Shown piece by piece: positions 1 to 64,000 of a stretch of 64,000 nt of DNA. The notes under the pieces are model-generated. The model worked only from the letters and a program-made list of their open reading frames with translations, was not told the origin of the DNA and searched no databases. The DNA is taken from positions 124,001 to 188,000 of the forward strand of contig JAOAPY010000015.1 in NCBI GenBank assembly GCA_025463135.1, in the 5' to 3' direction. The position numbers and the translations under genes were made by a program. Numbering within the stretch: position 1 is the first letter of the stretch; every line of letters starts with the position of its first letter. Source of the DNA: Acidobacteriota bacterium (lineage in GTDB: Bacteria; Acidobacteriota; Blastocatellia; Pyrinomonadales; Pyrinomonadaceae).

Positions 1-200
1 GAAAAGTCTCTTGTGTCTGAACCCTGGTTAGCGTCACATTACAACTGACACTGGAATCCTTTCCAACTTGAGCGGGGACAGGGTCCCCTTCCTGACTGTA
101 AATTGCTGCGACTGTTGAGCGGCACTCAGAAACACTTGTGACCTGATCGAACTCAAAGCTGCAATTCAAACTTCAATTGCGGTCCCTAAAAATAATATTC
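1..200. other. Intergenic edge with a palindromic repeat
   Basis: I see no gene in this left edge. Positions 67-97 hold a copy of a repeat whose core, ggggacagggtcccc, is a near-perfect palindrome; the same core recurs near 21.5, 22.4 and 22.5 kb. The minus-strand propeller gene ends just inside at 201, so the hairpin may lie in its 3-prime untranslated region. It lacks a T-tract, so I do not call it a terminator. Confidence 0.6.
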
Positions 201-1217
201 TTACTGACCCACCACCAGCACGACAAAAGTTCCTGGCTTCACGCTGCGCGTCGGTCGCTTGCCGGGTTCGGTGGCAGGTGTCTCGAGAAATTCCGCCGCG
301 GGAAGAAAGATCTTTTTTGTCTTTGGATCAAAGGCCATCGTCTTGGCGCTCGGCTGGGTCTTAATGGCTCCGGCATCTTCAAAACTATCCGCCGACTTTT
401 CGTGAAAGATGTTCAGCGTGCCCTCGCCGCAGGAAAAGAAGATTAGATTTGATGACGGATCAAAGCCCGCATAGTCAACACCCTTACCAATGGGAAAGCT
501 GGCGATTACCTTGCCTGAGGCAGCGTCCATTACAACCATCTTTGGTTCGTTGCGGCACCCGATAAACAAGCGGTTCGTTTTCGCATCATAGGCCAGACCT
601 GTCGGCACTTTGGCCACGCCAATGGGAAAGTGATGTTTGACTTCCAACGATTGTGGATCGAAGACCACTACTTCGCCGGCTTCCTCGCTGTTGAGATAAA
701 TGAGTCCATCCTTTCCGACCACTGCTTGCTCGCCGTCACCCTCTACTTTGACTGTGCCAATCACGTCGCCGGTGGCCGCATCGATGGCGGTGACATCGTG
801 TGATCCGTGGTTGTTAGTGAACACGCGTTTTGTTTTCGGTTCGTAGTAGATGCCGTCCGGCCCCTTGCCGACATCGATCTTCTTGATGAGCTTGAGTGTT
901 TCCGGATCGAACATTGATACTTTGTTCTCACGACCGTTACTGGTGAAACCGTGTTTGAATGCCGATGCAATTGCGACGCCGTGTACGCCCGGAGTGTCGG
1001 CGATCGTGCCAACGAGCTTGCCGCTATCAGCGTCCAACACTTCTACCTGGGTACCGTGTGATACATAGAGTCGTCGTGATGCGTCATCCAACATCACATA
1101 GTCAAACCCGCCCACGCCGTCGATTGAATAACGATTCACCACTTTGTAATTGGTGCTGCCTTGAAAGAGCAGGCCGATGAATGAAAGGCTTAAGAAAACA
1201 CTTTTGATTGTCAGCAT
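201..1217 (-). CDS. YVTN/YncE-type secreted beta-propeller protein
   Basis: A 338-residue exported protein with a signal peptide in about residues 1-22, followed by repeated blades of the type RRLYVSHGTQVEVLDADSG and TKRVFTNNHGSHDVTAIDAA. This is the seven-bladed YncE/YVTN architecture. Such propellers act as periplasmic or surface binding scaffolds; the ligand here cannot be told. The start is well set: AGGAGA lies seven bases upstream of the ATG. That site falls inside the last codons of the PIN gene, whose stop codon is three bases away, so the two are translationally linked. The wider context (antitoxin, PIN, heme/propeller fusion upstream on the same strand) suggests cotranscription. Confidence 0.9.
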   Translation of the reverse strand: MLTIKSVFLSLSFIGLLFQGSTNYKVVNRYSIDGVGGFDYVMLDDASRRLYVSHGTQVEVLDADSGKLVGTIADTPGVHGVAIASAFKHGFTSNGRENKVSMFDPETLKLIKKIDVGKGPDGIYYEPKTKRVFTNNHGSHDVTAIDAATGDVIGTVKVEGDGEQAVVGKDGLIYLNSEEAGEVVVFDPQSLEVKHHFPIGVAKVPTGLAYDAKTNRLFIGCRNEPKMVVMDAASGKVIASFPIGKGVDYAGFDPSSNLIFFSCGEGTLNIFHEKSADSFEDAGAIKTQPSAKTMAFDPKTKKIFLPAAEFLETPATEPGKRPTRSVKPGTFVVLVVGQ

Positions 1218-1220
1218 TAT

Positions 1221-1679
1221 TTATTCTCCTGGTCCAGAAACCTGATCGCTGGAGTTGATTAATCGTCCGATCGCGTCCGCTGGCCTAAGGACGCCAAACC
1301 GAAGATCTTTGATGGTTTGCAGAAACTGTCGATTCTCGGTGATGATGAAATCCACACTGAGCACTTCGGCATGAGCCGCTATGACTGCATCACCCTTTCG
1401 GCAGCCCTGATCTTCGTAATACCTAATGCGATCGAGTGGTGCCTTGTGCCAACTGGATTGAACACCCTCTGGATATTGATTAAGAAGCCTGTAGAAGTCC
1501 CGAATTTCATCCTCACTAAGATTGACGTTTAGCTCCTTCAAGACCTGGAGGGGAATCACCGCGACGAAAGAGCCTATTCGCTTCAACAGTGCTTCGCAGT
1601 ACTCAAGGCTCTTCTCTCGTCGGAGTCCGAAGATCCAGATGTTTGTATCAAGAAGCCAACGCTCAATTGGGATAGTCAC
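1221..1679 (-). CDS. PIN-domain protein, probable toxin ribonuclease
   Basis: A 152-residue PIN domain of the VapC type. Acidic residues sit where the family places its metal site: D in LLDTNIWIF near residue 10, E in QVLKELNV near 49, D in KGDAVIAAHAE near 98, and D/E in DFIITENRQF near 110. VapC toxins are Mg-dependent ribonucleases neutralised by a small partner. The gene overlaps the upstream small ORF by 17 bases, the usual toxin-antitoxin layout, and ends three bases before the propeller start. Sequence supports the PIN fold strongly; toxicity is inferred from layout only. It could instead be a housekeeping PIN nuclease. Confidence 0.85.
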   Translation of the reverse strand: MTIPIERWLLDTNIWIFGLRREKSLEYCEALLKRIGSFVAVIPLQVLKELNVNLSEDEIRDFYRLLNQYPEGVQSSWHKAPLDRIRYYEDQGCRKGDAVIAAHAEVLSVDFIITENRQFLQTIKDLRFGVLRPADAIGRLINSSDQVSGPGE

Positions 1680-1896
1680 GTGAGACTACCTCTTCCCTCA
1701 TACTCCGCAGTTCGTCCCAAACCTTTTCGGTTGGGGTATCCAGGCAGTTCTCGCTTGTGAGTCGACTCTGATACTTTCGCGCCAACTCCTCAAGGCCTTT
1801 TTGAAAGTTCAGTCTTGCAACTCTTTCAAGAAGCTCCATCTGGTCTGTCGGAGCTAGCTCGATAATAGTGCGAGCAAGATCATCGATCGATTGCAT
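1663..1896 (-). CDS. Small antitoxin-like partner of the PIN protein
   Basis: A 77-residue protein beginning MQSIDDLARTIIEL, predicted mostly helical and charged, with no recognisable DNA-binding motif. I place the start at 1896 rather than at a longer upstream ATG because a near-perfect Shine-Dalgarno (GGAGGT) sits five bases before it. Its 3-prime end overlaps the PIN gene start by 17 bases, so translation of the toxin-like gene is probably coupled to it. The residues ELAPTDQMELLERVARL resemble small addiction-module antidotes that go with PIN proteins, but I cannot name a family. The antitoxin role rests on gene order and size. Confidence 0.7.
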   Translation of the reverse strand: MQSIDDLARTIIELAPTDQMELLERVARLNFQKGLEELARKYQSRLTSENCLDTPTEKVWDELRSMREEVVSRDYPN

Positions 1897-1901
1897 GAGT
1901 A

Positions 1902-1907
1902 ACCTCC
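1902..1907 (-). promoter_or_regulatory. Shine-Dalgarno that fixes the antitoxin-like start
   Basis: GGAGGT on the minus strand, five bases before ATG 1896. It decides between this start and the longer reading frame opening at 1941, which has no comparable site. Confidence 0.7.
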
Positions 1908-1988
1908 AAATACCCTGCCATGTTATCGTTCCAAAGACCACGCGGCAACTCGTGCAGTAATATCACAAGTGTAAAAATAGACGGCCCC

Positions 1989-4900
1989 TCAGCGGATAAT
2001 CTTTTGCCGCGGCGTATCGCTCACCTGAAACCAGTCGCCGCTACCATCATTCGTACGAAGCATGCGCATCATCTCCTGCAAGTTAAATGGTCGCGCGCCG
2101 CGCCGGCCGAATACTGAAAGTTGATTGCCGCTTTCATCTACGGCTCGATCGCGGTCAAGTGGTTTGGAGATCGCCAGCGCGTCGCCACCGGTCTTGTGCG
2201 TGGCGATCAAGACCGGCTGTGGACGAGGACTGAAGCCGGCATACTCAGGCATTGTTTCCGGCGACGTCAGCTGCAAAATGCGCAGACCGTTGCGGCCATC
2301 GGCGACATAAGCAAACAGACTCGCGTTGGTCATCGCAATCTTTACCTGGTGCGCATCGTTTAGCTCACCGTTGGCATTGAACATCTGATCCAGGCGCGGC
2401 TTTTCGGGTTGTTCCACATCGACAATCGCAATTCCATCTTTGCCATTGGCGACATAGGCGTAAGTCCGGGCCACGTATACGTCACGCGCATCAGCCAACG
2501 ACACAACTGCACCCGCAACGAGTTTCGCATGGTCGGGTGCCGTGACGTCGAGTATCTTCAATCCCTCATCATCAACCACAAAGGCATAGCGAAACTGAAC
2601 CGCCACGGATCTGGGATGCTTAAGTTCGCGAATGTCTCCAACAACGACTGGATTAAGCGGGTCATCAATGCTGGCGATCACCAGACCATGGTCAGTCGTG
2701 ATGTACGCGTAGGTGCCCGCTATCGTGATGTTGTTGGCATCGTTCAGGACACCCCCAGGATTGAACGCGCCGTTCGGATACTTCTTCGCATCAAGCACTC
2801 GCAACAGAAAGTTATTGAGCGGATCGCCATCCAAAAGCGTGGCCGCATTCACCACGATTAAGCCTTCGCTTTTATCCGCAAGATAAAGATAGCCATACAG
2901 CGGGTGGATTGGCTGCTCCTCGTTCAGCAACTGCTTTCGATCTTCGCCTGCCAGCTTATTAGCGTCGCCGGGCGAAGTCATCGACCCGTCTGCTTTCATG
3001 CGCCAGCGCGCCGGATCTACTGCCAGCGTGGTCGGAGCCGCAATAGCCGTCGCGTATTTTGTCTTCAAATAAAATCTTTGGCCGTAGCGCGAGACGGGCG
3101 CTGTCGTAATGCGTTCGGAAAAACCTTTCTGATCGATTTGCGCCACATCGTAAATACGCAAACCACCTTCGCCGGCGGCGACGTAAGCGTACTCGCCGCG
3201 CAATTGCACCTGTAGGACGCGAGGGTTTCCTTTGTGCTCGTACACTTCTTTCAGTTCGCGATTGCCGCGCTGAAATTTCTCGTAGTCATCCGGGAAAGCG
3301 ATCTTCTGCAAGGTGCTGCCAAAGACTGCCTGCGGATCAGAGCGCTCCGTGACGACCACCGCTGCGAGCGCCTCATCAGTCGCCACATAGACGTAACGCC
3401 CCATGAAGTTCACAAAGTTCGTGCCCTGCAACAGCACCTGCGCCAGCCAGGCGTTGTTATCGTTTTTTTCCGAGACGTGACAATCGCTGCAAGTCTTTGT
3501 CTCCTTTGCGCGTACCGTGTGAGGCACGTGCGTGTTGAAGGTCTGACCGGCAAAGCCTTCGGCTGACGTCGTCTGCTGCTGCGAATAGATCCACTCGCGA
3601 TTTTGATTTTGTGAGCTGACCAGCACGGCGGAAGACGAGCGTACAGGCGCGATCCGGTGGCCCGTCACTGTGCCGTCACGGCCGAGCATAAAAACATCGT
3701 CGCGCAAAACCTGGAAATTGTACTCAGTGAAGTTGCGCGAGTCGCCGCCTTCATTGTGGCGATTCGGCATCTTGCGATTCGCCTTCATCTGCAAGTGACA
3801 GCCGAAACAACTCGTCACCCATGAGGAGTGACAAGAAAAACAGGTCATGTTGTCATCGCGGTGCGCCAGTTCCTTGTCTGTGGCTGGGAGTTCGCCCCAG
3901 GTCAGATTGTCTTTGCGCATTGTCTTGGCATAACGAGATCTCTCGCTGTAGTCGCGTGTCCCCGGAGTGATCGTGTCGATGGTCTGTGGAACGCGCCACC
4001 AGCGACCGGGCACGACGAGTGAGTTCTGAATCAGGTCGCCATTTTTCAAGGCCACGTCCTTTCCGCTTTCATCTTTCTTCGTACGATCGCGCGTGATGCG
4101 TTGAAAGACCGGTACCTTCGCTCCAGTGTCATCGCGAACGGTAAACCCACGTGTAAGGTTGCGCCCAACCGCGCCGGGTTTGCCTGCCTGGCCGACGGCG
4201 ATCGGCGCGGCGGGGCCCGACGTCAGCAGATTGGCGCGTTGGCGAATCGAGCCGTGGCAATCGATGCAGTTAATTTCAATCGCCGCGCGCGGCTCGTTGT
4301 AGAGATTGCCGTTGCCATGCGAGTCCTGCCGGAAGTGACAATCGACGCAGTGCATTCCTCTTTCAGCATGGATGTCGTTCAGGTGGACGGCTTTCTTGAA
4401 TTTGTCGCCATCGTCCGGCGCAATCACATTATCGTTCGCATCGAGTAAGTTGCCTTTACGATCTCGTTTGAAGACCTTGCGGAACATCCAACCATGGCCG
4501 TGAGAGTCGCCAAATTGCGTGTTCCTTAATCCGCTATTGAATTCCGGTGTGCCGGTCTTTTGCAGGAACTCGAGATTGGACCACAGACCGCGCAGACTCG
4601 AGGCTTCGGGATTCCGGTTCAGCTGCTGCTGTTCTTCATCCGGCGACGGATTGTGTTGCCGTGCTGGATACATCTTATCGCCGTCGCTTTCGTTGTCCCA
4701 CCAGGTCATTCCCAGATAGGTGGCGACCATATTTGTGCCCGGGTGCATGTGGCAAACCATGCACTGCGAAGTCGGAATCTGACTGGTGAACTGATGTTTC
4801 AAAGGGTGCCCGGACTCGTCTTTCGGAATGTTTGGATCCGCCGTTTGCGAGCGGCCCAGGTTACCCGCCTTTGCGTAAAACGCCGAGTGGGCCGGATCCC

Positions 4901-6056
4901 GATCGTTGGCATAGATCACATGACAGGCGGTGCATCCTGAAGATCGATAATCACCTGGATGATCGTTGGTGCCGAGAAAGTTTAGAGTCGGATCCAGCAG
5001 GCGTGTTTTCTGCAATCCGAGATAAACCGGATCGGTGCGATTGTTGCTGCCAAAGCCACGCGGGCTCAGGCCTTTGTCGGGCTTGCCCGGATCCTCTTCT
5101 TTATCCGGAAGTCCCACTTCCAATCTGCGCCTGCCGCCTCGTTCAAACACACGCAGGACATTTCCGGGTTGCGAGACCTCCCAACGAGGGATCGGATCGA
5201 GGAACTCCAGCAGTCCCCTGGTGCGTTTTTCTTCCGCGGTCGGAGCTGGTGTTTGAATCAGCCGCTGCGGCGCGCCGCTTTGACCGTAGCTTTCGCCAAA
5301 GCGCGCATCTTTGAGTGGGAAACCGCCGTTGTTATACAGCGCGGCGCCCCAGAGCATGGCGCCGTGGGTCATCATGCTGCGGGCCACGCCTTTCTGTTCG
5401 ATTGCATGGCACTCGCTGTTGCCGCAGGTCTTTTCGGCGACTCTGAGGTCGCCGGGATTAATAAAACGCACGTACTCCCAACTCTCCCGCGCGAGCAAGG
5501 TGTTAGTGCGCTCCGGATTCCCACCCGTTGATTTTCCCTCACGTTGCCACTCGTCAGGAAAACGTGGGCGCACATGGGCCTCGCGTTTTATTCGCTCGAT
5601 CTCTTTCGCCTCGTTGCTGGTTTTTCGCGGGGCGGGATTGCCGCCATGACACGAAGTGCAGGTCAGGCCAATCGCATCTTTGCCATCCTTGAGTTGATCG
5701 AGCATCTCCGTGGCGCCGTATTTATGCATGGGTTCGATCTGCGCGTGACATGAAATACAGCCTTCGAGCTTTACAGCAACAGTCGCCGCCGGCGTTTGCA
5801 GCAAACGCTTTGTTGTAGGTGTCGGCCGATTGTTTCCTGGCTGCCGGCTTGGGGGACTCCCTGCATTTGCTTTGGGCGCGCGCGAGCTGACAGTCAGTGA
5901 CGCAGAGGCAAGAATCAAGAACATCATCACAGAGAAGGTTGACCATCTCGCAACCAGGGACTTCTCGCAAAGGCGCCCAGGCGCCAGGGAGATCTCCACG
6001 AGGCTTCTTTGTTGTCCTCTGCGGCTTTGCGCCTTTGCGGGAAACTGTCTTCTCAT
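1989..6056 (-). CDS. Decaheme-type cytochrome c fused to LVIVD propeller repeats
   Basis: A 1355-residue exported protein. A hydrophobic segment ([18 protein letters not shown], residues 41-58) acts as signal peptide. Heme motifs CxxCH occur near residues 100, 133, 375, 432, 570, 597, 739, 750 and 856, plus one CX4CH (CGNSECH) near 211, giving ten candidate hemes. From about 945 to 1310 come LVIVD-type repeats ([58 protein letters not shown]), predicted to form a propeller. The first ~37 residues are encoded by an interspersed repeat (5966-6041), so the true start may be later, for example near Met44-45; no good Shine-Dalgarno precedes 6056. The gene starts three bases after the upstream barrel gene. 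I infer a surface or periplasmic electron-transfer role. Confidence 0.9.
5966..6041. repeat. Inverted interspersed repeat inside an apparent coding start
   Basis: The arms cgcaaaggcgcccaggcgcc and gcgcctttgcggg are partly complementary and enclose the segment translated as residues 6-31 of the heme/LVIVD protein. The low-complexity, proline/arginine-rich peptide it would encode is unlike an export signal. This suggests that the annotated N-terminus includes non-native sequence or that the true start lies downstream. Confidence 0.55.
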
Positions 6057-6059
6057 GAT

Positions 6060-8285
6060 CTAAAACACCAGCTTTAACTGCGCAAACAACGAATACAACG
6101 GCTTGCTGGGATTGATTACTTCAGGCTCGCAAAAATCCCCGACGTTGGGCGGACAATTGCGCGGCCGGTCCGTAAAGATGTCCCGAAAGCCGCGGCCCGT
6201 CCGCAGCGTTGAAGCGCCGAACGTGATCGTCACGTTATTGATAAGAAATGGACGATAGGCCACGCCGAGACTGTAGTCCCAGCCAATGTCGTGTCGTATG
6301 TGATTCTGAAACAAAATGTATTCGAGCGATTCCGTGCGATGAAAGCGCAGGTAGTTGACGTTGAATACAGCCTTGAGTCTTTGCGTGACTTCGACATCAA
6401 CGCCGGCGTTGTAGATGAAGATGCCAGGGTTTACAAAGTTCGCCTGCCCCTGAGTTTTACTACTGCGCAAGCTCGGCAGAATACTGTTCGGCTGGACCAA
6501 TCCCACACCAGTCTGAGTCAGGCGAATACCATTGCGGTTCCAAAACGAGAACTGGCCGCCCACAAAGTTAGGATCGTCAAAGATCGAGTCGAACCCGGTC
6601 GCCTTGCCGTCAGTTGGATTCACATCACCCTGGGCCCAGAAGAACGATCCCTTGAAGCGCAAATAATCCTTATCAACCGAACCTTCGAACGCCGCCATGT
6701 TCGACTTGATGCGCACGCTGCGTCCGGCAATCGGATTTCGATCATCGCGACCGAGGGCATAAAAGTACGAGTGTGTAAGATTCAACTTGCCGAGGTGCCC
6801 GTCCCCGCTAATCCCCAGATATCCTACTTTGACTGAGTGTGGTCGCACGTCTCCGATTAGAGACGGCCGCACCAGAAAACCGTTGCGGTCATACTTCAAA
6901 CTGGCGCGGTCGTCGTTAAAGTGAAGGCTGCCCTGAATCGTATAACCCTTGCGGAGGAAATCCTGACGAAAGATATTGGCGATGTAAACATTTTGATGAC
7001 GCGTGTCAAGGCGGTTTAAGCCGCTGTTAGTGTCCTTTTCGAGCATCGAAAAGTACGCGGCATTGTACTGGTAACGATTGTTGCCAAACGACCCGAACAC
7101 TCGCACCCCCAAATTGTTATCAGAAAAGATGAACCCTCGAAAATCTGAAACAAAGGGTTGAATGCCGGCCCGCAAGGAAACGAAGTCAAAGTTGGAGCTG
7201 AGATCGGCGAGCTTAAGTTCGCCGAACGCCTCTTCCAAAGAAATGTGTGTGTCCGTGCGGTTAGTCCCGCGTCGCACATCGATGTTCACCACACCATTTT
7301 CACGCGCGTTCAAATAGTTGGGAATGCTGAAGGTCGGAGAGATCTTAATCGCCCAATCGCGCGGCTTGAAGGCTGTGTCACCATGAAAGAGCTCAAAGCT
7401 TAACTGCAGTGTTTCGTTCACCGCCAGTTGCTCTGGTTGACCGAGGAATTCCGCGCTGCGCGGATCATCCGCGCTGACGCCCGAAGCCGTGGGCACCCGA
7501 CGCAATTCAATGGTGGAGGTGTTCGTGGCCGAAAGAACAAAGAAAGTCTTGTTCCCTTTGATGGGATAGTCGCCCTTCAGCACGCTCTGGTTGTAGGGAT
7601 CCCACCACCGACCTTTTTTGAAGGGAATGTCGCGTCCGCGCCCGCCACGATCGCCGTAACGATCGTATTCTGGGAAACCGATGCGCCAGCGATCGCGCGC
7701 TTCGCGACGATCGGCGGTGGTTTGCGGCGCCGACGGAATACTCGGAGTGCCAGCATAGCCGGTCGGCTTGTCCTCGTTCTCCGCGCCGATGGCGGCGGGT
7801 GATTTCTCGGCGAGGCCGATATCGATCCTGGTTGCCTGGCCCGGCTCAACGATTACATTCTCGAGCACCTCACCGTGCACCTGGGCCAACTCACCGTAAT
7901 GTCCGTTGGGATCAAAGATCGCCACAAAGGGCGATCCGAGGGATATGCGGTAAGCCCCGGCGGGCAAGCGCAACGAGTAGCTGCCATTAGCGCCGCTGCG
8001 AACCTCGCGCATATTGCTGTTGACCTGATTGGTCGCGACAACAACGACACCCGCGACCGGCACGCCTGAAGAGGTGCGAACGACTCCGGTTATGTTCCCG
8101 CGATTCTGCGCAAAGCTGCTCGACGACGACGCCACCAACAAAATCAAAATGGCCAATGGACACCAAACTGCGAATCCGAATCCCGGTCTACGCAGCGAAG
8201 GTACAGTAACAACGCTGATGAGTTCAGGCGATTTAATTATTCTGCTCCCGACCGTACGGAATATCGCCGGCGCGCGGCGGCTCAA
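6060..8285 (-). CDS. Outer-membrane beta-barrel protein with carboxypeptidase-regulatory domain
   Basis: A 741-residue protein with an N-terminal export signal ending near residue 60 (SSSSFAQ). A carboxypeptidase-regulatory-like beta-sandwich follows at about 63-150 (ITGVVRTSSGVPVAGVVVVA, GSYSLRLPAGAYRISL), then a linker rich in R, G and D, and a long region of alternating beta strands from about 250 that ends in LFAQLKLVF. The terminal phenylalanine is the usual BAM signal of outer-membrane barrels. No TonB box or plug is evident, so I do not call it a TonB-dependent receptor. The start codon is TTG and uncertain; the N-terminus is long for a signal peptide. Its stop lies three bases before the heme/LVIVD gene, which suggests that the barrel could anchor or accommodate that cytochrome. 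Confidence 0.85.
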   Translation of the reverse strand: MSRRAPAIFRTVGSRIIKSPELISVVTVPSLRRPGFGFAVWCPLAILILLVASSSSSFAQNRGNITGVVRTSSGVPVAGVVVVATNQVNSNMREVRSGANGSYSLRLPAGAYRISLGSPFVAIFDPNGHYGELAQVHGEVLENVIVEPGQATRIDIGLAEKSPAAIGAENEDKPTGYAGTPSIPSAPQTTADRREARDRWRIGFPEYDRYGDRGGRGRDIPFKKGRWWDPYNQSVLKGDYPIKGNKTFFVLSATNTSTIELRRVPTASGVSADDPRSAEFLGQPEQLAVNETLQLSFELFHGDTAFKPRDWAIKISPTFSIPNYLNARENGVVNIDVRRGTNRTDTHISLEEAFGELKLADLSSNFDFVSLRAGIQPFVSDFRGFIFSDNNLGVRVFGSFGNNRYQYNAAYFSMLEKDTNSGLNRLDTRHQNVYIANIFRQDFLRKGYTIQGSLHFNDDRASLKYDRNGFLVRPSLIGDVRPHSVKVGYLGISGDGHLGKLNLTHSYFYALGRDDRNPIAGRSVRIKSNMAAFEGSVDKDYLRFKGSFFWAQGDVNPTDGKATGFDSIFDDPNFVGGQFSFWNRNGIRLTQTGVGLVQPNSILPSLRSSKTQGQANFVNPGIFIYNAGVDVEVTQRLKAVFNVNYLRFHRTESLEYILFQNHIRHDIGWDYSLGVAYRPFLINNVTITFGASTLRTGRGFRDIFTDRPRNCPPNVGDFCEPEVINPSKPLYSLFAQLKLVF

Positions 8286-8309
8286 CTCGTAAAGCGTGCG
8301 CTAAGCTGA

Positions 8310-8594
8310 TCAAGAGATTCGGAAACACTGTAACCCGCCTGATACGACCCCGTATAGGAAATTTGCAGCTGCCACATGGTCGATGACAACCGGGTTGCCA
8401 AACTGGCATACATCACCTTCCTCATTCCAGCGTCGCCAGGATTCGCAATCGCGATCAGTACCGACCAAATCTGATCCGTGAAAGCAGCGGATGCGAGTTT
8501 TTCTTTGCCTTTTCGAGGTAAAAATGGCCGCGGGCATCTGCCTGGTAACCCTGCGGCGGTTAGGATGAGGACAAGGGCAACTGGAATCAGTCAT
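8310..8594 (-). CDS. Small hypothetical protein at the end of the Rhs unit
   Basis: A 94-residue ORF whose ATG overlaps the stop of the preceding gene by four bases (ATGA). The first ~30 residues are basic and look non-protein-like. The C-terminal ~60 (WRRWNEEGDVCQFGN, then AAANFLYGVVSGGLQ) look like a real folded segment. I see a weak resemblance to the end of polymorphic-toxin modules found behind Rhs proteins, but it is too slight to assign. It could be a displaced toxin tip, a decayed gene, or chance. Support is the coupled position and the residue composition of the second half. Confidence 0.35.
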   Translation of the reverse strand: MTDSSCPCPHPNRRRVTRQMPAAIFTSKRQRKTRIRCFHGSDLVGTDRDCESWRRWNEEGDVCQFGNPVVIDHVAAANFLYGVVSGGLQCFRIS

Positions 8595-9145
8595 CGCCGC
8601 ATTCTTTTTACGAGTGGTCCAAGGTAGTGGATCGATGCGGTCATCGGGATCGAAAACAAATTCAGGATAAAGAGGAAAGCAATCCAGGCAATCACGGTAA
8701 GCGAGAAAAATCTGCCTGGGTCAGGTTCTATTCGGTCCGGCATCCACCAGTGGGCCAGTGTCATAGGAACCGCGATGAAGCTCGCAGAAAACAGCGAGCC
8801 GAATACCGGTGTTAAGATCCAACTTGGAATCATAGGCTTTGCCAGCGTGGCCCAAATCCAAAGTTGGTGACAGACAAGTGCGACAGCAAGATAGCAGCCT
8901 AGCGTGAAGAACATGATCTTTAAGGACTGAATCTGGTCCAGCCCTCCGATGCTACCTTTGCTGGCGCCAAGCACTGACAAAACAAGCCCCGTGCAGAACC
9001 CGGAGATAAGTGCTTCGGTTAACTCGACGCGCAAACTCTTCTCATAGAATCGTTCGACAGTGCCGCCCAGGTAGTCGAAGAACCCGAGCACCTGACGCTC
9101 TATCCGTTCAGGTGTGCTCAGAGGTCGTTGATATTCTGCAAACAC
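8591..9145 (-). CDS. Four-helix membrane protein coupled to the Rhs gene
   Basis: A 184-residue protein with about four membrane segments (near residues 48-62, 78-98, 108-130 and 145-168) and charged ends. The start is GTG at 9145; its Shine-Dalgarno AGGAGG (9156-9161) overlaps the stop codon of the Rhs gene, so it is translated from the same message. I do not recognise a family. Small membrane proteins encoded directly behind Rhs genes are sometimes immunity proteins, which is a hypothesis here and not visible in the sequence itself. Confidence 0.7.
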   Translation of the reverse strand: MFAEYQRPLSTPERIERQVLGFFDYLGGTVERFYEKSLRVELTEALISGFCTGLVLSVLGASKGSIGGLDQIQSLKIMFFTLGCYLAVALVCHQLWIWATLAKPMIPSWILTPVFGSLFSASFIAVPMTLAHWWMPDRIEPDPGRFFSLTVIAWIAFLFILNLFSIPMTASIHYLGPLVKRMRR

Positions 9146-9159
9146 TGACTATGGGCCTC

Positions 9160-12100
9160 CTAATGATAGACCGGAATAAACCATGATGAGCGACCTCGAC
9201 AGATATTGTCCTGAATCAGGTTACCAATATTCTTGAGCTCGCTACGATTGTTTCGCAGGTATTGACCCAGGTGATAGGCGGCAAAGCCCAGACGCAGATC
9301 CCCACCGTTTCCCTGCAAAAAATCCCAGCTGACGTGAAGGTCGACGGTTGTGTCATTGATACCAGCACTGAGAAAGGCCACAAAGTGGTGCGTCTGATCT
9401 TGATCCGGAATGCGTGAGTCTAAGAACTTCTCCGGGAAGCCTCCTGTTCCGAAATAACCCTTGTCCGCCAACTCAGCTCCCATTTTTGCGATGTCACCAC
9501 CGTGTGCCAGCAACTGCACATAAAAAATGGCTGCAGTTGCGAACGACGACATCCGGCGACCGACATACCATTTACTCAATCGCGCATCGACCGCCTCCAG
9601 TTCCCTCCCGAGGTTGATCGCCTTATTGGGTAACTCATCGTATATCTTCTGTGCGTTTCGTGCTAACAAGTCGCATACGTCCGTTTGTTGCGGCGCGCCA
9701 GTCTGATTCTCGCCGCCACTTTCCTGTGGCAAAGGCCCTTCGGGATGTTGTTTACCTTTCCGAGTCGCGCGTCGCTGCCGTCTTACATCTCCAACACGTC
9801 TTGGGCGTGTTTGTCCACGCTTGCGGAGTACAGGCCTGGTTTGCTTTGGCTTTTGCACGTCGTCTTCCCCAGAGAGGCCCGAATACGAAAAACCCTTCCA
9901 GGTATACGTGGGAAACTTCCATTCCTTTCCGTTCCAACGCGCACTGCAATCGTCGTTGGGGCAACGCGCCGCCGAGCCGCTGGCCAGCAACTGTTGCGCA
10001 GCGTGACAATGAATAACTACGCCGCCGACACGGCATTGACCACCGGTCTCTCCCGGATACAGGCTGGCGAGATCCGGATCAGGAAATGTCTCGGGCGGAA
10101 TGTCCCACGGGTCCTGGAAACCGACATCCACGCCCATGGAATCAGGCTCCGCTTTCTGAGAGTAAAATCCCTGGGCTACGGTCTCGCCGCGGCTGCCGGT
10201 CATCGGATTCTCATGGCGCCAATAGACGGTGTTATTTTCCCGAACCGCAAGCACCTCGGCTTCGAGGTAAACGTAGCTCCTCAATGTCTGCGTCGCAGCG
10301 TTGATTTCGGCCAGAATCTTTCCGTCCAGGGCGCTGGAACGGAAATAGAAAAGGGGGGATGACTGACTCGATTGTCGTTTGATGAGTTCGCCGTCGCCAT
10401 CAACGGTTTGGGTGGTCGTAATGTTGTCACCGAGGGTCCGCACACTGCTGTTAATGCCGCTGGCGTCGTACTTGTATTCAAGATCCCGATCGAACCTTAT
10501 ATTGCCGTTGGCATCATGCTGCCACGCCGAATCCTGATTGCGGCCGTTGGCAAAGTTTGCCGAAAAGATATCAGACTGAGACCAGAACTGATTAATGCGA
10601 CCTATCATGTCGCCCCACGCATTGAACTGGTAATACTGGCGGTAGGGTCCCCACTCGGAACTGCTTGGCTGGTTCACAAACGCGCGCGCTTCTGCCCCGG
10701 TATAAGCGGCCGCCAGGCGGCCCACCTGATCATAGTTATAAGCGCGATCAAAACGCTCGTAGGTGATGTCGTGAGCGTAGAGGAGACTTCCATTCGGATT
10801 GTACTGGTGATCAACCTTATGCGTATCGTAACGCTGGCCTTGGTAAACATAGCTCCTCATGTTGTAGCGCAGCAGCTGCAGACGCGAGGTATATGACATC
10901 TCCAGCAAGGTGCCGTTACCGAAAGCAATGCCCTTGGGTTGGTCCGAGGCGCGATAGGTAATATTGGAAACGTAGTCTGTCACACCTCCATAGGCGGAGC
11001 CTGTCACACTTGTGGTTCGCCCATCAGCATCTATGCCGTAGGTTATCGTTGAGCCGTTATTATAGGTTAGGGTCTTCAAATCCCCGGCCAGATTGTAGGC
11101 ATACCCGGCCGTGTAGCTTCCGGCTAGTCCGTTGAAATACTTTGTCTCCGAAGTAAGCCGTGAGAGCGGATCATACTGATAGAGGAGACTACCCGAGCCG
11201 TCCGACATGGCACTGCGATTACCGGCGGCGTCATAGCTGTAGCTTTCGGCTGTGGGGATCGTTATTCCCGCGGGCGCGTTGAAGGTCACACCTGTCACCA
11301 TGTGCCTGCTGTTGTAGGTATAGGTGCTGCTTGCGCTACGGGCGTCGGTGATTTTTTGCACAGTGTCGTCTAAGTAGTAGTCCCAGGTTGTGGCGGTGCC
11401 GGCACTCTGCTCCGGCGCGTGGCGCGATTGCAGGCGGCCATGGCCGTCATAGCTCATGGTCGTTTGTTGGCACGCGCTGCCGCTGTCGATATCGGCGAGC
11501 AGTCCGCCGGGACCACCAAAATTAAATACAATGACGGCAATGGTGTTAGTCGAACCCTGAACAAGTGCTAGGGGAACGGTTGACGGCTGGTCCCAGGTGC
11601 CGACCGAGTCAGCAACCTTGTTGCCGTTTAGATAGACAAAATACAGGTTGTCTCCGGTGATTCGCAGCTTTGCTGAAGTTGTTGTTGCGGTGAACGTTTT
11701 TCGAAAATACACGGTCGATTGGTCATTGCCATTGCGTGAGTCGTAGTACCAGATCCAATGCGCCGACGTTCCGGCAGGCATGCCCGCCGCAGTACCCCAG
11801 GGTGCGGTACCGTAGGCGCCCTCGTCGACGGCCGCAGACCATGAACTGTCATCAAAGTTTGGATTTTGCCAGCCAGTGCTTTCGGTCAGCGACTGCTTCC
11901 AGGAGGTATCGCTACCGAATCGCTGAGCGCTGGCGCTCGAGCAACTCGCGTCGCCGGGAGTAGCCGGGCCTGCACCATCGAATTCACGCTGGAGCGTCAC
12001 CTGATCACGAGCGTTGTACGTCGTCACCGTTGTGGCATAAGGTGATCCTCCTTGCCAATTCAACAGTTCCTGTTTCCAGGGACGTCCAAGAACGTCGTGA

Positions 12101-15100
12101 TAGATCTTTTGCTGACTCTTTTTGGTGATGTTATGGATCGGATCGACCAGGGTTCCCTCGTCGGTTACGGTCACTACATCACTACCAGCACAGCCGCAGC
12201 TGTCGTACGTTGCTGTGTTTGAGGTGTTGTCGGGATTAGTGGTAACGAGCGGTCGGCCTTTCCAGTCATAAGTGTTCTGAGTATATAGCCAGCCGGCGGA
12301 ATCATCGCCCGCCGGCACCCAGCCGCCATTTATCTCGGTGGGATTAGATTCCTTCGCTACGCGGCCCATCGAGTCGTAAATCGTCAACTTAGCTTTATAG
12401 CCGCCGGTGCTGGCGGGGTTATTGGTAGCCGATCCCACTGCGCGGCCCAGGCCATCGAAAGTCTGGATAGAGTATGCTTCGTCAGCCACGTTGTTCACGG
12501 TACTGAAACTCGCCGTGTAGTCACTTCCGTACCAAAAGCGTTGGTACGCTCCATTGTTGGTTGTTGTGACCCGCGCAATGCGAGCCGCATTATCGTAAGC
12601 AACTACCTGAATTAGCCCTTGCGACTGATTGGCCGGCGGCGGCCCCTGCACGCGTGTCTTCGAGCCGAAGTCATAATGGTATTTCACGACGGAGCTGAAC
12701 CCGCCGGCATCGGTGACGGTGGTCGGGTAGGCGAGAGTTATGAACGATAGACTCGTGTCATTAACACCATCGGCAGAGAAAGAGTCCGTATAGCTTTGCG
12801 AGCTTTGGTGACCGGCGGCGTCGGTGCTGGAAATTAATGAGCCCGTAGTGTTATACACCGAACTTAAAGAAACATACTGAGTAGGATTGTTTACGTCGTA
12901 GCGTCGCGTGCTCGAAGGATTACCGCGGCCTTGCACGAACTGAGAACCGAAGTTCGTTTCATCATGCTGCACGGGCGCCCCTTGAAATTGGACCGAGCCG
13001 GTTTCGTCATAGTGAAAGGTCGCTTTGGATAAGAGTGCTGAGCCGCTGTTGTTCGAGCAGGGCGCCACGCCCTGGCTGCCGTCACAAAGGTAGGTCGCGC
13101 TCGTGAGGCCGATAATGCGCCGGCTCGAGTTTATGTAAGCCGAGTCGAGATTGTAATCGGTGTGTGTGCGGCGCAACACCGTCGAGGCGTCTGTGTCGTA
13201 TTCGTAAACATCACTCGGCAGCGAACAGGTGGCGCCGCCGGGAAGTGTGAAGGGCGAAGTATAACCAATGGTCGTGCGTCGACGATGGCCGTTCGCGTCA
13301 TAGATATTGGTTTCCGTGCTCCGCGGGTTCTGAGGGTAGCCGAGGCTGGTGTTGTCCTGCGTCCAGTTAGTAGTCGTCCACTTCAACCGATTGTCTGATG
13401 ATTCCTGGTCTGCATTCGCGTAAGTCATGGTGCTCGTGACCAGTCCCTGTTGCCGTCCCGTGCCGTAATACTCTTTGAAGATGGTCCCGTCGGGCGCTAC
13501 CATTCGGCAGGCCCCATCGCCGGTGGCGCCAAATTCGGTCAGTACTTCACTGGGAACATCGTTAATGCCGGTCCAGTTGTCGGCGGCCATGCTCATGGTG
13601 ACTATGCGCGGATAGTCGTTGCGGACCTCCTCGCGATAGTTAAAAACTAAAGTGGAGCGTTCCAATTCATCGGAAGTAAAGCGCCTGATCGTGTTGATCT
13701 GTCCCGTACGCTCATATTCAAAGTTGTAGTGCGAGCCGTCGTCCAGGCCCACTTCCGTCAAGATCACTACTTCATCGCTGAGTCCAATGACGCAGCGTCC
13801 ATTCGAACCATCTTTGGTCTGAAATTCGCTGGTATTCGAACTGCAATAAAAGCCGGTTTGCACGTTCATCCGATCATAAGAAAACGAGGCCCACACGTGT
13901 TCCGCACCGTTCCAGGTCTGCGTAATCGAGCTCAGATTGTTACGGCTGTCGTAGTTGAACGTCACGACGCGCGCCAGCGTATCGATGACCGTGCTAATGT
14001 CGCCGAACTCATTGTAATTAACCGTGATGTAGTTCCCGTTACGGTCTTTGATTTCGGTGCAGCGCCACGCATTCTCGATCCTGGTGTAAGTCATTTGCGT
14101 GCCATCTCTGGGGCGCACCAGGAGATTACTTGGATTGCTGCCGCTAAGGTCCGTCAACTGCATATAGGAAGAGTCGGCGGCTTCATAAATATTTGAAGTC
14201 CCCACCTGGAGCAGTTGCACGCGGTTGCCTGCGGGCGTGATGAGCAGATACGCGTTCTGGCCCAACTTAGCATTGAAGAACCGGTCCTGGACAGTCGGGA
14301 AGCCGAGATTAAAACCAGGACTCACGGGACTATTGTCTTCGTCGAAGTAAATGTATGGGCCTGAGGGTGTCCAAACAGCCGCCGACGAGTACGAAATACC
14401 CAGGTTTAGATCCAAACCAGCGCGGCCCGGCAAACTTAAAAGAGGCGCACTCCATTCGGCGTCACGCGCCATCATTTGATTGCCGGGTTGGTTTTTCGGA
14501 TCTAGTCGCGCTGTCAGAAGCGAGGATTCCCTGCCCGTGGGGACGCCAGTCAAAGTCACAGTCGCCACCTTCGCTATAAATTCGCCGCACTCGTCAAATG
14601 CTCGACGCACGTTATCGCGTCCCCACTCAGGCACCTGGCTTTGCCAGAATTCCCAACCTTCGTTGTCCGGGCTGCGTAGCAGGTACGTCTTATAGAGGTC
14701 GTAAACAAAGTCGCTGTCTGATCGATCGCGGCTGCTGTATTCCCTTGATTCAAACAACGTCTTTCCCATCTCTCTGGCAGCCAGGACCATCGAGGGTTGT
14801 CCCTGTGCATGCGCCCGTCGCAATATGTCGCCCCAATACAATGATTCATCTTCTTCCGCTGATCGCTCAACTGCATATGAAAACCACCACTGCACGTAAT
14901 CAAGGTCGTTGATGGGCGGGGCAGTCAGACTCGCGGAGCGCGCGTGATTTCGCTGGTTCTTTTGAAGGTGAGTGAATGAAGCTGAGGAATTCGCGTTTGG
15001 CGTCACGGCCCTGTAGTCGTGCAATGCCCTCGCGCCGGCAAAAGTCTGGCGCGCCGTTCCGGGCGCGCTGGTGGTACCTGGATCACCCACTTTGCGGCCA

Positions 15101-15408
15101 TTGCGCGGCGCCAGCGGTTTGCGGTGAGAGCGAATCGACGAAGGACGGGGCGCCCTGGTCTCAGGACGGCGCAGGCGCTCGCGTTGCGCTAGATCGAGAT
15201 TCGGCATTCTGGTCGCCGGAGGACCAGCCTGCGGCCTGCCCCGACGCGATGTTGCCTGAGGGCTGGCTGGCGAGGACTTCACCACGACCAGCGAAGAGAG
15301 CATCAGGGAACAACAAATCAAAAGAGAGCAGACAATCGCCACGGAACGGGTATTCGCAACCCTGGAAAACAGGTTAACTCGAACGGAGTGCAACGTGAGT
15401 CTTGGCAT
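9160..15408 (-). CDS. Large exported Rhs/YD-repeat protein with DUF4214-like and inserted beta-sandwich domains
   Basis: A 2082-residue protein. The start at 15408 is chosen over a longer frame because GGGAGGTC lies three bases upstream and the protein then opens with an export signal or membrane anchor (SVAIVCSLLICCSLMLSSL, residues 22-40). Residues ~232-285 (DFVYDLYKTYLLRSPDNEGW) resemble DUF4214. Many YD repeats follow (YDSMGRVAKESN, YDWKGRPLVTTN, YDAAGNRSAMSD). At about 1153-1313 the repeats are interrupted by a separate beta-sandwich-like domain (TSWKQSLTE, FDDSSWSAA, VYFRKTF, VYLNGNKVAD) typical of carbohydrate-binding modules. The usual Rhs core ending (DPxG) is not seen; the C-terminus from ~1800 is a basic linker, then an unrecognised ~200-residue domain with QTHHFVAFLSAG and GGDLRLGFAAYHLG. 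I infer a surface shell protein with a possible C-terminal effector. Confidence 0.9.
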   Translation of the reverse strand: MPRLTLHSVRVNLFSRVANTRSVAIVCSLLICCSLMLSSLVVVKSSPASPQATSRRGRPQAGPPATRMPNLDLAQRERLRRPETRAPRPSSIRSHRKPLAPRNGRKVGDPGTTSAPGTARQTFAGARALHDYRAVTPNANSSASFTHLQKNQRNHARSASLTAPPINDLDYVQWWFSYAVERSAEEDESLYWGDILRRAHAQGQPSMVLAAREMGKTLFESREYSSRDRSDSDFVYDLYKTYLLRSPDNEGWEFWQSQVPEWGRDNVRRAFDECGEFIAKVATVTLTGVPTGRESSLLTARLDPKNQPGNQMMARDAEWSAPLLSLPGRAGLDLNLGISYSSAAVWTPSGPYIYFDEDNSPVSPGFNLGFPTVQDRFFNAKLGQNAYLLITPAGNRVQLLQVGTSNIYEAADSSYMQLTDLSGSNPSNLLVRPRDGTQMTYTRIENAWRCTEIKDRNGNYITVNYNEFGDISTVIDTLARVVTFNYDSRNNLSSITQTWNGAEHVWASFSYDRMNVQTGFYCSSNTSEFQTKDGSNGRCVIGLSDEVVILTEVGLDDGSHYNFEYERTGQINTIRRFTSDELERSTLVFNYREEVRNDYPRIVTMSMAADNWTGINDVPSEVLTEFGATGDGACRMVAPDGTIFKEYYGTGRQQGLVTSTMTYANADQESSDNRLKWTTTNWTQDNTSLGYPQNPRSTETNIYDANGHRRRTTIGYTSPFTLPGGATCSLPSDVYEYDTDASTVLRRTHTDYNLDSAYINSSRRIIGLTSATYLCDGSQGVAPCSNNSGSALLSKATFHYDETGSVQFQGAPVQHDETNFGSQFVQGRGNPSSTRRYDVNNPTQYVSLSSVYNTTGSLISSTDAAGHQSSQSYTDSFSADGVNDTSLSFITLAYPTTVTDAGGFSSVVKYHYDFGSKTRVQGPPPANQSQGLIQVVAYDNAARIARVTTTNNGAYQRFWYGSDYTASFSTVNNVADEAYSIQTFDGLGRAVGSATNNPASTGGYKAKLTIYDSMGRVAKESNPTEINGGWVPAGDDSAGWLYTQNTYDWKGRPLVTTNPDNTSNTATYDSCGCAGSDVVTVTDEGTLVDPIHNITKKSQQKIYHDVLGRPWKQELLNWQGGSPYATTVTTYNARDQVTLQREFDGAGPATPGDASCSSASAQRFGSDTSWKQSLTESTGWQNPNFDDSSWSAAVDEGAYGTAPWGTAAGMPAGTSAHWIWYYDSRNGNDQSTVYFRKTFTATTTSAKLRITGDNLYFVYLNGNKVADSVGTWDQPSTVPLALVQGSTNTIAVIVFNFGGPGGLLADIDSGSACQQTTMSYDGHGRLQSRHAPEQSAGTATTWDYYLDDTVQKITDARSASSTYTYNSRHMVTGVTFNAPAGITIPTAESYSYDAAGNRSAMSDGSGSLLYQYDPLSRLTSETKYFNGLAGSYTAGYAYNLAGDLKTLTYNNGSTITYGIDADGRTTSVTGSAYGGVTDYVSNITYRASDQPKGIAFGNGTLLEMSYTSRLQLLRYNMRSYVYQGQRYDTHKVDHQYNPNGSLLYAHDITYERFDRAYNYDQVGRLAAAYTGAEARAFVNQPSSSEWGPYRQYYQFNAWGDMIGRINQFWSQSDIFSANFANGRNQDSAWQHDANGNIRFDRDLEYKYDASGINSSVRTLGDNITTTQTVDGDGELIKRQSSQSSPLFYFRSSALDGKILAEINAATQTLRSYVYLEAEVLAVRENNTVYWRHENPMTGSRGETVAQGFYSQKAEPDSMGVDVGFQDPWDIPPETFPDPDLASLYPGETGGQCRVGGVVIHCHAAQQLLASGSAARCPNDDCSARWNGKEWKFPTYTWKGFSYSGLSGEDDVQKPKQTRPVLRKRGQTRPRRVGDVRRQRRATRKGKQHPEGPLPQESGGENQTGAPQQTDVCDLLARNAQKIYDELPNKAINLGRELEAVDARLSKWYVGRRMSSFATAAIFYVQLLAHGGDIAKMGAELADKGYFGTGGFPEKFLDSRIPDQDQTHHFVAFLSAGINDTTVDLHVSWDFLQGNGGDLRLGFAAYHLGQYLRNNRSELKNIGNLIQDNICRGRSSWFIPVYH

Positions 15409-15789
15409 CGGACCTCCCAGGACATAAACAGCCCGGGGATCTGAACGAAGCCCATTGGAGCAGCAACTCGTGAGCAAGACGTCAGCGCCCAGGCAAGTCA
15501 TACAGGTCTTCTGGGTGGCCTGTCGTATCGACGAGACCTTATTGACTCGGCGATGAAAAGTGAGTGGCGCGAAGAGTATTATCACGTCCTGATTCTGTCA
15601 AGGATTCCTTGCAGGAAAATTTTCCACGAGAGCGCTTCCGATCTTCTTTTGGGAAACCCGGAATCGATGCACTTCGACCCGGTTTCAGGCATTATCAGAA
15701 AACAATTTGACGGTGACTCATATAGTGATAAATTGAGCGCACGTTTGAGTTGGGCCTAACAATTTCTTAACGGCAACGGATTCTTTTTC
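15409..15789. other. Divergent intergenic region, Rhs / heme-binding-like genes
   Basis: This 381-base region separates two divergent genes and should hold both promoters. GGGAGGTC at 15411-15418 is the Rhs ribosome-binding site. On the plus strand TTGACG at 15707 followed by AT-rich sequence (tatagtgataaatt) is promoter-like, but the spacing to a good -10 is poor. The short ORFs here have no protein-like character. Confidence 0.5.
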
Positions 15790-17949
15790 ATGATCGTAAA
15801 ACGAGGCAGAGCGCTGACATGGTTTGTGGTTCTGTTCGTTGCGCCGGTAATAGTTTTCTTCAGCGATCGTTTTTCGTCGCGCAATTCGCAAGCTCAAACT
15901 CCGCGGCCCACCCTCTTCAGTAATTCTGATTCCACCAGAGCAATCGCCGTTGATTCGATCACCAATACTCGCGAGCCGTTCTCAACCTTAATGCCCGTAT
16001 CTTTCAGTGATGATCGCAACACGCGTGTGATGCTGTTCGCGGGAAATCTTCGTTTGCAGGAGAATGAGACGTTTGCAGTTGTCACCGCTGATGCTGAAGA
16101 CGAAGCGCACAACGTCTTTCCACTGAATGTAGAAGCCGTCGGTCCAGTCCCCGATCAGAATTGGGCCACGGTCGTGATTCTCAAACTCAACGAACAAATG
16201 ATCGATCCGGGCGACGTGCTGGTGCGAATCTATTATCACGGCGTCGCGAGCAATCGCGTGCGTGTTGCTGTCGGCCATACCGGTGGCGGGCCTCCGGATG
16301 ATTTGGGCGCGGCGCCAACACCTGGTCCCTTTGGAATCAATTCTCCGAACAGCCCTGCCACCGCCGGAACGCTGACAACCGACGAAGTAAAGACCATCAT
16401 TGCCCAGGCCGTTTCCGCCGCCGCCTCGGTAAACAAAGCCGTCACCGTAGCGGTCACCGATCGCGAAGGAAGTGTCCTGGGCGTTTTTGCCATGACTGGT
16501 GCGTCATCGCTGATGCAGATTCGTGGCGGTGGACCGGTACAGACACCTGATCCAATTACTGGATTGGTTCCAGTTGGGCTTGAAGGCACCAGGTTGCCTT
16601 CCAAACTGGGGGCGATTTCAAAAGCAGGCACGGCGGCGCTGTTCAGCACTTCCGGCAATGCGTTCAATTCTCGTACGGCTGGATTTATCATCCAGCAGCA
16701 CTTTCCGCCGGGGGTAAACTTCCAACCGGGTGGACCACTTTACGGTGTTCAGTATTCTTCCCTGCCCTGCTCGGACATTAAGATCCCGGGCCTGCCGCTC
16801 GGCCTCAGTGGTGATCCTGGCAGCATGCCGATCTACAAGAATGGCATTGCGCAGGGCGGCGTCGGTATCGAAGGAGACGGAGTCTACGGCATCGATCCCA
16901 ATCCGGCGGATTTCGATCTTCCTTTCGAGGAAATGATCGCGCTTTCCGCCGTGCGCGGCTTTGCTGCGCCAACGCTGATTCGCGCAGACAACATTTTGGT
17001 TGATGGTATTCGCCTGGTGTTCTCGAATGCGACGACAGTTCTTAACCCACCGACGATTGCGTTCGGAGTCTTGCCGGGAGCTATTGATCCCTTGTTTCCG
17101 ATTGTGGGAGCGCAGCCTTCGACCTTTACCGCGGTGACTGTTGGTGGAATCAACGGTGAAACGGACGCCAGATTCTTTCCCTTCATCAGCAGCCCGACTG
17201 GCGGACCCAATTCGCTGACTGCCGCGGACGTTGATCTGATTATTTCCCACGCGGCTCAACAGGCAAACATCACGCGCGCGGCCATTCGTCAGCCGTTGGG
17301 GAGCAATGCTCGCGTTTCAATTGCGGTGGTCGATACCGAAGGACGCGTGCTGGGATTTTTTCGGCAGCCGGACGCGCCCGTCTTCGGCTTTGACGTTTCG
17401 GTCCAAAAGGCCAGGACTGCCGCCTTTTATTCCGGAGGGAATGCGGCCGCGCTGTTGCGCACGGCGGGCTTTGGAAGTTACGTCGATCGCGCGGCTGCTG
17501 ACGGATTGTTGCTCAACGGCGCCGTGGCCTTTACGGATCGCGCGGGGGGATTTCTTCACCGGCCCTTCTTTCCGGACGGCATCAACAATAGCGCGGCAGG
17601 ACCCTTTAGTACCGAGATAGGCCAATGGAGCGTTTTCAATGTAGGGTTCCAACTCGACCTAATCAAGACCAATCTACAGGCGGCGATTGCGGGTGCAAGT
17701 GTCCGCTGCACCTCGATACCGAATCTGCCTAATGGCGTGCAGATTTTTCCTGGCAGTGTTCCGCTCTACAAGAATGGCGTGCTGGTGGGCGCGATTGGTA
17801 TCAGTGGCGATGGCGTGGACCAGGACGACATCATCTCGGCTGCCGGTGGCAATGGGTATGCTCCGGCGGCCGCGATTCGATCGGATCAGATATTCGTAAG
17901 GGGCGTGCGCTTGCCGTTTCTGAAGTTTCCTCGCAGCCCGAATCTGTGA
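15790..17949 (+). CDS. Exported protein with two GlcG/HbpS-like domains
   Basis: A 719-residue protein. The signal peptide is about residues 1-36 (FVVLFVAPVIVFFSDRF). Residues ~50-165 look like an Ig-like beta domain (RVMLFAGNLRLQENETFAVV, DVLVRIYYHG). Two copies of a heme-degrading/GlcG-HbpS-like domain follow, roughly 195-415 and 480-715. Each opens with a helix of the form LTTDEVKTIIAQAVSAA or LTAADVDLIISHAAQQA. Each then has VAVTDREGSVLGVF or IAVVDTEGRVLGFF and closes with PIYKNGIAQGGVGIEGDGV or PLYKNGVLVGAIGISGDGV. HbpS proteins bind heme or sense redox; single-domain members have ~140 residues, so these are enlarged. Its closeness to the heme-protein island suggests a heme-handling role, which is inference. 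Confidence 0.85.
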   Translation: MIVKRGRALTWFVVLFVAPVIVFFSDRFSSRNSQAQTPRPTLFSNSDSTRAIAVDSITNTREPFSTLMPVSFSDDRNTRVMLFAGNLRLQENETFAVVTADAEDEAHNVFPLNVEAVGPVPDQNWATVVILKLNEQMIDPGDVLVRIYYHGVASNRVRVAVGHTGGGPPDDLGAAPTPGPFGINSPNSPATAGTLTTDEVKTIIAQAVSAAASVNKAVTVAVTDREGSVLGVFAMTGASSLMQIRGGGPVQTPDPITGLVPVGLEGTRLPSKLGAISKAGTAALFSTSGNAFNSRTAGFIIQQHFPPGVNFQPGGPLYGVQYSSLPCSDIKIPGLPLGLSGDPGSMPIYKNGIAQGGVGIEGDGVYGIDPNPADFDLPFEEMIALSAVRGFAAPTLIRADNILVDGIRLVFSNATTVLNPPTIAFGVLPGAIDPLFPIVGAQPSTFTAVTVGGINGETDARFFPFISSPTGGPNSLTAADVDLIISHAAQQANITRAAIRQPLGSNARVSIAVVDTEGRVLGFFRQPDAPVFGFDVSVQKARTAAFYSGGNAAALLRTAGFGSYVDRAAADGLLLNGAVAFTDRAGGFLHRPFFPDGINNSAAGPFSTEIGQWSVFNVGFQLDLIKTNLQAAIAGASVRCTSIPNLPNGVQIFPGSVPLYKNGVLVGAIGISGDGVDQDDIISAAGGNGYAPAAAIRSDQIFVRGVRLPFLKFPRSPNL

Positions 17950-18073
17950 CCATGCCGGATTCGCGGGCGCAGTGAACAATTGCTTGCGAGTAATGCTTTG
18001 AGATCGATGCGTTGTGAGAATGAGACTAAGACTTTATGGAAAAGTCGGTGCGATCACCGAAGTGATAGATTTC

Positions 18074-18892
18074 ATGGTTAACAAGATCCGCTTAACTCAC
18101 ACGACTTCCCTCTTAGCTCTCATGTGCGTCTGTATGTTCGTCGCGGCACACGCACAAACCGCTTCACCTGCCGGCGCCACCGGTGTAATCCGATTGCGTG
18201 TGAGAGTGGGAATTGGCGATGGTACTAAGTCCAGGGGCCTCTCGAGAAAACGCTTTTTCCTGATCAAAGGATCGCTGGAAGCCAACAAGGAGGTCCTGCA
18301 ATCCCTGGAGCGTCCGATCGTTTCCCGTGATTGTTATTACCGCGGCATCGGCGCCAGCGAAGAGCTTATTGCCTGGCTGAAAGAGAATGATTGTGAATCA
18401 ATCTATTGTCGGGAAGTGGATCAGAAAGATGCCGCATCCGTTCCCGAATTTCAGCACGCCCTCGCCCTGGGAGAAAAAGAGTATGGCAGCCGCGAGCTGG
18501 CCCGTAAATGGCTTTCAGTAAGCCTGCCCGAAAACATTCGCAGCGGTTTTTACAAACGACAGCAACTGGATCTCCAGGCGCTGATTGAGCAAACGGAACG
18601 GCACTCTCGGACCAATGTCGCATCGGTAATGACTGACCGCAACGGCACTGCGTATTTCACGGATATTGAAGTAGGCGTCTACGTCATTTCAAATATTTTA
18701 CCCACTGAAGTCAATGACTCGTCTGAATTGTGGCGTTGCGAGGTTAAGGTGATGCCCGGCGATCTGGCCACGGCAACCAGGGAGAAGCCTTACCTGATCT
18801 CTGATCCCGGTAACAAAGATCCCAAGGACAAGCGAAATATCAAGTGTGTCAGCGCAGAAAGACCGCTGCCCCTCTGTCCGCGAGTCCCGTAG
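18074..18892 (+). CDS. Unknown exported protein
   Basis: A 272-residue protein if started at ATG 18074, which puts a signal peptide (LLALMCVCMFVAAHAQ) at residues 12-28; a longer in-frame start at 18014 only adds a poor N-terminal tail. I do not recognise a family. The body has RLRVRVGIGDGTKSRGLSRK, a cysteine-containing central part (DCYYRG, NDCESIYCREV) and near the end TDRNGTAYFTDIEVGVYVI, which is the pattern of a carboxypeptidase-regulatory or SpaA-like beta-sandwich. It lies between the HbpS-like gene and the nonaheme cytochromes on the same strand. Its role is unknown. Confidence 0.75.
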   Translation: MVNKIRLTHTTSLLALMCVCMFVAAHAQTASPAGATGVIRLRVRVGIGDGTKSRGLSRKRFFLIKGSLEANKEVLQSLERPIVSRDCYYRGIGASEELIAWLKENDCESIYCREVDQKDAASVPEFQHALALGEKEYGSRELARKWLSVSLPENIRSGFYKRQQLDLQALIEQTERHSRTNVASVMTDRNGTAYFTDIEVGVYVISNILPTEVNDSSELWRCEVKVMPGDLATATREKPYLISDPGNKDPKDKRNIKCVSAERPLPLCPRVP

Positions 18893-18904
18893 CTAATAAG
18901 CTCC

Positions 18905-18928
18905 TCGTTTAGAAAGCGGACTTGTCCC
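18905..18928. repeat. Interspersed repeat, cgtttagaaag family
   Basis: The sequence cgtttagaaagcggacttgtcc occurs here, inverted at 22640-22661, and as a paired inverted form at 39072-39128. It sits between two genes and is probably a short palindromic repeat unit of the genome. Confidence 0.6.
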
Positions 18929-18955
18929 ATGGCCCGCGCGAGACCGAAAGCATAG

Positions 18956-20146
18956 ATGGCTAATTCAGGCAAGTCTTCCCCACTGCGCAACAAGCAGATG
19001 TCCGATAAACTTCAGTTTGTCGTTGGTCTGTTTCTCCGACGTTGGAGAAGGGCGAGTCAACGACAAACTGAAGTTTGTCGGACGTCTTTGCGGAGCTGGC
19101 CCATATTGATCGTCGCCGCCGGCGCGTTGCTTTCAGGAATTTCCGCCATAGCACAGAAACGAAGAGTCAGGCCGCCTCAACGCCCTGTAGCCGCCAGAAT
19201 TGACTACTCTAGGTTCCTGCACTCGACGAAACAACATCAGGAAGCCTGTAATACTTGCCACAAGGCGCCAACGTCGAATTGGAAGAAAGCGCGCGCCTTT
19301 CCCGACATCGCCGACTATCCCGATCACGATGCATGCGTGCGCTGTCATCGGCCGCAATTCTTCAAGGGTGCACAGCCCGTGATTTGTTCAAACTGTCATA
19401 GAAAGGTTTCGCCACACGATGACGTGCGCTTTCCTTTTCGTAATCAAGACAGGCCGCACCAGTTCAAGGTCGAATTCCCCCATGACAAGCATCAGGATGT
19501 AATTGCACGGTTGCTGGAGGGGCAGCCGCCGACTGTTCGCACGCAATCTGCTCGAGCTTCCTTTTACGCTTTTGCGCATGTGGTCCAAACGCGAGCCGAC
19601 TATAACAACTGCACCATCTGCCATACGACCAACGCACGACCGCCCGTCGCTCCTCGTGATGGTTGGTCAGATAATTTCATTCCCGCCGCCGACTTTTTCA
19701 AGACCGTTCCCGAGGCGCACTCGGCCTGCTTTAACTGTCATTGGAAAAGCCAGCAACCAACGAAAGATAACTGCGCCGGCTGTCACAAGCTCGCAGCGCC
19801 CTTCGCTCCGGACAAGACTCCCAAACGGATCTCGATAAAGTTTCGCCATGAGGGGGGCGGCGCCAAACAAATACATCTGGCGGAGTGCACGACTTGTCAT
19901 ATCAACATTACGAAAGCCGCTTCTCTAAAAGGCCTTAAGCCGGACGTACCGATTACCGGATGCACTGAGTGTCATAACAAGTCCGGCTTGAGAGAAGACC
20001 TGGGAAACGAACTGGCGGCGATTGATAAGAACAAAGACTTCGTTTGCAGCTACTGTCACACGTCGGACGTCGGCAGACGTGACCCGCCCATGGGACATTA
20101 CCTGGTTGCCGAGCGTCCGCCACGTCTGCGGAAGGAAATTAGGTGA
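18956..20146 (+). CDS. Nonaheme c-type cytochrome (first of a tandem pair)
   Basis: A 396-residue exported protein with nine CxxCH motifs (CNTCH, CVRCH, CSNCH, CTICH, CFNCH, CAGCH, CTTCH, CTECH, CSYCH) from about residue 98 to 372 and several nearby histidines able to act as distal ligands. The export signal is LRSWPILIVAAGALLSGISA, residues 45-64. Residues ~15-43 are encoded by a paired inverted repeat (19001-19083), so the real start may be the TTG at 19088, directly before the signal; ATG 18998 is another choice. Its N-terminal third matches the next gene (DYSRFLH versus DYSTFKH, and QFF before the third heme), so the two are paralogues. The stop overlaps the next start (GTGA). Predicted periplasmic electron carrier. 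Confidence 0.92.
   Translation: MANSGKSSPLRNKQMSDKLQFVVGLFLRRWRRASQRQTEVCRTSLRSWPILIVAAGALLSGISAIAQKRRVRPPQRPVAARIDYSRFLHSTKQHQEACNTCHKAPTSNWKKARAFPDIADYPDHDACVRCHRPQFFKGAQPVICSNCHRKVSPHDDVRFPFRNQDRPHQFKVEFPHDKHQDVIARLLEGQPPTVRTQSARASFYAFAHVVQTRADYNNCTICHTTNARPPVAPRDGWSDNFIPAADFFKTVPEAHSACFNCHWKSQQPTKDNCAGCHKLAAPFAPDKTPKRISIKFRHEGGGAKQIHLAECTTCHINITKAASLKGLKPDVPITGCTECHNKSGLREDLGNELAAIDKNKDFVCSYCHTSDVGRRDPPMGHYLVAERPPRLRKEIR
19001..19083. repeat. Paired inverted repeat (REPIN-like), tccgacaaacttcagtttgtcg family
   Basis: The arms tccgataaacttcagtttgt (19001-19020) and acaaactgaagtttgtcgga (19063-19082) are inverted copies around a ~35-base spacer. The same paired form lies at 33651-33739 and 45933-46012, and a single arm at 56632-56655. 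Each arm is itself palindromic (caaacttcagtttg). Here the unit falls in the apparent coding start of a cytochrome gene. Confidence 0.8.
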
Positions 20147-21336
20147 ACAGGAAAGATCGAAACCGCACGCTTGCTGTAATTGTTGGAGCTGTTCTCTGCC
20201 TGTTCGGCAGCGTCTGCGTGTTTGCCGCGGGCATTACCAAGGCAAGAGCAGCGCGCGACACGACGGATGATGCGAAACGAGATCAAGCGGCACAGGTTCG
20301 CGCGAACTCACCTTATTCGAAGGACCATTCGTCTTCCTTCTCGTCAGTTTCACCTTCTTCAGCTCCAGCGGAGCATAATATTTATCGACAAAGCGGAGCT
20401 GAAAAAGGAGTTAGCTTCGTAGGAGGGAAACAATTTCCACGTTTCAATAGTCGACCCCATCCAATCATTTCGCTCCTACGGAACTCGGGAGATGGCTTAG
20501 GGCTTGGTTTCTATAAACATTCCGTCCCTACGAGACTGCTTACATCGGGCACCGCCAACGGTACTTCTCCGATCAATATTCAAGGCCCCGAATTGGACTA
20601 CTCGACTTTCAAACACACGAGCAGTCGACATGCCGCCCTGGCGTGCAGCGACTGCCATCAACGGACCGCGGATAACTCGGCAAAGCCGGCGTTCCCCGGT
20701 CATTCCGCGTGTGTGAATTGTCATGGCAATCAATTCTTTAGTTCGTCGAGTCCGATGTGCATGATTTGTCATTCGGATGTAAACACGGCCCGAGCGCCTT
20801 TGCGGAGTTTTCCCATCAACTTCAAAGAACGATTCAATGTAAGGTTCGATCATGCACAACATATGAGCGCCGCTGTTCGGCCAAAGAATGGCTGTGCTGC
20901 CTGTCACGGCGCGAGTCTGAATCGCGGCGTTGCCCTGGCGATACCAACAGGCTTGGGTGCCCACGCGCAATGTTACGTCTGCCATACGCCGGCGAGTAAG
21001 TCGGCCGCCGGACGCGATCTCGCTTCCTGCGGTGTATGCCACGAGCAAAAAAACTTTACACGAACATCGACCAATGCCGGCGCCTTTCGCGCCTCATTCA
21101 GCCACGCGAAGCACGGACCGCGGCAGCGTTTGGAATGCGCTGCGTGTCACACGTTGACTGCCGGCGTGACCCAGGGAAAACAAGTCAGTTCACCACACGC
21201 GGCCGAGCACTTTTCAGTTAGTGGCGGTCAAAGTTGTCTGGGCTGTCACAACGGCAAGCGTTCGTTCGGCGGCGACCTGGCATTCAAGGATTGTCGGCGC
21301 TGCCACTCCGGCGCAAGCTTTCGCATGCCGAGCTAG
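20143..21336 (+). CDS. Nonaheme c-type cytochrome (second of a tandem pair)
   Basis: A 397-residue exported protein starting with GTG inside the preceding gene's stop (GTGA overlap), so translation is coupled. The signal peptide is TLAVIVGAVLCLFGSVCVFA at residues 9-28. Residues ~40-140 form a Ser/Pro-rich linker. Nine CxxCH motifs follow (CSDCH, CVNCH, CMICH, CAACH, CYVCH, CGVCH, CAACH, CLGCH, CRRCH). The heme region begins with the same layout as the upstream paralogue but the linker and later spacing differ. Predicted periplasmic or surface electron carrier acting with its neighbour. Confidence 0.92.
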   Translation: MNRKDRNRTLAVIVGAVLCLFGSVCVFAAGITKARAARDTTDDAKRDQAAQVRANSPYSKDHSSSFSSVSPSSAPAEHNIYRQSGAEKGVSFVGGKQFPRFNSRPHPIISLLRNSGDGLGLGFYKHSVPTRLLTSGTANGTSPINIQGPELDYSTFKHTSSRHAALACSDCHQRTADNSAKPAFPGHSACVNCHGNQFFSSSSPMCMICHSDVNTARAPLRSFPINFKERFNVRFDHAQHMSAAVRPKNGCAACHGASLNRGVALAIPTGLGAHAQCYVCHTPASKSAAGRDLASCGVCHEQKNFTRTSTNAGAFRASFSHAKHGPRQRLECAACHTLTAGVTQGKQVSSPHAAEHFSVSGGQSCLGCHNGKRSFGGDLAFKDCRRCHSGASFRMPS

Positions 21337-21744
21337 CTGTGCTCATCTACACAAAGCGGCGTAAGAGCCGAATAGTTGTTAGGAAGGGGGCGCTGCTGCC
21401 GCGCCGGGGACCCCGCCCGGTCCCCGCTCAAGCTGGTTTGGAATGATGCTGAGTCTTCACATTCAACGTTGCAGCCGGGACAGGGTCCCCTTCCCAACTT
21501 GCATTCCGTATCGTTGGACTTTTCAATTGGAAGACCGTCTGCTGCGAGCGAGATCAGCAACCGGTTGAGAATGCAAAAGAGACTCTCAATTCAAAGCAAT
21601 TGACAAGCAGATCCTGCCTCTCTAAGATTCGTTTTGGCTGACCAACTCGAGGCGTTAAGGCAGTCAGCTCCAAATTACCTTGGCAACTCATTCTCCCCTG
21701 CCGAAATCAGATACCTGGCTTTTTGCCCTTAGGATGATGACATT
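21337..21744. other. Intergenic region with gggaccctgtccc palindromes
   Basis: No convincing gene lies in these 408 bases. Two imperfect copies of the ggggacagggtcccc repeat occur (about 21400-21440 and 21471-21512). The rest has no recognised motif. It separates the nonaheme pair from the tetraheme gene, so the latter may have its own promoter in the AT-richer part near 21590-21700, but I cannot place one with confidence. Confidence 0.6.
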
Positions 21745-22317
21745 ATGAAGCTTGTCGCAGTTTTACTGGCGTGTGTCGCCTGTCTGGTTGTAGTCAACGG
21801 CAGAGGCTCATTGGCGTCTGGTGTGGCCGGCTCTGTCTTTGAAGAAAGTAAGACACAACCCAAAGAGGTCGTGCTGGACAAAGACAGCCAGTCAGATAAG
21901 TACGGAGAGGTGGCTTTCAATCACGAGAACCACGCGACCAAGAAATACGATCCGGCCGGGACAGCGGTCCTGTCGTGCATAGAATGTCATCATACGGACC
22001 AGCCGGCGGCCGGGCTCAAGGCGCCGCTCAAGACTTCAGAACGCAATGCAGTTTTGAGTGCTGACTTGCTGCAGGCTGCAGACTCTAAACCGGTCAAGAC
22101 CTGCCGTACCTGTCACCTCCAGGCGGGCGACGACAGCGCACCGCTCCCGGTCGTCACGTACCCTGAAAAAACCACGCCTACCAAGCTTACGAACGAAGTT
22201 GCTTATCACAACAACTGCAATATCTGCCATGACAAGGCTATCGCCGCGCGGCCCGCGCTGAAGGGAAAAGTTCCAGGCTCCAACGATTGCCTGCCCTGTC
22301 ACAAGCCTGCATCGTGA
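21745..22317 (+). CDS. Tetraheme cytochrome c3-like protein
   Basis: A 190-residue exported protein with a signal peptide (MKLVAVLLACVACLVVVNG) and four CxxCH motifs (CIECH, CRTCH, CNICH, CLPCH) spread over residues 77-187, with several non-motif histidines (FNHENH, HHTD, YHNN) in positions typical of bis-histidine class III cytochromes c. The length suits a single c3/c7-type domain. Such small tetrahemes commonly shuttle electrons in the periplasm between inner-membrane quinol-linked proteins and larger multiheme partners. It is placed between the nonaheme pair and the convergent FHA-heptaheme gene. Confidence 0.9.
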   Translation: MKLVAVLLACVACLVVVNGRGSLASGVAGSVFEESKTQPKEVVLDKDSQSDKYGEVAFNHENHATKKYDPAGTAVLSCIECHHTDQPAAGLKAPLKTSERNAVLSADLLQAADSKPVKTCRTCHLQAGDDSAPLPVVTYPEKTTPTKLTNEVAYHNNCNICHDKAIAARPALKGKVPGSNDCLPCHKPAS

Positions 22318-22701
22318 GGAAGGGTCCAGGAAGTCGGGTGTAGGGTGTAGTCATTGACATGATTCGCAAGATCAAAAAGTAAAACAGTCTGGTCGGCCTC
22401 GGACAAGTTGGGAAGGGGACCCTGTCCCCGCTCAACGTAGAAACCATCCGTGAAAAGGTCCCACAAGTAACTCCCCCGATTTCCTCGTTGGTTGCTCCTC
22501 CTGCAACCTGGAGCGGGGACAGGGTCCCCTTTCCGACTTGTCCGGTGCTCACTAGACTTTTTGCTTTTTGATCTTGCGAATCGCGTTGACGACTACTCAC
22601 TATTCCGCACAACCGACCCCGATTGATTGGATGCGGGCGCGCGGACAAGTCTTTCTAAACGGGTCCCCTCGCCGGGCCCAAAACACCCCACCCCCTACAC
22701 C
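22318..22701. repeat. Mosaic of inverted repeats between two convergent redox operons
   Basis: No gene is seen in these 384 bases. It holds an outer inverted pair (gggtgtagggtgtag near 22337; ccccctacaccctaa near 22692), a long imperfect pair (gattcgcaagatcaaaaag near 22361; ctttttgatcttgcgaatc near 22563), two inverted copies of the ggggacagggtcccc repeat (22405-22436 and 22509-22542) and one cgtttagaaag unit (22640-22661). The nested layout could fold into a large hairpin and might stop transcription from both sides. Confidence 0.7.
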
Positions 22702-24126
22702 CTAATTCCGCGCGAGCAGCGACGGATTCCAATGACGTTTGTCTTTGATGTGCTGTACATGACATGAAGTGCAGTTGGGTTTGTCCGCGGCAATGACCTG
22801 ACGATGTGTCCCGGGTTCGAGACGCCCGTTATGGCAGATGCCGCAGGTCTGCCGTGGCGTTTCGCGGTCGATGGGATTAAACGATTTGTGGCAACTGGAG
22901 CACGATAGACGTCCCTGCATATCGCCCGCCAGGGCGCCCACGGCGCGAACTCGTTGCACGTGCAAGACGTGAAACTGTTTACTGCGCCACTGCTGGTCAC
23001 TATCAGCAGGTAAGCGTGTCACTGCAATCTGTTTCGTACTCCATTCGCTTTCGTCGAGGCCTTTCCAAATCCATTTCCCATTTGCGGTGGGATATCCAAA
23101 CTTGCCGCTGTGAGGAGTACCGACTTTACGACCATTGTAGGTGTTTCGGTTGGTGTCGCTATGACATTGAGTGCAAGTCAGCAGCGCTGCTTCCGCCGGC
23201 TTGAATTCTTTTCCCTTGTGTTCCGTGTGGCAGGTGGTGCAGCCAATGCCCGCGTTGTGATGGGGTTGGATCACGGTGGGAGCAAACGCCGCTGCGTTGT
23301 GGCATGACGCACAATTTGATTCCATACCGCCACTGAGCGAGTGGCAAGTTGTACACGAGTTACTATTCGGCTTCAGCGCAATCGCCGGAAAGATGGTCAA
23401 TTGATTCTGCGCGTGGGCCAACGATAGGGGAGCAGGCGCATAGGCATTTGCATACCAGAATGCTCCCGCGCCCGATACTAACCCGACGGCGATCACTCCC
23501 CAGATCAGGAATGAAATGGGCCAACCGCGCGCCAGATCGCTGGTAGGTGTCCAGTTGAACTGCGACTTTCCGACCCGTTTTTGAGAGTGCGGAAATAACG
23601 GGGCCGGTCGCACCATCTTACCTGCCTCGCGTATGCGCTTGTCCCAAAAAATATCCAGCGCCTTGGTCCCGGGCAGCGGCGCGGCTCGCGGCACTGCTTT
23701 CTTTTTTGCGCCGGACAGAACTACGGAAAGGTCTTCGAGATTTTTCGTGGTTAGCGCGGGGCTGCTGACATCGCCTTCATGGACGATTCGGCCAATCTGT
23801 AACGAGACCTTGATGACCAGAGCATCGGCAGTGAAATCTATCTCCAGCAGGAAAGGCCCCGCTTCCAGCATGTCCCCGGCCCCGAGCGCCTGGTTTTCAG
23901 CAATTGGTCGGGCGTTAAGTTTGATGGGATTCGAAGGGCGAAGATTGAAAATATAGTAATCGCCTTCGATCTGTTTGATGCCCGCTTGCACTCGCGAGAC
24001 GGAAGGATGATTCAACAGCAGTTCGCATTCACTCAGCCGACCCACCAACAATCCCTCGGTGATAATCAGCACCGGGTCTTGCAGCAGATCCTCGCGCACC
24101 ACGAGGAATTTGTTTTTCTGTTGCAT
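22702..24126 (-). CDS. FHA domain - transmembrane - heptaheme cytochrome c fusion
   Basis: A 474-residue protein. Residues ~18-100 form a forkhead-associated domain (GLLVGRLSECELLLNHPSVS, then NPIKLNARPIAENQALGAGD). FHA domains bind phosphothreonine peptides; the usual His of the SRxHA motif is Gln here (SRVQAGI). A single membrane segment spans 203-224 (PISFLIWGVIAVGLVSGAGA), followed by seven CxxCH motifs at about 258, 272, 296, 318, 409, 428 and 452. The predicted layout is FHA in the cytoplasm and hemes in the periplasm. It follows the cNMP/4Fe-4S/membrane gene on the same strand after 83 bases and probably accepts electrons from it. The domain joining is clear from sequence; the signalling role is inferred. 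Confidence 0.9.
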   Translation of the reverse strand: MQQKNKFLVVREDLLQDPVLIITEGLLVGRLSECELLLNHPSVSRVQAGIKQIEGDYYIFNLRPSNPIKLNARPIAENQALGAGDMLEAGPFLLEIDFTADALVIKVSLQIGRIVHEGDVSSPALTTKNLEDLSVVLSGAKKKAVPRAAPLPGTKALDIFWDKRIREAGKMVRPAPLFPHSQKRVGKSQFNWTPTSDLARGWPISFLIWGVIAVGLVSGAGAFWYANAYAPAPLSLAHAQNQLTIFPAIALKPNSNSCTTCHSLSGGMESNCASCHNAAAFAPTVIQPHHNAGIGCTTCHTEHKGKEFKPAEAALLTCTQCHSDTNRNTYNGRKVGTPHSGKFGYPTANGKWIWKGLDESEWSTKQIAVTRLPADSDQQWRSKQFHVLHVQRVRAVGALAGDMQGRLSCSSCHKSFNPIDRETPRQTCGICHNGRLEPGTHRQVIAADKPNCTSCHVQHIKDKRHWNPSLLARN

Positions 24127-24132
24127 CTAGTT

Positions 24133-24212
24133 GTACAGCAAGCTGCTAAGTTGCTTCGGCGGTTCGCGGCATTCAACGCAATCGCAAGCTGGCAGCTTGC
24201 GCTACACAGTCA
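24133..24212. repeat. Inverted repeat between the two inner-membrane redox genes
   Basis: Contains cagcaagctgctaagttgc and, near the end, the palindrome gcaagctggcagcttgc. Related palindromes lie near 43770, 49270-49350 and 56660. It occupies almost the whole 83-base gap between two cotranscribed genes and its end overlaps the stop of the upstream gene. Confidence 0.6.
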
Positions 24213-26684
24213 CCGCACGACAAAGAACACTACCTGCACGATATGCACGAGCATTAACGCCAGCATAAACGAGGTTGAGATTACGTGCGGCGCTATCCAG
24301 ATGCGCAGTAACTTGTGGACGAAAATGAGCGCGTCAACCCGGCTCAGCGTGGCCGCAGTCTCCACCGACTCCAGCAGGGTCGCTCGTTCCGCATCAGTTG
24401 CCAGCCGCGTGGTTCGCTCTTTGAATTCGCCACGCGCATGCGCCAGCAATCGCTTCAACTCTTCGCGGCACAACAGCTGTCCGAGCACGAAACGTTTGCT
24501 GAGGAAACGCTTCCTTACTCTCTCTTCGATCTCTTCTCGCAACCAACCTTCGCTCTTTTCAATTATCGTGGAGAGGTCGCTCTTCAACTCACTGCGGCGT
24601 GCGGTCAAATCTTCGATCAGCAAAGGCTCGCCCTCAATACTTGTAAGCACGCGCGGCCCAACAGTGTAGGAGACGATTCCAAAAAGACCGGAAAGGATCA
24701 CGCCCACAAACGCCAGATAGAGCAGAGTGGTAAGGAGCCCGCCCGTGTGCAGGCCCGCATGCATAAACAGGAGGACGGTCGCGATCGTGCCAAAATATAC
24801 GTGGGCCAAAAGCCAGTAACGGAGGGCGCCGGCGCGCCGGCGGTAGATCTGTTTGCGAACCGGGTAAGTCATCACCACGATGACCCCGCTCAGGCCGATT
24901 AGACCCGTGACCCAGCGCATGGTAAGCCAGGTGCCCGCGAGTCGTCCGCTAAAACCGTGTCGAGCTAGTCCCCATGCGGCGCTCACCGATAAAATAAGCG
25001 TCAACAGCATCCCGCCCAGGTGCCAGGCCCTGGACCAGGGATCGCTCTGATGAATATTCCGGCCAATAGCGTGCTGGTCATCGCGAAAAACCATGCCGAG
25101 CGTATTCCCTGCTTCGCGAAAGTATTCGATCGGATCCACGCGTACCAAGGCTCCGGTGGGACAATTCTCTTCGCAGGAGTACGCCTTGCGGCGCGCGCCC
25201 GGCGGATTCAAAGGCGTGTTCTCGCAGAGATTGCACTTGATGGCCACCATCTCATCAGACTCCTGGGCCACCGGCGCCGCCGGAGCCGCCAGACTGAGCA
25301 GGCCCTTCAATTTGGTGGTTACACTTCGGGGTACCGCCTCCGCGGGATGGCGCGGCACCATGGTAATGGCGTCGTAAGGGCATTGCGTGGGACAGTCAAA
25401 ACAGCCTATGCAGGTGTCGATATTGATGTCGACATAGCCGCTTTGATCGCGAAAAATCGATCCCGTGGGACATCCGGTCAGACACTCCGGATCCTTGCAA
25501 TGCATGCACACCTGTGGTGAAAGCACATGTTGGGTTTTCTTTGTTCCAGACTTGACTGGCCGAATGATTTGAATGCCGCGACGCACCAGGCGCGATTGCC
25601 CATGGACTTTGTGACAGGCCAGCGAACAATTGCCGCAGCGAATACACAGGTCCATGTCCATGACGAGTAGATTGGCAGCATCGACGATGCCCGTAGATAT
25701 TTCTTCTTCGGTTGCAGCCAGCACCCGATAATCCGGCATCTCTTCAATGGTCTGTGGCGGCTTGTCATCGACCGCCGAAAAGCCTGAGAAGGCTTCTATG
25801 ATTCCGTTACGCAAAGGCCCATCAGTCAGACTCTCGATCGGTATTTCAAAGACCTCGGTGCGTGCCATGACAGAGGCGTTATACTTCCAGGCGCCGCCGT
25901 CCTGAGCCCCTTCGAGGCCCAGACAATTTCCCGCGCCGAGAAAATCCACACCGATGCTCGAGCCCACCCCCATGCTGATGCCGCTGTCGGCCGCGCTGAA
26001 GGGAATGCCGCTAACACGACGCACCCAACCACTCTTGATCAAAATAATCCGATCGATAGCCTGGCCTTCCTGGCAAAGCACGTGATGCTTTCCATAGACA
26101 ACAAACTTCGCTACTTTGCCGAGACGGTCCACCATCTCTTTGCTGAGGGGGCCGGCCATCATCTGCGCCAAATCCTCGAGCACTCTGCCAAAGCCGTGGA
26201 CGCGATAGGTGTTGTCGAGCGTCTGGCCAAACTTTGGTAATTTGCGCAGCAGTCGCAGTGCGGGCCGATCTATCTCCAGCACCGTTGCTTTGGCGCCTGC
26301 AGGGACGGCGATGGTGGCATTACGTTCCACGCCGGCGAGTACCGACATTTCGCCAAAGCAAGTACCGGGATGCAATTCGCTGATCTTGTGGCGCGCGCCG
26401 GCCTTGTCTTTCACCCAGACATCCAGGGTCCCGTCCACGCCGATGTAGAAGGTGTTTCCACCCCATTCACCCTGGCGCATAATTTCTTCGCCGGCTTCGT
26501 ACTTGATCAGCCGCACGTATGGTCCAACCTTTTTTCCGCCGGCATAATCGCGACCGCGAACGATGACTTCAAGGTCTTTGTCGTATTTTAGTTTTCCGTT
26601 CACCTCTTCAAACAGTTCCGAGGTGAGATCGAGTTGCTTAACTGCGTCGGTGATGATGTCCTGGTTCGTGATCACTTGCGGCAT
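24210..26684 (-). CDS. Membrane redox protein with two cNMP-binding domains and 4Fe-4S ferredoxin modules
   Basis: An 824-residue protein. Residues ~52-150 are a cyclic-nucleotide-binding fold (LIKYEAGEEIMRQGEWGGNT, FGEMSVLAGVERNATI) and ~185-300 a second, more divergent one (VLCQEGQAIDRIILIKSGWV). Residues 345-520 hold clustered cysteines: CIRCGNCSLACHK, CMHCKDPECLTGC, CIGCFDCPTQC, CNLCENT and CEENC, enough for about four 4Fe-4S clusters of the DmsB/HybA type. Residues ~553-680 and 785-824 contain about six membrane segments with histidines (HVYFGTIATVLLFMHAGLH; VHKLLRIWIAPHV; LVHIV), as in membrane b-type cytochromes. No DNA-binding domain is present, so the sensor domains probably act on the redox protein itself. 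I infer quinone-linked electron transfer to the FHA-heptaheme protein. Confidence 0.9.
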   Translation of the reverse strand: MPQVITNQDIITDAVKQLDLTSELFEEVNGKLKYDKDLEVIVRGRDYAGGKKVGPYVRLIKYEAGEEIMRQGEWGGNTFYIGVDGTLDVWVKDKAGARHKISELHPGTCFGEMSVLAGVERNATIAVPAGAKATVLEIDRPALRLLRKLPKFGQTLDNTYRVHGFGRVLEDLAQMMAGPLSKEMVDRLGKVAKFVVYGKHHVLCQEGQAIDRIILIKSGWVRRVSGIPFSAADSGISMGVGSSIGVDFLGAGNCLGLEGAQDGGAWKYNASVMARTEVFEIPIESLTDGPLRNGIIEAFSGFSAVDDKPPQTIEEMPDYRVLAATEEEISTGIVDAANLLVMDMDLCIRCGNCSLACHKVHGQSRLVRRGIQIIRPVKSGTKKTQHVLSPQVCMHCKDPECLTGCPTGSIFRDQSGYVDINIDTCIGCFDCPTQCPYDAITMVPRHPAEAVPRSVTTKLKGLLSLAAPAAPVAQESDEMVAIKCNLCENTPLNPPGARRKAYSCEENCPTGALVRVDPIEYFREAGNTLGMVFRDDQHAIGRNIHQSDPWSRAWHLGGMLLTLILSVSAAWGLARHGFSGRLAGTWLTMRWVTGLIGLSGVIVVMTYPVRKQIYRRRAGALRYWLLAHVYFGTIATVLLFMHAGLHTGGLLTTLLYLAFVGVILSGLFGIVSYTVGPRVLTSIEGEPLLIEDLTARRSELKSDLSTIIEKSEGWLREEIEERVRKRFLSKRFVLGQLLCREELKRLLAHARGEFKERTTRLATDAERATLLESVETAATLSRVDALIFVHKLLRIWIAPHVISTSFMLALMLVHIVQVVFFVVR

Positions 26685-26734
26685 GCTGCGGTTATACTAC
26701 TTAGCGTGGGAAAGATAAATGAGTAAAGTTAAGG

Positions 26735-26849
26735 GGGGGGTGTAGCGTGTAGCGACCTACATGAACTCGCAAGCCTTTCTTTTGATCTTGTCCATCATGT
26801 CGATGATTACTCTGCGCTCACAAACCGAAACCGAGCCAACTACACCCTA
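26735..26849. repeat. Paired gggtgtag / ctacaccctaa repeat
   Basis: The left arm ggggggtgtagcgtgtag and the right arm ccaactacaccctaa are inverted and enclose a diverged copy of the cgcaag...ttttgatcttg element seen in 22337-22700. It lies between the divergent cNMP/4Fe-4S gene and nagZ. Confidence 0.6.
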
Positions 26850-26918
26850 ACGCCGCTGTTCGTGCTACAGTACTCAGCTGAGACTTAGAAAAAGATCGGA
26901 GCGACAAGCCTGCCGGAG

Positions 26919-28064
26919 ATGCCATCGGATTCCCTTTATTCTCTCTCTCTCGAGCAACAGATTGGACAACTTTTCTATATCGGGCTCCAGGGCACGGAAC
27001 TCGATGAGCCGGTGCGTGCTCTCTTAACTGAGATCACTCCGGGCGGCGTAATCATCTTCGGCCGTAACGTTGCCGGACCGGAACAGCTAAGACGGCTGCT
27101 CGACGGAATCCGTGAAGTGCTTGCGGTCCCTCCACTGCTTGGTGTCGATCAAGAAGGCGGGCTGGTTGATCGCCTCCGTCGTATTCTGACGCCTATGCCG
27201 GCGGCGCGCGTGATTCGAGAGCATGGTGATCTGGCGGCCGCACGTGCCCTGGGGAGCATCACCGCCGAAGTCCTGCGCATGCTGGGCTTCAACATGAACT
27301 TCGCCCCGGTGATGGAGATCATGACCGACGAACGCGACCTGCTCTCGAACGGTCTCTATTCCCGTTCGTTTGGCCGTTCGCCGGGCGAGGTCCTGGGCTA
27401 CACTACGGTTTACCTGCGCGGCTTGCAGGGTGCCGGCTGTATCGGATGTCTCAAGCACTTTCCCGGAATCGGCGCCGGCGAAGTGGATTCGCATGAATCG
27501 ATGCCCCTCGTGCACCTGACGCATGACGATCTGATCGCCAAGGACCTGGCCCCTTACATCGAGTTGTTCCAACGCAAAGACGATCGAGTGCGCTGCGTAA
27601 TGGTCAGTCACGGCGGCTTTCCGGATATCGACATCCTGAAGCAGGTGAAGGGCGGCGCCATTGAGCCGGCCTCGCTCAGTCACGACATCGTGACCAAACT
27701 TCTGCGGCAGGAACTCGGCTACAAGCATCTGGTGATGACTGACGATCTTGAAATGGGCGCAATCGCGCGACACTGCGAGATCGAGCAGGCAGTAGTGCGT
27801 GCTTTTATGGCAGGTGAAGACATGCTCTCCATTTGCGCAAGCCCGGAATTGATCCGGCGCGGCTATCATGCGCTGCTGCATGCCGCGCGCGAAGGAATAA
27901 TTCCAAAAGAGCGACTGCAAGCTTCGCTTAGACGCATCGCTGCATTCAAGCTGCTCGCGCAACCGCCATTGCCGCTTGATATCGAGCGGATACACTTCCT
28001 CTCCGATAAGATTGCGGAGCTGAATGCGAAGCTCAATTACGTCTACGGAGGATCAACAGCATGA
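26919..28064 (+). CDS. nagZ: Beta-N-acetylhexosaminidase, glycoside hydrolase family 3 (NagZ-like)
   Basis: A 381-residue GH3 enzyme without signal peptide, so cytoplasmic, as expected for NagZ, which removes N-acetylglucosamine from anhydromuropeptides in wall recycling. The loop KHFPGIGAGEVDSHESMP near residue 180 carries the Asp-Ser-His acid/base dyad, and TDDLEMGAI near 272 carries the nucleophile Asp. GVDQEGGLVDRL matches the substrate-binding segment. One oddity is Ile where most NagZ have His (KHFPGHG). The stop overlaps the start of the solute-binding lipoprotein by four bases, suggesting that import and recycling are linked. Confidence 0.9.
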   Translation: MPSDSLYSLSLEQQIGQLFYIGLQGTELDEPVRALLTEITPGGVIIFGRNVAGPEQLRRLLDGIREVLAVPPLLGVDQEGGLVDRLRRILTPMPAARVIREHGDLAAARALGSITAEVLRMLGFNMNFAPVMEIMTDERDLLSNGLYSRSFGRSPGEVLGYTTVYLRGLQGAGCIGCLKHFPGIGAGEVDSHESMPLVHLTHDDLIAKDLAPYIELFQRKDDRVRCVMVSHGGFPDIDILKQVKGGAIEPASLSHDIVTKLLRQELGYKHLVMTDDLEMGAIARHCEIEQAVVRAFMAGEDMLSICASPELIRRGYHALLHAAREGIIPKERLQASLRRIAAFKLLAQPPLPLDIERIHFLSDKIAELNAKLNYVYGGSTA

Positions 28065-29692
28065 TGTCTGCAACAGGATCGCGCCGGGCCAGGTGGCACG
28101 AGCGTCCCGGCCGTGGGCGTTGGGGCGAGGGCGAATGGCTGAGGAGCTTGAGCCTGGCGTTAGTCGTTTTCTTACTCCTTATGCCGCTCGGCTGTCGCCG
28201 TAAGAGTACCGCTTTCGTGATCGCGCTGAGTGATAACATTCGCACCATCGATCCGATTGGCGCCCCTTCAGTAGAAGCAGCGAGCGAACGCGTGCGCTCG
28301 CTGATGTTCAACTCTTTGGTCAAGAAGGATGCGAAGTTTGATTACGTCGGCGAGCTCGCTGAAAATATTCAACGCTCGGATGATGGGCTCACCTACACTT
28401 TTACACTGCACGACGGCGTCAAGTTTCATGACAACCGGCCACTGACCTCAGCCGATGCCAAGTACACTCTCGATCTCATTTTAGAAAAAGAATTCGCGAA
28501 GGCGGCGAGCTTTTTTGAAGGCTCGGGAGCTGACAAGAAGCGTTACGTAAAGAGTGTCGCCGCGCCTGATCCAAAGACGCTGGTTGTCACGCTCAACAAA
28601 CCGTGGATGGGGTTACTCTCGAATCTGGTGCCCGTACCGATCATTCCCAAAGACAGCTATGCAACGCAAAAGGATCATCCGGTGGGCACCGGTCCTTTTA
28701 AATTCGTCAGCTATGACAGCTCGCAGCAGGTCGTTGATCTGGCGGCCGATGACGATTACTGGGAGGGGCCGCCGCAGATCAAATCGCTGCGCGTGCGAGT
28801 GATTAGCGACGCCAACGCGATGCAGGCTGAGTTGCTGTCCGGCCGGGTGGATATTGCGCCGCTGCCGACCAGCCTCTCGCCCGATGCCATCAAAGCGCTT
28901 GGTGGAAATTCGAAGTTACAGGTGGTCCAGTTCCCTGGTTCGAATCTGGTCTTGCTGACTTTCAATGTTTCCGAGCCGCCGCTCAATGACGTGCGGGTGC
29001 GCCAGGCCATTTGTTATGCCATCGATCGCGAAGGCATGATCCGCGATCTGTTGTTGGGCCAGGGAAAACTAGCCCACTCAATCCTGCCGGAAGAATCGTG
29101 GGCCTATACCCCAGGCCAAAAATATTCATACGATCCGGCAGAGGCCAAACGCTTGTTGGATGAAGCTGGTTTCAAAGATCCGCTGATGCGTTTTTCGAAA
29201 CCGCTCGTCTTCAGAATTTCCGGAAGCAGCACGCAGGCGCGCAACGTCGCCGGTATTATTCAAAGCTCTCTGAAACAGGTGGGCATTCCCGTATCGATTG
29301 AATCGGCTGAGACGAACACGCACTTTCAGGAGCTGCGCCGCGGACACTTTCAGCTTGCGTATGGTCAATGGGTAGGGGGAAATCAGGATCCAATCTTCTA
29401 CAAGGATCTATTCGCTACGTCTGAGATTCCCACTGAGACGCGCGCGTCAAAAAATCGCAGCCGCTACAGCAGTGCCGCTTTGGATCCTTTGCTGGAGGAA
29501 GCAGTCAACACGTTCGACCGGCAGAAAACCTTGCCGCTTTACGTGCAGATTCAAGCGATGGTCAGTCACGATGCGCCCATCCTGCCGCTCTGGTACCAGG
29601 CAAACATGGTGATTGCAAAACAGGGTGTGGGAAATATTCACGTGGACGCGAGCGGCGACTGGGGCTTTGTACGCAATCTGACCGTGAAGTAG
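28061..29692 (+). CDS. ABC transporter solute-binding lipoprotein, family 5 (peptide/nickel type)
   Basis: A 543-residue protein. The hydrophobic segment and lipobox end at Cys46 (VVFLLLMPLGC), so it is a predicted lipoprotein. The body matches SBP family 5: RTIDPIGAPSVEAASERV, GLTYTFTLHDGVKFHDNRPL, VGTGPFKFVSYDS, DVRVRQAICYAIDREGMI. Members bind oligopeptides, dipeptides or nickel and feed an ABC permease; no permease gene is in the window. It is coupled to nagZ, so muropeptide-type ligands are plausible but unproven. The first ~25 residues (RARWHERPGRGRWGEGEW) are encoded by sequence like an interspersed repeat (28091-28120), so the true start may be later. Confidence 0.9.
   Translation: MMSATGSRRARWHERPGRGRWGEGEWLRSLSLALVVFLLLMPLGCRRKSTAFVIALSDNIRTIDPIGAPSVEAASERVRSLMFNSLVKKDAKFDYVGELAENIQRSDDGLTYTFTLHDGVKFHDNRPLTSADAKYTLDLILEKEFAKAASFFEGSGADKKRYVKSVAAPDPKTLVVTLNKPWMGLLSNLVPVPIIPKDSYATQKDHPVGTGPFKFVSYDSSQQVVDLAADDDYWEGPPQIKSLRVRVISDANAMQAELLSGRVDIAPLPTSLSPDAIKALGGNSKLQVVQFPGSNLVLLTFNVSEPPLNDVRVRQAICYAIDREGMIRDLLLGQGKLAHSILPEESWAYTPGQKYSYDPAEAKRLLDEAGFKDPLMRFSKPLVFRISGSSTQARNVAGIIQSSLKQVGIPVSIESAETNTHFQELRRGHFQLAYGQWVGGNQDPIFYKDLFATSEIPTETRASKNRSRYSSAALDPLLEEAVNTFDRQKTLPLYVQIQAMVSHDAPILPLWYQANMVIAKQGVGNIHVDASGDWGFVRNLTVK
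28091..28120. repeat. Repeat-like palindrome in the coding start of the solute-binding protein
   Basis: The sequence gtggcacgagcgtcccggccgtgggc closely resembles the intergenic repeat at 43645-43670 (gtggcacgggcgtcccgcccgtgg) and the inverted copy near 33818-33846. Here it encodes the arginine-rich head of the lipoprotein signal. Confidence 0.5.
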
Positions 29693-29956
29693 TAGCACCG
29701 ACTTCAGGATGTGATTGGAGTGCTAGCCCGCGCGGGCGAAAGCATAGAGCCTGGGGTGGGGCGCAGCGGAACCCCCAGGTTCAAATGATGCAATGAATTT
29801 CGAGCCCGTGAACGGGTGACAGCTCAAGCAAAAGGTGTGCTGCTAAAAAAACCGCTGTCGCCCACTACGTGGGCTCGATCTTGTTCTTGAACCGATTGTC
29901 CTGGGGTTCCGCGCTGCGCTCCACCCCAAGCTTTATGCTGCCACCCGCTAGGCGGG
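29693..29956. repeat. Nested inverted repeats downstream of the solute-binding gene
   Basis: No gene is seen. Two nested inverted pairs are visible: an outer one (gcctggggtggggcgcagcg near 29750; gcgctgcgctccaccccaag near 29912), flanked by ctagcccgcgcgggc and acccgctaggcgggttag, and an inner one (gagcccgtgaacgggtgacagc near 29801; gctgtcgcccactacgtggg near 29857). The stretch lies between two convergent genes. Confidence 0.65.
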
Positions 29957-30568
29957 TTAGATAAACGCCCTCGTCAATTCCGCTTTGCTAATCGCACCTT
30001 CGCGAATCAAACGCGGCTCTGCGCCACTCACGTCCAGCACCGTTGACGCTGCAACTTCGCCCACATCGCCACCGTCGACAATCAAGTCCACCCCGTTAGG
30101 AAAATAGCCTTCGACTTCCCTTGCAGTTCGCGCCGCCGGCTGTCCCGACACATTTGCGCTCGTCGCCGTCAGTGCGCCGCCGCAGGCGCGTAGAAACTCG
30201 CGCACACGCGCGTCGTTTGGCAGACGAACGCCAATCGTGCCCGTCCTAACCGTCAACTCCTCGGGTAAGTCCGGACGCGCCTGGCCCACCAGCGTCAACG
30301 GTCCCGGCCAATAGCGTTCAGCAACGCGATTAAACAGAGACGACCTCAACGAGATGAAGCGATCCACCTGATCGGAATCCGCAATCAAGACCAGAATTGG
30401 CTTTCCTTCTTCCCTGCCCTTCAGCTTTATCAGCGCCCGCAGCGCAGCCTGGTTGAATGGATCGACACCCAAGCCATAGAAGGTGTCGGTGCGAAAAGCG
30501 ATAAGGCCGCCGCGGCGAATGATCTCTGCAGCCATAGCTTGAGTGGTTTTGGGTTTGTTGTGGATCAT
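29957..30568 (-). CDS. tsaC: L-threonylcarbamoyladenylate synthase (TsaC/Sua5/YrdC family)
   Basis: A 203-residue cytoplasmic enzyme that makes threonylcarbamoyl-AMP from threonine, bicarbonate and ATP for the t6A modification of tRNA. Family marks are GGLIAFRTDTFYGLGVDPF, KGREEGKPILVLI, RYWPGPLTLV, TGTIGVRLPND and LTATSANVSGQPAA. The length fits the short TsaC form without the Sua5 extension. I start at MIHNKPKTT (30568); a frame ten codons longer exists but adds an unlikely head, and MAAEII ten residues in is another possible start. It stands alone between repeat clusters. Confidence 0.9.
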   Translation of the reverse strand: MIHNKPKTTQAMAAEIIRRGGLIAFRTDTFYGLGVDPFNQAALRALIKLKGREEGKPILVLIADSDQVDRFISLRSSLFNRVAERYWPGPLTLVGQARPDLPEELTVRTGTIGVRLPNDARVREFLRACGGALTATSANVSGQPAARTAREVEGYFPNGVDLIVDGGDVGEVAASTVLDVSGAEPRLIREGAISKAELTRAFI

Positions 30569-30717
30569 CAACGCGGCGGCAGGCAGCAAGCAGGACACCG
30601 GCGGTTCGAGGAAGCACCTGCAGTCAACCTCAGCTTTGAAGTATGCGCAGAACCCGTGAAATGCTTCACGTTTTATGGTCGCTGTTCAAGCGGTATATAG
30701 TTGGCTCCTAGTATTAG

Positions 30718-30870
30718 CTTTCCGTAAAGCACTTGGATCATTATTTGGACGAATTTGAGTTTCGATTCAACAACCGTGAAAACCCTTTTATATTCCGTGA
30801 TACGCTGCTCAAACTTTTGGCTACAACGAACTTTGAATACAAAGAACTGACGGCAGATAAGGCAGCTTAG
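30718..30870 (+). pseudogene. C-terminal remnant of an IS1595/ISXO2-type transposase
   Basis: A stop-bounded reading frame gives about 50 residues, SVKHLDHYLDEFEFRFNNRE, then NPFIFRDTLLKLLATTNFEY, ending at TAG 30868-30870. The pattern HLDxYLDEFxFRFNxR is the conserved tail of IS1595-family (ISXO2-like) DDE transposases. All upstream catalytic parts are missing, no terminal inverted repeats are seen, and the frame has no start. The remnant overlaps the last four bases of the convergent unknown gene, which may have been truncated or brought in by the same event. Confidence 0.75.
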
Positions 30871-32015
30871 GGCTGCGCCTGTAAGTATACGTTGGCGCTA
30901 AATCTCGGTAGGGCCAGCGTTACTCTCACCCTTCGCGGCAAGACATTGTGGCCACGCGCTGTTATAAAAAACCATCCCCATGGAAATGTTTCTAAGTCCC
31001 CGTCTGTTGTACGGACAGTAATAGTTGGACAGTTTCCGTCCGATCTAACCTTCCCAACATCTTCATAAATCGCCGTAATAACATGAAAGGTTTTCACATC
31101 AGCACCAGACGTAATAGAAACTGGCTTAAAGGGATCGTCCGCGTCCTTTTCACACAGCTGATATGGACGACGTTGTTCGGGATTTTGCGGTATGTCTGCG
31201 CGATACCCATCAATTTCAACGGTTAAACCTTCAATCGGAATATCAGAACTAACACCAATATAGATATTGATTCGCTGCAACCTTCCGACCTTGATAATCT
31301 CGTGATACGGGGAAGTGTTTGAGTACGTAATTTTCAGCGATGATAGACCCTCGATATGTTCCTTTGCTTTAGCTAATTCGGCGTCTCTTTCTTCAATCCT
31401 GACCTGAGCAGTTGCGAGTTGTCCCTTGAAGGCCAGACGTTCTGATTCAAAGGATGTCTGCAATTTAGTGTTTGCGTCTTGAAGTCTCTTAATGTCACCC
31501 TTACCCGCATTGACCTGGATTCCCCATGTCATGTCACGCTTTTCCAGTCTCGCCACCTTTGACTCTAAGTTTAGACGCGCTAATTCGTCATCGCTCGACG
31601 GTGCTATCTTAAGAGGCTCTTTGGCGGGAATCGGCCCTCGGCTAACGCTCTTAATTGAGGTCAAGAGAAACCCGATAGCGATCCCAATAAATACTGAACG
31701 CCAGGGAAGTAATGTCGCTACATGCGAGGTATAACCTCTCAGGGCAAGCAGAGTTGTCGGATCAGCAAATTGGGTTAACCAAATTACAAAGAGCACGATG
31801 GCTAGAATAAGAGACAGAAACCCATTGCCAACCCAGCGGAATGTTCTTGAGCGGTTTGCGAAAAACTGAGTCCTGACAACCGCAGCAGAGAATAGAATCC
31901 ACGCAATAAATAACGCGGTTCTTTTGCCGAATAACGCAAGCACCAGCGCCACCCCAGCGAGCAGGAGCGGACTTTCAATAAGAGTCCAAGCCTTATTCCC
32001 CTTCGATCCGGACAT
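30867..32015 (-). CDS. Unknown membrane protein with coiled coil
   Basis: A 382-residue protein of no family I recognise. About four membrane segments lie in residues 10-125 (LLLAGVALVLALF, ALFIAWILFSAAVV, FLSLILAIVLFVIWL, VFIGIAIGFLLTSI), then a charged coiled coil at ~148-225 (LNLESKVARLEKRD, AQVRIEERDAELAKAKEHIE), then a C-terminal beta-rich domain from ~235 with a possible extracytoplasmic or cytoplasmic binding fold. Its base usage is more AT-rich than its neighbours, and the end abuts a transposase remnant, which points to acquisition. Role unknown. Confidence 0.8.
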   Translation of the reverse strand: MSGSKGNKAWTLIESPLLLAGVALVLALFGKRTALFIAWILFSAAVVRTQFFANRSRTFRWVGNGFLSLILAIVLFVIWLTQFADPTTLLALRGYTSHVATLLPWRSVFIGIAIGFLLTSIKSVSRGPIPAKEPLKIAPSSDDELARLNLESKVARLEKRDMTWGIQVNAGKGDIKRLQDANTKLQTSFESERLAFKGQLATAQVRIEERDAELAKAKEHIEGLSSLKITYSNTSPYHEIIKVGRLQRINIYIGVSSDIPIEGLTVEIDGYRADIPQNPEQRRPYQLCEKDADDPFKPVSITSGADVKTFHVITAIYEDVGKVRSDGNCPTITVRTTDGDLETFPWGWFFITARGHNVLPRRVRVTLALPRFSANVYLQAQP

Positions 32016-32136
32016 GAGGTAACACCACCTTCGGCAAGGGATTTTCCGTCACTGACAGAACGACCGTTCCGACACTTGTCAGATAAATCGGTCGCTACTC
32101 GCTAGTTTCCGGGGATCCTCAGCTTGCGTCAAGGAG

Positions 32137-33591
32137 CTAGGTCTCGGATTTATCCGACGCGTCGCCGCCGACGGAGACGTAGCGGCGGCCGAGACCGAGT
32201 TGGCGGAGTTTGTGTTGTAGTGACTGGCGGTGCATGTCAAGGATTTCGGCGGCGCGAGTGACGTTGCCGTTCGTGTGCTCGAGACAGCGGGAGATGTAAC
32301 GCCGCTCAAATTCCCTGCGGTCTTCGCGAAAATCGGCGGTGAAAGGAACGTCGATGCCCCCACTAACACCTTCGGAACTCGCGTTGACATTACCCGGCAA
32401 GCTGGTAGTGATCTCTTCCGCGAGATCGTTCGCGGTCAATTCCTCGCCCTCAGCCATGATGACCGCGCGTTCGATCGTGTTCTTCAATTCCCGCACGTTG
32501 CCCGGCCAGTCATAGTCAACCAGTCGCCGCAAAGCGCTCTGGCCCAGGGCCCGCGCCGGTAATTCAAAATGTTCGGCAGCGGCCTTGGCAAATTTTTCCG
32601 CGAGTACCGGAATGTCTTCACGACGCTCGCGCAAAGGTGGAATCTCAATCGTGACCACGCGCAGGCGATAGAAAAGATCGGCGCGGAAATTTCCGTTGGC
32701 GATTTCCTGCTCCAGGGGCCGGTGCGTCGCGCTGATGATGCGCACGTCCACGGGAATCGATTCGTTGCCGCCCAGGCGCTCGATGCGGCGCTCTTCGAGC
32801 GCGCGCAGCAGCTTTGCCTGCACGTTTGAGCTCATGTCGCCAATCTCGTCGAGAAACAGGGTGCCACCGTCCGCTTGTTCAAATTTGCCTTCACGCCGAG
32901 CCGCAGCCCCTGTAAAAGCGCCTTTTTCGTGGCCAAAAAGTTCCGATTCAATTAATTCAGCGGGCAGCGCCGCGCAGTTGACCGCCACGAAGGCGCCGTT
33001 GCGTCGCACGCTGTTGCGTTCGTGAATTTCGCGCGCCACCAACTCTTTGCCGGTGCCTGATTCACCGCGCACCAAAACTGTGGCATCGGTTTCGGCGACC
33101 TTTTCGATCATGCTGCGCACGCGTTTCATTCCTTCGGAATTACCAATCAGCGCGCCGCGCGCGGACCTCTCGATTTCGATTCTTTTACGAAGCGAATAGT
33201 TTTCGCGTCTCAGCTGTACGGTCTCGGCGGCATTCTTAACCACCAGCCGGAGATCGTCGAGTTCAAAAGGCTTTGAGAGATAGTCATAGGCGCCGGACTT
33301 CACCGCCTCAACCGCCATGCGTTCAGAGCCGTGCGCGGTGATAATGATCACGAGAGGGGCGCTGCCGTTGGCGGTGCGAATTTCGCGCAAGAAATCCAGT
33401 CCGCTAATGCCGGGTAAGTTAACGTCGAGGAGCAACAGGTCGGGCTCCTGCTGTTTGATCAAGAGGCGAGCGGCCTCAGCTGAATCAGCTTCGGAAATGT
33501 TATAGCCAAATGCACTCAGCGCGCGGCGCATGCCATAGCGGGCGGCCTCTTCATCGTCAACAAGTAGTAATCGCAATGCGTCTTTTCTCAC
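32137..33591 (-). CDS. Sigma-54-dependent response regulator, NtrC family
   Basis: A 484-residue regulator. The receiver domain spans residues 6-118, with phosphoacceptor Asp in LLLLDVNLPGISG. The AAA+ domain has Walker A GESGTGKE, the sigma-54 contact loop GAFTGA and Walker B GGTLFLDEIGD. A Fis-type helix-turn-helix lies near the end (NVTRAAEILDMHRQSLQHKL). It should activate transcription at -24/-12 promoters after phosphorylation. The start is GTG at 33591. The probable partner is the histidine kinase encoded at 34860-36950; a terminator-like hairpin at 33744-33775 lies between this gene and the rest of the group, so it may have its own promoter. Targets are not visible. Confidence 0.93.
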   Translation of the reverse strand: MRKDALRLLLVDDEEAARYGMRRALSAFGYNISEADSAEAARLLIKQQEPDLLLLDVNLPGISGLDFLREIRTANGSAPLVIIITAHGSERMAVEAVKSGAYDYLSKPFELDDLRLVVKNAAETVQLRRENYSLRKRIEIERSARGALIGNSEGMKRVRSMIEKVAETDATVLVRGESGTGKELVAREIHERNSVRRNGAFVAVNCAALPAELIESELFGHEKGAFTGAAARREGKFEQADGGTLFLDEIGDMSSNVQAKLLRALEERRIERLGGNESIPVDVRIISATHRPLEQEIANGNFRADLFYRLRVVTIEIPPLRERREDIPVLAEKFAKAAAEHFELPARALGQSALRRLVDYDWPGNVRELKNTIERAVIMAEGEELTANDLAEEITTSLPGNVNASSEGVSGGIDVPFTADFREDRREFERRYISRCLEHTNGNVTRAAEILDMHRQSLQHKLRQLGLGRRYVSVGGDASDKSET

Positions 33592-33867
33592 TCTGCCGGT
33601 AGTTTAGAGCTTTCTACGCAGATTTCCCTAGCGCATTGCGTGCCACAAGGTCCGACAATCTTCAGATTGTCGATGATTCGCGAAAGAGTCTCCCTGGTGA
33701 TCCCCCTGCTGATCATCGACAAACTGAAGTTTGTCGGACGAACGCAAAAAAGCGGGAACGAGTCCCGCTTCTTTGTGAGATTTCTTGAAGGATCCAGAGG
33801 GAGAAGTGCGGCCGCTACGGCCCACGGGCGAGACGCCCGTGCCACGACCATGCCACGCGATACCACT
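33592..33867. repeat. Intergenic repeats: tccgacaaactt pair and cacgggcg palindrome
   Basis: The stretch holds one paired inverted unit of the tccgacaaacttcagtttgtcg family (33651-33739, arms facing each other) and, at 33818-33846, the palindrome cccacgggcgagacgcccgtg. A terminator hairpin lies between them and is listed separately. No gene is seen. Confidence 0.75.
33744..33775 (-). terminator. Rho-independent terminator for the secreted-protein gene
   Basis: Read on the minus strand it gives AGCGGGACTCGTTCCCGCT followed by TTTTTG: a seven-pair GC-rich stem, a five-base loop and a run of Ts. It lies ~95 bases downstream of the stop at 33868, so it would end transcripts of the secreted protein before the response regulator. 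Confidence 0.7.
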
Positions 33868-34521
33868 TTACTTCATTGCGCGCTTGGCGGTCATCACCAG
33901 AATGATCGCGTCGCCGGATGGTCCGACATTAAGGGTGCCGACCACTACGGGCTGGCCTTCGCGCATGCTGATATCCGTAGTCAGCCCCGTGTTCTCGTAG
34001 TTGATAACCGGCGGCGCGGTACCATTCGAGGCGACGCCGTTGTAAGTCACGACTGGTATTCGTGAGCCAAAGTTGAACCCGTCCATGCGAATCATCTTGC
34101 GACCCTGGGCGTCTTCAAACATCTTGACTGAAACAATCTTGAAGTCGTTAAAGCTGGGCGTGTTATTTGTCGCCGCGCCTGAGGCCAGCAAGGGGCCACC
34201 GATCCATCTCAGGCTTAGACGGCCATCGCTCTTGACCCGATTAATTAGCGTCGCGGTCAAGCGATAATTCTTGAAAGGCAGTGACGCCTTCAATTCGCGT
34301 ACGACCTGATCGAGTACTGCCGGTAGCTTTTCATCGGCGACGTCCTGGTTCGTGCCGACGATGAGATAAAGCTGAGTGTCCAGGTTGATCTCATCATTCT
34401 TGTTGTCAGCGGCGGTCGGTTTATCATCCTGCGCCAGCACCGGACGAACATTGGCTGCAAAGCAGAACAGCGCCACAAAAAGTATGAGTGAGTAGCTTAA
34501 GCGGCCAGGGAAACGATTCAT
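33868..34521 (-). CDS. Unknown exported protein in a two-component locus
   Basis: A 217-residue protein with a signal peptide (SLILFVALFCFAANVRPVLAQ, residues 11-31) and strong start signals: GAGGAG upstream of the ATG. The body is beta-rich: TQLYLIVGTNQDVADEKLP, YRLTATLINRVKSDGRLSLR, GQPVVVGTLNVGPSGDAIIL. I do not recognise a family; the pattern is similar to small periplasmic domains that go with secretion or adhesion machinery, but that is only an impression. It lies between the histidine kinase and the sigma-54 regulator on the same strand and could be a sensor partner or simply a neighbour. Confidence 0.8.
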   Translation of the reverse strand: MNRFPGRLSYSLILFVALFCFAANVRPVLAQDDKPTAADNKNDEINLDTQLYLIVGTNQDVADEKLPAVLDQVVRELKASLPFKNYRLTATLINRVKSDGRLSLRWIGGPLLASGAATNNTPSFNDFKIVSVKMFEDAQGRKMIRMDGFNFGSRIPVVTYNGVASNGTAPPVINYENTGLTTDISMREGQPVVVGTLNVGPSGDAIILVMTAKRAMK

Positions 34522-34859
34522 TTCATTTTCTCCTCGGTTGACGTGTCGAGATTGATTTTCCGCGACGCCCCAGCCTCGGTGGCTCGGCGATGTCTTGCCG
34601 GCGGATTACGGTTAATACACACGCACGCTGTTGGCAAAAGTTCCGTAGAGGCGAAGCTGAGAACAACTGCGGGGCGATTTTGAATTGATGCCACGGCCTT
34701 GCGCCGTGGAGCATCACGCTCGCACCTACCATGAGCCCCGGAACCCGAAGAGAGATGCCACGGGCTGGCCCCGTGGGGCGTCACGCTTTTCATTTTAGGT
34801 AAGCAAGCACTCGAGGTGCAGCAACAAATGTGAGGCTCCACGGCGCAAGGCCGTGGCAT
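34522..34859. repeat. Three copies of a ccacggccttgcgccgtgg repeat
   Basis: Copies of the palindrome gatgccacggc...gccgtgg lie at about 34686-34718, 34754-34785 (diverged) and, inverted, 34832-34861, the last abutting the kinase stop codon. An open frame of 113 codons runs through them, but its proline/arginine/cysteine-rich product follows the repeats and is not a credible protein. The rest of these 338 bases holds the ribosome-binding site of the secreted-protein gene. Confidence 0.75.
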
Positions 34860-36950
34860 CTAGCCCGCCCTTGTCGGCACGCGCAATTCAAAGCAAGCGC
34901 CCTGTCCATTATTCCCGGGTACCAGGCGCGCCGCGCCGCCCGCCTCTTCCATCCGCTTGCGAACGATCGCCAACCCCAGACCCGTTCCGCGTTGCCTGGT
35001 GGTAAAGAAGGGTTCCCAAATTCGTTTTTCGATCTCGGGGGCGACGCCCAGTCCACCGTCGCGGATCGTAATCAACGCCGAGCCGGATCGCATTTCCGCT
35101 TCAACCTCAATGCGACCACCATCGGGTGTTGCCTGCACCGCATTCAGGAGCAGGTTCGAGAGTGAATCGCGAGCCGCTGAAGCCGCCACACCATCCAGTT
35201 CATCATCGCTTGTGATCGAGACCGCGACTGAGATGTTTCGCGCCTCGGCCTCGGCTCGCAGTAGTTCGGTTACCGAGTTGACCAATTCTGAAATACGGCA
35301 AGGCAATTCACCGGGACTCTCACGACGTGAGAAACTCAGCAGTTGCGTAACGCTTTGGCTGAGCCGGTTGGTTTCTCCGACGATAAGCTGCAGATCGCGC
35401 GCATAGTCTTTGCTGAGCCGTTCGTCTTCGCTCATAACCTGCGCGATTGATTTGATCGATGACAACGGGTTTTTGATCTCGTGGGCCACCGTCGCTGCCA
35501 TCTGGCCCAGCGCGGCGAGACGTTCGTGATTGGCGAGGCTACGCTCGAGCCGCACGTTCTCTTCCACCAGCCGGCAGTCCTCAATAGCCGTGGCCACCTG
35601 GCCGGCCAGCACTCCCAGCACTGCGCGCGCATCCGGCGTCAAACTGCCTCCGGGGCCATCAACCAGCAACAGACCTACGGTGTGATCTGCGCGCAGCAGC
35701 GGATAAGCAAGACGGTAACCCTGTTTTGTCAAAGTCGGCGCGTCTTCGATGGGCGCCCACTCGTGCGCCCTGGAAATCTCCATCACTTCGTTCACCCAGC
35801 GATTCTCGGCCGCATCATCTGCTTTGCCGCCGATGGGTTCTACGCCGTCCTTTACTTCGCGTTTATTGTGTTCGGCGACTACTACTCGGACTGCGCGCAA
35901 GCCGAGCGCCTGGGCGCTCCTCTCCTCAACGAATCGGAGCAACTCCGGCAGCTCCTGATACCGCCCGGCATGAGCGCCAATGCGATTTACGATCTCGCGA
36001 TATAGAGTCGCCTGGCGCTCGAACACTTTGTGAAATCGCTGTTCGATCCACTTGCGCAGCGGGGCGGCCGCCAGGGTCAAACCAAGAATCAGCACCGCCT
36101 CGATTACGCCGCTGCGTACTCCAAAGGAAGCGTTGGCCCATTCACCAATGACGCGAATGCCGTAGAGGTAGACCGTCAGCACTACAGCCGCAAAGGTGGC
36201 GACGACCAGACTCTCTTTGATGACCAACTCCAGATAGCGATAACGATAAATGTAATAAGCCAGCAGTGCCGAAGGCAGCAACGATCCCAGGTTGGCGATT
36301 GTCTGCAAATATTGGCCGGCCCTCGTTCCCTGTCCGACTCCCAGCGCCAGGGCCGCGATAATCACCAGGCCGACCGCCACAAACGATGCCGCCAACGTAC
36401 GCATGATGCGCTGCTCGCTTTCGTGCGGCGTCTTGCGCGAGATCAGCACTTCCGTAATGGCGATGAATCCCAGGACATAGGCTACCCAAAAAGCAAAGTA
36501 GGGAACAAAGAAATGCTGCTTGGCTAACATCGGAGCGTAATTGCCGGACCAAATCTTTGGCACTGCGATTACTAAAAAGACGGCGGGCAGATACGAGATG
36601 TAAATACGCACCTTCTCCGCACGAGTGGGCGGACGGGACGAGGCGTTCGCCCACAGGTGAACGTGAACGTGCAACAAAAACGAGTAGGCGAAAGTAATGC
36701 TGATCACTGCTACGGTATCAGCCAGGCGCAGTGTTGTGGTCCATTGGCTGTACGTTAAGCCGAAGAGATTATGGAGGGTAATGACGAGGTTGCTTGTATG
36801 CCAACCAGCGATGCTCAGGGCCAGACAAAAAAGACCTCGCTCCAGCGGTGTAAGCTTGCGCCGGTGCGAGATAAGCAGGGCGGCCATCCACAGCGGCAAA
36901 ACCGCGCCGATGCTGTAGCCAACCAGTTGCAGAACTTCAAGCGGGGTCAT
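34860..36950 (-). CDS. Multi-pass membrane sensor histidine kinase with GAF domain
   Basis: A 696-residue kinase. Residues 5-300 contain about eight to nine membrane segments; ~320-455 resemble a GAF domain; the HisKA H-box is ALGQMAATVAHEIKNPLSS near 480; the N-box is NLLLNAVQATPDGG; the G-boxes are IRDGGLGVAPEIEKRIWEPF and GTGLGLAIVRKRM. This layout (many TM segments, GAF, kinase) recalls PrsK, which pairs with a sigma-54 response regulator; such a regulator is encoded two genes on. The pairing is inferred from that and from distance. The stimulus is unknown. Confidence 0.9.
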   Translation of the reverse strand: MTPLEVLQLVGYSIGAVLPLWMAALLISHRRKLTPLERGLFCLALSIAGWHTSNLVITLHNLFGLTYSQWTTTLRLADTVAVISITFAYSFLLHVHVHLWANASSRPPTRAEKVRIYISYLPAVFLVIAVPKIWSGNYAPMLAKQHFFVPYFAFWVAYVLGFIAITEVLISRKTPHESEQRIMRTLAASFVAVGLVIIAALALGVGQGTRAGQYLQTIANLGSLLPSALLAYYIYRYRYLELVIKESLVVATFAAVVLTVYLYGIRVIGEWANASFGVRSGVIEAVLILGLTLAAAPLRKWIEQRFHKVFERQATLYREIVNRIGAHAGRYQELPELLRFVEERSAQALGLRAVRVVVAEHNKREVKDGVEPIGGKADDAAENRWVNEVMEISRAHEWAPIEDAPTLTKQGYRLAYPLLRADHTVGLLLVDGPGGSLTPDARAVLGVLAGQVATAIEDCRLVEENVRLERSLANHERLAALGQMAATVAHEIKNPLSSIKSIAQVMSEDERLSKDYARDLQLIVGETNRLSQSVTQLLSFSRRESPGELPCRISELVNSVTELLRAEAEARNISVAVSITSDDELDGVAASAARDSLSNLLLNAVQATPDGGRIEVEAEMRSGSALITIRDGGLGVAPEIEKRIWEPFFTTRQRGTGLGLAIVRKRMEEAGGAARLVPGNNGQGACFELRVPTRAG

Positions 36951-37158
36951 TCTTGCGTGAAGAGAGGCCTTTGGTCTTTGGTTTTTGGTCTTTGATTGTT
37001 TTGTGCTTAGTTCCTGGTTCTTGGTTGTTACGTACTTATTTTTTCTTTGACAGAGTCCAGCGCTGCGGTGTTAGAGATGGCTATGACCAAGTACAGAGTA
37101 CAAAGAACCAGGAACAGAAAACCCAAAAATCAAAGACCCAAGACCAAAGACCAAAAAC
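36951..37158. repeat. Inverted ggtctttggttttt repeat pair
   Basis: The arms cctttggtctttggtttttg (36965-36984) and caaagaccaaaaacc (near 37145-37159) with intermediate copies form a long imperfect inverted repeat filling the gap between the OmpA-type gene and the kinase gene. A related pair lies at 41935-42064. No gene is seen. Confidence 0.7.
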
Positions 37159-38730
37159 CTACTGATTACTACTCGCACTACTGCGACTTGCGGGAATGAA
37201 AGTTATTTCAATGCGCCGGTTGCGTGTACGACCACTGACCGTGGTGTTGGGTGCGATTGGATTTGACGGACCCATACCGCTGGCCTGAATGCGCGCCGAG
37301 TCTATGCCGGCGGCCTGAAAACGATCCGCGAGGGCCCGGGCGCGGTCCTGGGTGAACTGCTGAAGGGATACTTCATCGCCTTTGCTGTCGCTGAAGGCTT
37401 CGATTTGAATCTGATAGTCCGGATTACTAGCCAACAGCGCGGCCAGTGGTTCAAGTTTCGTTGCGGCTGCAGCGGTGAGCGTATTGGCCCGCGCGCCGGA
37501 CCAAATTGAATCGCCGAGAATCAGTTGAAATCCGCGAGCGGTCTCTTTAACGGTTCCGAACTGCCCCAGGCTTTGCTTCAGTGTGGCTTCTGAAGTGCGA
37601 CGTTCCTGATCCCGCCGCTCGGTGTCGTGTCGCGCGTCTTCCGCTTGTCGCTCACCTTCAAAGCGGGCCAGCTTAAGTTTGGCAGCATCGCCTTCGGTGC
37701 GCACGCCCGCCAGTTCGTCTCGCAGCCGTGCTACCTCGACACGCAAATCTCTTAGTTGATCGCTGGCCAGTGAGGCATCACGTTCCGCAAGCTCACGGGC
37801 CCGCGTTTCCTTGGCCAGATCCGTGGTCAACTGTTCGATGCGTTCATTGGCTGAAGCAGTAGACCGCTCGGCCGTCCGCAAGGCATCGTCTCGCCGGCGA
37901 ATCTCTTCACGTCGCAGGCGCGCCGCCCGCCGCGCGGTCGCCATCTCTTCCGCGTGAGCGCCGGATGAGGTGGCCTTGCGAGCCAACACGTCGACATCGG
38001 CGTTTGGCTGTTTGGTGCGCCAGGCCATTTCGGCTGCCGCGAGATCGTCCTGTGCCTGCTTCAATTCATCAGTGGCATCCTGATCGCCTCCGGCAAAGCG
38101 CGCCAGGGCAATCGACTGTCGCGCCCCGAGCACCGACACAGGTGTTTCCCGATAGTCACGATCCGCGATTTCGGGAACTCCCGGGCTGCGGAAATAGTCG
38201 CTGCTGTTGCCGATGTATTTGACGCTCGCTGTTTCGATTTGGGCAGTACCGGGCCTGGTGGGTGGCAGGTTTTCCAGCACAACCATGCGGCTGGGAACCT
38301 TCATCAGGAAATGCGGCTCGGCAGTGACAATCAGGGCGAATGTCTGCAGGTTGGTGGTCACATCAATTTTTGAATCTATGAAAGTGCTGCCGCTGCGTTT
38401 GATCTCGCCGAGGTTGTCCACCTGACCCTCGGGAGAGATGGCCCACAGGACGTAGGTCGTGTAAACACCACCAAGCTCTGAAGCTCGCGGCAGATCTTCG
38501 ACACTCAACTCGACCCGCGTTCCCCGGCGTCCGGAACGCTTGACCTTCGCTTCGCCTTTTAGCCTGGGCAGTAAGGTAGTGCCGCGAAACTTGACGTTGA
38601 TGAGTTCGTCCAGTGGATAGGCCACTGCTACTGTTTGTCGAGGCACATCGTTTTGCGCCATCACGGCGATCACAAACAGGACCATCAAGCCGAAAGCGCT
38701 GGTTATGTTGAAGATACGGCGAACGCTCAT
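37159..38730 (-). CDS. OmpA-family peptidoglycan-associated protein with coiled coil
   Basis: A 523-residue exported protein. The signal peptide ends near residue 26 (VLFVIAVMAQ). Residues ~30-165 are a beta-rich domain; ~205-385 are a long charged coiled coil (ARRAARLRREEIRRRDDALR, ARELAERDASLASDQLRDLR); ~405-513 are an OmpA C-terminal domain (YQIQIEAFSDSKGDEVSLQQ, RIQASGMGPSNPIAPN, GRTRNRRIEITF) that binds peptidoglycan. A good Shine-Dalgarno, GGGAGTGAGG, precedes the ATG. It probably tethers the outer membrane or a partner to the wall. Confidence 0.92.
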   Translation of the reverse strand: MSVRRIFNITSAFGLMVLFVIAVMAQNDVPRQTVAVAYPLDELINVKFRGTTLLPRLKGEAKVKRSGRRGTRVELSVEDLPRASELGGVYTTYVLWAISPEGQVDNLGEIKRSGSTFIDSKIDVTTNLQTFALIVTAEPHFLMKVPSRMVVLENLPPTRPGTAQIETASVKYIGNSSDYFRSPGVPEIADRDYRETPVSVLGARQSIALARFAGGDQDATDELKQAQDDLAAAEMAWRTKQPNADVDVLARKATSSGAHAEEMATARRAARLRREEIRRRDDALRTAERSTASANERIEQLTTDLAKETRARELAERDASLASDQLRDLRVEVARLRDELAGVRTEGDAAKLKLARFEGERQAEDARHDTERRDQERRTSEATLKQSLGQFGTVKETARGFQLILGDSIWSGARANTLTAAAATKLEPLAALLASNPDYQIQIEAFSDSKGDEVSLQQFTQDRARALADRFQAAGIDSARIQASGMGPSNPIAPNTTVSGRTRNRRIEITFIPASRSSASSNQ

Positions 38731-38850
38731 AACAACCTCACTCCCTAAAAAAGAAATATATCGGTAGAATTCTGGGGGGAGTTTCCAAACTTACGTATAG
38801 TTGATGCCAACCCAATCAGCATTGTTGCCGAAGCAACCAAGAGGGTCAAG

Positions 38851-39024
38851 CTAGCGACCGATCATGTTTTTGTGGTGGCGGGCTTTTCGGAAGGCGGCGA
38901 ACTGCACAACGAAAACGGCGATGGCGCTCAGCACTAGCAGATGCACCATGCCGCTTTTGTGAAGAAATACGGTCAGGACGAGCCAAATCAGAAAGAGTAT
39001 TGCTGATACAAACCAGAGTTCCAA
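38851..39024 (-). CDS. Small hydrophobic membrane protein (DUF5670-like)
   Basis: A 57-residue protein with two membrane segments separated by a short turn: LWFVSAILFLIWLVLTVFLH and MVHLLVLSAIAVFVVQFAAF, ending in a basic tail KARHHKNMIGR. The start is a TTG preceded by AAGGGGAA. The pattern of a tryptophan-rich first helix, a short H/G turn and a second helix is like the small lmo0937/DUF5670 stress-linked membrane proteins. The longer frame across this DNA (38846-39166) is in a different phase and is not credible. Confidence 0.6.
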   Translation of the reverse strand: MELWFVSAILFLIWLVLTVFLHKSGMVHLLVLSAIAVFVVQFAAFRKARHHKNMIGR

Positions 39025-39071
39025 GTGTTCCCCTTTTGCGGCTAGCGGATACGATTACTCTCTGTGCGAAC

Positions 39072-39128
39072 GCTCGTTTAGAAAGACTTGTCCGCCTCAC
39101 GTGGGGCATAAGTGCCCTTTCTAAACGA
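39072..39128. repeat. Paired inverted cgtttagaaag repeat
   Basis: The arms tcgtttagaaag (39074-39085) and ctttctaaacga (39117-39128) are perfect inverted copies around a ~31-base spacer containing cttgtccgcc. This is the paired form of the single units at 18905 and 22640. Confidence 0.75.
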
Positions 39129-39182
39129 AACGAAACCAGATCTTTAAAACGAATAGATTCCCTCAATTAACGGGAGGCTCGT

Positions 39183-39905
39183 TCATGGTGCCTCGTTAAG
39201 CTTATAGCCAACGCCGCGAACGGTCAGGACGTATCGAGGGTCTTTGGGATCGGTCTCGAGCTTCTTTCGCAGGCGGTTGATATGGGGGTCGATATTACGC
39301 TGGTAACCCTCGTAGTCCGTGCTCCAGACGTGATCGAGTAATGCATTCCTGGACCATGCTCGGCCTGGCTCGGTGGCCAACAACTCGAGGATTTGAAACT
39401 CGAGCGGCGTGAGTTCGATTAGCTTGCCGCTCCGGGTTACCTCATGTCGTCGCTTATCGATTACCAGATCGCCAACCTCGATGCGTTCGCCTTCGACTAC
39501 GGGCTGAATCTTTGCTGAGCGGCGCAGCAGCGCTTCCACGCGGTACTCGAGTTCCCGCGGGCTGAACGGCTTGGCGAGGTAATCATCCGCTCCCGCCTCG
39601 AACCCGGCGACTTTGTCGGAAAGCGCATCATGAGCAGTCAAGAACAATGCCGCCGTGTGGACGCCGCGATCCCTGACCCGCTTCAGGAGTTCGAGCCCCG
39701 ACATGCCGGGCATCGATACATCGAGAATCAAACAGTCAAAGCCGCCGGTCAAGGCCGGTTCCAGGGCCGCCTGCCCGCTGTCCCGTTCCTGAACTTCAAA
39801 GCCGAGACGACGGAAATACTCCGCGAGCAGTAGCCGCATGTCGGCGTCATCGTCAACGATCAGGAGCCGCTTGCCACTGTATTTGTTGGTAGCTTGTTGT
39901 TCCAA
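39183..39905 (-). CDS. OmpR/PhoB-type response regulator
   Basis: A 240-residue regulator. The receiver domain occupies residues 13-125, with acidic pocket DDDAD, phosphoacceptor Asp in CLILDVSMPGMSG and Lys in DDYLAKPFSPREL. The winged-helix DNA-binding domain is at ~140-238 (LTPLEFQILELLATEPGRAW, YQRNIDPHINRLRKKLETDP, YVLTVRGVGYKLNE). No cognate kinase gene is adjacent, so it is an orphan within this window. It is divergent from the exporter gene, whose expression it might control. Confidence 0.94.
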   Translation of the reverse strand: MEQQATNKYSGKRLLIVDDDADMRLLLAEYFRRLGFEVQERDSGQAALEPALTGGFDCLILDVSMPGMSGLELLKRVRDRGVHTAALFLTAHDALSDKVAGFEAGADDYLAKPFSPRELEYRVEALLRRSAKIQPVVEGERIEVGDLVIDKRRHEVTRSGKLIELTPLEFQILELLATEPGRAWSRNALLDHVWSTDYEGYQRNIDPHINRLRKKLETDPKDPRYVLTVRGVGYKLNEAP

Positions 39906-39943
39906 AATAAGCCTTGCGGAAGAGGTGGTCTAAGAGCGCCGGA

Positions 39944-39972
39944 ATTATACCCTAACTTCAGCGCTGGAGATC
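39944..39972 (-). promoter_or_regulatory. Probable promoter of the OmpR-type regulator
   Basis: A perfect TATAAT -10 box (complement of 39944-39949) lies ~40 bases upstream of the start codon. The -35 region at the expected spacing (TGATCTC-like) is weak, as for a promoter that needs an activator. Confidence 0.4.
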
Positions 39973-40030
39973 AGTTAATGGTCCAACAAATCACTTAACA
40001 GCGATTAAAGATCTGCGCCAAATCATCACC

Positions 40031-40060
40031 TTGACGTCAACGACGCAGGGTAAGTATAGT
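40031..40060 (+). promoter_or_regulatory. Promoter of the ABC exporter gene
   Basis: TTGACG at 40031-40036 and TATAGT at 40055-40060 are separated by 18 bases; each box matches the sigma-70 consensus in five of six positions. The predicted start of transcription near 40067 leaves a ~60-base leader before ATG 40128. Confidence 0.6.
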
Positions 40061-40127
40061 CTGACTTTATCATTTGGCCGCTGTTTCCTTCTTCCTGCTG
40101 ACACCGAATTAGAGTTTTCGCCACGCG

Positions 40128-41939
40128 ATGAACGACCTTCGCCGACTACTGAAATACCTGAGGCCTCACCGGGGAATGTTCGCGTTGGCCACTCTGGCCA
40201 TGGTCGTCGGCGCCGTGTTAGAAAGCGCGATCAATGGACTCATCGTGCCGACCATAGATCAGGCCCTGGCGCAAGGCTCCGGCAGTCGCACACCCACCAT
40301 ATTTGGTTTGCAACACCTCATTCCTGACTCCGGCCTGCCGGCGCTGAAGATGATCGCGCTCTTGTTATTTGTCTTTACAGCAGTCAAAGGAATCGCCGAA
40401 TATTTTTCGACCTATCTGATGGCGCGCATTGGACAATCGGCCGTGCTGCATTTGCGCCAGGATCTGTACACCCATTTGTTGCGCCAGGCCGCAAGCTTTT
40501 TTGAGCGCCACCGCACCAACTATCTCGTCTCTCGTCTGGTCACAAGCGCAGCGGCAATTGAAGCAGCGGTCTCGGGCACATTGCGCGACATGTTGCGCGA
40601 AAGTTTCACGCTGGTGGCTTTCCTGGGGGTTTCGTTTTACTACAGTTGGCGGCTGACCCTGGGCGCATTAACGATCGCTCCGATCATCGGCCTTCTGACT
40701 GCGCGATTTAGTACTTCGCTGCGCAACCTTGCGCGCGAGAGCCTTGAAGGCAACAAAAGACTAACGGACACAGCCCAGGAAGCCCTGTCGAATCACAACA
40801 TCGTGAAGGCCTATAGCGCCGAGAAACGCGAAGGTGTGCGCTTCACCACTGTGGCGAAAACCATAGTGAGTGCCAACCTACGCACAGCCCGTATTATTGG
40901 TTTTGCATCACCGACTATTGAAACGATCGGCATCGTCTTTATTATCCTGCTGCTTTTTTTTGGTCAGCGCGAGATAGCCTTAGGGCGCATAGACGCGGCG
41001 CAATTCCTGGCAATAATTATTTGCCTGTTCCGCAGCTATGACCCCATGCGGAAGTTGTCACGCCTGCACAACGCCATGGAGCAGGCCCTGGCCGCGGCCC
41101 AGCACGTCTGGGAAGTGATGGATGAAAATGCAAAAATTCCCGAGAAACAAAATGCAGTGGATCTGCTGCCTTTACAGCGTGAAATAGAATTGCGTGATGT
41201 TTCTTTTGATTACGCGGATGTGACCAGGCCCGTCCTGCGGAATGTGAGCCTGCACATTCCGGCGGGCACGATGGTCGCGCTGGTAGGCGAATCCGGCGGC
41301 GGCAAGTCGACGCTGATGAAATTATTTCCGCGCTTTCATGATCCGGTCACGGGGGCGGTTTTGTGGGACGGCATTGACCTGCGGGACGCGACGCTTTTGA
41401 GCTTGCGGCGGCAAATTGGACTGGTAACGCAGGAGACGGTACTTTTCAACGACACGGTGCGGCACAACATTGGCTATGGACGACCGGATGCATCGGCTGA
41501 ACAGATGATGGAAGCCGCGCGCATCGCCTTTGCGCATGACTTTATTATGGAGTTGCCCAAGGGCTATGACACGATTGTCGGCGAGCGCGGTATCTTTCTT
41601 TCGGGTGGCCAACGACAACGTTTGGCTATTGCCCGCGCGATCCTGATGGATGCGCCGGTTTTGATTCTTGACGAAGCCACCTCGGCGCTGGACGCGGAAT
41701 CGGAGCGGCTGGTACAGCGGGCCATAGCTAATCTCGTGCGCGATCGCACCACGGTCGTGATCGCTCATCGCTTGTCGACCATTCGGCGCGCCGACAAGAT
41801 CGTAGTCATGGACGGCGGCCGGATCATCGAAATGGGAACTCACGCTGAACTGCTGGCTCGCGGCGGGCAATATCGAAAGCTGTATGAACTGCAATTTGCG
41901 GATGAGGAAGAGATGGCGGAAGTCAGTCTCAGGTCTTAG
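40128..41939 (+). CDS. ABC exporter, fused permease and ATPase (MsbA-like)
   Basis: A 603-residue half-transporter. Residues 15-310 hold six membrane segments of the type I exporter fold; ~345-585 are the nucleotide-binding domain with Walker A GESGGGKST, signature LSGGQRQRLAIARAI, Walker B LILDEATSALDAES and the switch IAHRLSTI. It should work as a homodimer exporting lipids, lipid A-linked oligosaccharide or drugs; length and layout fit MsbA, but the substrate cannot be told. It has its own promoter and terminator, so it is monocistronic. Confidence 0.93.
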   Translation: MNDLRRLLKYLRPHRGMFALATLAMVVGAVLESAINGLIVPTIDQALAQGSGSRTPTIFGLQHLIPDSGLPALKMIALLLFVFTAVKGIAEYFSTYLMARIGQSAVLHLRQDLYTHLLRQAASFFERHRTNYLVSRLVTSAAAIEAAVSGTLRDMLRESFTLVAFLGVSFYYSWRLTLGALTIAPIIGLLTARFSTSLRNLARESLEGNKRLTDTAQEALSNHNIVKAYSAEKREGVRFTTVAKTIVSANLRTARIIGFASPTIETIGIVFIILLLFFGQREIALGRIDAAQFLAIIICLFRSYDPMRKLSRLHNAMEQALAAAQHVWEVMDENAKIPEKQNAVDLLPLQREIELRDVSFDYADVTRPVLRNVSLHIPAGTMVALVGESGGGKSTLMKLFPRFHDPVTGAVLWDGIDLRDATLLSLRRQIGLVTQETVLFNDTVRHNIGYGRPDASAEQMMEAARIAFAHDFIMELPKGYDTIVGERGIFLSGGQRQRLAIARAILMDAPVLILDEATSALDAESERLVQRAIANLVRDRTTVVIAHRLSTIRRADKIVVMDGGRIIEMGTHAELLARGGQYRKLYELQFADEEEMAEVSLRS

Positions 41940-41952
41940 GTCTTGGGCCTTT

Positions 41953-41974
41953 GGTCTTAGTTAAGACCTTTTTT
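41953..41974 (+). terminator. Rho-independent terminator after the ABC exporter gene
   Basis: GGTCTT-AGTT-AAGACC followed by six Ts: a perfect six-pair stem (extendable by one A/T pair) 13 bases after the stop codon. The hairpin is part of a ggtcttaggtctt repeat cluster (41935-42064). Confidence 0.7.
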
Positions 41975-42067
41975 CGCGCCAGCAATAGAGCTATCGTCAG
42001 AGTTAGAAATGGCAAAGCAATGAGGCCGCAAACGAAGCCCTAAGGCCTAAGACCAAAGACCAAATAT
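41975..42067. repeat. Remaining part of the ggtctt repeat cluster
   Basis: The sequence aaggcctaagaccaaagacc near 42041-42060 is the inverted counterpart of ggtcttaggtcttgggcc at 41934-41950, so the exporter and yicC are separated by an imperfect inverted repeat. No Shine-Dalgarno stands out for yicC. Confidence 0.55.
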
Positions 42068-42946
42068 ATGAAATCAATGACTGGGTATGGGCGGAGTTCA
42101 TTTGTTGGTGAGGACTTCTCGGTGTCGGTGGATCTCAAGACCGTCAACAACCGCTTTCTCGACGTTCACCTGCGGCTAAGCAGCGAGATCACCTCGCTGG
42201 AGTCACTGGTCAAACGGCGTGTGAACAATCGGCTATCGCGGGGACGCGTCGATGTGGCCGTAACTTTCGAGCGCACGACGCAGGTACAGTACGAGCTGAA
42301 CCGGCCGCTGATTGCCGGCTACGTGAATGCACTCCGTTTGATACAGAAAGAGTTTGACTTGCCGGGAGAGCCTGATATCAATATCGTGGCGCGCCTGCCG
42401 GGTGCGCTACAACCCGGCCGCGAAGGGCTGGACGAGAAGATGGTGGCGGGCGTCGAACGCGCGCTGGACCAGGCTATCGACGAACTGGAAAAAATGCGCG
42501 AGCAGGAGGGCGCCGCCTTGCGCGACGAAATGCGAGGGCGGCTGGATCGCATCGAATCTTTGGTCCCCGAAATTGAGGCCGCCGCCGGCTCTCTGGTTGA
42601 GGTTTATCGTTCACGCCTGCACCGAAAGATCGGCGAATTGGTAAATCGCGGCGGGCAAACAATCGAAGTCGATCCCGGCCGGCTGGCCCAGGAGGTTGCC
42701 TATCTCGCCGACAGGAGTGATGTCAGCGAGGAAATGGTGCGACTTCGAAGTCATATCTCCCAGTTTCGGGAAGCCCTGGATTCCACCGCCGACACCGGAA
42801 AGATGTTGGATTTTCTGTTACAGGAACTGAATCGAGAGGCGAATACGACGCTGTCGAAATCTACCGATCTGGCGATTAAGGAAGCCGCGCTGGCTATCAA
42901 AGCCGAAGTCGAAAAACTGCGCGAGCAAGTTCAGAATGTCGAGTAA
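42068..42946 (+). CDS. yicC: YicC/YloC family endoribonuclease
   Basis: A 292-residue protein opening with the family signature MKSMTGYGR. It carries VDLKTVNNRFLDVHLRLSSE near the start and the C-terminal DUF1732 segment (DTGKMLDFLLQELNREANTT, KSTDLAIKEAALAIKAEVEK). YicC proteins are cytoplasmic endoribonucleases or RNA-decay factors. It precedes gmk with an 11-base overlap and then rpoZ, a gene order kept in many bacteria. Confidence 0.95.
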   Translation: MKSMTGYGRSSFVGEDFSVSVDLKTVNNRFLDVHLRLSSEITSLESLVKRRVNNRLSRGRVDVAVTFERTTQVQYELNRPLIAGYVNALRLIQKEFDLPGEPDINIVARLPGALQPGREGLDEKMVAGVERALDQAIDELEKMREQEGAALRDEMRGRLDRIESLVPEIEAAAGSLVEVYRSRLHRKIGELVNRGGQTIEVDPGRLAQEVAYLADRSDVSEEMVRLRSHISQFREALDSTADTGKMLDFLLQELNREANTTLSKSTDLAIKEAALAIKAEVEKLREQVQNVE

Positions 42947-43619
42947 AGACCCGGCTAATTTCGCAGAGTTGGATCTTCCGTCAGCGTTGGCTCCCGAAGG
43001 AGTCTCGCGGGGGATTCTATTTGTCGTCAGCTCTCCGTCCGGCGGCGGCAAAGGCACGCTGATCCACCGCGTCCTGAAAGGAGTGTCGGGTGTTGGCTAT
43101 TCGGTGTCCTACACCACCAGGGCACCCCGCGATGGGGAAGTCGACGGCCTTGATTACTTCTTTGTGTCGCCGGAAAAGTTTGAAGAGTTGGTGGCTGCCG
43201 ATGAATTCCTCGAGTGGGCCAGAGTTCACGGGAATCTTTACGGCACCAGTCGCGCGCAGGTAGTTCGGGAAATCAGCGAACGACGCGACATCATCCTGGA
43301 AGTAGATGTTCAGGGCGCCGCCAGCGTCAGAAAATTACTGGGCGACTCGGTGAGCATTTTTATCGTGCCCCCGTCCTTCGAAGTATTACGACAGCGATTG
43401 GTGGCGCGCGGCACGGATTCACCGGTCGAACTGGAGCTGCGACTACGTACTGCCCCGCTGGAGCTGCGACAGTACGTCAAGTTCGACTATGTGATCGTTA
43501 ACGACGAGGTGGAGGGAGCCGCGGCGCAACTGGCGGCGATTATTTCCGCCGAGCGAGCGCGACGCAGACGTCAGGAGCAGGAAGTACGACGGATTGCCGA
43601 GACCTTTCCCACGGGTTAA
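42936..43619 (+). CDS. gmk: Guanylate kinase
   Basis: A 227-residue cytoplasmic kinase that phosphorylates GMP to GDP with ATP. P-loop SSPSGGGKGTL lies near residue 32, SVSYTTRAPRDGEVDG and YFFVSPEKFEELV form the GMP-binding part, and ILEVDVQGAASVR carries the Walker B Asp. About 20 extra residues precede the kinase core; the start at 42936 overlaps yicC by 11 bases, so translation is probably coupled. Confidence 0.96.
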   Translation: MSSKDPANFAELDLPSALAPEGVSRGILFVVSSPSGGGKGTLIHRVLKGVSGVGYSVSYTTRAPRDGEVDGLDYFFVSPEKFEELVAADEFLEWARVHGNLYGTSRAQVVREISERRDIILEVDVQGAASVRKLLGDSVSIFIVPPSFEVLRQRLVARGTDSPVELELRLRTAPLELRQYVKFDYVIVNDEVEGAAAQLAAIISAERARRRRQEQEVRRIAETFPTG

Positions 43620-43840
43620 CCAGGTAACGCAAACTGTTAGTCTGCGTGGCACGGGCGTCCCGCCCGTGGATTTGAGGATCCATGTAACGCAAACTATTAG
43701 TTTGCGTGGGACGGCAACCTAACAGGTTCGGTACAGCCGTAACGTGATTTTTCGATACAAACGCAAGCTGGCAGCTCGCTGTACCAACACGCGCGATTCA
43801 AAGACTTTTTAATTTAAGAAGTGGAGGCTTACAACAAATT
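43620..43840. repeat. Direct and palindromic repeats between gmk and rpoZ
   Basis: Two direct copies of aggtaacgcaaactgttagt / catgtaacgcaaactattagt lie at ~43622 and 43681; each is itself partly palindromic (cgcaaact...agtttgcg). The first is followed by the palindrome cacgggcgtcccgcccgtg (43649-43667). A gcaagctggcagctcgc copy lies near 43763. The rpoZ ribosome-binding site GTGGAGGC is at 43821-43828. Confidence 0.65.
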
Positions 43841-44086
43841 ATGTCAATTGCGAAAGAGAGTGTTGAGAAAGTCACTCAACAAGCCCAGCCGCCCGAACTC
43901 GACTCCAAGTACCGGTTAATCATTGTCGCCGCCAAACGCAGCAAACAACTGCAACGAGGCGCCAAACCGCGCATTGATATCGATACGCAAAAACACAAGC
44001 CCACACGCATCGCGCTCGAGGAAGTAATTCAGGGCAAAGTGCCGTTTGAGATCAGGGTTAAAGAGACGCCGGCGACTGAAAGTTAG
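43841..44086 (+). CDS. rpoZ: DNA-directed RNA polymerase omega subunit
   Basis: An 81-residue protein fitting the omega subunit, which helps fold beta-prime and joins the core enzyme. Recognisable parts are SKYRLIIVAAKRSKQLQRGA near residue 22 and PTRIALEEVIQGKVPFE near 57. The length and the position after yicC-gmk support the call. A repeat-filled gap of 220 bases separates it from gmk. Confidence 0.92.
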   Translation: MSIAKESVEKVTQQAQPPELDSKYRLIIVAAKRSKQLQRGAKPRIDIDTQKHKPTRIALEEVIQGKVPFEIRVKETPATES

Positions 44087-44146
44087 GGTGTGGGCGGGGC
44101 AAGAAGAGGCCGCTCATGTCATGCCGACACCCCATACCCTAACTCT
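44087..44146. repeat. Inverted gttagggtgtggg / cccataccctaac repeat between convergent genes
   Basis: The arms start in the rpoZ stop codon and end before the stop of the convergent ETF:QO gene. The sequence belongs to the same family as the gggtgtag units at 22337, 22692, 26735 and 26840. It may act as a two-way transcription stop although no T-run is present. Confidence 0.5.
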
Positions 44147-45928
44147 CTACATTCCTTTGTAATCCGGACCGCCGCCACCTTCAGGTGTTACCCAATTGAT
44201 GATCTGATAAGGGTCCATGATGTCGCAGGTCTTGCAGTGGACGCAGTTTGAGAAGTTGATTTGTAATCGTCGCTGTGGAACTTCAGAGTCAGGGGCATTC
44301 AACGCAGGCACGCCGGAGGCTTGCGGTCCCAGGTCAACCATTTCATAAACGGCTGCGGGACAGAAACGTTGGCAGGGATTGCCAAATTCTTCCGCGCAAC
44401 GTGTGGCGCAAATGTTGGGATCCAGGATGTGCAGATGCGCTGGTTGGTCTTCATCGTGGCCGACCGCGGCATGATACACGTCGGTCAACTTATTAAATGT
44501 GACTTTGCCGTCGAACCGCAGATCGGTGTAGCGCTGCGCGATGCCATCGCCGCTCTTATCAGCTTTATAGCCGAAGGCCGATAGCTTCTTCATCTCTCGA
44601 TGACCGGCTTCGGACCGAGCGCGATCGCGAAAGCCCCACGAGCGGCCGCCGGTCACAAACTGTAAACCGGCATTTGCCAGACCGAGCCAGCGACCATGCT
44701 TGAAAGCCGCATGGAAATTTCTCACCTTGCGCAACTCCGGAATGATCCAACTATCGTTCACCAGCTGTTCATACCTTTTTAGCTGCCGCGCTGAGAAGTC
44801 TTCAGCGACGAGGGCTTCGAAGATCGCTTCCGCCGCCAGCATGCCGCTCTTGATCGCGGAGTGAATCCCCTTGAGCCGTTGTGAATTCAGGAAGCCGGCA
44901 CAATCTCCGACGAGCAGCAGACCATCCGCGTAAAGTTGGGGCATGGCAAAATAGCCACCGGCCACTATCGTCTTGGCGCCGTAGCGGATCATCTTTCCGC
45001 CTTCGAGCAGCTTTGCCAGAAACGGATGCTGCTTAAAACGCTGGAACTCGGCATGGGGATCGAGCAAAGGGTCCTGATAATCCAGCCCGGTCACATAACC
45101 CAGATTCAGAATGCGATTCTGCATTCCGTAGATCCAGCCACCGCCATAGGTGTGCACATCTGAAGGAAAACCAAGTGTGTGCGTCACGCGCCCAGTGGGG
45201 TAGCGATCGTCGGGCAGTTCCCATAATTCCTTCACGCCGATGCTGTATACCTGCGGCTCGCGGCCTTCGTTGAGATTCAGGCGCTGGATCAACTGCTTTG
45301 CCAGAGAGCCGCGCGGTCCTTCGCCAAGCACGGTGACCTTGGCATGCAGATCTACTCCCGGTTCGTAATTCGGTTTCGGCTTCCCTTCCTTGTCGATTCC
45401 CTTGTCACCGGTGCGCACTCCAATCACGCGATCGTCTTCGTCGTAGAGAACGTCAGCGCCGGGGAACTCCGGAAAGATATTCACGCCGGCTTCTTCGCAT
45501 TTCTCACCGAGCCAGGCAGTGAGTCGATTCAAAGAGACGATATAGTAACCATGGTTCATCAAAGGGGGCGGAGTAATCGGTGAGCGGATCGCGCGTTTTT
45601 TGGTGAGATAAAGAAAATAATCTTCGTTGACTGGTGATTCCAGCGGCGCACCTTGCTCGATAAAATCCGGCATCAATTCTTTCAGACCCTTTGGATCCAT
45701 CACGGCGCCGGAAAGAATATGTGCGCCGACGGTTGCGCCTTTTTCAATCACGGCGATTTCGACGTCACCCAGCGGCTTGCCGGCGCGATCTCCTTTAGCG
45801 ACACCTTCGTTGTGAGCCTTGATCAAGCGCGCCAGATGCAGGGCTCCGCTCAAATTCGCCGGACCGGCCCCGACGAATACAACATCAAAATCCAAAGTTT
45901 CGCGTTCCATCTGTTGGTCCTTATCCAC
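44147..45928 (-). CDS. Electron-transfer flavoprotein:ubiquinone oxidoreductase
   Basis: A 593-residue flavoprotein that passes electrons from reduced ETF (fatty-acid and amino-acid oxidation) to the quinone pool at the membrane. The FAD-binding Rossmann motif is VVFVGAGPANLSGALHLARL near residue 15. The second FAD contact is VGDCAGFLNSQRLKGIHSAI near 365. The single 4Fe-4S cluster sits at the C-terminus with CATRCAEEFGNPC, CVHCKTCDI and the preceding cysteines. The end MDPYQIINWVTPEGGGGPDY is a family signature. No etfAB genes are in the window. Confidence 0.95.
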   Translation of the reverse strand: MDKDQQMERETLDFDVVFVGAGPANLSGALHLARLIKAHNEGVAKGDRAGKPLGDVEIAVIEKGATVGAHILSGAVMDPKGLKELMPDFIEQGAPLESPVNEDYFLYLTKKRAIRSPITPPPLMNHGYYIVSLNRLTAWLGEKCEEAGVNIFPEFPGADVLYDEDDRVIGVRTGDKGIDKEGKPKPNYEPGVDLHAKVTVLGEGPRGSLAKQLIQRLNLNEGREPQVYSIGVKELWELPDDRYPTGRVTHTLGFPSDVHTYGGGWIYGMQNRILNLGYVTGLDYQDPLLDPHAEFQRFKQHPFLAKLLEGGKMIRYGAKTIVAGGYFAMPQLYADGLLLVGDCAGFLNSQRLKGIHSAIKSGMLAAEAIFEALVAEDFSARQLKRYEQLVNDSWIIPELRKVRNFHAAFKHGRWLGLANAGLQFVTGGRSWGFRDRARSEAGHREMKKLSAFGYKADKSGDGIAQRYTDLRFDGKVTFNKLTDVYHAAVGHDEDQPAHLHILDPNICATRCAEEFGNPCQRFCPAAVYEMVDLGPQASGVPALNAPDSEVPQRRLQINFSNCVHCKTCDIMDPYQIINWVTPEGGGGPDYKGM

Positions 45929-45932
45929 CAGT

Positions 45933-46012
45933 GTCCGACAAACTTGAGTTTGTCGTTGCTAATCGCAAGAAACCTGTCTGAGAGCGATCGACAAACTAAA
46001 GTTTGTCGGACT
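45933..46012. repeat. Paired inverted repeat (REPIN-like), tccgacaaacttnagtttgtcg family
   Basis: The arms gtccgacaaacttgagtttg (45933-45952) and caaactaaagtttgtcggac (45992-46011) face each other around a spacer of about 40 bases. It lies in the intergenic space between divergent genes. Confidence 0.8.
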
Positions 46013-46133
46013 CGAAACAAAATGAATGGTCATTCAGTCGCGGGAGTATAACAAAAGGTCTGGTCCACTTAAAACGGCGCTAATGCTTCAAACATGATTT
46101 AGGGTAAACTCCCCGGCGTCAGCAAACCCATCG

Positions 46134-46970
46134 ATGTTAAGTCTCAAACCTACATACAAGTCTGCCTGGCTTTTTATTGGCATAGGCGTCCTGATCATAT
46201 CTGTCGGCGTAATACGTTCGACGGTTCGCAGGGTGACTCACAAAGCAGATCGAGCCAATCCAGGTCTGGCCAACACTGAAGCCAGACACCGGTTGGCAGT
46301 GTTGCCCCGCATTATTCTTTGGGCGTGGGAACGACCCGAAAAGCTGGACTTCATTGATACCGACAGGACCGGCGTCGCCTATCTTGCCAAGACGATCTAT
46401 CTGCGAAATGAAACGGTCGTATCACGTCCGCGGCTGCAACCTCTTTCTGTCCGACCCGGCACCGTTTTGACTGCCGTCGCGCGTATTGAGACTGATCGAT
46501 TTGCCGTTCCATCATTGTCTCACTCTCAGATTGATAGCGCGGCGAAAGAAATATCCGGGCTGGCCCAACTGCCAAATATTACCGCCGTGCAAATCGATTT
46601 CGACGCCCGCGTTTCGGAACGCTCCTTCTATGCTGATTTGTTGACAGCAGTGCGCAAGGCGTTACCGTCCACCACCACGCTATCAATAACCGCCCTGGTG
46701 TCGTGGTGTCAGGGTGATGACTGGATCGACAAACTCCCGGTTGACGAAGCGGTCCCGATGCTGTTTCGCATGGGAGTCGATCGACGCCAAATCCTGAGCA
46801 ACCTTGATTCGGGAGAGGGTTTTCAGGCCCCGCTGTGTGGACAAAGCGCCGGCGTTTCTGTCGATGAAACCCTGACTGATGCACCTGCAAGTGAGCGAAT
46901 TTACGTCTTCAATCCCGATTCATGGACGCCCGACTCTGTTGCAAAAGTTATGGAGAAATATCAAAGATGA
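46134..46970 (+). CDS. DUF3142 domain protein, membrane-anchored
   Basis: A 278-residue protein with an N-terminal membrane anchor (SAWLFIGIGVLIISVGVI, residues 10-27) and a body matching DUF3142: LAVLPRIILWAWERPEKLDF, then ITAVQIDFDARVSERSFY, LSITALVSWCQGDDWI and VPMLFRMGVDR. The pattern resembles TIM-barrel glycosidase-like proteins with Trp and acidic residues at strand ends, but the family has no proven activity. The stop overlaps the next start (ATGA), so the pair is coupled. Confidence 0.85.
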   Translation: MLSLKPTYKSAWLFIGIGVLIISVGVIRSTVRRVTHKADRANPGLANTEARHRLAVLPRIILWAWERPEKLDFIDTDRTGVAYLAKTIYLRNETVVSRPRLQPLSVRPGTVLTAVARIETDRFAVPSLSHSQIDSAAKEISGLAQLPNITAVQIDFDARVSERSFYADLLTAVRKALPSTTTLSITALVSWCQGDDWIDKLPVDEAVPMLFRMGVDRRQILSNLDSGEGFQAPLCGQSAGVSVDETLTDAPASERIYVFNPDSWTPDSVAKVMEKYQR

Positions 46971-49252
46971 GATTCCGTCGCTCCCTCTATGCATTATCTC
47001 TGATTGTGGTTTTGCTGTTTACGTCGCAGCCATCGCTTGCCTGTGGACCATTCTCGCTCGAGGCGGTGTTTACCTTTGCTGTCCATCCGGAGTTTCCACT
47101 CGAGAAATTTGCCGCCGGTGAAATTGGAGTGCTGCAACCGAAGCTGGCTCGTTCATATCTTTTTGCTGCCTATCGCAATTTGGCAGGCAATGCATTTACC
47201 GCCAGAGAGCAAAAAGAGTTGCTTGCATTGTGGACCGAACGACTGGATTACACCTGGCCTGACTTTGAAGAGTCCTGGCCCAAGCCCTGGTTGACGGCCA
47301 GACAGAAGGTCGCCGGCGTGGGGGCCGCGCAGCAGGTAAGCGTTTACAGACACCGAGAGAAGCCAAACGAATATGAGACCTACATCAACTGCCAGGGCGA
47401 TGCGTTTGTAACGGCGGCGAGCACTCTGGCAGAACGGACCGGGAAGTTCGGCGCCGATAGCACCGCTGTAAAGGATTGGGTCGCAGCGCAGGATGCAGTT
47501 TTTGCGAATTGTTCCGAAGGTCAGCATTTGCCCACAGCGGCGCCGGCTGATGCAGACCCGGTGATTCGCGCCGATCGCGCGTACCAGATAGCGGCCGCGA
47601 ATTTTTACGCCGGTTCCTTTGACGAGGCGCAAAAACTATTCGACAACATCGCGCGCGATGCGAACTCACCCTGGCGACAGACTGCCGCCTACCTTTCAGC
47701 TCGAGTGTTGGTGCGCAAAGCCAGTTTGGGAGTTCCCGAAAAGAGATCGGAATCTTTGGCCCAGGCCGAGGGGGCTTTGAAGAAAATATTGAGCGAGGGT
47801 GGTTTTGCGAAAATGCATCCAGCCTCGACTAAGTTGCTGGGTTTGGTTCGCCTGCGCCTGCATCCGGACCTGAGACTGCGCGAACTAGCCCAGGCGCTGA
47901 TGAAGAAAGATGATGAGACGCTGAAGCAGGACCTTTGGGATTACACAATTCTGCTGGATGACTTTGTCGGCGGTGAGGAGTCTGATCAGACGTCTGATCA
48001 GAAGGCGTTTCCGGATGCGCTTCGCAAGGATGATTTAACCGACTGGATCGTGACAGTTGAAGGCGGAGATGAAGCGGCTTTGAATCATGCGCTTGAACGA
48101 TGGCACGCGACGTCCTCGACGCCGTGGTTGATTGCTGCTTTGGCCAAAGTTTCAGCCAGTCACCCGCAAGCGGGAGCGCTGCTTGCGAGCGCGGAAAAGA
48201 TTGATCCGGGTTCACCGGCGTTTGCCTCTGCAAGCTTTCATCAGATCCGCCTTGCGACGGAATCCGGCAGGCTCGATCAGGCGCGCGCGAAGCTGGATGA
48301 CCTGCTCGCCAAACACCGTGCGAAGTTGCCTGTCGCCGCGGTCAATCTTTTTTTGGGTGAGCGAATGCGTTTGTCGACCAGCCTTGGTGAAGTGCTCAAA
48401 TACGCTCAGCGCCAGCCGGCCGGCTTTAGTTGGGATGAAGATAATCGACAAATGCCGGCAGACGTTTCTGAAGATGCTGATTTGAAGCCGCTGGTGGGAC
48501 AAACTCTTTTCGACGCCGATGGCGCCCAGCTGCTAAATGAGAAACTGCCATTGAGTGTTTTGCAACAGGCAGCGGTTTCAAAGGTCTTGCCGGAATACTT
48601 ACGCCGTGATGTCGTGCAGGCGACCTGGTTGCGCGCAGTGCTGCTTGACGATTCCAGGGTTGCCAAAGAGTTGACGCCTGCGCTCAAAACACTCTTCCCG
48701 GCGGCGGCCACTCTGCTTGACGATTATCTGGCGACCCAGCCGGAGGATGCGCGGAAATTCTCTGCGCTTTACGCCTGGCTGAAACTTCCGGGCCTGCAGC
48801 CGATGGTCCATTCGGGTATCGGTCGAAGATCGGCGCTGGAGACTCAGGATTCCTTCCGCGATAACTGGTGGTGCGCGGCTACTCTCGCATCCTCTACCGG
48901 CGATGATCAGGGCAACGAGGAAAAAGCGAAACCTGCTGCTGGGGAAACCGCTGAACAATCTCCGGCATTTCTGAGCGGCACGGAGAAGACGGCGGCTGAT
49001 AACCAGCGCGCGCGTTTATTGGCGCTTGGCGCAGCGCCCAATTTTCTTTGCCGACAGATTATTGCATGGGTTGAGAAGCATCCGGCCGACCCGCGAGCTC
49101 CTGAGGCACTGCATCTGGCCGTTAAGACAACGCGCTATGGCTGTACCGATAAAGAGACGCGCACGTGGTCCAAGGCTGCTTATGACGTGCTTCATAAGAG
49201 GTTCCCAAACAATCCCTGGACCAAAAAAACTCCGTATTGGTTTAAGGATTGA
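46967..49252 (+). CDS. Unknown exported helical-repeat protein coupled to DUF3142
   Basis: A 761-residue protein. I start at ATG 46967, which overlaps the DUF3142 stop by four bases and gives a clean signal peptide (RSLYALSLIVVLLFTSQPSL) followed by ACGPF; a longer frame lacks this. The body is almost all helical, with TPR-like stretches (RAYQIAAANFYAGSFDEAQK; ARAKLDDLLAKHRAKLPVAA) and a final segment KHPADPRAPEALHLAVK typical of tetratricopeptide repeats. No catalytic motif is seen. The coupling suggests that it works with the DUF3142 protein in the envelope, perhaps as a scaffold. Confidence 0.85.
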   Translation: MRFRRSLYALSLIVVLLFTSQPSLACGPFSLEAVFTFAVHPEFPLEKFAAGEIGVLQPKLARSYLFAAYRNLAGNAFTAREQKELLALWTERLDYTWPDFEESWPKPWLTARQKVAGVGAAQQVSVYRHREKPNEYETYINCQGDAFVTAASTLAERTGKFGADSTAVKDWVAAQDAVFANCSEGQHLPTAAPADADPVIRADRAYQIAAANFYAGSFDEAQKLFDNIARDANSPWRQTAAYLSARVLVRKASLGVPEKRSESLAQAEGALKKILSEGGFAKMHPASTKLLGLVRLRLHPDLRLRELAQALMKKDDETLKQDLWDYTILLDDFVGGEESDQTSDQKAFPDALRKDDLTDWIVTVEGGDEAALNHALERWHATSSTPWLIAALAKVSASHPQAGALLASAEKIDPGSPAFASASFHQIRLATESGRLDQARAKLDDLLAKHRAKLPVAAVNLFLGERMRLSTSLGEVLKYAQRQPAGFSWDEDNRQMPADVSEDADLKPLVGQTLFDADGAQLLNEKLPLSVLQQAAVSKVLPEYLRRDVVQATWLRAVLLDDSRVAKELTPALKTLFPAAATLLDDYLATQPEDARKFSALYAWLKLPGLQPMVHSGIGRRSALETQDSFRDNWWCAATLASSTGDDQGNEEKAKPAAGETAEQSPAFLSGTEKTAADNQRARLLALGAAPNFLCRQIIAWVEKHPADPRAPEALHLAVKTTRYGCTDKETRTWSKAAYDVLHKRFPNNPWTKKTPYWFKD

Positions 49253-49376
49253 GGACGCGTAGCGTCGGTGTACGACGGGCTGCCAGCCTGTCGAGGTTTC
49301 GGAGGCATGCTGCAGGGCGCGGGATCTGCAAGTCGGCAGCCTGCAGTACAAAAGTCACGTTTATTGGACCATTGGT
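49253..49376. repeat. Palindromic ggctgccagcctg / cggcagcctg repeats
   Basis: Two related units, gtacgacgggctgccagcctgt (49269-49290) and an inverted copy tgcaagtcggcagcctgcagtac (49327-49349), enclose a short spacer. Similar units are at 24190 and 56660. No gene is seen. Confidence 0.6.
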
Positions 49377-51461
49377 ATGACAGAACCCAAACACACGAAC
49401 CGGCTCATCAACGAAACCAGCCCCTACCTGCTGCAGCACGCTCACAATCCCGTCGATTGGTATGCGTGGGGCGAAGAGGCTTTTGAGAAAGCGCGGACTG
49501 AAAACAAGCCCGTACTCCTTAGCATCGGGTATTCAGCGTGTCATTGGTGTCACGTCATGGAGCATGAGTCGTTCGAGAACGAAGAGATTGCGGAGTTGAT
49601 GAATGACAACTTCGTCAGCATCAAGGTTGACCGCGAAGAGCGTCCGGATCTGGATCAGATTTACATGAACGCGGTCCAGATGATGACGCAACATGGCGGC
49701 TGGCCCATGACGGTGTTTCTTACTCCGGAAGCCGTCCCTTTTTATGGGGGCACTTACTTTCCACCCGAAGACCGTTATAACATGCCGGGTTTTCCCCGGA
49801 TCCTGCTAAGCGTGGCCGAGGCTTATCGTGAGAAGCCGGACGAAATTACGCGCAACGCAGTCGGCTTGCTTACCGAACTCCGACGCGCCAATACTTCCCT
49901 GGAATCTATTGATGCTCTATCGCCGGTCCTTTTGGACGCTGCCTATCGCGGCGTGATCCGGAATTACGATCGTCTCAACGGTGGATTTGGCGGCGCCCCG
50001 AAGTTTCCCCCGGCGATGACGCTGGAGTTTCTCATGCGGGTATTCCATCGCACGGGTGACGGCGAAGCGTTGCGCATTGTTGAGCATACCAGCGAGCAGA
50101 TGGCGCGAGGCGGCATCTACGATCAGCTCGGTGGAGGATTTCATCGCTACGCCACCGACGCGAAATGGCTGGTGCCGCACTTTGAGAAGATGCTGTATGA
50201 CAATGCCCTGCTCTCCAGGCAATTTCTCCATCTCTACCAGCTCACAAATGATTCCATGACCCGGCGTATCGCCGAAGGCACTCTCGATTATGTGGTGCGA
50301 GAGATGACTAATGCCCGGGGCGGTTTTTACTCTACCCAGGACGCCGACTCAGAAGGTCATGAGGGAAAGTTCTTTGTCTGGTCCCAGGAAGAAATAGTCG
50401 CGGCGCTGGGTGACAGCGACGCTCCCTTGTTTTGTCTCTACTACAACATCACGCCGGGAGGAAATTTTGAAGGCAAGAATATTCTAAACGTCACGCAATC
50501 TATTGCGGAGGTTGCCAAGTCGGCAGAGACGAGCGAGGCGATATTGGAAAGCGTCCTGGCACGGGGAGTCAAAAAACTATTTGAACTGCGCGAACGTCGC
50601 ATCAAGCCCGACCGCGATGAAAAGATCTTAACGGCCTGGAACGGTTTGATGCTCGCCAGTTTTGCTGAAGCCTCAGCAATCCTGGAGCGCGAAGACTACG
50701 CAGAAGTCGCGCGCAGAAATGCACGGTTTGTCCTTCAAAATTTATCTCGCGACGGACTATTGCTGCGCACCTATAAAGACGGACAGGCGAAACTAAATGG
50801 CTACCTGGAAGACTATGCGTTCTTTATCGACGGCTTGCTGAGTCTTTTCGAGGCCACGGGCGAGTTTGAGTGGTTCGACGCAGCGCTGACGTTGACGCGG
50901 AAAACGATCGACGAATTTTGGGACGATACTGACGGCGGTTTTTTCTTCACGGGCGCCAGTCACGAAGAATTGATCGTCCGTTCGAAGGACTACTTTGACA
51001 ATGCAACCCCGTCCGGCAATTCGGTAGCTGCCGATCTGTTGCTGCGTTTGGGTGTGCTAACGGGCGAAGCCGATTACACCCGCCGAGCGGTCACTATCTT
51101 CCGACTCACAGCCGCGGCCATGCAAAGATACCCTCCCGCATTTGGTAGGGCGCTCTGTGCTTTGGACTTTCATCTTTCCTCTCCCTCGGAGATTGTGATT
51201 CTGGGCGAACCGGAAGCGCGCGATACCGCCGCACTGAAACGCGTCGTCTGGAGAGAGTTTCAACCCAACAAGGTCGTTATCCAGGCTACGCCTCTGGTGG
51301 CCGTCGAACGCCAGGTAATTCCGCTTTTGCAAGGCCGGTCCCTTCTTAACACGCAGGCCACAGCCTTTGTTTGTGAACATTATGCCTGCAAACAACCGGT
51401 CAATGATCCTGAGAGTCTTGCTGGGCAAATAACTACCGGCACCGGCGGAAAGCCGACTTAG
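49377..51461 (+). CDS. DUF255 thioredoxin-domain protein (YyaL/SPATA20 family)
   Basis: A 694-residue cytoplasmic protein. The thioredoxin-like N-terminus spans residues ~1-165 with the family marks [36 protein letters not shown] and [16 protein letters not shown]. An alpha/alpha-toroid domain like that of GlcNAc 2-epimerases follows ([54 protein letters not shown]). The CHWCH segment looks like a heme motif but is the thioredoxin-type site and the protein has no export signal. Function in bacteria is poorly defined. Confidence 0.93.
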
Positions 51462-51527
51462 CTGCGTCAAAAGAGCGCCCCGCATCATCAGTTTTCAACA
51501 GTCAGTCCTCTCCGCTGGGCAATTGTC

Positions 51528-51557
51528 TTGACTCCAAAGCCTTAAAGGCGCTATCTT
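51528..51557 (+). promoter_or_regulatory. Probable promoter of the HD-GYP gene
   Basis: TTGACT at 51528-51533 and TATCTT at 51552-51557 are separated by 18 bases (five and four of six consensus matches). It leaves a leader of ~130 bases before the start codon. Confidence 0.4.
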
Positions 51558-51694
51558 TAAACGCGATAAACGCTGTTGGCGCCCGCCGGCAGTGTGCGGA
51601 CTCAAGCGCTAGCCGTCGCACGGCCATTGCGCATCCACCACAGCCTGAAGTCCCTTTTCATTCAAGAGTCCGGACAACAATCCGGAGGAGTCAA

Positions 51695-54235
51695 GTGAAT
51701 ATGAAACAACGAAACTGGAAGAGTTTGGCTCTTTTAGTCTCCATTTCGGCGGTCGGACTCGTGGTGCTGGCGTCAGCCTTCGTCTCAACAACCCGACTTC
51801 CTCTGCTTGGCTGGCAGGGCTTAGCCCCCATGCTGGCTCTTCTCCTCCTTACGTTTGGTGCGAGCCGCTTTACTGTCACGATCACCAGTGTTGACGGATT
51901 AAGTCAAAGCCGTAAATCAATCGCCGACACCTTCGTGTTCCTGGCGGTGATGCTCTACGCAATTCCGTCTGCAAGTACCGCCGGCCCGGCAGTCATCCTG
52001 GCGGCGGTGGTTGGTTTCGCGTCGTCTCATAGATATGCCAGTAGACGCGCGCTCATTTTCACGATCGGTATCGCTGTAACCTCCACCTTTATCGCCGCTT
52101 CCTCCTACCGCTTTCTGGCCGGCCTCTTTTATGCCGGTGGAGCGTACTCCGCGGATAAGGGAATTCCTCTGAGCGTCTTGCTTGTGCCTATTTGTATCCT
52201 GGCGGTATTGCAGTACCTCCTGTGTACGGTGGCGACGACAGCGTTCCTTAGCATCGACTCAGGCACGAGTCGCATGTTCCCGTCACAAGAGAGCCTGGTT
52301 TGGACTTCGATCACCGAAGTTGCCGGTGCGTCTTCAGCAGTTCTCTTCTACTCGGCGCTATACAGCGGAGGCTGGCCCTTTGTTTTTCTTGGTTTGCTGA
52401 TCACCGGGCTAATCCATCTGCTCTATCGCTTCAACGAGAACCGACTGGGCGAAGTGCGTCAGGCGGACACAGAAAAGCACGAGTATCTGCAAAAGATGGC
52501 TGACATCCATATGAATACGATCGAGTCGCTGGCCATCGCTATTGATGCCAAAGACCAGACGACCCATGGCCATGTACGCCGGACTCAGATCTATGCCAGT
52601 GAAATGGGCAAACTCTTTGCGGTGACTCCGTCGGAAGTGCAGGCCCTGTTTGCCGGCGCCCTTCTGCATGACATCGGCAAGCTGGCAGTGCCGGAATACA
52701 TACTCAACAAACCCGGTAAATTGACCGAAGCGGAATTCGCCAAGATGAAAATTCACCCAACGGTCGGGGGAGATATTCTAAAGCGAGTGCAATTCCCTTA
52801 CCCGGTTGAAGACATTGTCCGCTATCACCACGAAAAATGGGACGGCACCGGATATCCGAAAGGGCTGCGCGGTGAAGGAATTCCCCTGGTCGCCCGGATC
52901 ATCTCCGTGGTGGATTTCTATGATGCGACGCGCTGCGATCGTCCCTATCGCAAAGGCATGAAACGCGAAGATTCGCTTTCGCTGCTGAAGAATATGGCGG
53001 GCACTGCCTTTGACCCGCGAGTGGTAGACATTTTTATCGAGCATGTCGAGGAGTTCGACACACTCATCGGCGCAGAAGATATTCAGGAGCAGGTAGCTTC
53101 GGAGCAGTTGGACTATCGCACGGCTACGCGACCGGATGCGGGTCTGGCCTCTGACATCCTCGGCACGCCGGACGACAAGTCGGGCTTTAGATCGATAACC
53201 GAGGCCCAGCGCGAGGTCTTCGCACTGCATGAAATTGCCCAGACAATCGGTTCCTCTTTGAACTTGAACGACACTGTTTCATTGATCACGAACAAGCTGC
53301 GGGCCATTGTTCCGTTCGACACCTGCATTATCTTTACTGTCGACGATAGATCCGGAAAAGCCGTCGCGACCCACGTTGCCGGTGAGGACAAGGAGATTTT
53401 CTCGCGTCGCCGGATGAGCGTAGGCGATGGAATCACAGGCTGGGTAATTGCCAATGCCAGGTCCATGTGCAATGCCTCTCCGGACCTCGACCTGGTAGGT
53501 ATTCCCGAAGAGGTTGCACGCCAGTTTCGGGGCGTGCTGGTTTCACCATTGCTCCGCGAAGACGGCGCCTTTGGAACCATAACGCTCTACTCAAAGAGCC
53601 GCACCTCTTATACGACCGAGCATGTACGGCTATTGGAATCGGTGGCCCAACATGCGTCCAGCGCGCTCAACAACGCGTTGACTTTTGAGAAGACAAAAGA
53701 AAGCGCCCTGACTGACCCATTGACGGAACTCCCCAACGCTCGTGGTTTCTACATGATCCTGGAACAGCGCATTGCCGAATGTCAGCGCATGGATCGCGAG
53801 TCGCTGGCCTTGATCAGTATGGACGTTGATGACTTCAAGGCGATCAACGATTCTTACGGCCATGCCCTGGGAGATCGAATGCTGGCCAGCATCGCCGGGG
53901 TCATGCGCAAAGAATTGAGGGCCATGGATATTCTGACCCGTTACGCCGGCGATGAGTTCGTCGCCATCATGCCGATGGCCTCAACGATGATGGCTGCATC
54001 GGTGGGTGAGCGAATTCGCGAGGCTGTGGAATCCACCAAGTTCGCCGTACGCAAAGGACGAACGATGGAAGTCGGCGTGAGCATGGGAATCGCCTGTTTT
54101 CCGGCAGACGGCGAGACTACGGAAGAGCTCTTGTCGGCAGCTGCCCGGAACATGCAACGGGACAAACATGCACGCAAGACGATAGCGACTATCTCGGCCA
54201 CGCCGGCAGCAGTCGCCATTGACGCATTGGGCTGA
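51695..54235 (+). CDS. Membrane HD-GYP / GAF / diguanylate cyclase protein
   Basis: An 846-residue c-di-GMP enzyme. Residues ~8-240 carry about seven membrane segments. The HD-GYP phosphodiesterase domain is at ~275-450: HDIGKLAVPEYILNKPGKL, then YHHEKWDGTGYPKGLRG and SVVDFYDATRCDRPYRKGM, with the HD and GYP pairs intact. A GAF domain is at ~510-665. The cyclase domain is at ~675-835 with signature YAGDEFVAIM, that is AGDEF in place of GGDEF, a variant often active. The protein could both make and break c-di-GMP, with the GAF domain as switch. GGAGGAG lies four bases before GTG 51695 and ten before ATG 51701, so either may be the start. Confidence 0.92.
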   Translation: MNMKQRNWKSLALLVSISAVGLVVLASAFVSTTRLPLLGWQGLAPMLALLLLTFGASRFTVTITSVDGLSQSRKSIADTFVFLAVMLYAIPSASTAGPAVILAAVVGFASSHRYASRRALIFTIGIAVTSTFIAASSYRFLAGLFYAGGAYSADKGIPLSVLLVPICILAVLQYLLCTVATTAFLSIDSGTSRMFPSQESLVWTSITEVAGASSAVLFYSALYSGGWPFVFLGLLITGLIHLLYRFNENRLGEVRQADTEKHEYLQKMADIHMNTIESLAIAIDAKDQTTHGHVRRTQIYASEMGKLFAVTPSEVQALFAGALLHDIGKLAVPEYILNKPGKLTEAEFAKMKIHPTVGGDILKRVQFPYPVEDIVRYHHEKWDGTGYPKGLRGEGIPLVARIISVVDFYDATRCDRPYRKGMKREDSLSLLKNMAGTAFDPRVVDIFIEHVEEFDTLIGAEDIQEQVASEQLDYRTATRPDAGLASDILGTPDDKSGFRSITEAQREVFALHEIAQTIGSSLNLNDTVSLITNKLRAIVPFDTCIIFTVDDRSGKAVATHVAGEDKEIFSRRRMSVGDGITGWVIANARSMCNASPDLDLVGIPEEVARQFRGVLVSPLLREDGAFGTITLYSKSRTSYTTEHVRLLESVAQHASSALNNALTFEKTKESALTDPLTELPNARGFYMILEQRIAECQRMDRESLALISMDVDDFKAINDSYGHALGDRMLASIAGVMRKELRAMDILTRYAGDEFVAIMPMASTMMAASVGERIREAVESTKFAVRKGRTMEVGVSMGIACFPADGETTEELLSAAARNMQRDKHARKTIATISATPAAVAIDALG

Positions 54236-54306
54236 ACTCCGAGTTCGTCCGACTTCCTACTCGCCGAGGTTAAGGGTGTCGGGTGCAACGGACGAGAACA
54301 TTTACT

Positions 54307-54341
54307 AAGAGCGCGTTGTCACTGACAGCGCGCTCTTTCCT
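54307..54341. terminator. Hairpin between the HD-GYP gene and the pdh operon
   Basis: AAGAGCGCG and CGCGCTCTT are perfect inverted arms, with a further inner GTC/GAC pairing, giving a nine- to twelve-pair stem about 70 bases after the stop codon. It is followed by TCCTT rather than a pure T-run, so termination is probable but not certain. Confidence 0.5.
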
Positions 54342-54358
54342 TGCAGATTTCCGCACTT

Positions 54359-54388
54359 TTGCGCCGCGTTGCGCATCTCGCGTATAAT
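54359..54388 (+). promoter_or_regulatory. Probable promoter of the pdh operon
   Basis: A perfect TATAAT at 54383-54388, 18 bases after TTGCGC (54359-54364). It lies just after the hairpin and ~110 bases before pdhA. Confidence 0.5.
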
Positions 54389-54500
54389 CCCGCGGATCGC
54401 GGCACCTATCTTAATTAAAACTTGGACCATCAACTGGGTCCGCCAAAAGGGACCCGGCAAAAACAAGAAACGTAAATAGATCGTTCGCGCATATTTTGAG

Positions 54501-55625
54501 ATGAGCAGGCAAACACCGAATTCCGCGTCGAGTTCCGAAGCAAAAGGTCGCGCAGCTGCGGCCGTAATCGAAGCAGAGCCGCCAGCTTCTGAAGCCTCTG
54601 TGGAAGCCAGAAAGGCCGAGCAAAAGGCCCGCATCAAGGGACTGGACCGCGAAACACTGATCGAACTTTATTATCAAATGTTGCTCGTGCGACGCTTCGA
54701 GGAAAAATCCGCCGAGTCGTACAGCATGGGCAAGATTGGCGGCTTCTGCCATCTCTACATTGGACAGGAAGCTGTGGCCATCGGGGCGATTTCGGTAATT
54801 CGCCGCGACGACTATGTGCTGACGAGCTATCGTGAGCACGCACATGCGTTGGCCAAGGGGATGACTGCGGACAGTGTCATGGCCGAGCTTTACGGCAAGG
54901 CTACTGGTTGTTCAAAAGGCAAGGGCGGCTCGATGCACATGTTCGACAAACGCGTGGGCTTCCTTGGTGGGCATGCAATCGTAGGAGGCCAGATTCCCCT
55001 CGCGACCGGGGTAGCGTTTGCAAGCAAATACCAGGGGACGGATCAGGTTACGCTTTGTTTCTTTGGTGAGGCTGCTGTGAATCAGGGCGCCTTTCATGAA
55101 TCCCTGAACATGGCCCAGCTATGGAAGCTCCCCTGCATTTACATCTGCGAAAACAATCAGTATGGGATGGGTACGTCGCTGGAACGAGCGATGTCGCTGA
55201 AAGACATATCCTTGAAAGCACGCGCCTATGAACTTGCGGGCGAAATAGTCGACGGCATGGACGTACTCGCGGTACGTGAGGCGACTGAGCGAGCAGTAGC
55301 GCGCGCTCGCAAGGAATCGCTGCCAACCCTGCTCGAAGTGCGAACCTATCGCTTCATGGGTCATTCAATGTCGGACCCCGGCAACTATCGCACGCGTGCC
55401 GAAATTGAGCATCACCAGGAACGCGACCCGCTGAAACTATTTTTTGCCACTCTGGTAGAGACGGAAACGGCTTCTGAAAAGGAGCTGGCAGATTTGGATA
55501 AACGAGTGCGCGAAGAAGTGGCCCAGTCCGTGCGATTTGCCGACGAGAGTCCCGAGCCGGATCCCGCTGAACTCTACACCGACATTTATGCCAATCCCCT
55601 TGTCTCCAGTGAGGCAGTCTATTAA
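54501..55625 (+). CDS. pdhA: Pyruvate dehydrogenase E1 component, alpha subunit
   Basis: A 374-residue subunit of the alpha2-beta2 type E1, which decarboxylates pyruvate with thiamine diphosphate. Family marks are LIELYYQMLLVRRFEEK, GGFCHLYIGQEAVAIGA, SKGKGGSMHMFDK, GGHAIVGGQIPLATGVAFA and WKLPCIYICENNQYGMGT. The metal/TPP motif normally written GDGAxNQG reads GEAAVNQG here, a conservative Asp to Glu change at the metal ligand plus Gly to Ala. The first ~45 residues are an Ala/Glu-rich extension. Followed by pdhB after 25 bases. Confidence 0.94.
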   Translation: MSRQTPNSASSSEAKGRAAAAVIEAEPPASEASVEARKAEQKARIKGLDRETLIELYYQMLLVRRFEEKSAESYSMGKIGGFCHLYIGQEAVAIGAISVIRRDDYVLTSYREHAHALAKGMTADSVMAELYGKATGCSKGKGGSMHMFDKRVGFLGGHAIVGGQIPLATGVAFASKYQGTDQVTLCFFGEAAVNQGAFHESLNMAQLWKLPCIYICENNQYGMGTSLERAMSLKDISLKARAYELAGEIVDGMDVLAVREATERAVARARKESLPTLLEVRTYRFMGHSMSDPGNYRTRAEIEHHQERDPLKLFFATLVETETASEKELADLDKRVREEVAQSVRFADESPEPDPAELYTDIYANPLVSSEAVY

Positions 55626-55650
55626 TAGAGCAATCAAAGGAACCGTTTAG

Positions 55651-56631
55651 ATGGCCGTAATAACCATACGCGAAGCGTTGAATCAGGCTCTGCGCGAAGA
55701 ACTACAGCGCGACAAGAATGTTTTTCTGATGGGCGAGGAAGTTGCAGCTTATCAAGGAGCCTATAAAGTAACGAAGGGTCTGCTTGAAGAATTCGGACCC
55801 AAACGCGTTATCGATACGCCCATCACTGAACTGGGCTTTGCCGGTCTGGGCGTGGGGGCCGCGATGGTTGGATTGCGACCGATTGTTGAATTCATGACCT
55901 GGAATTTCTCGATTCTGGCTACCGATCAGATCATCAATTCAGCAGCTAAGATGCTTTACATGTCGGGCGGACAATTCAAGATTCCCATGGTCTTTCGTGG
56001 TCCAGGTGGTTCCGCCTTTCAGGTTTCATCACAACACTCTCAGGCATTGGAATCGTGGTACGCATATTTTCCGGGCTTGAAAGTCGTGATGCCGTCTACT
56101 CCCGCTGACGCCAAGGGGCTTTTGAAATCCGCAATTCGCGATGACGACCCGGTGATCTTCATTGAGCAGGAGCGTATGTACGGTCAAAAGGGCGAAGTGC
56201 CGGACGATGAGGACTTTCTGATTCCGCTGGGTGTTGCGGATGTAAAGCGCGCCGGCACTGATGCCACGATTGTCGCTCGTTCGTTGATGGTACCCCTGGC
56301 CTTAAAGGCCGCGGAGGAGTTGGAAAAGCAGGGCGTCTCTTGTGAAGTGATCGACCCGCGAACCATTCGACCGCTCGACATTGGAACCATCATCAAGTCC
56401 GTCAAAAAAACAAATCGCGTGGTCGTGGCGGAAGAATCGCACCCGTTTTGTGGCGTGGCTGGGGAAATCAGCGCGGAAATTAACGAACGGGCTTTTGATT
56501 ATCTGGACGCTCCGGTGCGCAGAGTCTCCGGCGCTGATGTGCCCATGCCCTACGCGAAGAATTTGGAAAACCTGGCGATTCCCGGCGTCGAACAGATCAT
56601 AGCCGCAGTTCGCGAAGTTGCTTATTTGTAA
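55651..56631 (+). CDS. pdhB: Pyruvate dehydrogenase E1 component, beta subunit
   Basis: A 326-residue E1 beta subunit. It has ITIREALNQALREELQRDKN at the start, the TPP-contact segment VFLMGEEVAAYQGAYKVTKG, DTPITELGFAGLGVGAAMVG, and the transketolase C-domain VIDPRTIRPLDIGTI and VVVAEESHPFCGVAGEI. It pairs with the alpha subunit upstream. The ribosome-binding site AAAGGA lies about eight bases before the ATG. The 112-base gap to pdhC contains repeats but no terminator. Confidence 0.96.
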   Translation: MAVITIREALNQALREELQRDKNVFLMGEEVAAYQGAYKVTKGLLEEFGPKRVIDTPITELGFAGLGVGAAMVGLRPIVEFMTWNFSILATDQIINSAAKMLYMSGGQFKIPMVFRGPGGSAFQVSSQHSQALESWYAYFPGLKVVMPSTPADAKGLLKSAIRDDDPVIFIEQERMYGQKGEVPDDEDFLIPLGVADVKRAGTDATIVARSLMVPLALKAAEELEKQGVSCEVIDPRTIRPLDIGTIIKSVKKTNRVVVAEESHPFCGVAGEISAEINERAFDYLDAPVRRVSGADVPMPYAKNLENLAIPGVEQIIAAVREVAYL

Positions 56632-56720
56632 GTCCGACAAACTTCGGTTTGTCGTCGACTGTACTACAGACTGCCAGCCTGTAGCGGACCGCGGGGCACA
56701 GAATGAAGTCTGTGCTACCC
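56632..56720. repeat. Single tccgacaaacttcggtttgtcg unit and palindromes between pdhB and pdhC
   Basis: The unit at 56632-56655 is a one-arm copy of the family seen paired at 19001, 33651 and 45933. It is followed by tactacagactgccagcctgtag and cacagaatgaagtctgtg, each palindromic. The cluster lies inside an operon, so it can form hairpins in the pdh message. Confidence 0.7.
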
Positions 56721-56742
56721 AGACATTGAAGGTGCATACGGA

Positions 56743-58089
56743 ATGGCTACTGAAGTAATGATGCCCAAACTCTCTCCAACTATGGACGAGGGGCAGATCT
56801 CGCGATGGCTGAAGAAAGAGGGCGATCGCGTTTCCATGGGCGAGCCTTTAGCTGAAATTGATACCGATAAAGCCACCATGGAGATGCAGGCGCTCACCGA
56901 TGGAGTGCTGCGCAAGATTCTCATTAAGGAAGGTGAATCGGCGCCACTGGGCCAACTGATCGCCATCATCGGCGAACCCGATGAAGACATTTCCTCATTG
57001 GAGAGCAAAGCCCAGGCTCCCTCGCCGGCTAAGACTGAAGCAATAGCCGCTCCTGAGGCGACACCCGCTCCTGAAGCAACAAAAGAAGAGACCGCCTCAG
57101 CGCCGCCGGCAACCGCAACCGCTGCCTCAGCTCCCGCGGCAAACCAACCGGAGGGAAATGGCAGGCAGGGCGAGGTTACCGAGTCCTCTACCTCCGGAAG
57201 ACTCATCGTCTCTCCTCTGGCGGCACGGATGGCTGCCGAAGCCGGGATCGACCTTCGCTCGCTAAGCGGCACGGGGCCGGGTGGAAGAATTATCAAGCGC
57301 GACGTTGAAGCGGCCATGAGCGAAAAGGGATCCACTGCTACGGCCGCCCCTGAGTCAAAACTGAGAGCGGTGCAGCCACTGCAAGCTGCAGCGGTCAGTG
57401 GCGCTTCGGCATTTCGTGATGAACCGTTGAGCGTAATCCGTAAGACGATTGCGAACCGCCTGATAACTTCGCTGGGTCCGGTGCCGCACTTCTTCCTCAC
57501 CACTGAGATTGAGATGGACCGTGCTGTCGAGATGCGATTAAGCATTAAGGCCCTCGATCCGGATCTCAAGATCAGCATCAACGATATTATTATCAAAGTT
57601 GCGGCTGCGGCGTTGCTGCAGCATCCGCAGGTGAACGCGTCGTTTCAAGCGAAGGCCGTGCGCTTTTATGAACATGCCGACATCGGCGTAGCAGTGGCCA
57701 TCGAGGACGGTTTGATTACCCCAGTGGTGCGTTCCGCGGATCAAAAATCGCTGAGTGCGATTGCCGGCGAGGTCCGCGATCTTGCCGAGCGTGCGCGCGC
57801 GCGCAAGCTGCTGCCGGATGAGTACACCGGCGCATCCTTTTCCATAAGTAACCTGGGGATGTTTGGGATAGATGAATTTACAGCCATCATCAATCCTCCG
57901 GAGGGAGCCATCCTGGCGGTCGGCGCCGTCACCGCAAAGCCGGTTGTTCGAGAAGATCAAGTCGTGGTGCGACAGATCATGCGCGTCACTATGTCGTGCG
58001 ACCATCGCATCATCGACGGCGCCACGGGCGCGAAGTTTCTCCAGACTTTCAAAAAGATCCTGGAAAACCCTCTCTATCTGGTCGTGTAG
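56743..58089 (+). CDS. pdhC: Pyruvate dehydrogenase E2, dihydrolipoamide acetyltransferase
   Basis: A 448-residue E2. The lipoyl domain is residues 3-78 with the lipoylated lysine in EIDTDKATMEMQ. An Ala/Pro/Glu-rich linker follows at ~85-150. The E1/E3-binding domain is at ~160-195 (VSPLAARMAAEAGIDLRSLS, GPGGRIIKRDVE). The catalytic domain runs from ~225 with the acetyltransferase His and Asp in SCDHRIIDGATGAKFL. It transfers the acetyl group to CoA. E3 (dihydrolipoamide dehydrogenase) is not in the window. The ribosome-binding site is GAAGGTG. Confidence 0.96.
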   Translation: MATEVMMPKLSPTMDEGQISRWLKKEGDRVSMGEPLAEIDTDKATMEMQALTDGVLRKILIKEGESAPLGQLIAIIGEPDEDISSLESKAQAPSPAKTEAIAAPEATPAPEATKEETASAPPATATAASAPAANQPEGNGRQGEVTESSTSGRLIVSPLAARMAAEAGIDLRSLSGTGPGGRIIKRDVEAAMSEKGSTATAAPESKLRAVQPLQAAAVSGASAFRDEPLSVIRKTIANRLITSLGPVPHFFLTTEIEMDRAVEMRLSIKALDPDLKISINDIIIKVAAAALLQHPQVNASFQAKAVRFYEHADIGVAVAIEDGLITPVVRSADQKSLSAIAGEVRDLAERARARKLLPDEYTGASFSISNLGMFGIDEFTAIINPPEGAILAVGAVTAKPVVREDQVVVRQIMRVTMSCDHRIIDGATGAKFLQTFKKILENPLYLVV

Positions 58090-58114
58090 TTTGTAAACGC
58101 AAACTTGGAGTTCC

Positions 58115-58143
58115 AAAGGATCGGGTATACCGGTCCTTTTTTC
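58115..58143 (+). terminator. Rho-independent terminator of the pdh operon
   Basis: AAAGGA-T-CGG-GTATA-CCG-G-TCCTTT followed by further Ts: a stem of nine pairs with one mismatch, 25 bases after the pdhC stop. It closes the pdhA-pdhB-pdhC unit before the transporter gene. Confidence 0.75.
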
Positions 58144-58160
58144 TTAGGCGCACCTGAATA

Positions 58161-59108
58161 ATGTTTTCTCCGACTAAAGCTCGTGAACATCGAGTGTCCC
58201 CGCATCTGGCTTTGATTGCGGTGCAGCTCATGTTCGGGACCTGGCCCATCGTGGCCAAGGTGGTGTTGCGAGCTATCTCGAGTACCGGTTTGGTTGCTAT
58301 TCGAGTTGGCGGCGCGGCCATCGCATTAAGCTTACTGCAACGAAGGCTGGGCCAACTCAGACAGCTGCCCAGGCGAGATATCCTATGGCTTGTCCTGGTC
58401 AGTTTTCTTGGCGTCGTGTGGAACCAACTTCTTTACGTCAAGGGACTTTCTTTAACTACCGCGATCAACGCCACGCTGTTGTGCACCACCATTCCCGTCT
58501 GCACACTTGTGATAAGCATATTACTGGGCCATGACCGGCTCTCTGTGCGGCGTATGCTTGGGGTCGCCCTCGCGGCCGGCGGCGTCATTTTCCTGGTTGA
58601 TCCCTTCCGCGCCGATTTCTCCGGCCAGACGATGCTTGGCAATTTGCTGATCGTCGCCAACTCGCTATTCTACGGTGCTTACATAGCCCTTTCCAAAGAT
58701 CTATTTAAACGTTACGGCGCCCTTAACGTTATCACCTGGATCTTTGTCATCGGGAGCGTTTTTACGGTGCCGCTTGGTCTCTTCGAACTGCCCTCAGCTC
58801 AAATGTCCGTTGTCAGCCCGTTAATTGTGGGAGCAGTGATTTACACCATCCTCGTGCCTACGGTTGCTGCCTACTACTTAAACGCCTGGGCGCTGGCGCG
58901 GGTGGCGCCGAGTACGGTGGCGACTTACATTTATTTGCAGCCACTGATTGCTTTCAGCCTCGCACCGCTGGTCCTGGGCGAGCATTGGCATGCCCGCACC
59001 CTGATTGCCTGCGTCCTCATTTTCGCGGGCGTGGCGATTGTAACCAGGCGGGGACGCAGTCAGGCTGTTCGTGAAGTGGTCGAGAGGCCGGACGCCCTCG
59101 CGCATTAA
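58161..59108 (+). CDS. EamA/DMT-family transporter
   Basis: A 315-residue membrane protein with about ten membrane segments arranged as two EamA repeats (residues ~12-145 and ~160-295), typical of drug/metabolite exporters. Recognisable parts are ILWLVLVSFLGVVWNQLLYV, NATLLCTTIPVCTLVIS and VAPSTVATYIYLQPLIAF. The exported substrate, often an amino acid or metabolite, cannot be told. It lies after the pdh terminator and is convergent with the M14 peptidase. Confidence 0.92.
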   Translation: MFSPTKAREHRVSPHLALIAVQLMFGTWPIVAKVVLRAISSTGLVAIRVGGAAIALSLLQRRLGQLRQLPRRDILWLVLVSFLGVVWNQLLYVKGLSLTTAINATLLCTTIPVCTLVISILLGHDRLSVRRMLGVALAAGGVIFLVDPFRADFSGQTMLGNLLIVANSLFYGAYIALSKDLFKRYGALNVITWIFVIGSVFTVPLGLFELPSAQMSVVSPLIVGAVIYTILVPTVAAYYLNAWALARVAPSTVATYIYLQPLIAFSLAPLVLGEHWHARTLIACVLIFAGVAIVTRRGRSQAVREVVERPDALAH

Positions 59109-59135
59109 CTCTGCTGCCGGATCTTTCAGCGGCAA

Positions 59136-60881
59136 TTAGCGCAGCGGGATGTTTTGCTCCCGCGTAATTCGTCCCACGGGATATAGATTCAATTCCGGAT
59201 CCCAATAGGGCGAGCGCATGTAGAAAAACTGCAAGCGCTGATGCAGGCTGGCGGCGAACTCGGGATCGTTTTCAAGTCTATTCTCAAATTCAAGGCGTAG
59301 GTCCGGATCCTGGGCCATCATTTCTCGCGCCAGCTTTTCGGAAACATAATCTTCCGAATACTCCTTCTGTTCAAAAACCGCATTGAAGAATCCCCAGGAT
59401 ACAAAAGAGTCTGGGGCGTGAGGCTCAAGCAGCTGCATTGCCAACGGCCCTGACGCCTGGGCCAGTGGGACAACAACGGAACCAGCCGGAAATGTTCGGC
59501 GCTCGCTTACCGGCACGGCCTTGAACGATGGCATGGTCCGGCCTTCAAAAGAGGACGAGGGCAGTGTGATATCCGTGAACCGATAGCTCTCGACCTCGAG
59601 AGTAGCCGGCGCCGCGGTGTGCTGCAAACTAAGACCGTGAGCTTTTAGTACTGCGATAACATCTTTCCATTGTGGCGGCACGATGTAGAAAAGCGGGGGC
59701 GTAACTGAAATCCGGGGCTTGAAATCGTTGTAGAGAGGCACCGTCAGATCGAGCGGCTCTGTTCCGAAGACTACGCGCAATGCACCTGACACCGCGCTTT
59801 GCTCGGTAAAATATTCTACAGCTTTGAGTTCGTAAGGTACTGCCTGGTCCGTTAATTCGAATGTGAGCGGATACTCTCGCGTGGGGTCATAGGTTTGACC
59901 TTTCGCCGCCGCCTCTTCGTCGGCGAGCCGTCCGGCGGCCAATAGACTCTCAGGATCGCGGTTGGCTTCTTCCAGGGCATAACGCAACAGATCGTAGGTG
60001 CCGCGCACTCGCGGCTCGTATTCTTTCAGCATGTGGGTCTCAATCAGAATTCCCGGCCGATTTCTCAAAGGTGCATAACCGGTTGAGAAACGTGGACTGC
60101 CGCTGAAGTCAACTATGCCTTTAGTCAGATCGCGATTGTCTTTGAACTCGAGATACCACGAGACGATGTTGCCTTCAGCTTCCATCTGCGGTGGAACGCG
60201 TTTATCAAACACATCGCGTTCCCAAGCCAACACGCTCGCTGGGACTCCGTCATGATGTTCGTGGTGCCAGGTAATGTTATAGCGATAGTCCGCGCCGTCA
60301 GTGACGTGGCAATCAATAAACAAATCAGGCCGCCAATGGTTCCACAGATCCAGCCAGGCGCGCGTCTCCGGCGCGTCAGCCTTCATGTAATCACGGTTCA
60401 AATTCAAATAGGCGGTAGTTGTGCGCCACCCCATCTCTGCCGGGCCATTCTGGTTGATGCGGTTGTAGGGACCAAATCTCTCATGGCCGTCGGCGTTGTA
60501 AATTGGCATGAACAGGACCACTACGCGCTGCAATAAATGAGCATGGCTGCCGGTGATTGCAATGTCGCGCAGCAGCGCCAAGCCCGCGTCCTTACCGTCG
60601 GGTTCCCCGGCATGAATACAGGCCTGAATCAGGATGATCGGTTTGCCGGCATTTCGGGCCGTTTCAGGAGTGAAAGTGTCGTCCGCCGCCGCAATCAGCA
60701 AGGGCAGTTCGCGACCCTCCCCGCTTTGGCCAAAGCTCATGAAGCGAAGCATCGTAGAAGCCGCGGCAAGTCGTTCGCAGTAGGCAACGGTTTCCGCGTA
60801 GCGCGGCGTTTCGCGATAGTCGGTCTGTTCTGCGCGAGTGAGCCACTCGGCCGGGATTGAACTGATTGGGCTTTTAGACAT
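59136..60881 (-). CDS. M14-family zinc carboxypeptidase-like protein
   Basis: A 581-residue protein without a clear signal peptide. The zinc-binding motif HxxE is in QACIHAGEPDGKDAGLALLR near residue 92, and the third ligand His is in LFIDCHVTDGADY near 193. The M14 substrate-binding region lies between (YLNLNRDYMKADAPETRAW). The C-terminal ~270 residues have no named domain. Several such M14 proteins in soil bacteria are predicted secreted, but no signal is visible here. Substrate unknown. Confidence 0.9.
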   Translation of the reverse strand: MSKSPISSIPAEWLTRAEQTDYRETPRYAETVAYCERLAAASTMLRFMSFGQSGEGRELPLLIAAADDTFTPETARNAGKPIILIQACIHAGEPDGKDAGLALLRDIAITGSHAHLLQRVVVLFMPIYNADGHERFGPYNRINQNGPAEMGWRTTTAYLNLNRDYMKADAPETRAWLDLWNHWRPDLFIDCHVTDGADYRYNITWHHEHHDGVPASVLAWERDVFDKRVPPQMEAEGNIVSWYLEFKDNRDLTKGIVDFSGSPRFSTGYAPLRNRPGILIETHMLKEYEPRVRGTYDLLRYALEEANRDPESLLAAGRLADEEAAAKGQTYDPTREYPLTFELTDQAVPYELKAVEYFTEQSAVSGALRVVFGTEPLDLTVPLYNDFKPRISVTPPLFYIVPPQWKDVIAVLKAHGLSLQHTAAPATLEVESYRFTDITLPSSSFEGRTMPSFKAVPVSERRTFPAGSVVVPLAQASGPLAMQLLEPHAPDSFVSWGFFNAVFEQKEYSEDYVSEKLAREMMAQDPDLRLEFENRLENDPEFAASLHQRLQFFYMRSPYWDPELNLYPVGRITREQNIPLR

Positions 60882-60949
60882 GGCGTTCTTTTGGACAGGT
60901 CAAGAGGGATGTTACTAAAGAGGCGCTTGAGCGATCTTAAATTTCAGAT

Positions 60950-61123
60950 CTAAAGATCTCGCAATACTGTCTGGCACGTTCGGCAGTTGGTTCGTCGCTT
61001 GGCATTAAGAGTGCCGCAGCCCGCACATCGGATATACATCGCCCGCGCAAACACATTCGTAATTATCGCGCTCAGACCAAGTATGGCTACCAGCACCGCA
61101 ACGTTCAATAGGACGTTTTTCAT
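60950..61123 (-). CDS. Small membrane-anchored zinc-ribbon protein
   Basis: A 57-residue protein: one N-terminal membrane segment (VLLNVAVLVAILGLSAIITN) followed by a four-cysteine zinc ribbon, CAGC...CRTC, in residues 33-50. The ATG follows GAAGCGGA. It is 31 bases downstream of the zinc-ribbon gene on the same strand and probably cotranscribed with it. The function is unknown. Confidence 0.65.
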   Translation of the reverse strand: MKNVLLNVAVLVAILGLSAIITNVFARAMYIRCAGCGTLNAKRRTNCRTCQTVLRDL

Positions 61124-61153
61124 TCCGCTTCACCGTGCCGCGCTCTCTCTATC

Positions 61154-61561
61154 TTAAGCGGTGTGCCGCGGCATTGTTTTGCGGCGGCCCAGAAATCTCT
61201 TGTTACAGTCGTCACAGCGGTACGGATAAATTCCCAGCAGCGAAGCCGCGTTTTCGATCATTCCCCGGCGATGGGACCGATGAGTACCTGCACCATGACA
61301 CTTCGGGCAGTGCTTGGCTTCAGGCCGTTCACGCGTAGTATTTGCGGGTTCAGTCGCTGCCACAACCTCGCTCTTGCTTCTCTCCGGTTTCTTCTTATGA
61401 CGTCCTGAGCGCGGGAGTGTTCCGGGTATTACAAACCCGCGGAAGCGCAAATTACACCCGTCACACAGAAGTTCGCGAAAACTCAAGATGCTCATAATAA
61501 ACGGGACCGGGGCATACCCTCGACGGATACGTGAGCTTCCACATTTTGGGCAATGCTTCAT
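61154..61561 (-). CDS. Protein with two zinc-ribbon modules
   Basis: A 135-residue protein built as two copies of one module: KHCPKCGSSRIRRG ... LLCDGCNLRFRGF in residues 2-44 and KHCPKCHGAGTHRS ... YRCDDCNKRFLGR in 83-127, joined by a basic linker. Each has two CxxC pairs, so two zinc ions are expected. The segments between the pairs are hydrophobic (PVPFIMSILSFREL, MIENAASLLGIYPY). Such proteins occur in Acidobacteriota with no known role. Confidence 0.8.
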   Translation of the reverse strand: MKHCPKCGSSRIRRGYAPVPFIMSILSFRELLCDGCNLRFRGFVIPGTLPRSGRHKKKPERSKSEVVAATEPANTTRERPEAKHCPKCHGAGTHRSHRRGMIENAASLLGIYPYRCDDCNKRFLGRRKTMPRHTA

Positions 61562-61861
61562 TTATCAGTTCTGCTTTGGAGTGCGACGACTTGGGCACCC
61601 CGGCGCGGCTGCCCCGCCGGTCGTCGCTTCCCTCGCTGCGACATGTCGCAGTTGGTTGCAAAGGAGCCCATGCTTAACGTAACGCGCCGCGGACGAAAGC
61701 GGTGACAGGGGTGGTCCCCTGCTCGGCAGCCGCGCTGGCGTCCTTAAGTCACCGCACTGCAAACAGGCAATGGCCGTTCTAACATCCTGATTGAGGAATC
61801 AAGTGGGCCATGATAAAGTCGCTGTACGATCCGCAAGCACCCAGTTTAGGGGAAACGTAAC
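61562..61861. other. Divergent intergenic region with GC-rich repeats
   Basis: No convincing gene. Two related GC-rich units, gacttgggcaccccggcgcggctgc (61591-61615) and tggtcccctgctcggcagccgcgc (61713-61736), form an imperfect inverted pair. The ferredoxin ribosome-binding site AGGGGAA lies at 61849-61855. A 65-codon minus-strand frame through the repeats has a repeat-derived composition. Confidence 0.55.
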
Positions 61862-62236
61862 ATGTACGACGTCGTAGACAAACATTGGCCCATGTCGGAA
61901 GGCGACGGCAAAGCGACTCGGAAAAAGAGGCCGCGTATCCTTGCCATAACCACGGACTGCTGCACTGGCTGCGCCGGCTCGCCGGCCTGTATAGAGTATT
62001 GTCCCATCGAAGCCTGCATGTTCTGGATCCCTGACGAGGACCATCCTCCCTTTGGCCGGATCGAAGTCGATCCCTATCTTTGTATTGGCTGTCAGAAGTG
62101 TATCAGCAAAGGCCCGGATGGTGCTTTTCTCGACGGCTGTCCCTGGGACGCTATTGAAATGGTGCCGACCGACGATTGGGAATCAGTCCATGGCATTGTG
62201 CTTCCCGATGCTCCGCCGGCGCCTCCTACTGCGTGA
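61862..62236 (+). CDS. Ferredoxin with two 4Fe-4S clusters
   Basis: A 124-residue cytoplasmic protein. The first cluster ligands are in DCCTGCAGSPACIEYCPIEA near residue 38, the second in CIGCQKC with a later CPWDA near 78-100. The spacing CTGCAGSPACIEYC is wider than CxxCxxC, as in ferredoxins with an extra loop. The C-terminus is Pro/Ala-rich. The last 11 bases overlap the convergent HEAT/lipoyl-like gene. The redox partner is not evident. Confidence 0.9.
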   Translation: MYDVVDKHWPMSEGDGKATRKKRPRILAITTDCCTGCAGSPACIEYCPIEACMFWIPDEDHPPFGRIEVDPYLCIGCQKCISKGPDGAFLDGCPWDAIEMVPTDDWESVHGIVLPDAPPAPPTA

Positions 62237-63146
62237 GACTGCTCTTCTGTCCGGCCTGACCGTTTTGACCTTGACCCCGACCTTGAGCTGAACGGCTCTG
62301 AATGGCTTTTGCCGTCAGGGCCGCTTGTTTCTTAATACGCTCGGGTAAAGTAGCGATTCCCTGCGCATACCTTTCAATCTCGTTCAGGTCATCAGCCTTT
62401 CCGATAAGCGCCAATCCTCTCAAGGCCTCCCAAATGCTGGTGGCGTCGGAACTAAGCGTCAGGATAGTCGTGCCGGAACCAACTCGCGATCCATTTCCGC
62501 TGGTGATCTTTTCAATTCGTCCCGGCAGTGGTGATCGAACCTCGCTGATCGCACCGTTCGTTTCTTCGATTCTGGCCAACAAGGTACCGCGCGAAATCAG
62601 CGACCCTTCGTTTAGAGTGCTGTTAATCACCCCATCAACGGGGGCGGAAACTGGCTGTGGCTTCAAAATGCTCAACAGCTCCTCGCGGCCGCTCGCGTCA
62701 TTGAACCGAACGAGAGCGAGAGAGGCATTGCGTCGCACCATGGGCTCTTTGTCGCCCAGCAACTTCAGCAGGGACTGATGGAATTGATCTGATTTGTTGT
62801 CGTAGCCCATCAACCATGCGGCTGTCATGCGAAACTCAGTCTCAGGATGGGAGGTCAACCCCTGAATCGCTGGATACCACTGCCGGCAGCATCCGTCGTC
62901 ACCTTTTTCCAACCGCTGTTCAATTTGCAGCAGAGCGTGCTGCACATGACGGGGATGTTTTTCATCCGCCAGATACTGACTGATCTCCTGATCGGTAAGG
63001 TCACGACCAAACCAGGTGTAATACCAGGTTAGGAACGTAGCCGAGACGAACAGGACTGCAAGAACCAGAATGGGCAGAGACGACCGGCGCCGCTTTGCCT
63101 GCGGCAATAGTATTGCCGGTTGCCGCTCGTTAATTTGCTCTGACAT
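62226..63146 (-). CDS. Membrane protein with HEAT-like and lipoyl/biotinyl-like domains
   Basis: A 306-residue protein. Residues 25-44 are a membrane segment (PILVLAVLFVSATFLTWYY). About 55-180 are HEAT-like helices (MVRRNASLALVRFNDASGRE). About 182-245 are a biotinyl/lipoyl-like beta barrel split into two half motifs (PVSAPVDGVINSTLNEGSLI; SEVRSPLPGRIEKITSGNGS), without the modified lysine, as in membrane-fusion proteins. The tail is Gln/Gly/Ser-rich. Likely periplasmic. It lies 30 bases after a DUF420 gene, which suggests a link to respiratory complex assembly. I do not know this fusion. Confidence 0.8.
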   Translation of the reverse strand: MSEQINERQPAILLPQAKRRRSSLPILVLAVLFVSATFLTWYYTWFGRDLTDQEISQYLADEKHPRHVQHALLQIEQRLEKGDDGCCRQWYPAIQGLTSHPETEFRMTAAWLMGYDNKSDQFHQSLLKLLGDKEPMVRRNASLALVRFNDASGREELLSILKPQPVSAPVDGVINSTLNEGSLISRGTLLARIEETNGAISEVRSPLPGRIEKITSGNGSRVGSGTTILTLSSDATSIWEALRGLALIGKADDLNEIERYAQGIATLPERIKKQAALTAKAIQSRSAQGRGQGQNGQAGQKSSLTQ

Positions 63147-63176
63147 GACGACTGCCTGCGCGATCCGCCTCCCTTG

Positions 63177-63608
63177 TTATGGTGCGGGATAGATCTGGTA
63201 CAAAAATAAATAAACGACGACGCCAGTGATCGAGACGTAAAGCCAGATTGGCAAGGTCCAGCGGGCGATCTTTCGATGTCGTTCAAAGTCACCCCGCGTC
63301 GCCCTGTACAACGTAACCAGTATGAGCGGGACGACCGCGATGGCAAGAATAGTATGGCTGATCAGGATCGTGAAATATAGCGGCCGGGCCATTCCCTGCC
63401 CTGGAAAACGGGTCGCGCCGTGATAATAGTGATAGGTCAGGTACGAAGCCAGGAACACAGTTGAAGTAACGAAGGCAGAGACCTGACAAGTGCGATGGGC
63501 CCTTACCTGTCCTCGTCTGATGAAGGTGTAACCGCTTATCAGCAGAACCGCGCTGGTGCCATTCAAGCAAGCATTCAGATGCGGCAGGAGGGAAAGATAA
63601 TCAGGCAT
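63177..63608 (-). CDS. DUF420 membrane protein
   Basis: A 143-residue protein with about four to five membrane segments and conserved histidines (PHLNACLNGTSAVLLISGY, RAHRTCQVSAF, YLTYHYYHGATRFPG, LYFTILISHTILAIAVVPL, RHRKIARWTLPIWLYVSITG). This is the DUF420 (CtaM-like) family, often found beside cytochrome c oxidase genes and tied to its assembly. No oxidase gene is in the window; it may lie beyond the right edge, upstream of this operon. Confidence 0.9.
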   Translation of the reverse strand: MPDYLSLLPHLNACLNGTSAVLLISGYTFIRRGQVRAHRTCQVSAFVTSTVFLASYLTYHYYHGATRFPGQGMARPLYFTILISHTILAIAVVPLILVTLYRATRGDFERHRKIARWTLPIWLYVSITGVVVYLFLYQIYPAP

Positions 63609-63624
63609 CAGGATTGGGCCGAAC

Positions 63625-63987
63625 TTAACTGTCGTTTCGTACAGGTTGTTTCATTCTCTCAACCAGTTGCAAAACGTCGGGCGGATAGGGGCGGCCCTTG
63701 GGATCCAGCAAAACGGCGGCTTTGGGTTTTTTGACTTCTTGCGTGGCGGGTGCGGCGGCGGCACTCAGAGCTGCGGCAGGCGACTTTACTTGTTGGGCGG
63801 GTTCAGCCCTGGCTTTGCCGGCAGCTTTCGGCCGTGCCGACATCTCCTCATAGCCACAGCGTTCGCACTGCCAAACCGGGAATACGGCGTCGGGATCGCC
63901 GGCATTCTGATATACCGCGCGATCCGATGGAATGATCTTGCCACCGCAACGCGGGCAGGTGCGACCCCGAGTGGTCCGGGTGGCCAC
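63625..63987 (-). CDS. Zinc-ribbon protein, possibly truncated by the window edge
   Basis: A 120-residue protein if started at GTG 63987. Its N-terminus has CPRCGGKIIP and CERCGYEEM, two CxxC pairs forming a zinc ribbon with FPVWQ between. A long Ala/Pro/Lys-rich linker (about 50-95) follows, then a short tail LLDPKGRPYPPDVLQLVERM. The frame stays open to the window edge, so the true start may lie outside. It leads a minus-strand set with DUF420 and the HEAT/lipoyl-like gene. Confidence 0.75.
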   Translation of the reverse strand: MATRTTRGRTCPRCGGKIIPSDRAVYQNAGDPDAVFPVWQCERCGYEEMSARPKAAGKARAEPAQQVKSPAAALSAAAAPATQEVKKPKAAVLLDPKGRPYPPDVLQLVERMKQPVRNDS

Positions 63988-64000
63988 GTCTATGGCTAAA

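Follow-up and report, generated by a model that had tools for sequence, protein, structure and literature searches.

CymA, ImcH, and CbcL are inner-membrane cytochromes of extracellular electron transfer that pass electrons to periplasmic cytochromes. To our knowledge, the regulation of such electron transfer is discussed mostly in terms of transcription and cytochrome supply. The gene pair described here lies in a window of 64,000 nucleotides (the whole stretch of DNA that was analysed) from a member of the Acidobacteriota; it would take the same place in the pathway as these cytochromes but encodes different proteins. Like the window, the ext cluster of Geobacter (extHIJKLMNOPQS) combines a barrel-type porin with an inner-membrane cytochrome b and a number of multi-haem cytochromes. 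Its inner-membrane parts are described as the cytochrome b ExtP and the Rieske protein ExtO, whereas the window contains a pair consisting of a cNMP/Fe-S/cytochrome b protein and an FHA-haem protein, and the cluster was linked to selenite and tellurite reduction, not to Fe(III) reduction (PMC5877670). For marine Acidobacteriota and Thermoanaerobaculum aquaticum, another report describes multi-haem cytochrome/beta-barrel clusters that were proposed to serve metal-oxide reduction (PMC8528874). By description these resemble the window, where multi-haem cytochromes also occur with beta-barrel proteins, and the Thermoanaerobaculia locus L114 (see below) offers a further parallel; the terms "cyclic nucleotide" and "FHA" are absent from the main text of that report. 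A full-text literature search, with most subscription journals and all preprints outside its scope, yielded no paper that joins FHA or cyclic nucleotide with multi-haem, 4Fe-4S, or extracellular electron transfer; broader queries brought up papers on other systems.

The two genes, on the same strand with 83 bp between them, had been predicted from the nucleotide sequence alone, and both ORFs have the proposed make-up (Table 1). Pfam searches of both proteins, with matches listed at E ≤ 1, detected cNMP_binding in two stretches of the larger protein (E 1.5e-21) together with Fer4 families. In the smaller protein, which has one membrane helix and seven CxxCH motifs, they found an FHA domain (PF00498, E 5.5e-9, 36.8 bits versus a cut-off of 20.7) and cytochrome c7/c3 families. 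No DNA-binding family was detected in either protein at this threshold, in agreement with the original view that neither looks like a transcription factor; a Crp-like regulator (Crp/Fnr) was rejected because no HTH family matched at E ≤ 1 and a membrane domain is present. A chance or mis-framed fusion was rejected on the grounds of invariant ligands and a gene order kept in 60/60 loci, and the retention of ligands in homologues as distant as 26-28% identity also argues that the fusion is more than chance. Conservation is given for an alignment of 54 sequences of the cNMP protein and, with flavoprotein-fused FHA proteins excluded, per 33 sequences of the FHA-haem protein; the tree was calculated with FastTree only and carries a long-branch warning. 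On the whole, the pair probably forms the inner-membrane part of an electron conduit that spans the envelope and most likely leads out of the cell, with the FHA domain and domain A of the cNMP protein probably regulating it.

Table 1. Features of the gene pair and its neighbourhood, with positions in the window.
Feature	Position	Strand	Basis
Large 9-CxxCH cytochrome with LVIVD repeats, ExtM-like	1989..6056	-	Pfam/NCBIfam and co-occurrence
Outer-membrane beta-barrel, AlgE-like	6060..8285	-	Fold search and co-occurrence
HbpS-like protein of the same neighbourhood	15790..17949	+	Pfam PF03928; relatives in 20 of best 80 loci (114 relatives)
9-CxxCH cytochrome, probable periplasmic relay	18956..20146	+	Relatives in 30 of best 80 loci (114 relatives)
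9-CxxCH cytochrome, probable periplasmic relay	20143..21336	+	Relatives in 35 of best 80 loci (114 relatives)
4-CxxCH cytochrome, probable periplasmic relay	21745..22317	+	Relatives in 30 of best 80 loci (114 relatives)
FHA-membrane helix-heptahaem protein gene, 474 aa	22702..24126	-	ORF, Pfam, and conservation
Heptahaem domain, residues 258-459	22750..23355	-	Seven CxxCH and exactly seven further invariant His, 33/33
FHA domain	23863..24048	-	Pfam; R30 31/33, S44 32/33
cNMP-FeS-cytochrome b protein gene, 824 aa	24210..26684	-	ORF, Pfam, and homologue conservation
Membrane domain, five membrane helices, HX13H on third and fifth (predicted di-haem b)	24216..25040	-	Alignment and AlphaFold model; weak b561 similarity in 3 of 11 members
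Four predicted [4Fe-4S] sites, residues 340-512	25149..25667	-	16 Cys invariant 54/54
cNMP-binding domain B, cassette Arg not conserved	25824..26102	-	Alignment
cNMP-binding domain A, phosphate-binding cassette intact	26253..26507	-	E112 and R121 in 52/53; Z 14.3 to cGMP-bound M. loti domain

In a competent cNMP pocket the phosphate-binding cassette consists of G-E plus an Arg. Domain A retains G111 in 53/53 homologues, and its Glu and Arg (Table 1) are kept even in those homologues of 26-28% identity that cover the region. A conserved Arg is absent from domain B, where this residue occurs in only 1/54 sequences at position 268 and 9/54 at position 269. Judged by the alignment, the canonical Arg is thus present in the first cNMP domain only. 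The original prediction would have been refuted by cNMP pockets that lack this Arg and bind no ligand; the conserved Arg of domain A does not refute it, while the loss of the Arg from domain B counts against the main reading. Fold searches with the whole protein have cNMP domains among the matches listed. The tandem fold resembles the regulatory modules of PKA/PKG (3of1, Z 14.7, rmsd 8.0, 238 aligned) and the domain of a bacterial cNMP-gated channel (3cl1, Z 14.3, rmsd 2.2, 128 aligned); the cassette of domain A matches those of these proteins, whereas that of domain B is not conserved. The known modules are joined to a kinase or a channel, but the module in the window is joined to Fe-S clusters and a cytochrome b.

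The "about four 4Fe-4S sites" proposed earlier correspond to the 16 Cys of a four-cluster region shared with Fe-S subunits of the DsrO/NrfC/ArrB type. The best NCBIfam matches were DsrO (69.3 bits versus a cut-off of 200), NrfC, and ArrB, and since all matches fell below the curated cut-offs, membership in the DsrO/NrfC equivalogs was rejected. Unlike in these subunits, the region is fused with cNMP domains and a membrane cytochrome. The "His-bearing membrane domain" was recovered as well: the pairs H628/H642 and H800/H814 are invariant in 54/54 homologues, and the AlphaFold model places them on two helices, 621-643 and 797-823. Pfam b561 gave a weak match in 3 of 11 members tested (best E 4.8e-5) and none in the window protein. 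The membrane domain of the latter matches no Pfam family, and a sequence search of the PDB brought up no relative (best E 0.3); both absences count against the main reading. In the FHA domain, R30, S44, and N66 (and a His at 47) are what we take to be the phosphothreonine-site positions. The first two are almost always kept (Table 1), N66 is found in 26/33, and position 47 is Gln in 9/33. The window protein is among the latter and slightly atypical, with Gln at the usual His and Pro after the Asn. The variability at N66 and the Gln47 of the window speak against the main reading, as does one genome (G055) where the FHA family was not found in the haem protein. No NapC/NirT family was detected in the FHA-haem protein at E ≤ 1 (Pfam). 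Taken together, the ligand sets would imply four Fe-S clusters, two b haems, and seven bis-His c haems, which supports a conduit.

The gene order was compared in the best 80 of 114 relatives found by a search with two peptide patterns (34 weaker ones lie outside this set). These loci, 73 from Blastocatellia and 7 distant, represent fewer than 80 genomes, as some bins gave two loci. At 13 of the 73 a contig edge leaves ≤25 bp, and these were excluded. At all 60 remaining Blastocatellia loci the FHA-haem gene follows downstream of the cNMP gene (start within 1.5 kb by definition; largest gap seen 422 bp). The original prediction, which would have fallen had the two genes not been conserved together, is not refuted here. 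Three of the 60 (L039, L074, L079) break off at a contig end inside the FHA-haem gene, so that few or no CxxCH are visible. At L052 six CxxCH were counted, and at L055 the FHA-haem gene is split in two frames. A third module overlooked by the original prediction, a 4Fe-4S/NAD(P)H-type flavoprotein, is present in 46/60 loci, either fused with the FHA protein (12/60) or as a separate downstream gene (34/60). A search of the window's genome gave one match of 34% identity in a 360-residue frame. Because this lone match covers the flavoprotein half only, a dedicated flavoprotein elsewhere in the genome was rejected, and the module has probably been lost in the window's clade.

The pair belongs to a larger gene set (1989-26684), whose outer-membrane partners had likewise been missed. 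Among 60 genomes, the cNMP protein and the large cytochrome are both present in 33, the former alone in 3, the latter alone in 1, and neither in 23; in 19 of the 33 genomes having both, they lie on different contigs. The pair also co-occurs with the AlgE-like barrel across the 60 genomes. The path in the originally proposed gated respiratory or extracellular electron path is well supported, and since the pair keeps company with both the barrel and the large cytochrome, the extracellular option is to be preferred; the gating remains presumptive. Four exceptions count against the main reading: three pair-bearing genomes, G004, G006, and G036 (78-89% complete), lack the large cytochrome, and G039 has barrel and large cytochrome without the pair. 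Next to these two genes, G039 encodes an NDH-2-type enzyme that bears a cNMP domain of its own, and also an FHA-GAF-cyclase. The barrel gene adjoins a multi-haem cytochrome gene. The barrel itself has an AlgE-like fold (Z 26.0), resembling the solute/polymer channels AlgE and Occ porins. With respect to MtrB/PioB, Pfam gives CarboxypepD_reg only, NCBIfam gives no match at E ≤ 0.05, and about 18 long strands are modelled where MtrB has 26. This smaller strand count speaks against the main reading, and so does the fact that haems run through the barrel in no model. In two relatives (L169, L170) the barrel carries four N-terminal CxxCH, a tetrahaem-type N-terminus, and at L169 all parts form a single same-strand run. 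The large cytochrome matches ExtM (NF040943, E 1.1e-18), with membership in that equivalog rejected at 66.9 versus 800 bits.

Class III cyclases occur within 10 kb of the pair in 6/36 genomes (0.5 expected), amounting to about three independent cases. Their presence anywhere in the genome (35/36 pair-bearing versus 19/24 other genomes, p 0.03 with kinship ignored) is too common for much inference, and the pair-bearing G053, with no class III cyclase match, counts against the main reading. Among the best 80 of 114 relatives, cyclases lie within 3/73 Blastocatellia loci (L063, L103, L108) and 0/7 distant ones. Their kinds differ, with FHA-GAF at L108 and other types at L063 and L103, and so they point to no one cognate enzyme.

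Computation establishes the domains, the ligand residues, the gene order, the co-occurrence, and the fold of the barrel, while topology, haem pairing, direction of flow, the extracellular end point, and regulation are inferred. In the proposed mechanism, the four cytoplasmic [4Fe-4S] clusters would exchange electrons with the quinone pool or with a partner in the cytoplasm; in most relatives this partner may be the fused or downstream 4Fe-4S/FAD NAD(P)H-type flavoprotein. Two b haems, ligated by H628-H800 on the cytoplasmic and H642-H814 on the periplasmic side, would carry the electrons across the membrane to the FHA protein, whose heptahaem domain is presumably periplasmic; the smaller cytochromes could then pass them on to the barrel and the large 9-haem cytochrome. 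Domain A and the FHA domain, predicted on the cytoplasmic face, most probably tune electron flow or complex assembly, with domain A proposed to respond to a cyclic nucleotide and the FHA domain to a phosphothreonine protein. Such control is plausible but unproven; the Glu/Arg of domain A, the cNMP-bearing NDH-2 and FHA-GAF-cyclase of G039, and the cyclases near the pair support it. If true, ligand-binding domains in the inner-membrane wire would be a direct and fast control point, Blastocatellia, of which many are uncultured, would gain a specific candidate system for extracellular respiration, and genes so far named by domains only would have a role.

A bolder version holds that the inner-membrane wire is directly switched by a cyclic nucleotide, through the PKA-like tandem module, and by a phosphothreonine protein, through FHA. 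In that case, much of a bacterial class would control the export or uptake of electrons by allostery in addition to gene expression; the three-part machine of NAD(P)H-flavoprotein, cNMP-FeS-cytochrome b, and FHA-haem protein would be general in several phyla, and the cNMP-bearing NDH-2 would be a second, independent solution. The enzyme of G039 raises the odds of this version, which we consider a real possibility while stopping short of expecting it. Alternatively, the same conduit may use its cNMP and FHA domains structurally, to dimerise, to dock the flavoprotein, or to place the complex, without signal-dependent gating. The missing Arg of domain B, the variable FHA pocket, and the G055 haem protein would fit, and docking would favour fusions such as those of flavoprotein and FHA protein. 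We nevertheless consider this rather unlikely, as domain A keeps its Glu and Arg even in remote homologues and an unrelated NDH-2-type enzyme bears a cNMP domain at the same conduit.

Two further readings concern the purpose of the electron path. The module might work inward, passing electrons of extracellular or periplasmic origin to quinone or NAD(P)+, or it might act at the periplasm only by feeding a reductase there, with the barrel serving solute passage. Direction is not given by sequence, the fold of the barrel resembles that of solute and polymer channels, and the related ext cluster was tied to the reduction of selenite and tellurite rather than of Fe(III) (PMC5877670). However, the tetrahaem-type N-terminus on the barrel of two relatives and the large cytochrome gene adjoining it make this distinctly unlikely. 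A redox sensor, which would pass the periplasmic or extracellular redox state inward by altering cNMP/FHA binding, is highly improbable: signalling domains on both proteins and nearby cyclases are consistent with it, but the predicted Fe-S sites, b and c haems, flavoprotein, and barrel exceed a sensor's needs, and neither protein is fused to a kinase, cyclase, or DNA-binding output.

Beyond the Blastocatellia, automated scoring recognized the pair at two of the seven distant loci (L112, L118) and not at the other five. At L113 the FHA-haem gene is on the opposite strand, and at L115 and L117 no FHA-haem neighbour was found, which counts against the main reading. L114 and L116 do have FHA-haem genes that the scoring missed, and in these two and L118 the flavoprotein is fused instead to the cNMP partner. 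At L114, a locus from Thermoanaerobaculia, the FHA-haem and flavoprotein-cNMP genes are followed by HbpS-like, barrel-related, and 10-CxxCH LVIVD genes.

The two adjoining genes (table below) lie in frame where the original prediction had placed them, 83 bp apart in a genome of 6.48 Mb, and Pfam recovered the cNMP-binding and Fer4 families claimed for one product and the FHA and cytochrome c7/c3 families of the other. The cofactor ligands are strictly conserved. In an alignment of cNMP proteins (n=54, identity down to 26%), 16 of 16 Fe-S cysteines are invariant, as are H628, H642, H800, and H814, which form two pairs with HX13H spacing. In the AlphaFold model (mean pLDDT 81.4) these pairs are borne by helices 621-643 and 797-823, by our count numbers three and five among five membrane helices. 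With a cytoplasmic Fe-S domain, both would point outward, placing H628 level with H800 and H642 level with H814; we infer two stacked b haems, ligated by H628-H800 and H642-H814. The FHA-haem proteins (n=33) share seven CxxCH motifs and exactly seven further invariant histidines (238, 289, 303, 339, 386, 389, and 459), as would be expected for seven bis-His haems; a membrane helix was placed by eye at about residues 202-225. The pair is very probably an electron-transfer module, and in our reading it is the wire by which an extracellular electron conduit would span the inner membrane.

Features of the pair and of its putative outer-membrane and periplasmic partners in the window
Feature	Position	Strand	Remarks
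cNMP-FeS-cytochrome b protein gene	24210-26684	-	824 aa; cNMP_binding x2, Fer4 families
FHA-haem protein gene	22702-24126	-	474 aa; FHA, cytochrome c7/c3 families, seven CxxCH
Three multi-CxxCH cytochromes	18956-22317	+	
HbpS-like protein	15790-17949	+	
Barrel	6060-8285	-	741 aa; modelled with ~18 long strands
Large cytochrome	1989-6056	-	1355 aa; 9 CxxCH, LVIVD repeats

Gene order was compared in a single pattern scan of a collection of 84,980 species genomes, which named the best 80 of 114 relatives, the top ones belonging to Pyrinomonadaceae and other Blastocatellia (Acidobacteriota). Among these best 80, the FHA-haem gene is next downstream of the cNMP gene on the same strand in all 60 Blastocatellia loci with downstream sequence. 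A third module, a flavoprotein with 4Fe-4S and Pyr_redox domains, is in 12 of these 60 loci a continuation of the FHA-haem protein and in 34 a separate downstream gene (three times after a gap of 1.0-1.6 kb); it is missing in 8 with at least 2.5 kb visible, and in 6 the contig end is too near to judge. Its top curated match is YpdA (E 9.7e-42), at 142.9 bits below the cut-off of 339.9. In three further loci (L114, L116, L118) the flavoprotein is fused ahead of the cNMP-FeS part, cytochrome b is a gene of its own, and an FHA-haem gene comes after. In L112, from a Myxococcales bin, and L113, from a bin labelled Proteobacteria, the cNMP-FeS-cytochrome b gene adjoins an FHA-haem-flavoprotein fusion. 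Such reshuffled fusions suggest that the three modules function together. On the cNMP-protein tree the fused, separate, and absent states correspond to three changes, and absence forms a single group (99% local support) that includes the window, whose own genome gave no flavoprotein match beyond a single generic and partial one. Lacking the flavoprotein, this species would have to couple the Fe-S clusters to a different soluble partner or else link the b haems to quinone. Also near the pair are a cytochrome c assembly protein (PF01578; L051 21067-22470 and relatives, 10 of the best 80 of 114 loci) and, just upstream of the cNMP gene, a small Cys-pair protein with a hydrophobic C-terminal stretch (L064 9554-9973 and relatives, 11 of the same 80), which matched UPF0547 below threshold and no other family. 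L089, labelled Actinomycetota, is probably a mislabelled bin, given a scaffold name that says Acidobacteria and a tree position among Chloracidobacterium and Blastocatellia.

Electron exchange between the module and the outside of the cell is likely. The three cytochromes, the HbpS-like protein, the barrel, and the large cytochrome each have relatives in 11-35 of the best 80 of 114 loci (flank at most 10 kb), and in L169 a single same-strand run comprises barrel, large cytochrome, 4-, 8-, and 9-CxxCH cytochromes, cNMP protein, and FHA-haem-flavoprotein. The top structural matches of the barrel model are to AlgE (Z 26.0, rmsd 3.0, 361 aligned; Foldseek E 4.7e-15), and in L169 and L170 the barrel carries four N-terminal CxxCH motifs; the L169 protein also matches class III cytochromes. 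The large cytochrome matches ExtM (E 1.1e-18) with a score far under the cut-off. Barrel-cytochrome clusters are already published, also from marine Acidobacteriota and from Thermoanaerobaculum aquaticum, a reducer of Fe and Mn oxides (PMC8528874), and PMC5877670 gives an account of the ext cluster. A targeted full-text literature search found no publication on the pair's unusual domain combination, and a term search found neither 'cyclic nucleotide' nor 'FHA' in PMC10553843, PMC11976967, PMC8528874, PMC11748539, and PMC12977616. We class the inner-membrane module as new and the conduit itself as of known extracellular type. The cluster in the window also contains a 2141-aa ORF with DUF4214 and RHS repeats (9163-15585, -), without a match in the best 80 of 114 loci, and, adjoining the cytochromes, a 292-aa protein (18014-18892, +) with relatives in 23 of these 80 and no family above cut-off.

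A survey of 60 genomes (own genome, family, class) found the cNMP protein in 36, the FHA-haem protein in 33, the large cytochrome in 34, and the barrel in 33. The cNMP protein and the large cytochrome occur together in 33, alone in 3 and 1, respectively, and 23 genomes have neither (Fisher p 2.5e-12, kinship of genomes ignored); with the FHA-haem protein the counts are 33 both, 3 cNMP only, 0 FHA-haem only, and 24 neither. The large cytochrome was not found in cNMP-positive G004, G006, and G036 (78-89% complete), nor the FHA-haem gene in G003 and G030, which are 71-74% complete and have their matches where contigs end. In the 33 genomes with both, the top matches to cNMP protein and large cytochrome are on one contig in 14 cases and on separate contigs in 19, which in broken assemblies is no proof of distance; the 19 include the two-contig genomes G046, G050, and G054. 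In G055, barrel and large cytochrome have beside them a distant cNMP-FeS protein, a cytochrome b encoded on its own, and a 10-CxxCH protein that gave no match to the FHA family.

Whether at least one signal regulates the pair we regard as about evenly balanced. In cNMP domain A the phosphate-binding cassette is retained (G111 53/53, E112 52/53, R121 52/53; one row gapped), and the homologue alignment has no conserved cassette Arg in domain B. Among solved folds the nearest are ligand-bound cNMP domains, such as 3cl1 of M. loti (Z 14.3, rmsd 2.2, 128 aligned), and 3of1, the regulatory subunit of yeast PKA (Z 14.7, rmsd 8.0, 238 aligned), which the tandem module resembles in fold. The FHA pocket retains R30 (31/33), S44 (32/33), R45 (32/33), and N71 (33/33); N66 (26/33) is less constant, and H47 is replaced by Gln in 9/33, namely the window's own protein, L078, and seven rows that belong to the window's clade or are its nearest kin. 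Judged by these residues, the cNMP site appears competent, as the FHA site probably is too, less certainly in the window's clade. G039, the sole genome of 60 with the conduit but without the pair, has two further genes next to barrel, large cytochrome, and HbpS-like gene (L166 2360-3991 and 13550-15187): a Pyr_redox_2/NDH2_C enzyme whose C-terminal part is a cNMP domain (E 1.3e-19), and a class III cyclase with FHA and GAF domains. A cNMP domain thus stays with the conduit even when another protein takes the place of the wire, and this is the best indirect evidence that a nucleotide controls it; the FHA domain is kept less consistently. As sources of the nucleotide, cyclases near the pair are suggestive only. 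The genome of the window gave three matches to class III cyclases, one in a 580-residue frame also matching FHA; pair-bearing G053 has no such match. Of the 36 genomes with the pair, 6 (G003, G007, G030, G044, G052, G056) encode a cyclase no more than 10 kb away from it, against 0.5 expected, but because G003 and G030 share a genus and G044, G052, and G056 a family, these reduce to about three independent cases (P 0.014). In the distant cNMP-FeS relative of G055 (L165 13157-14767), both main cNMP domains have, by eye, a Glu/Arg cassette, from which domain B of the window protein differs.
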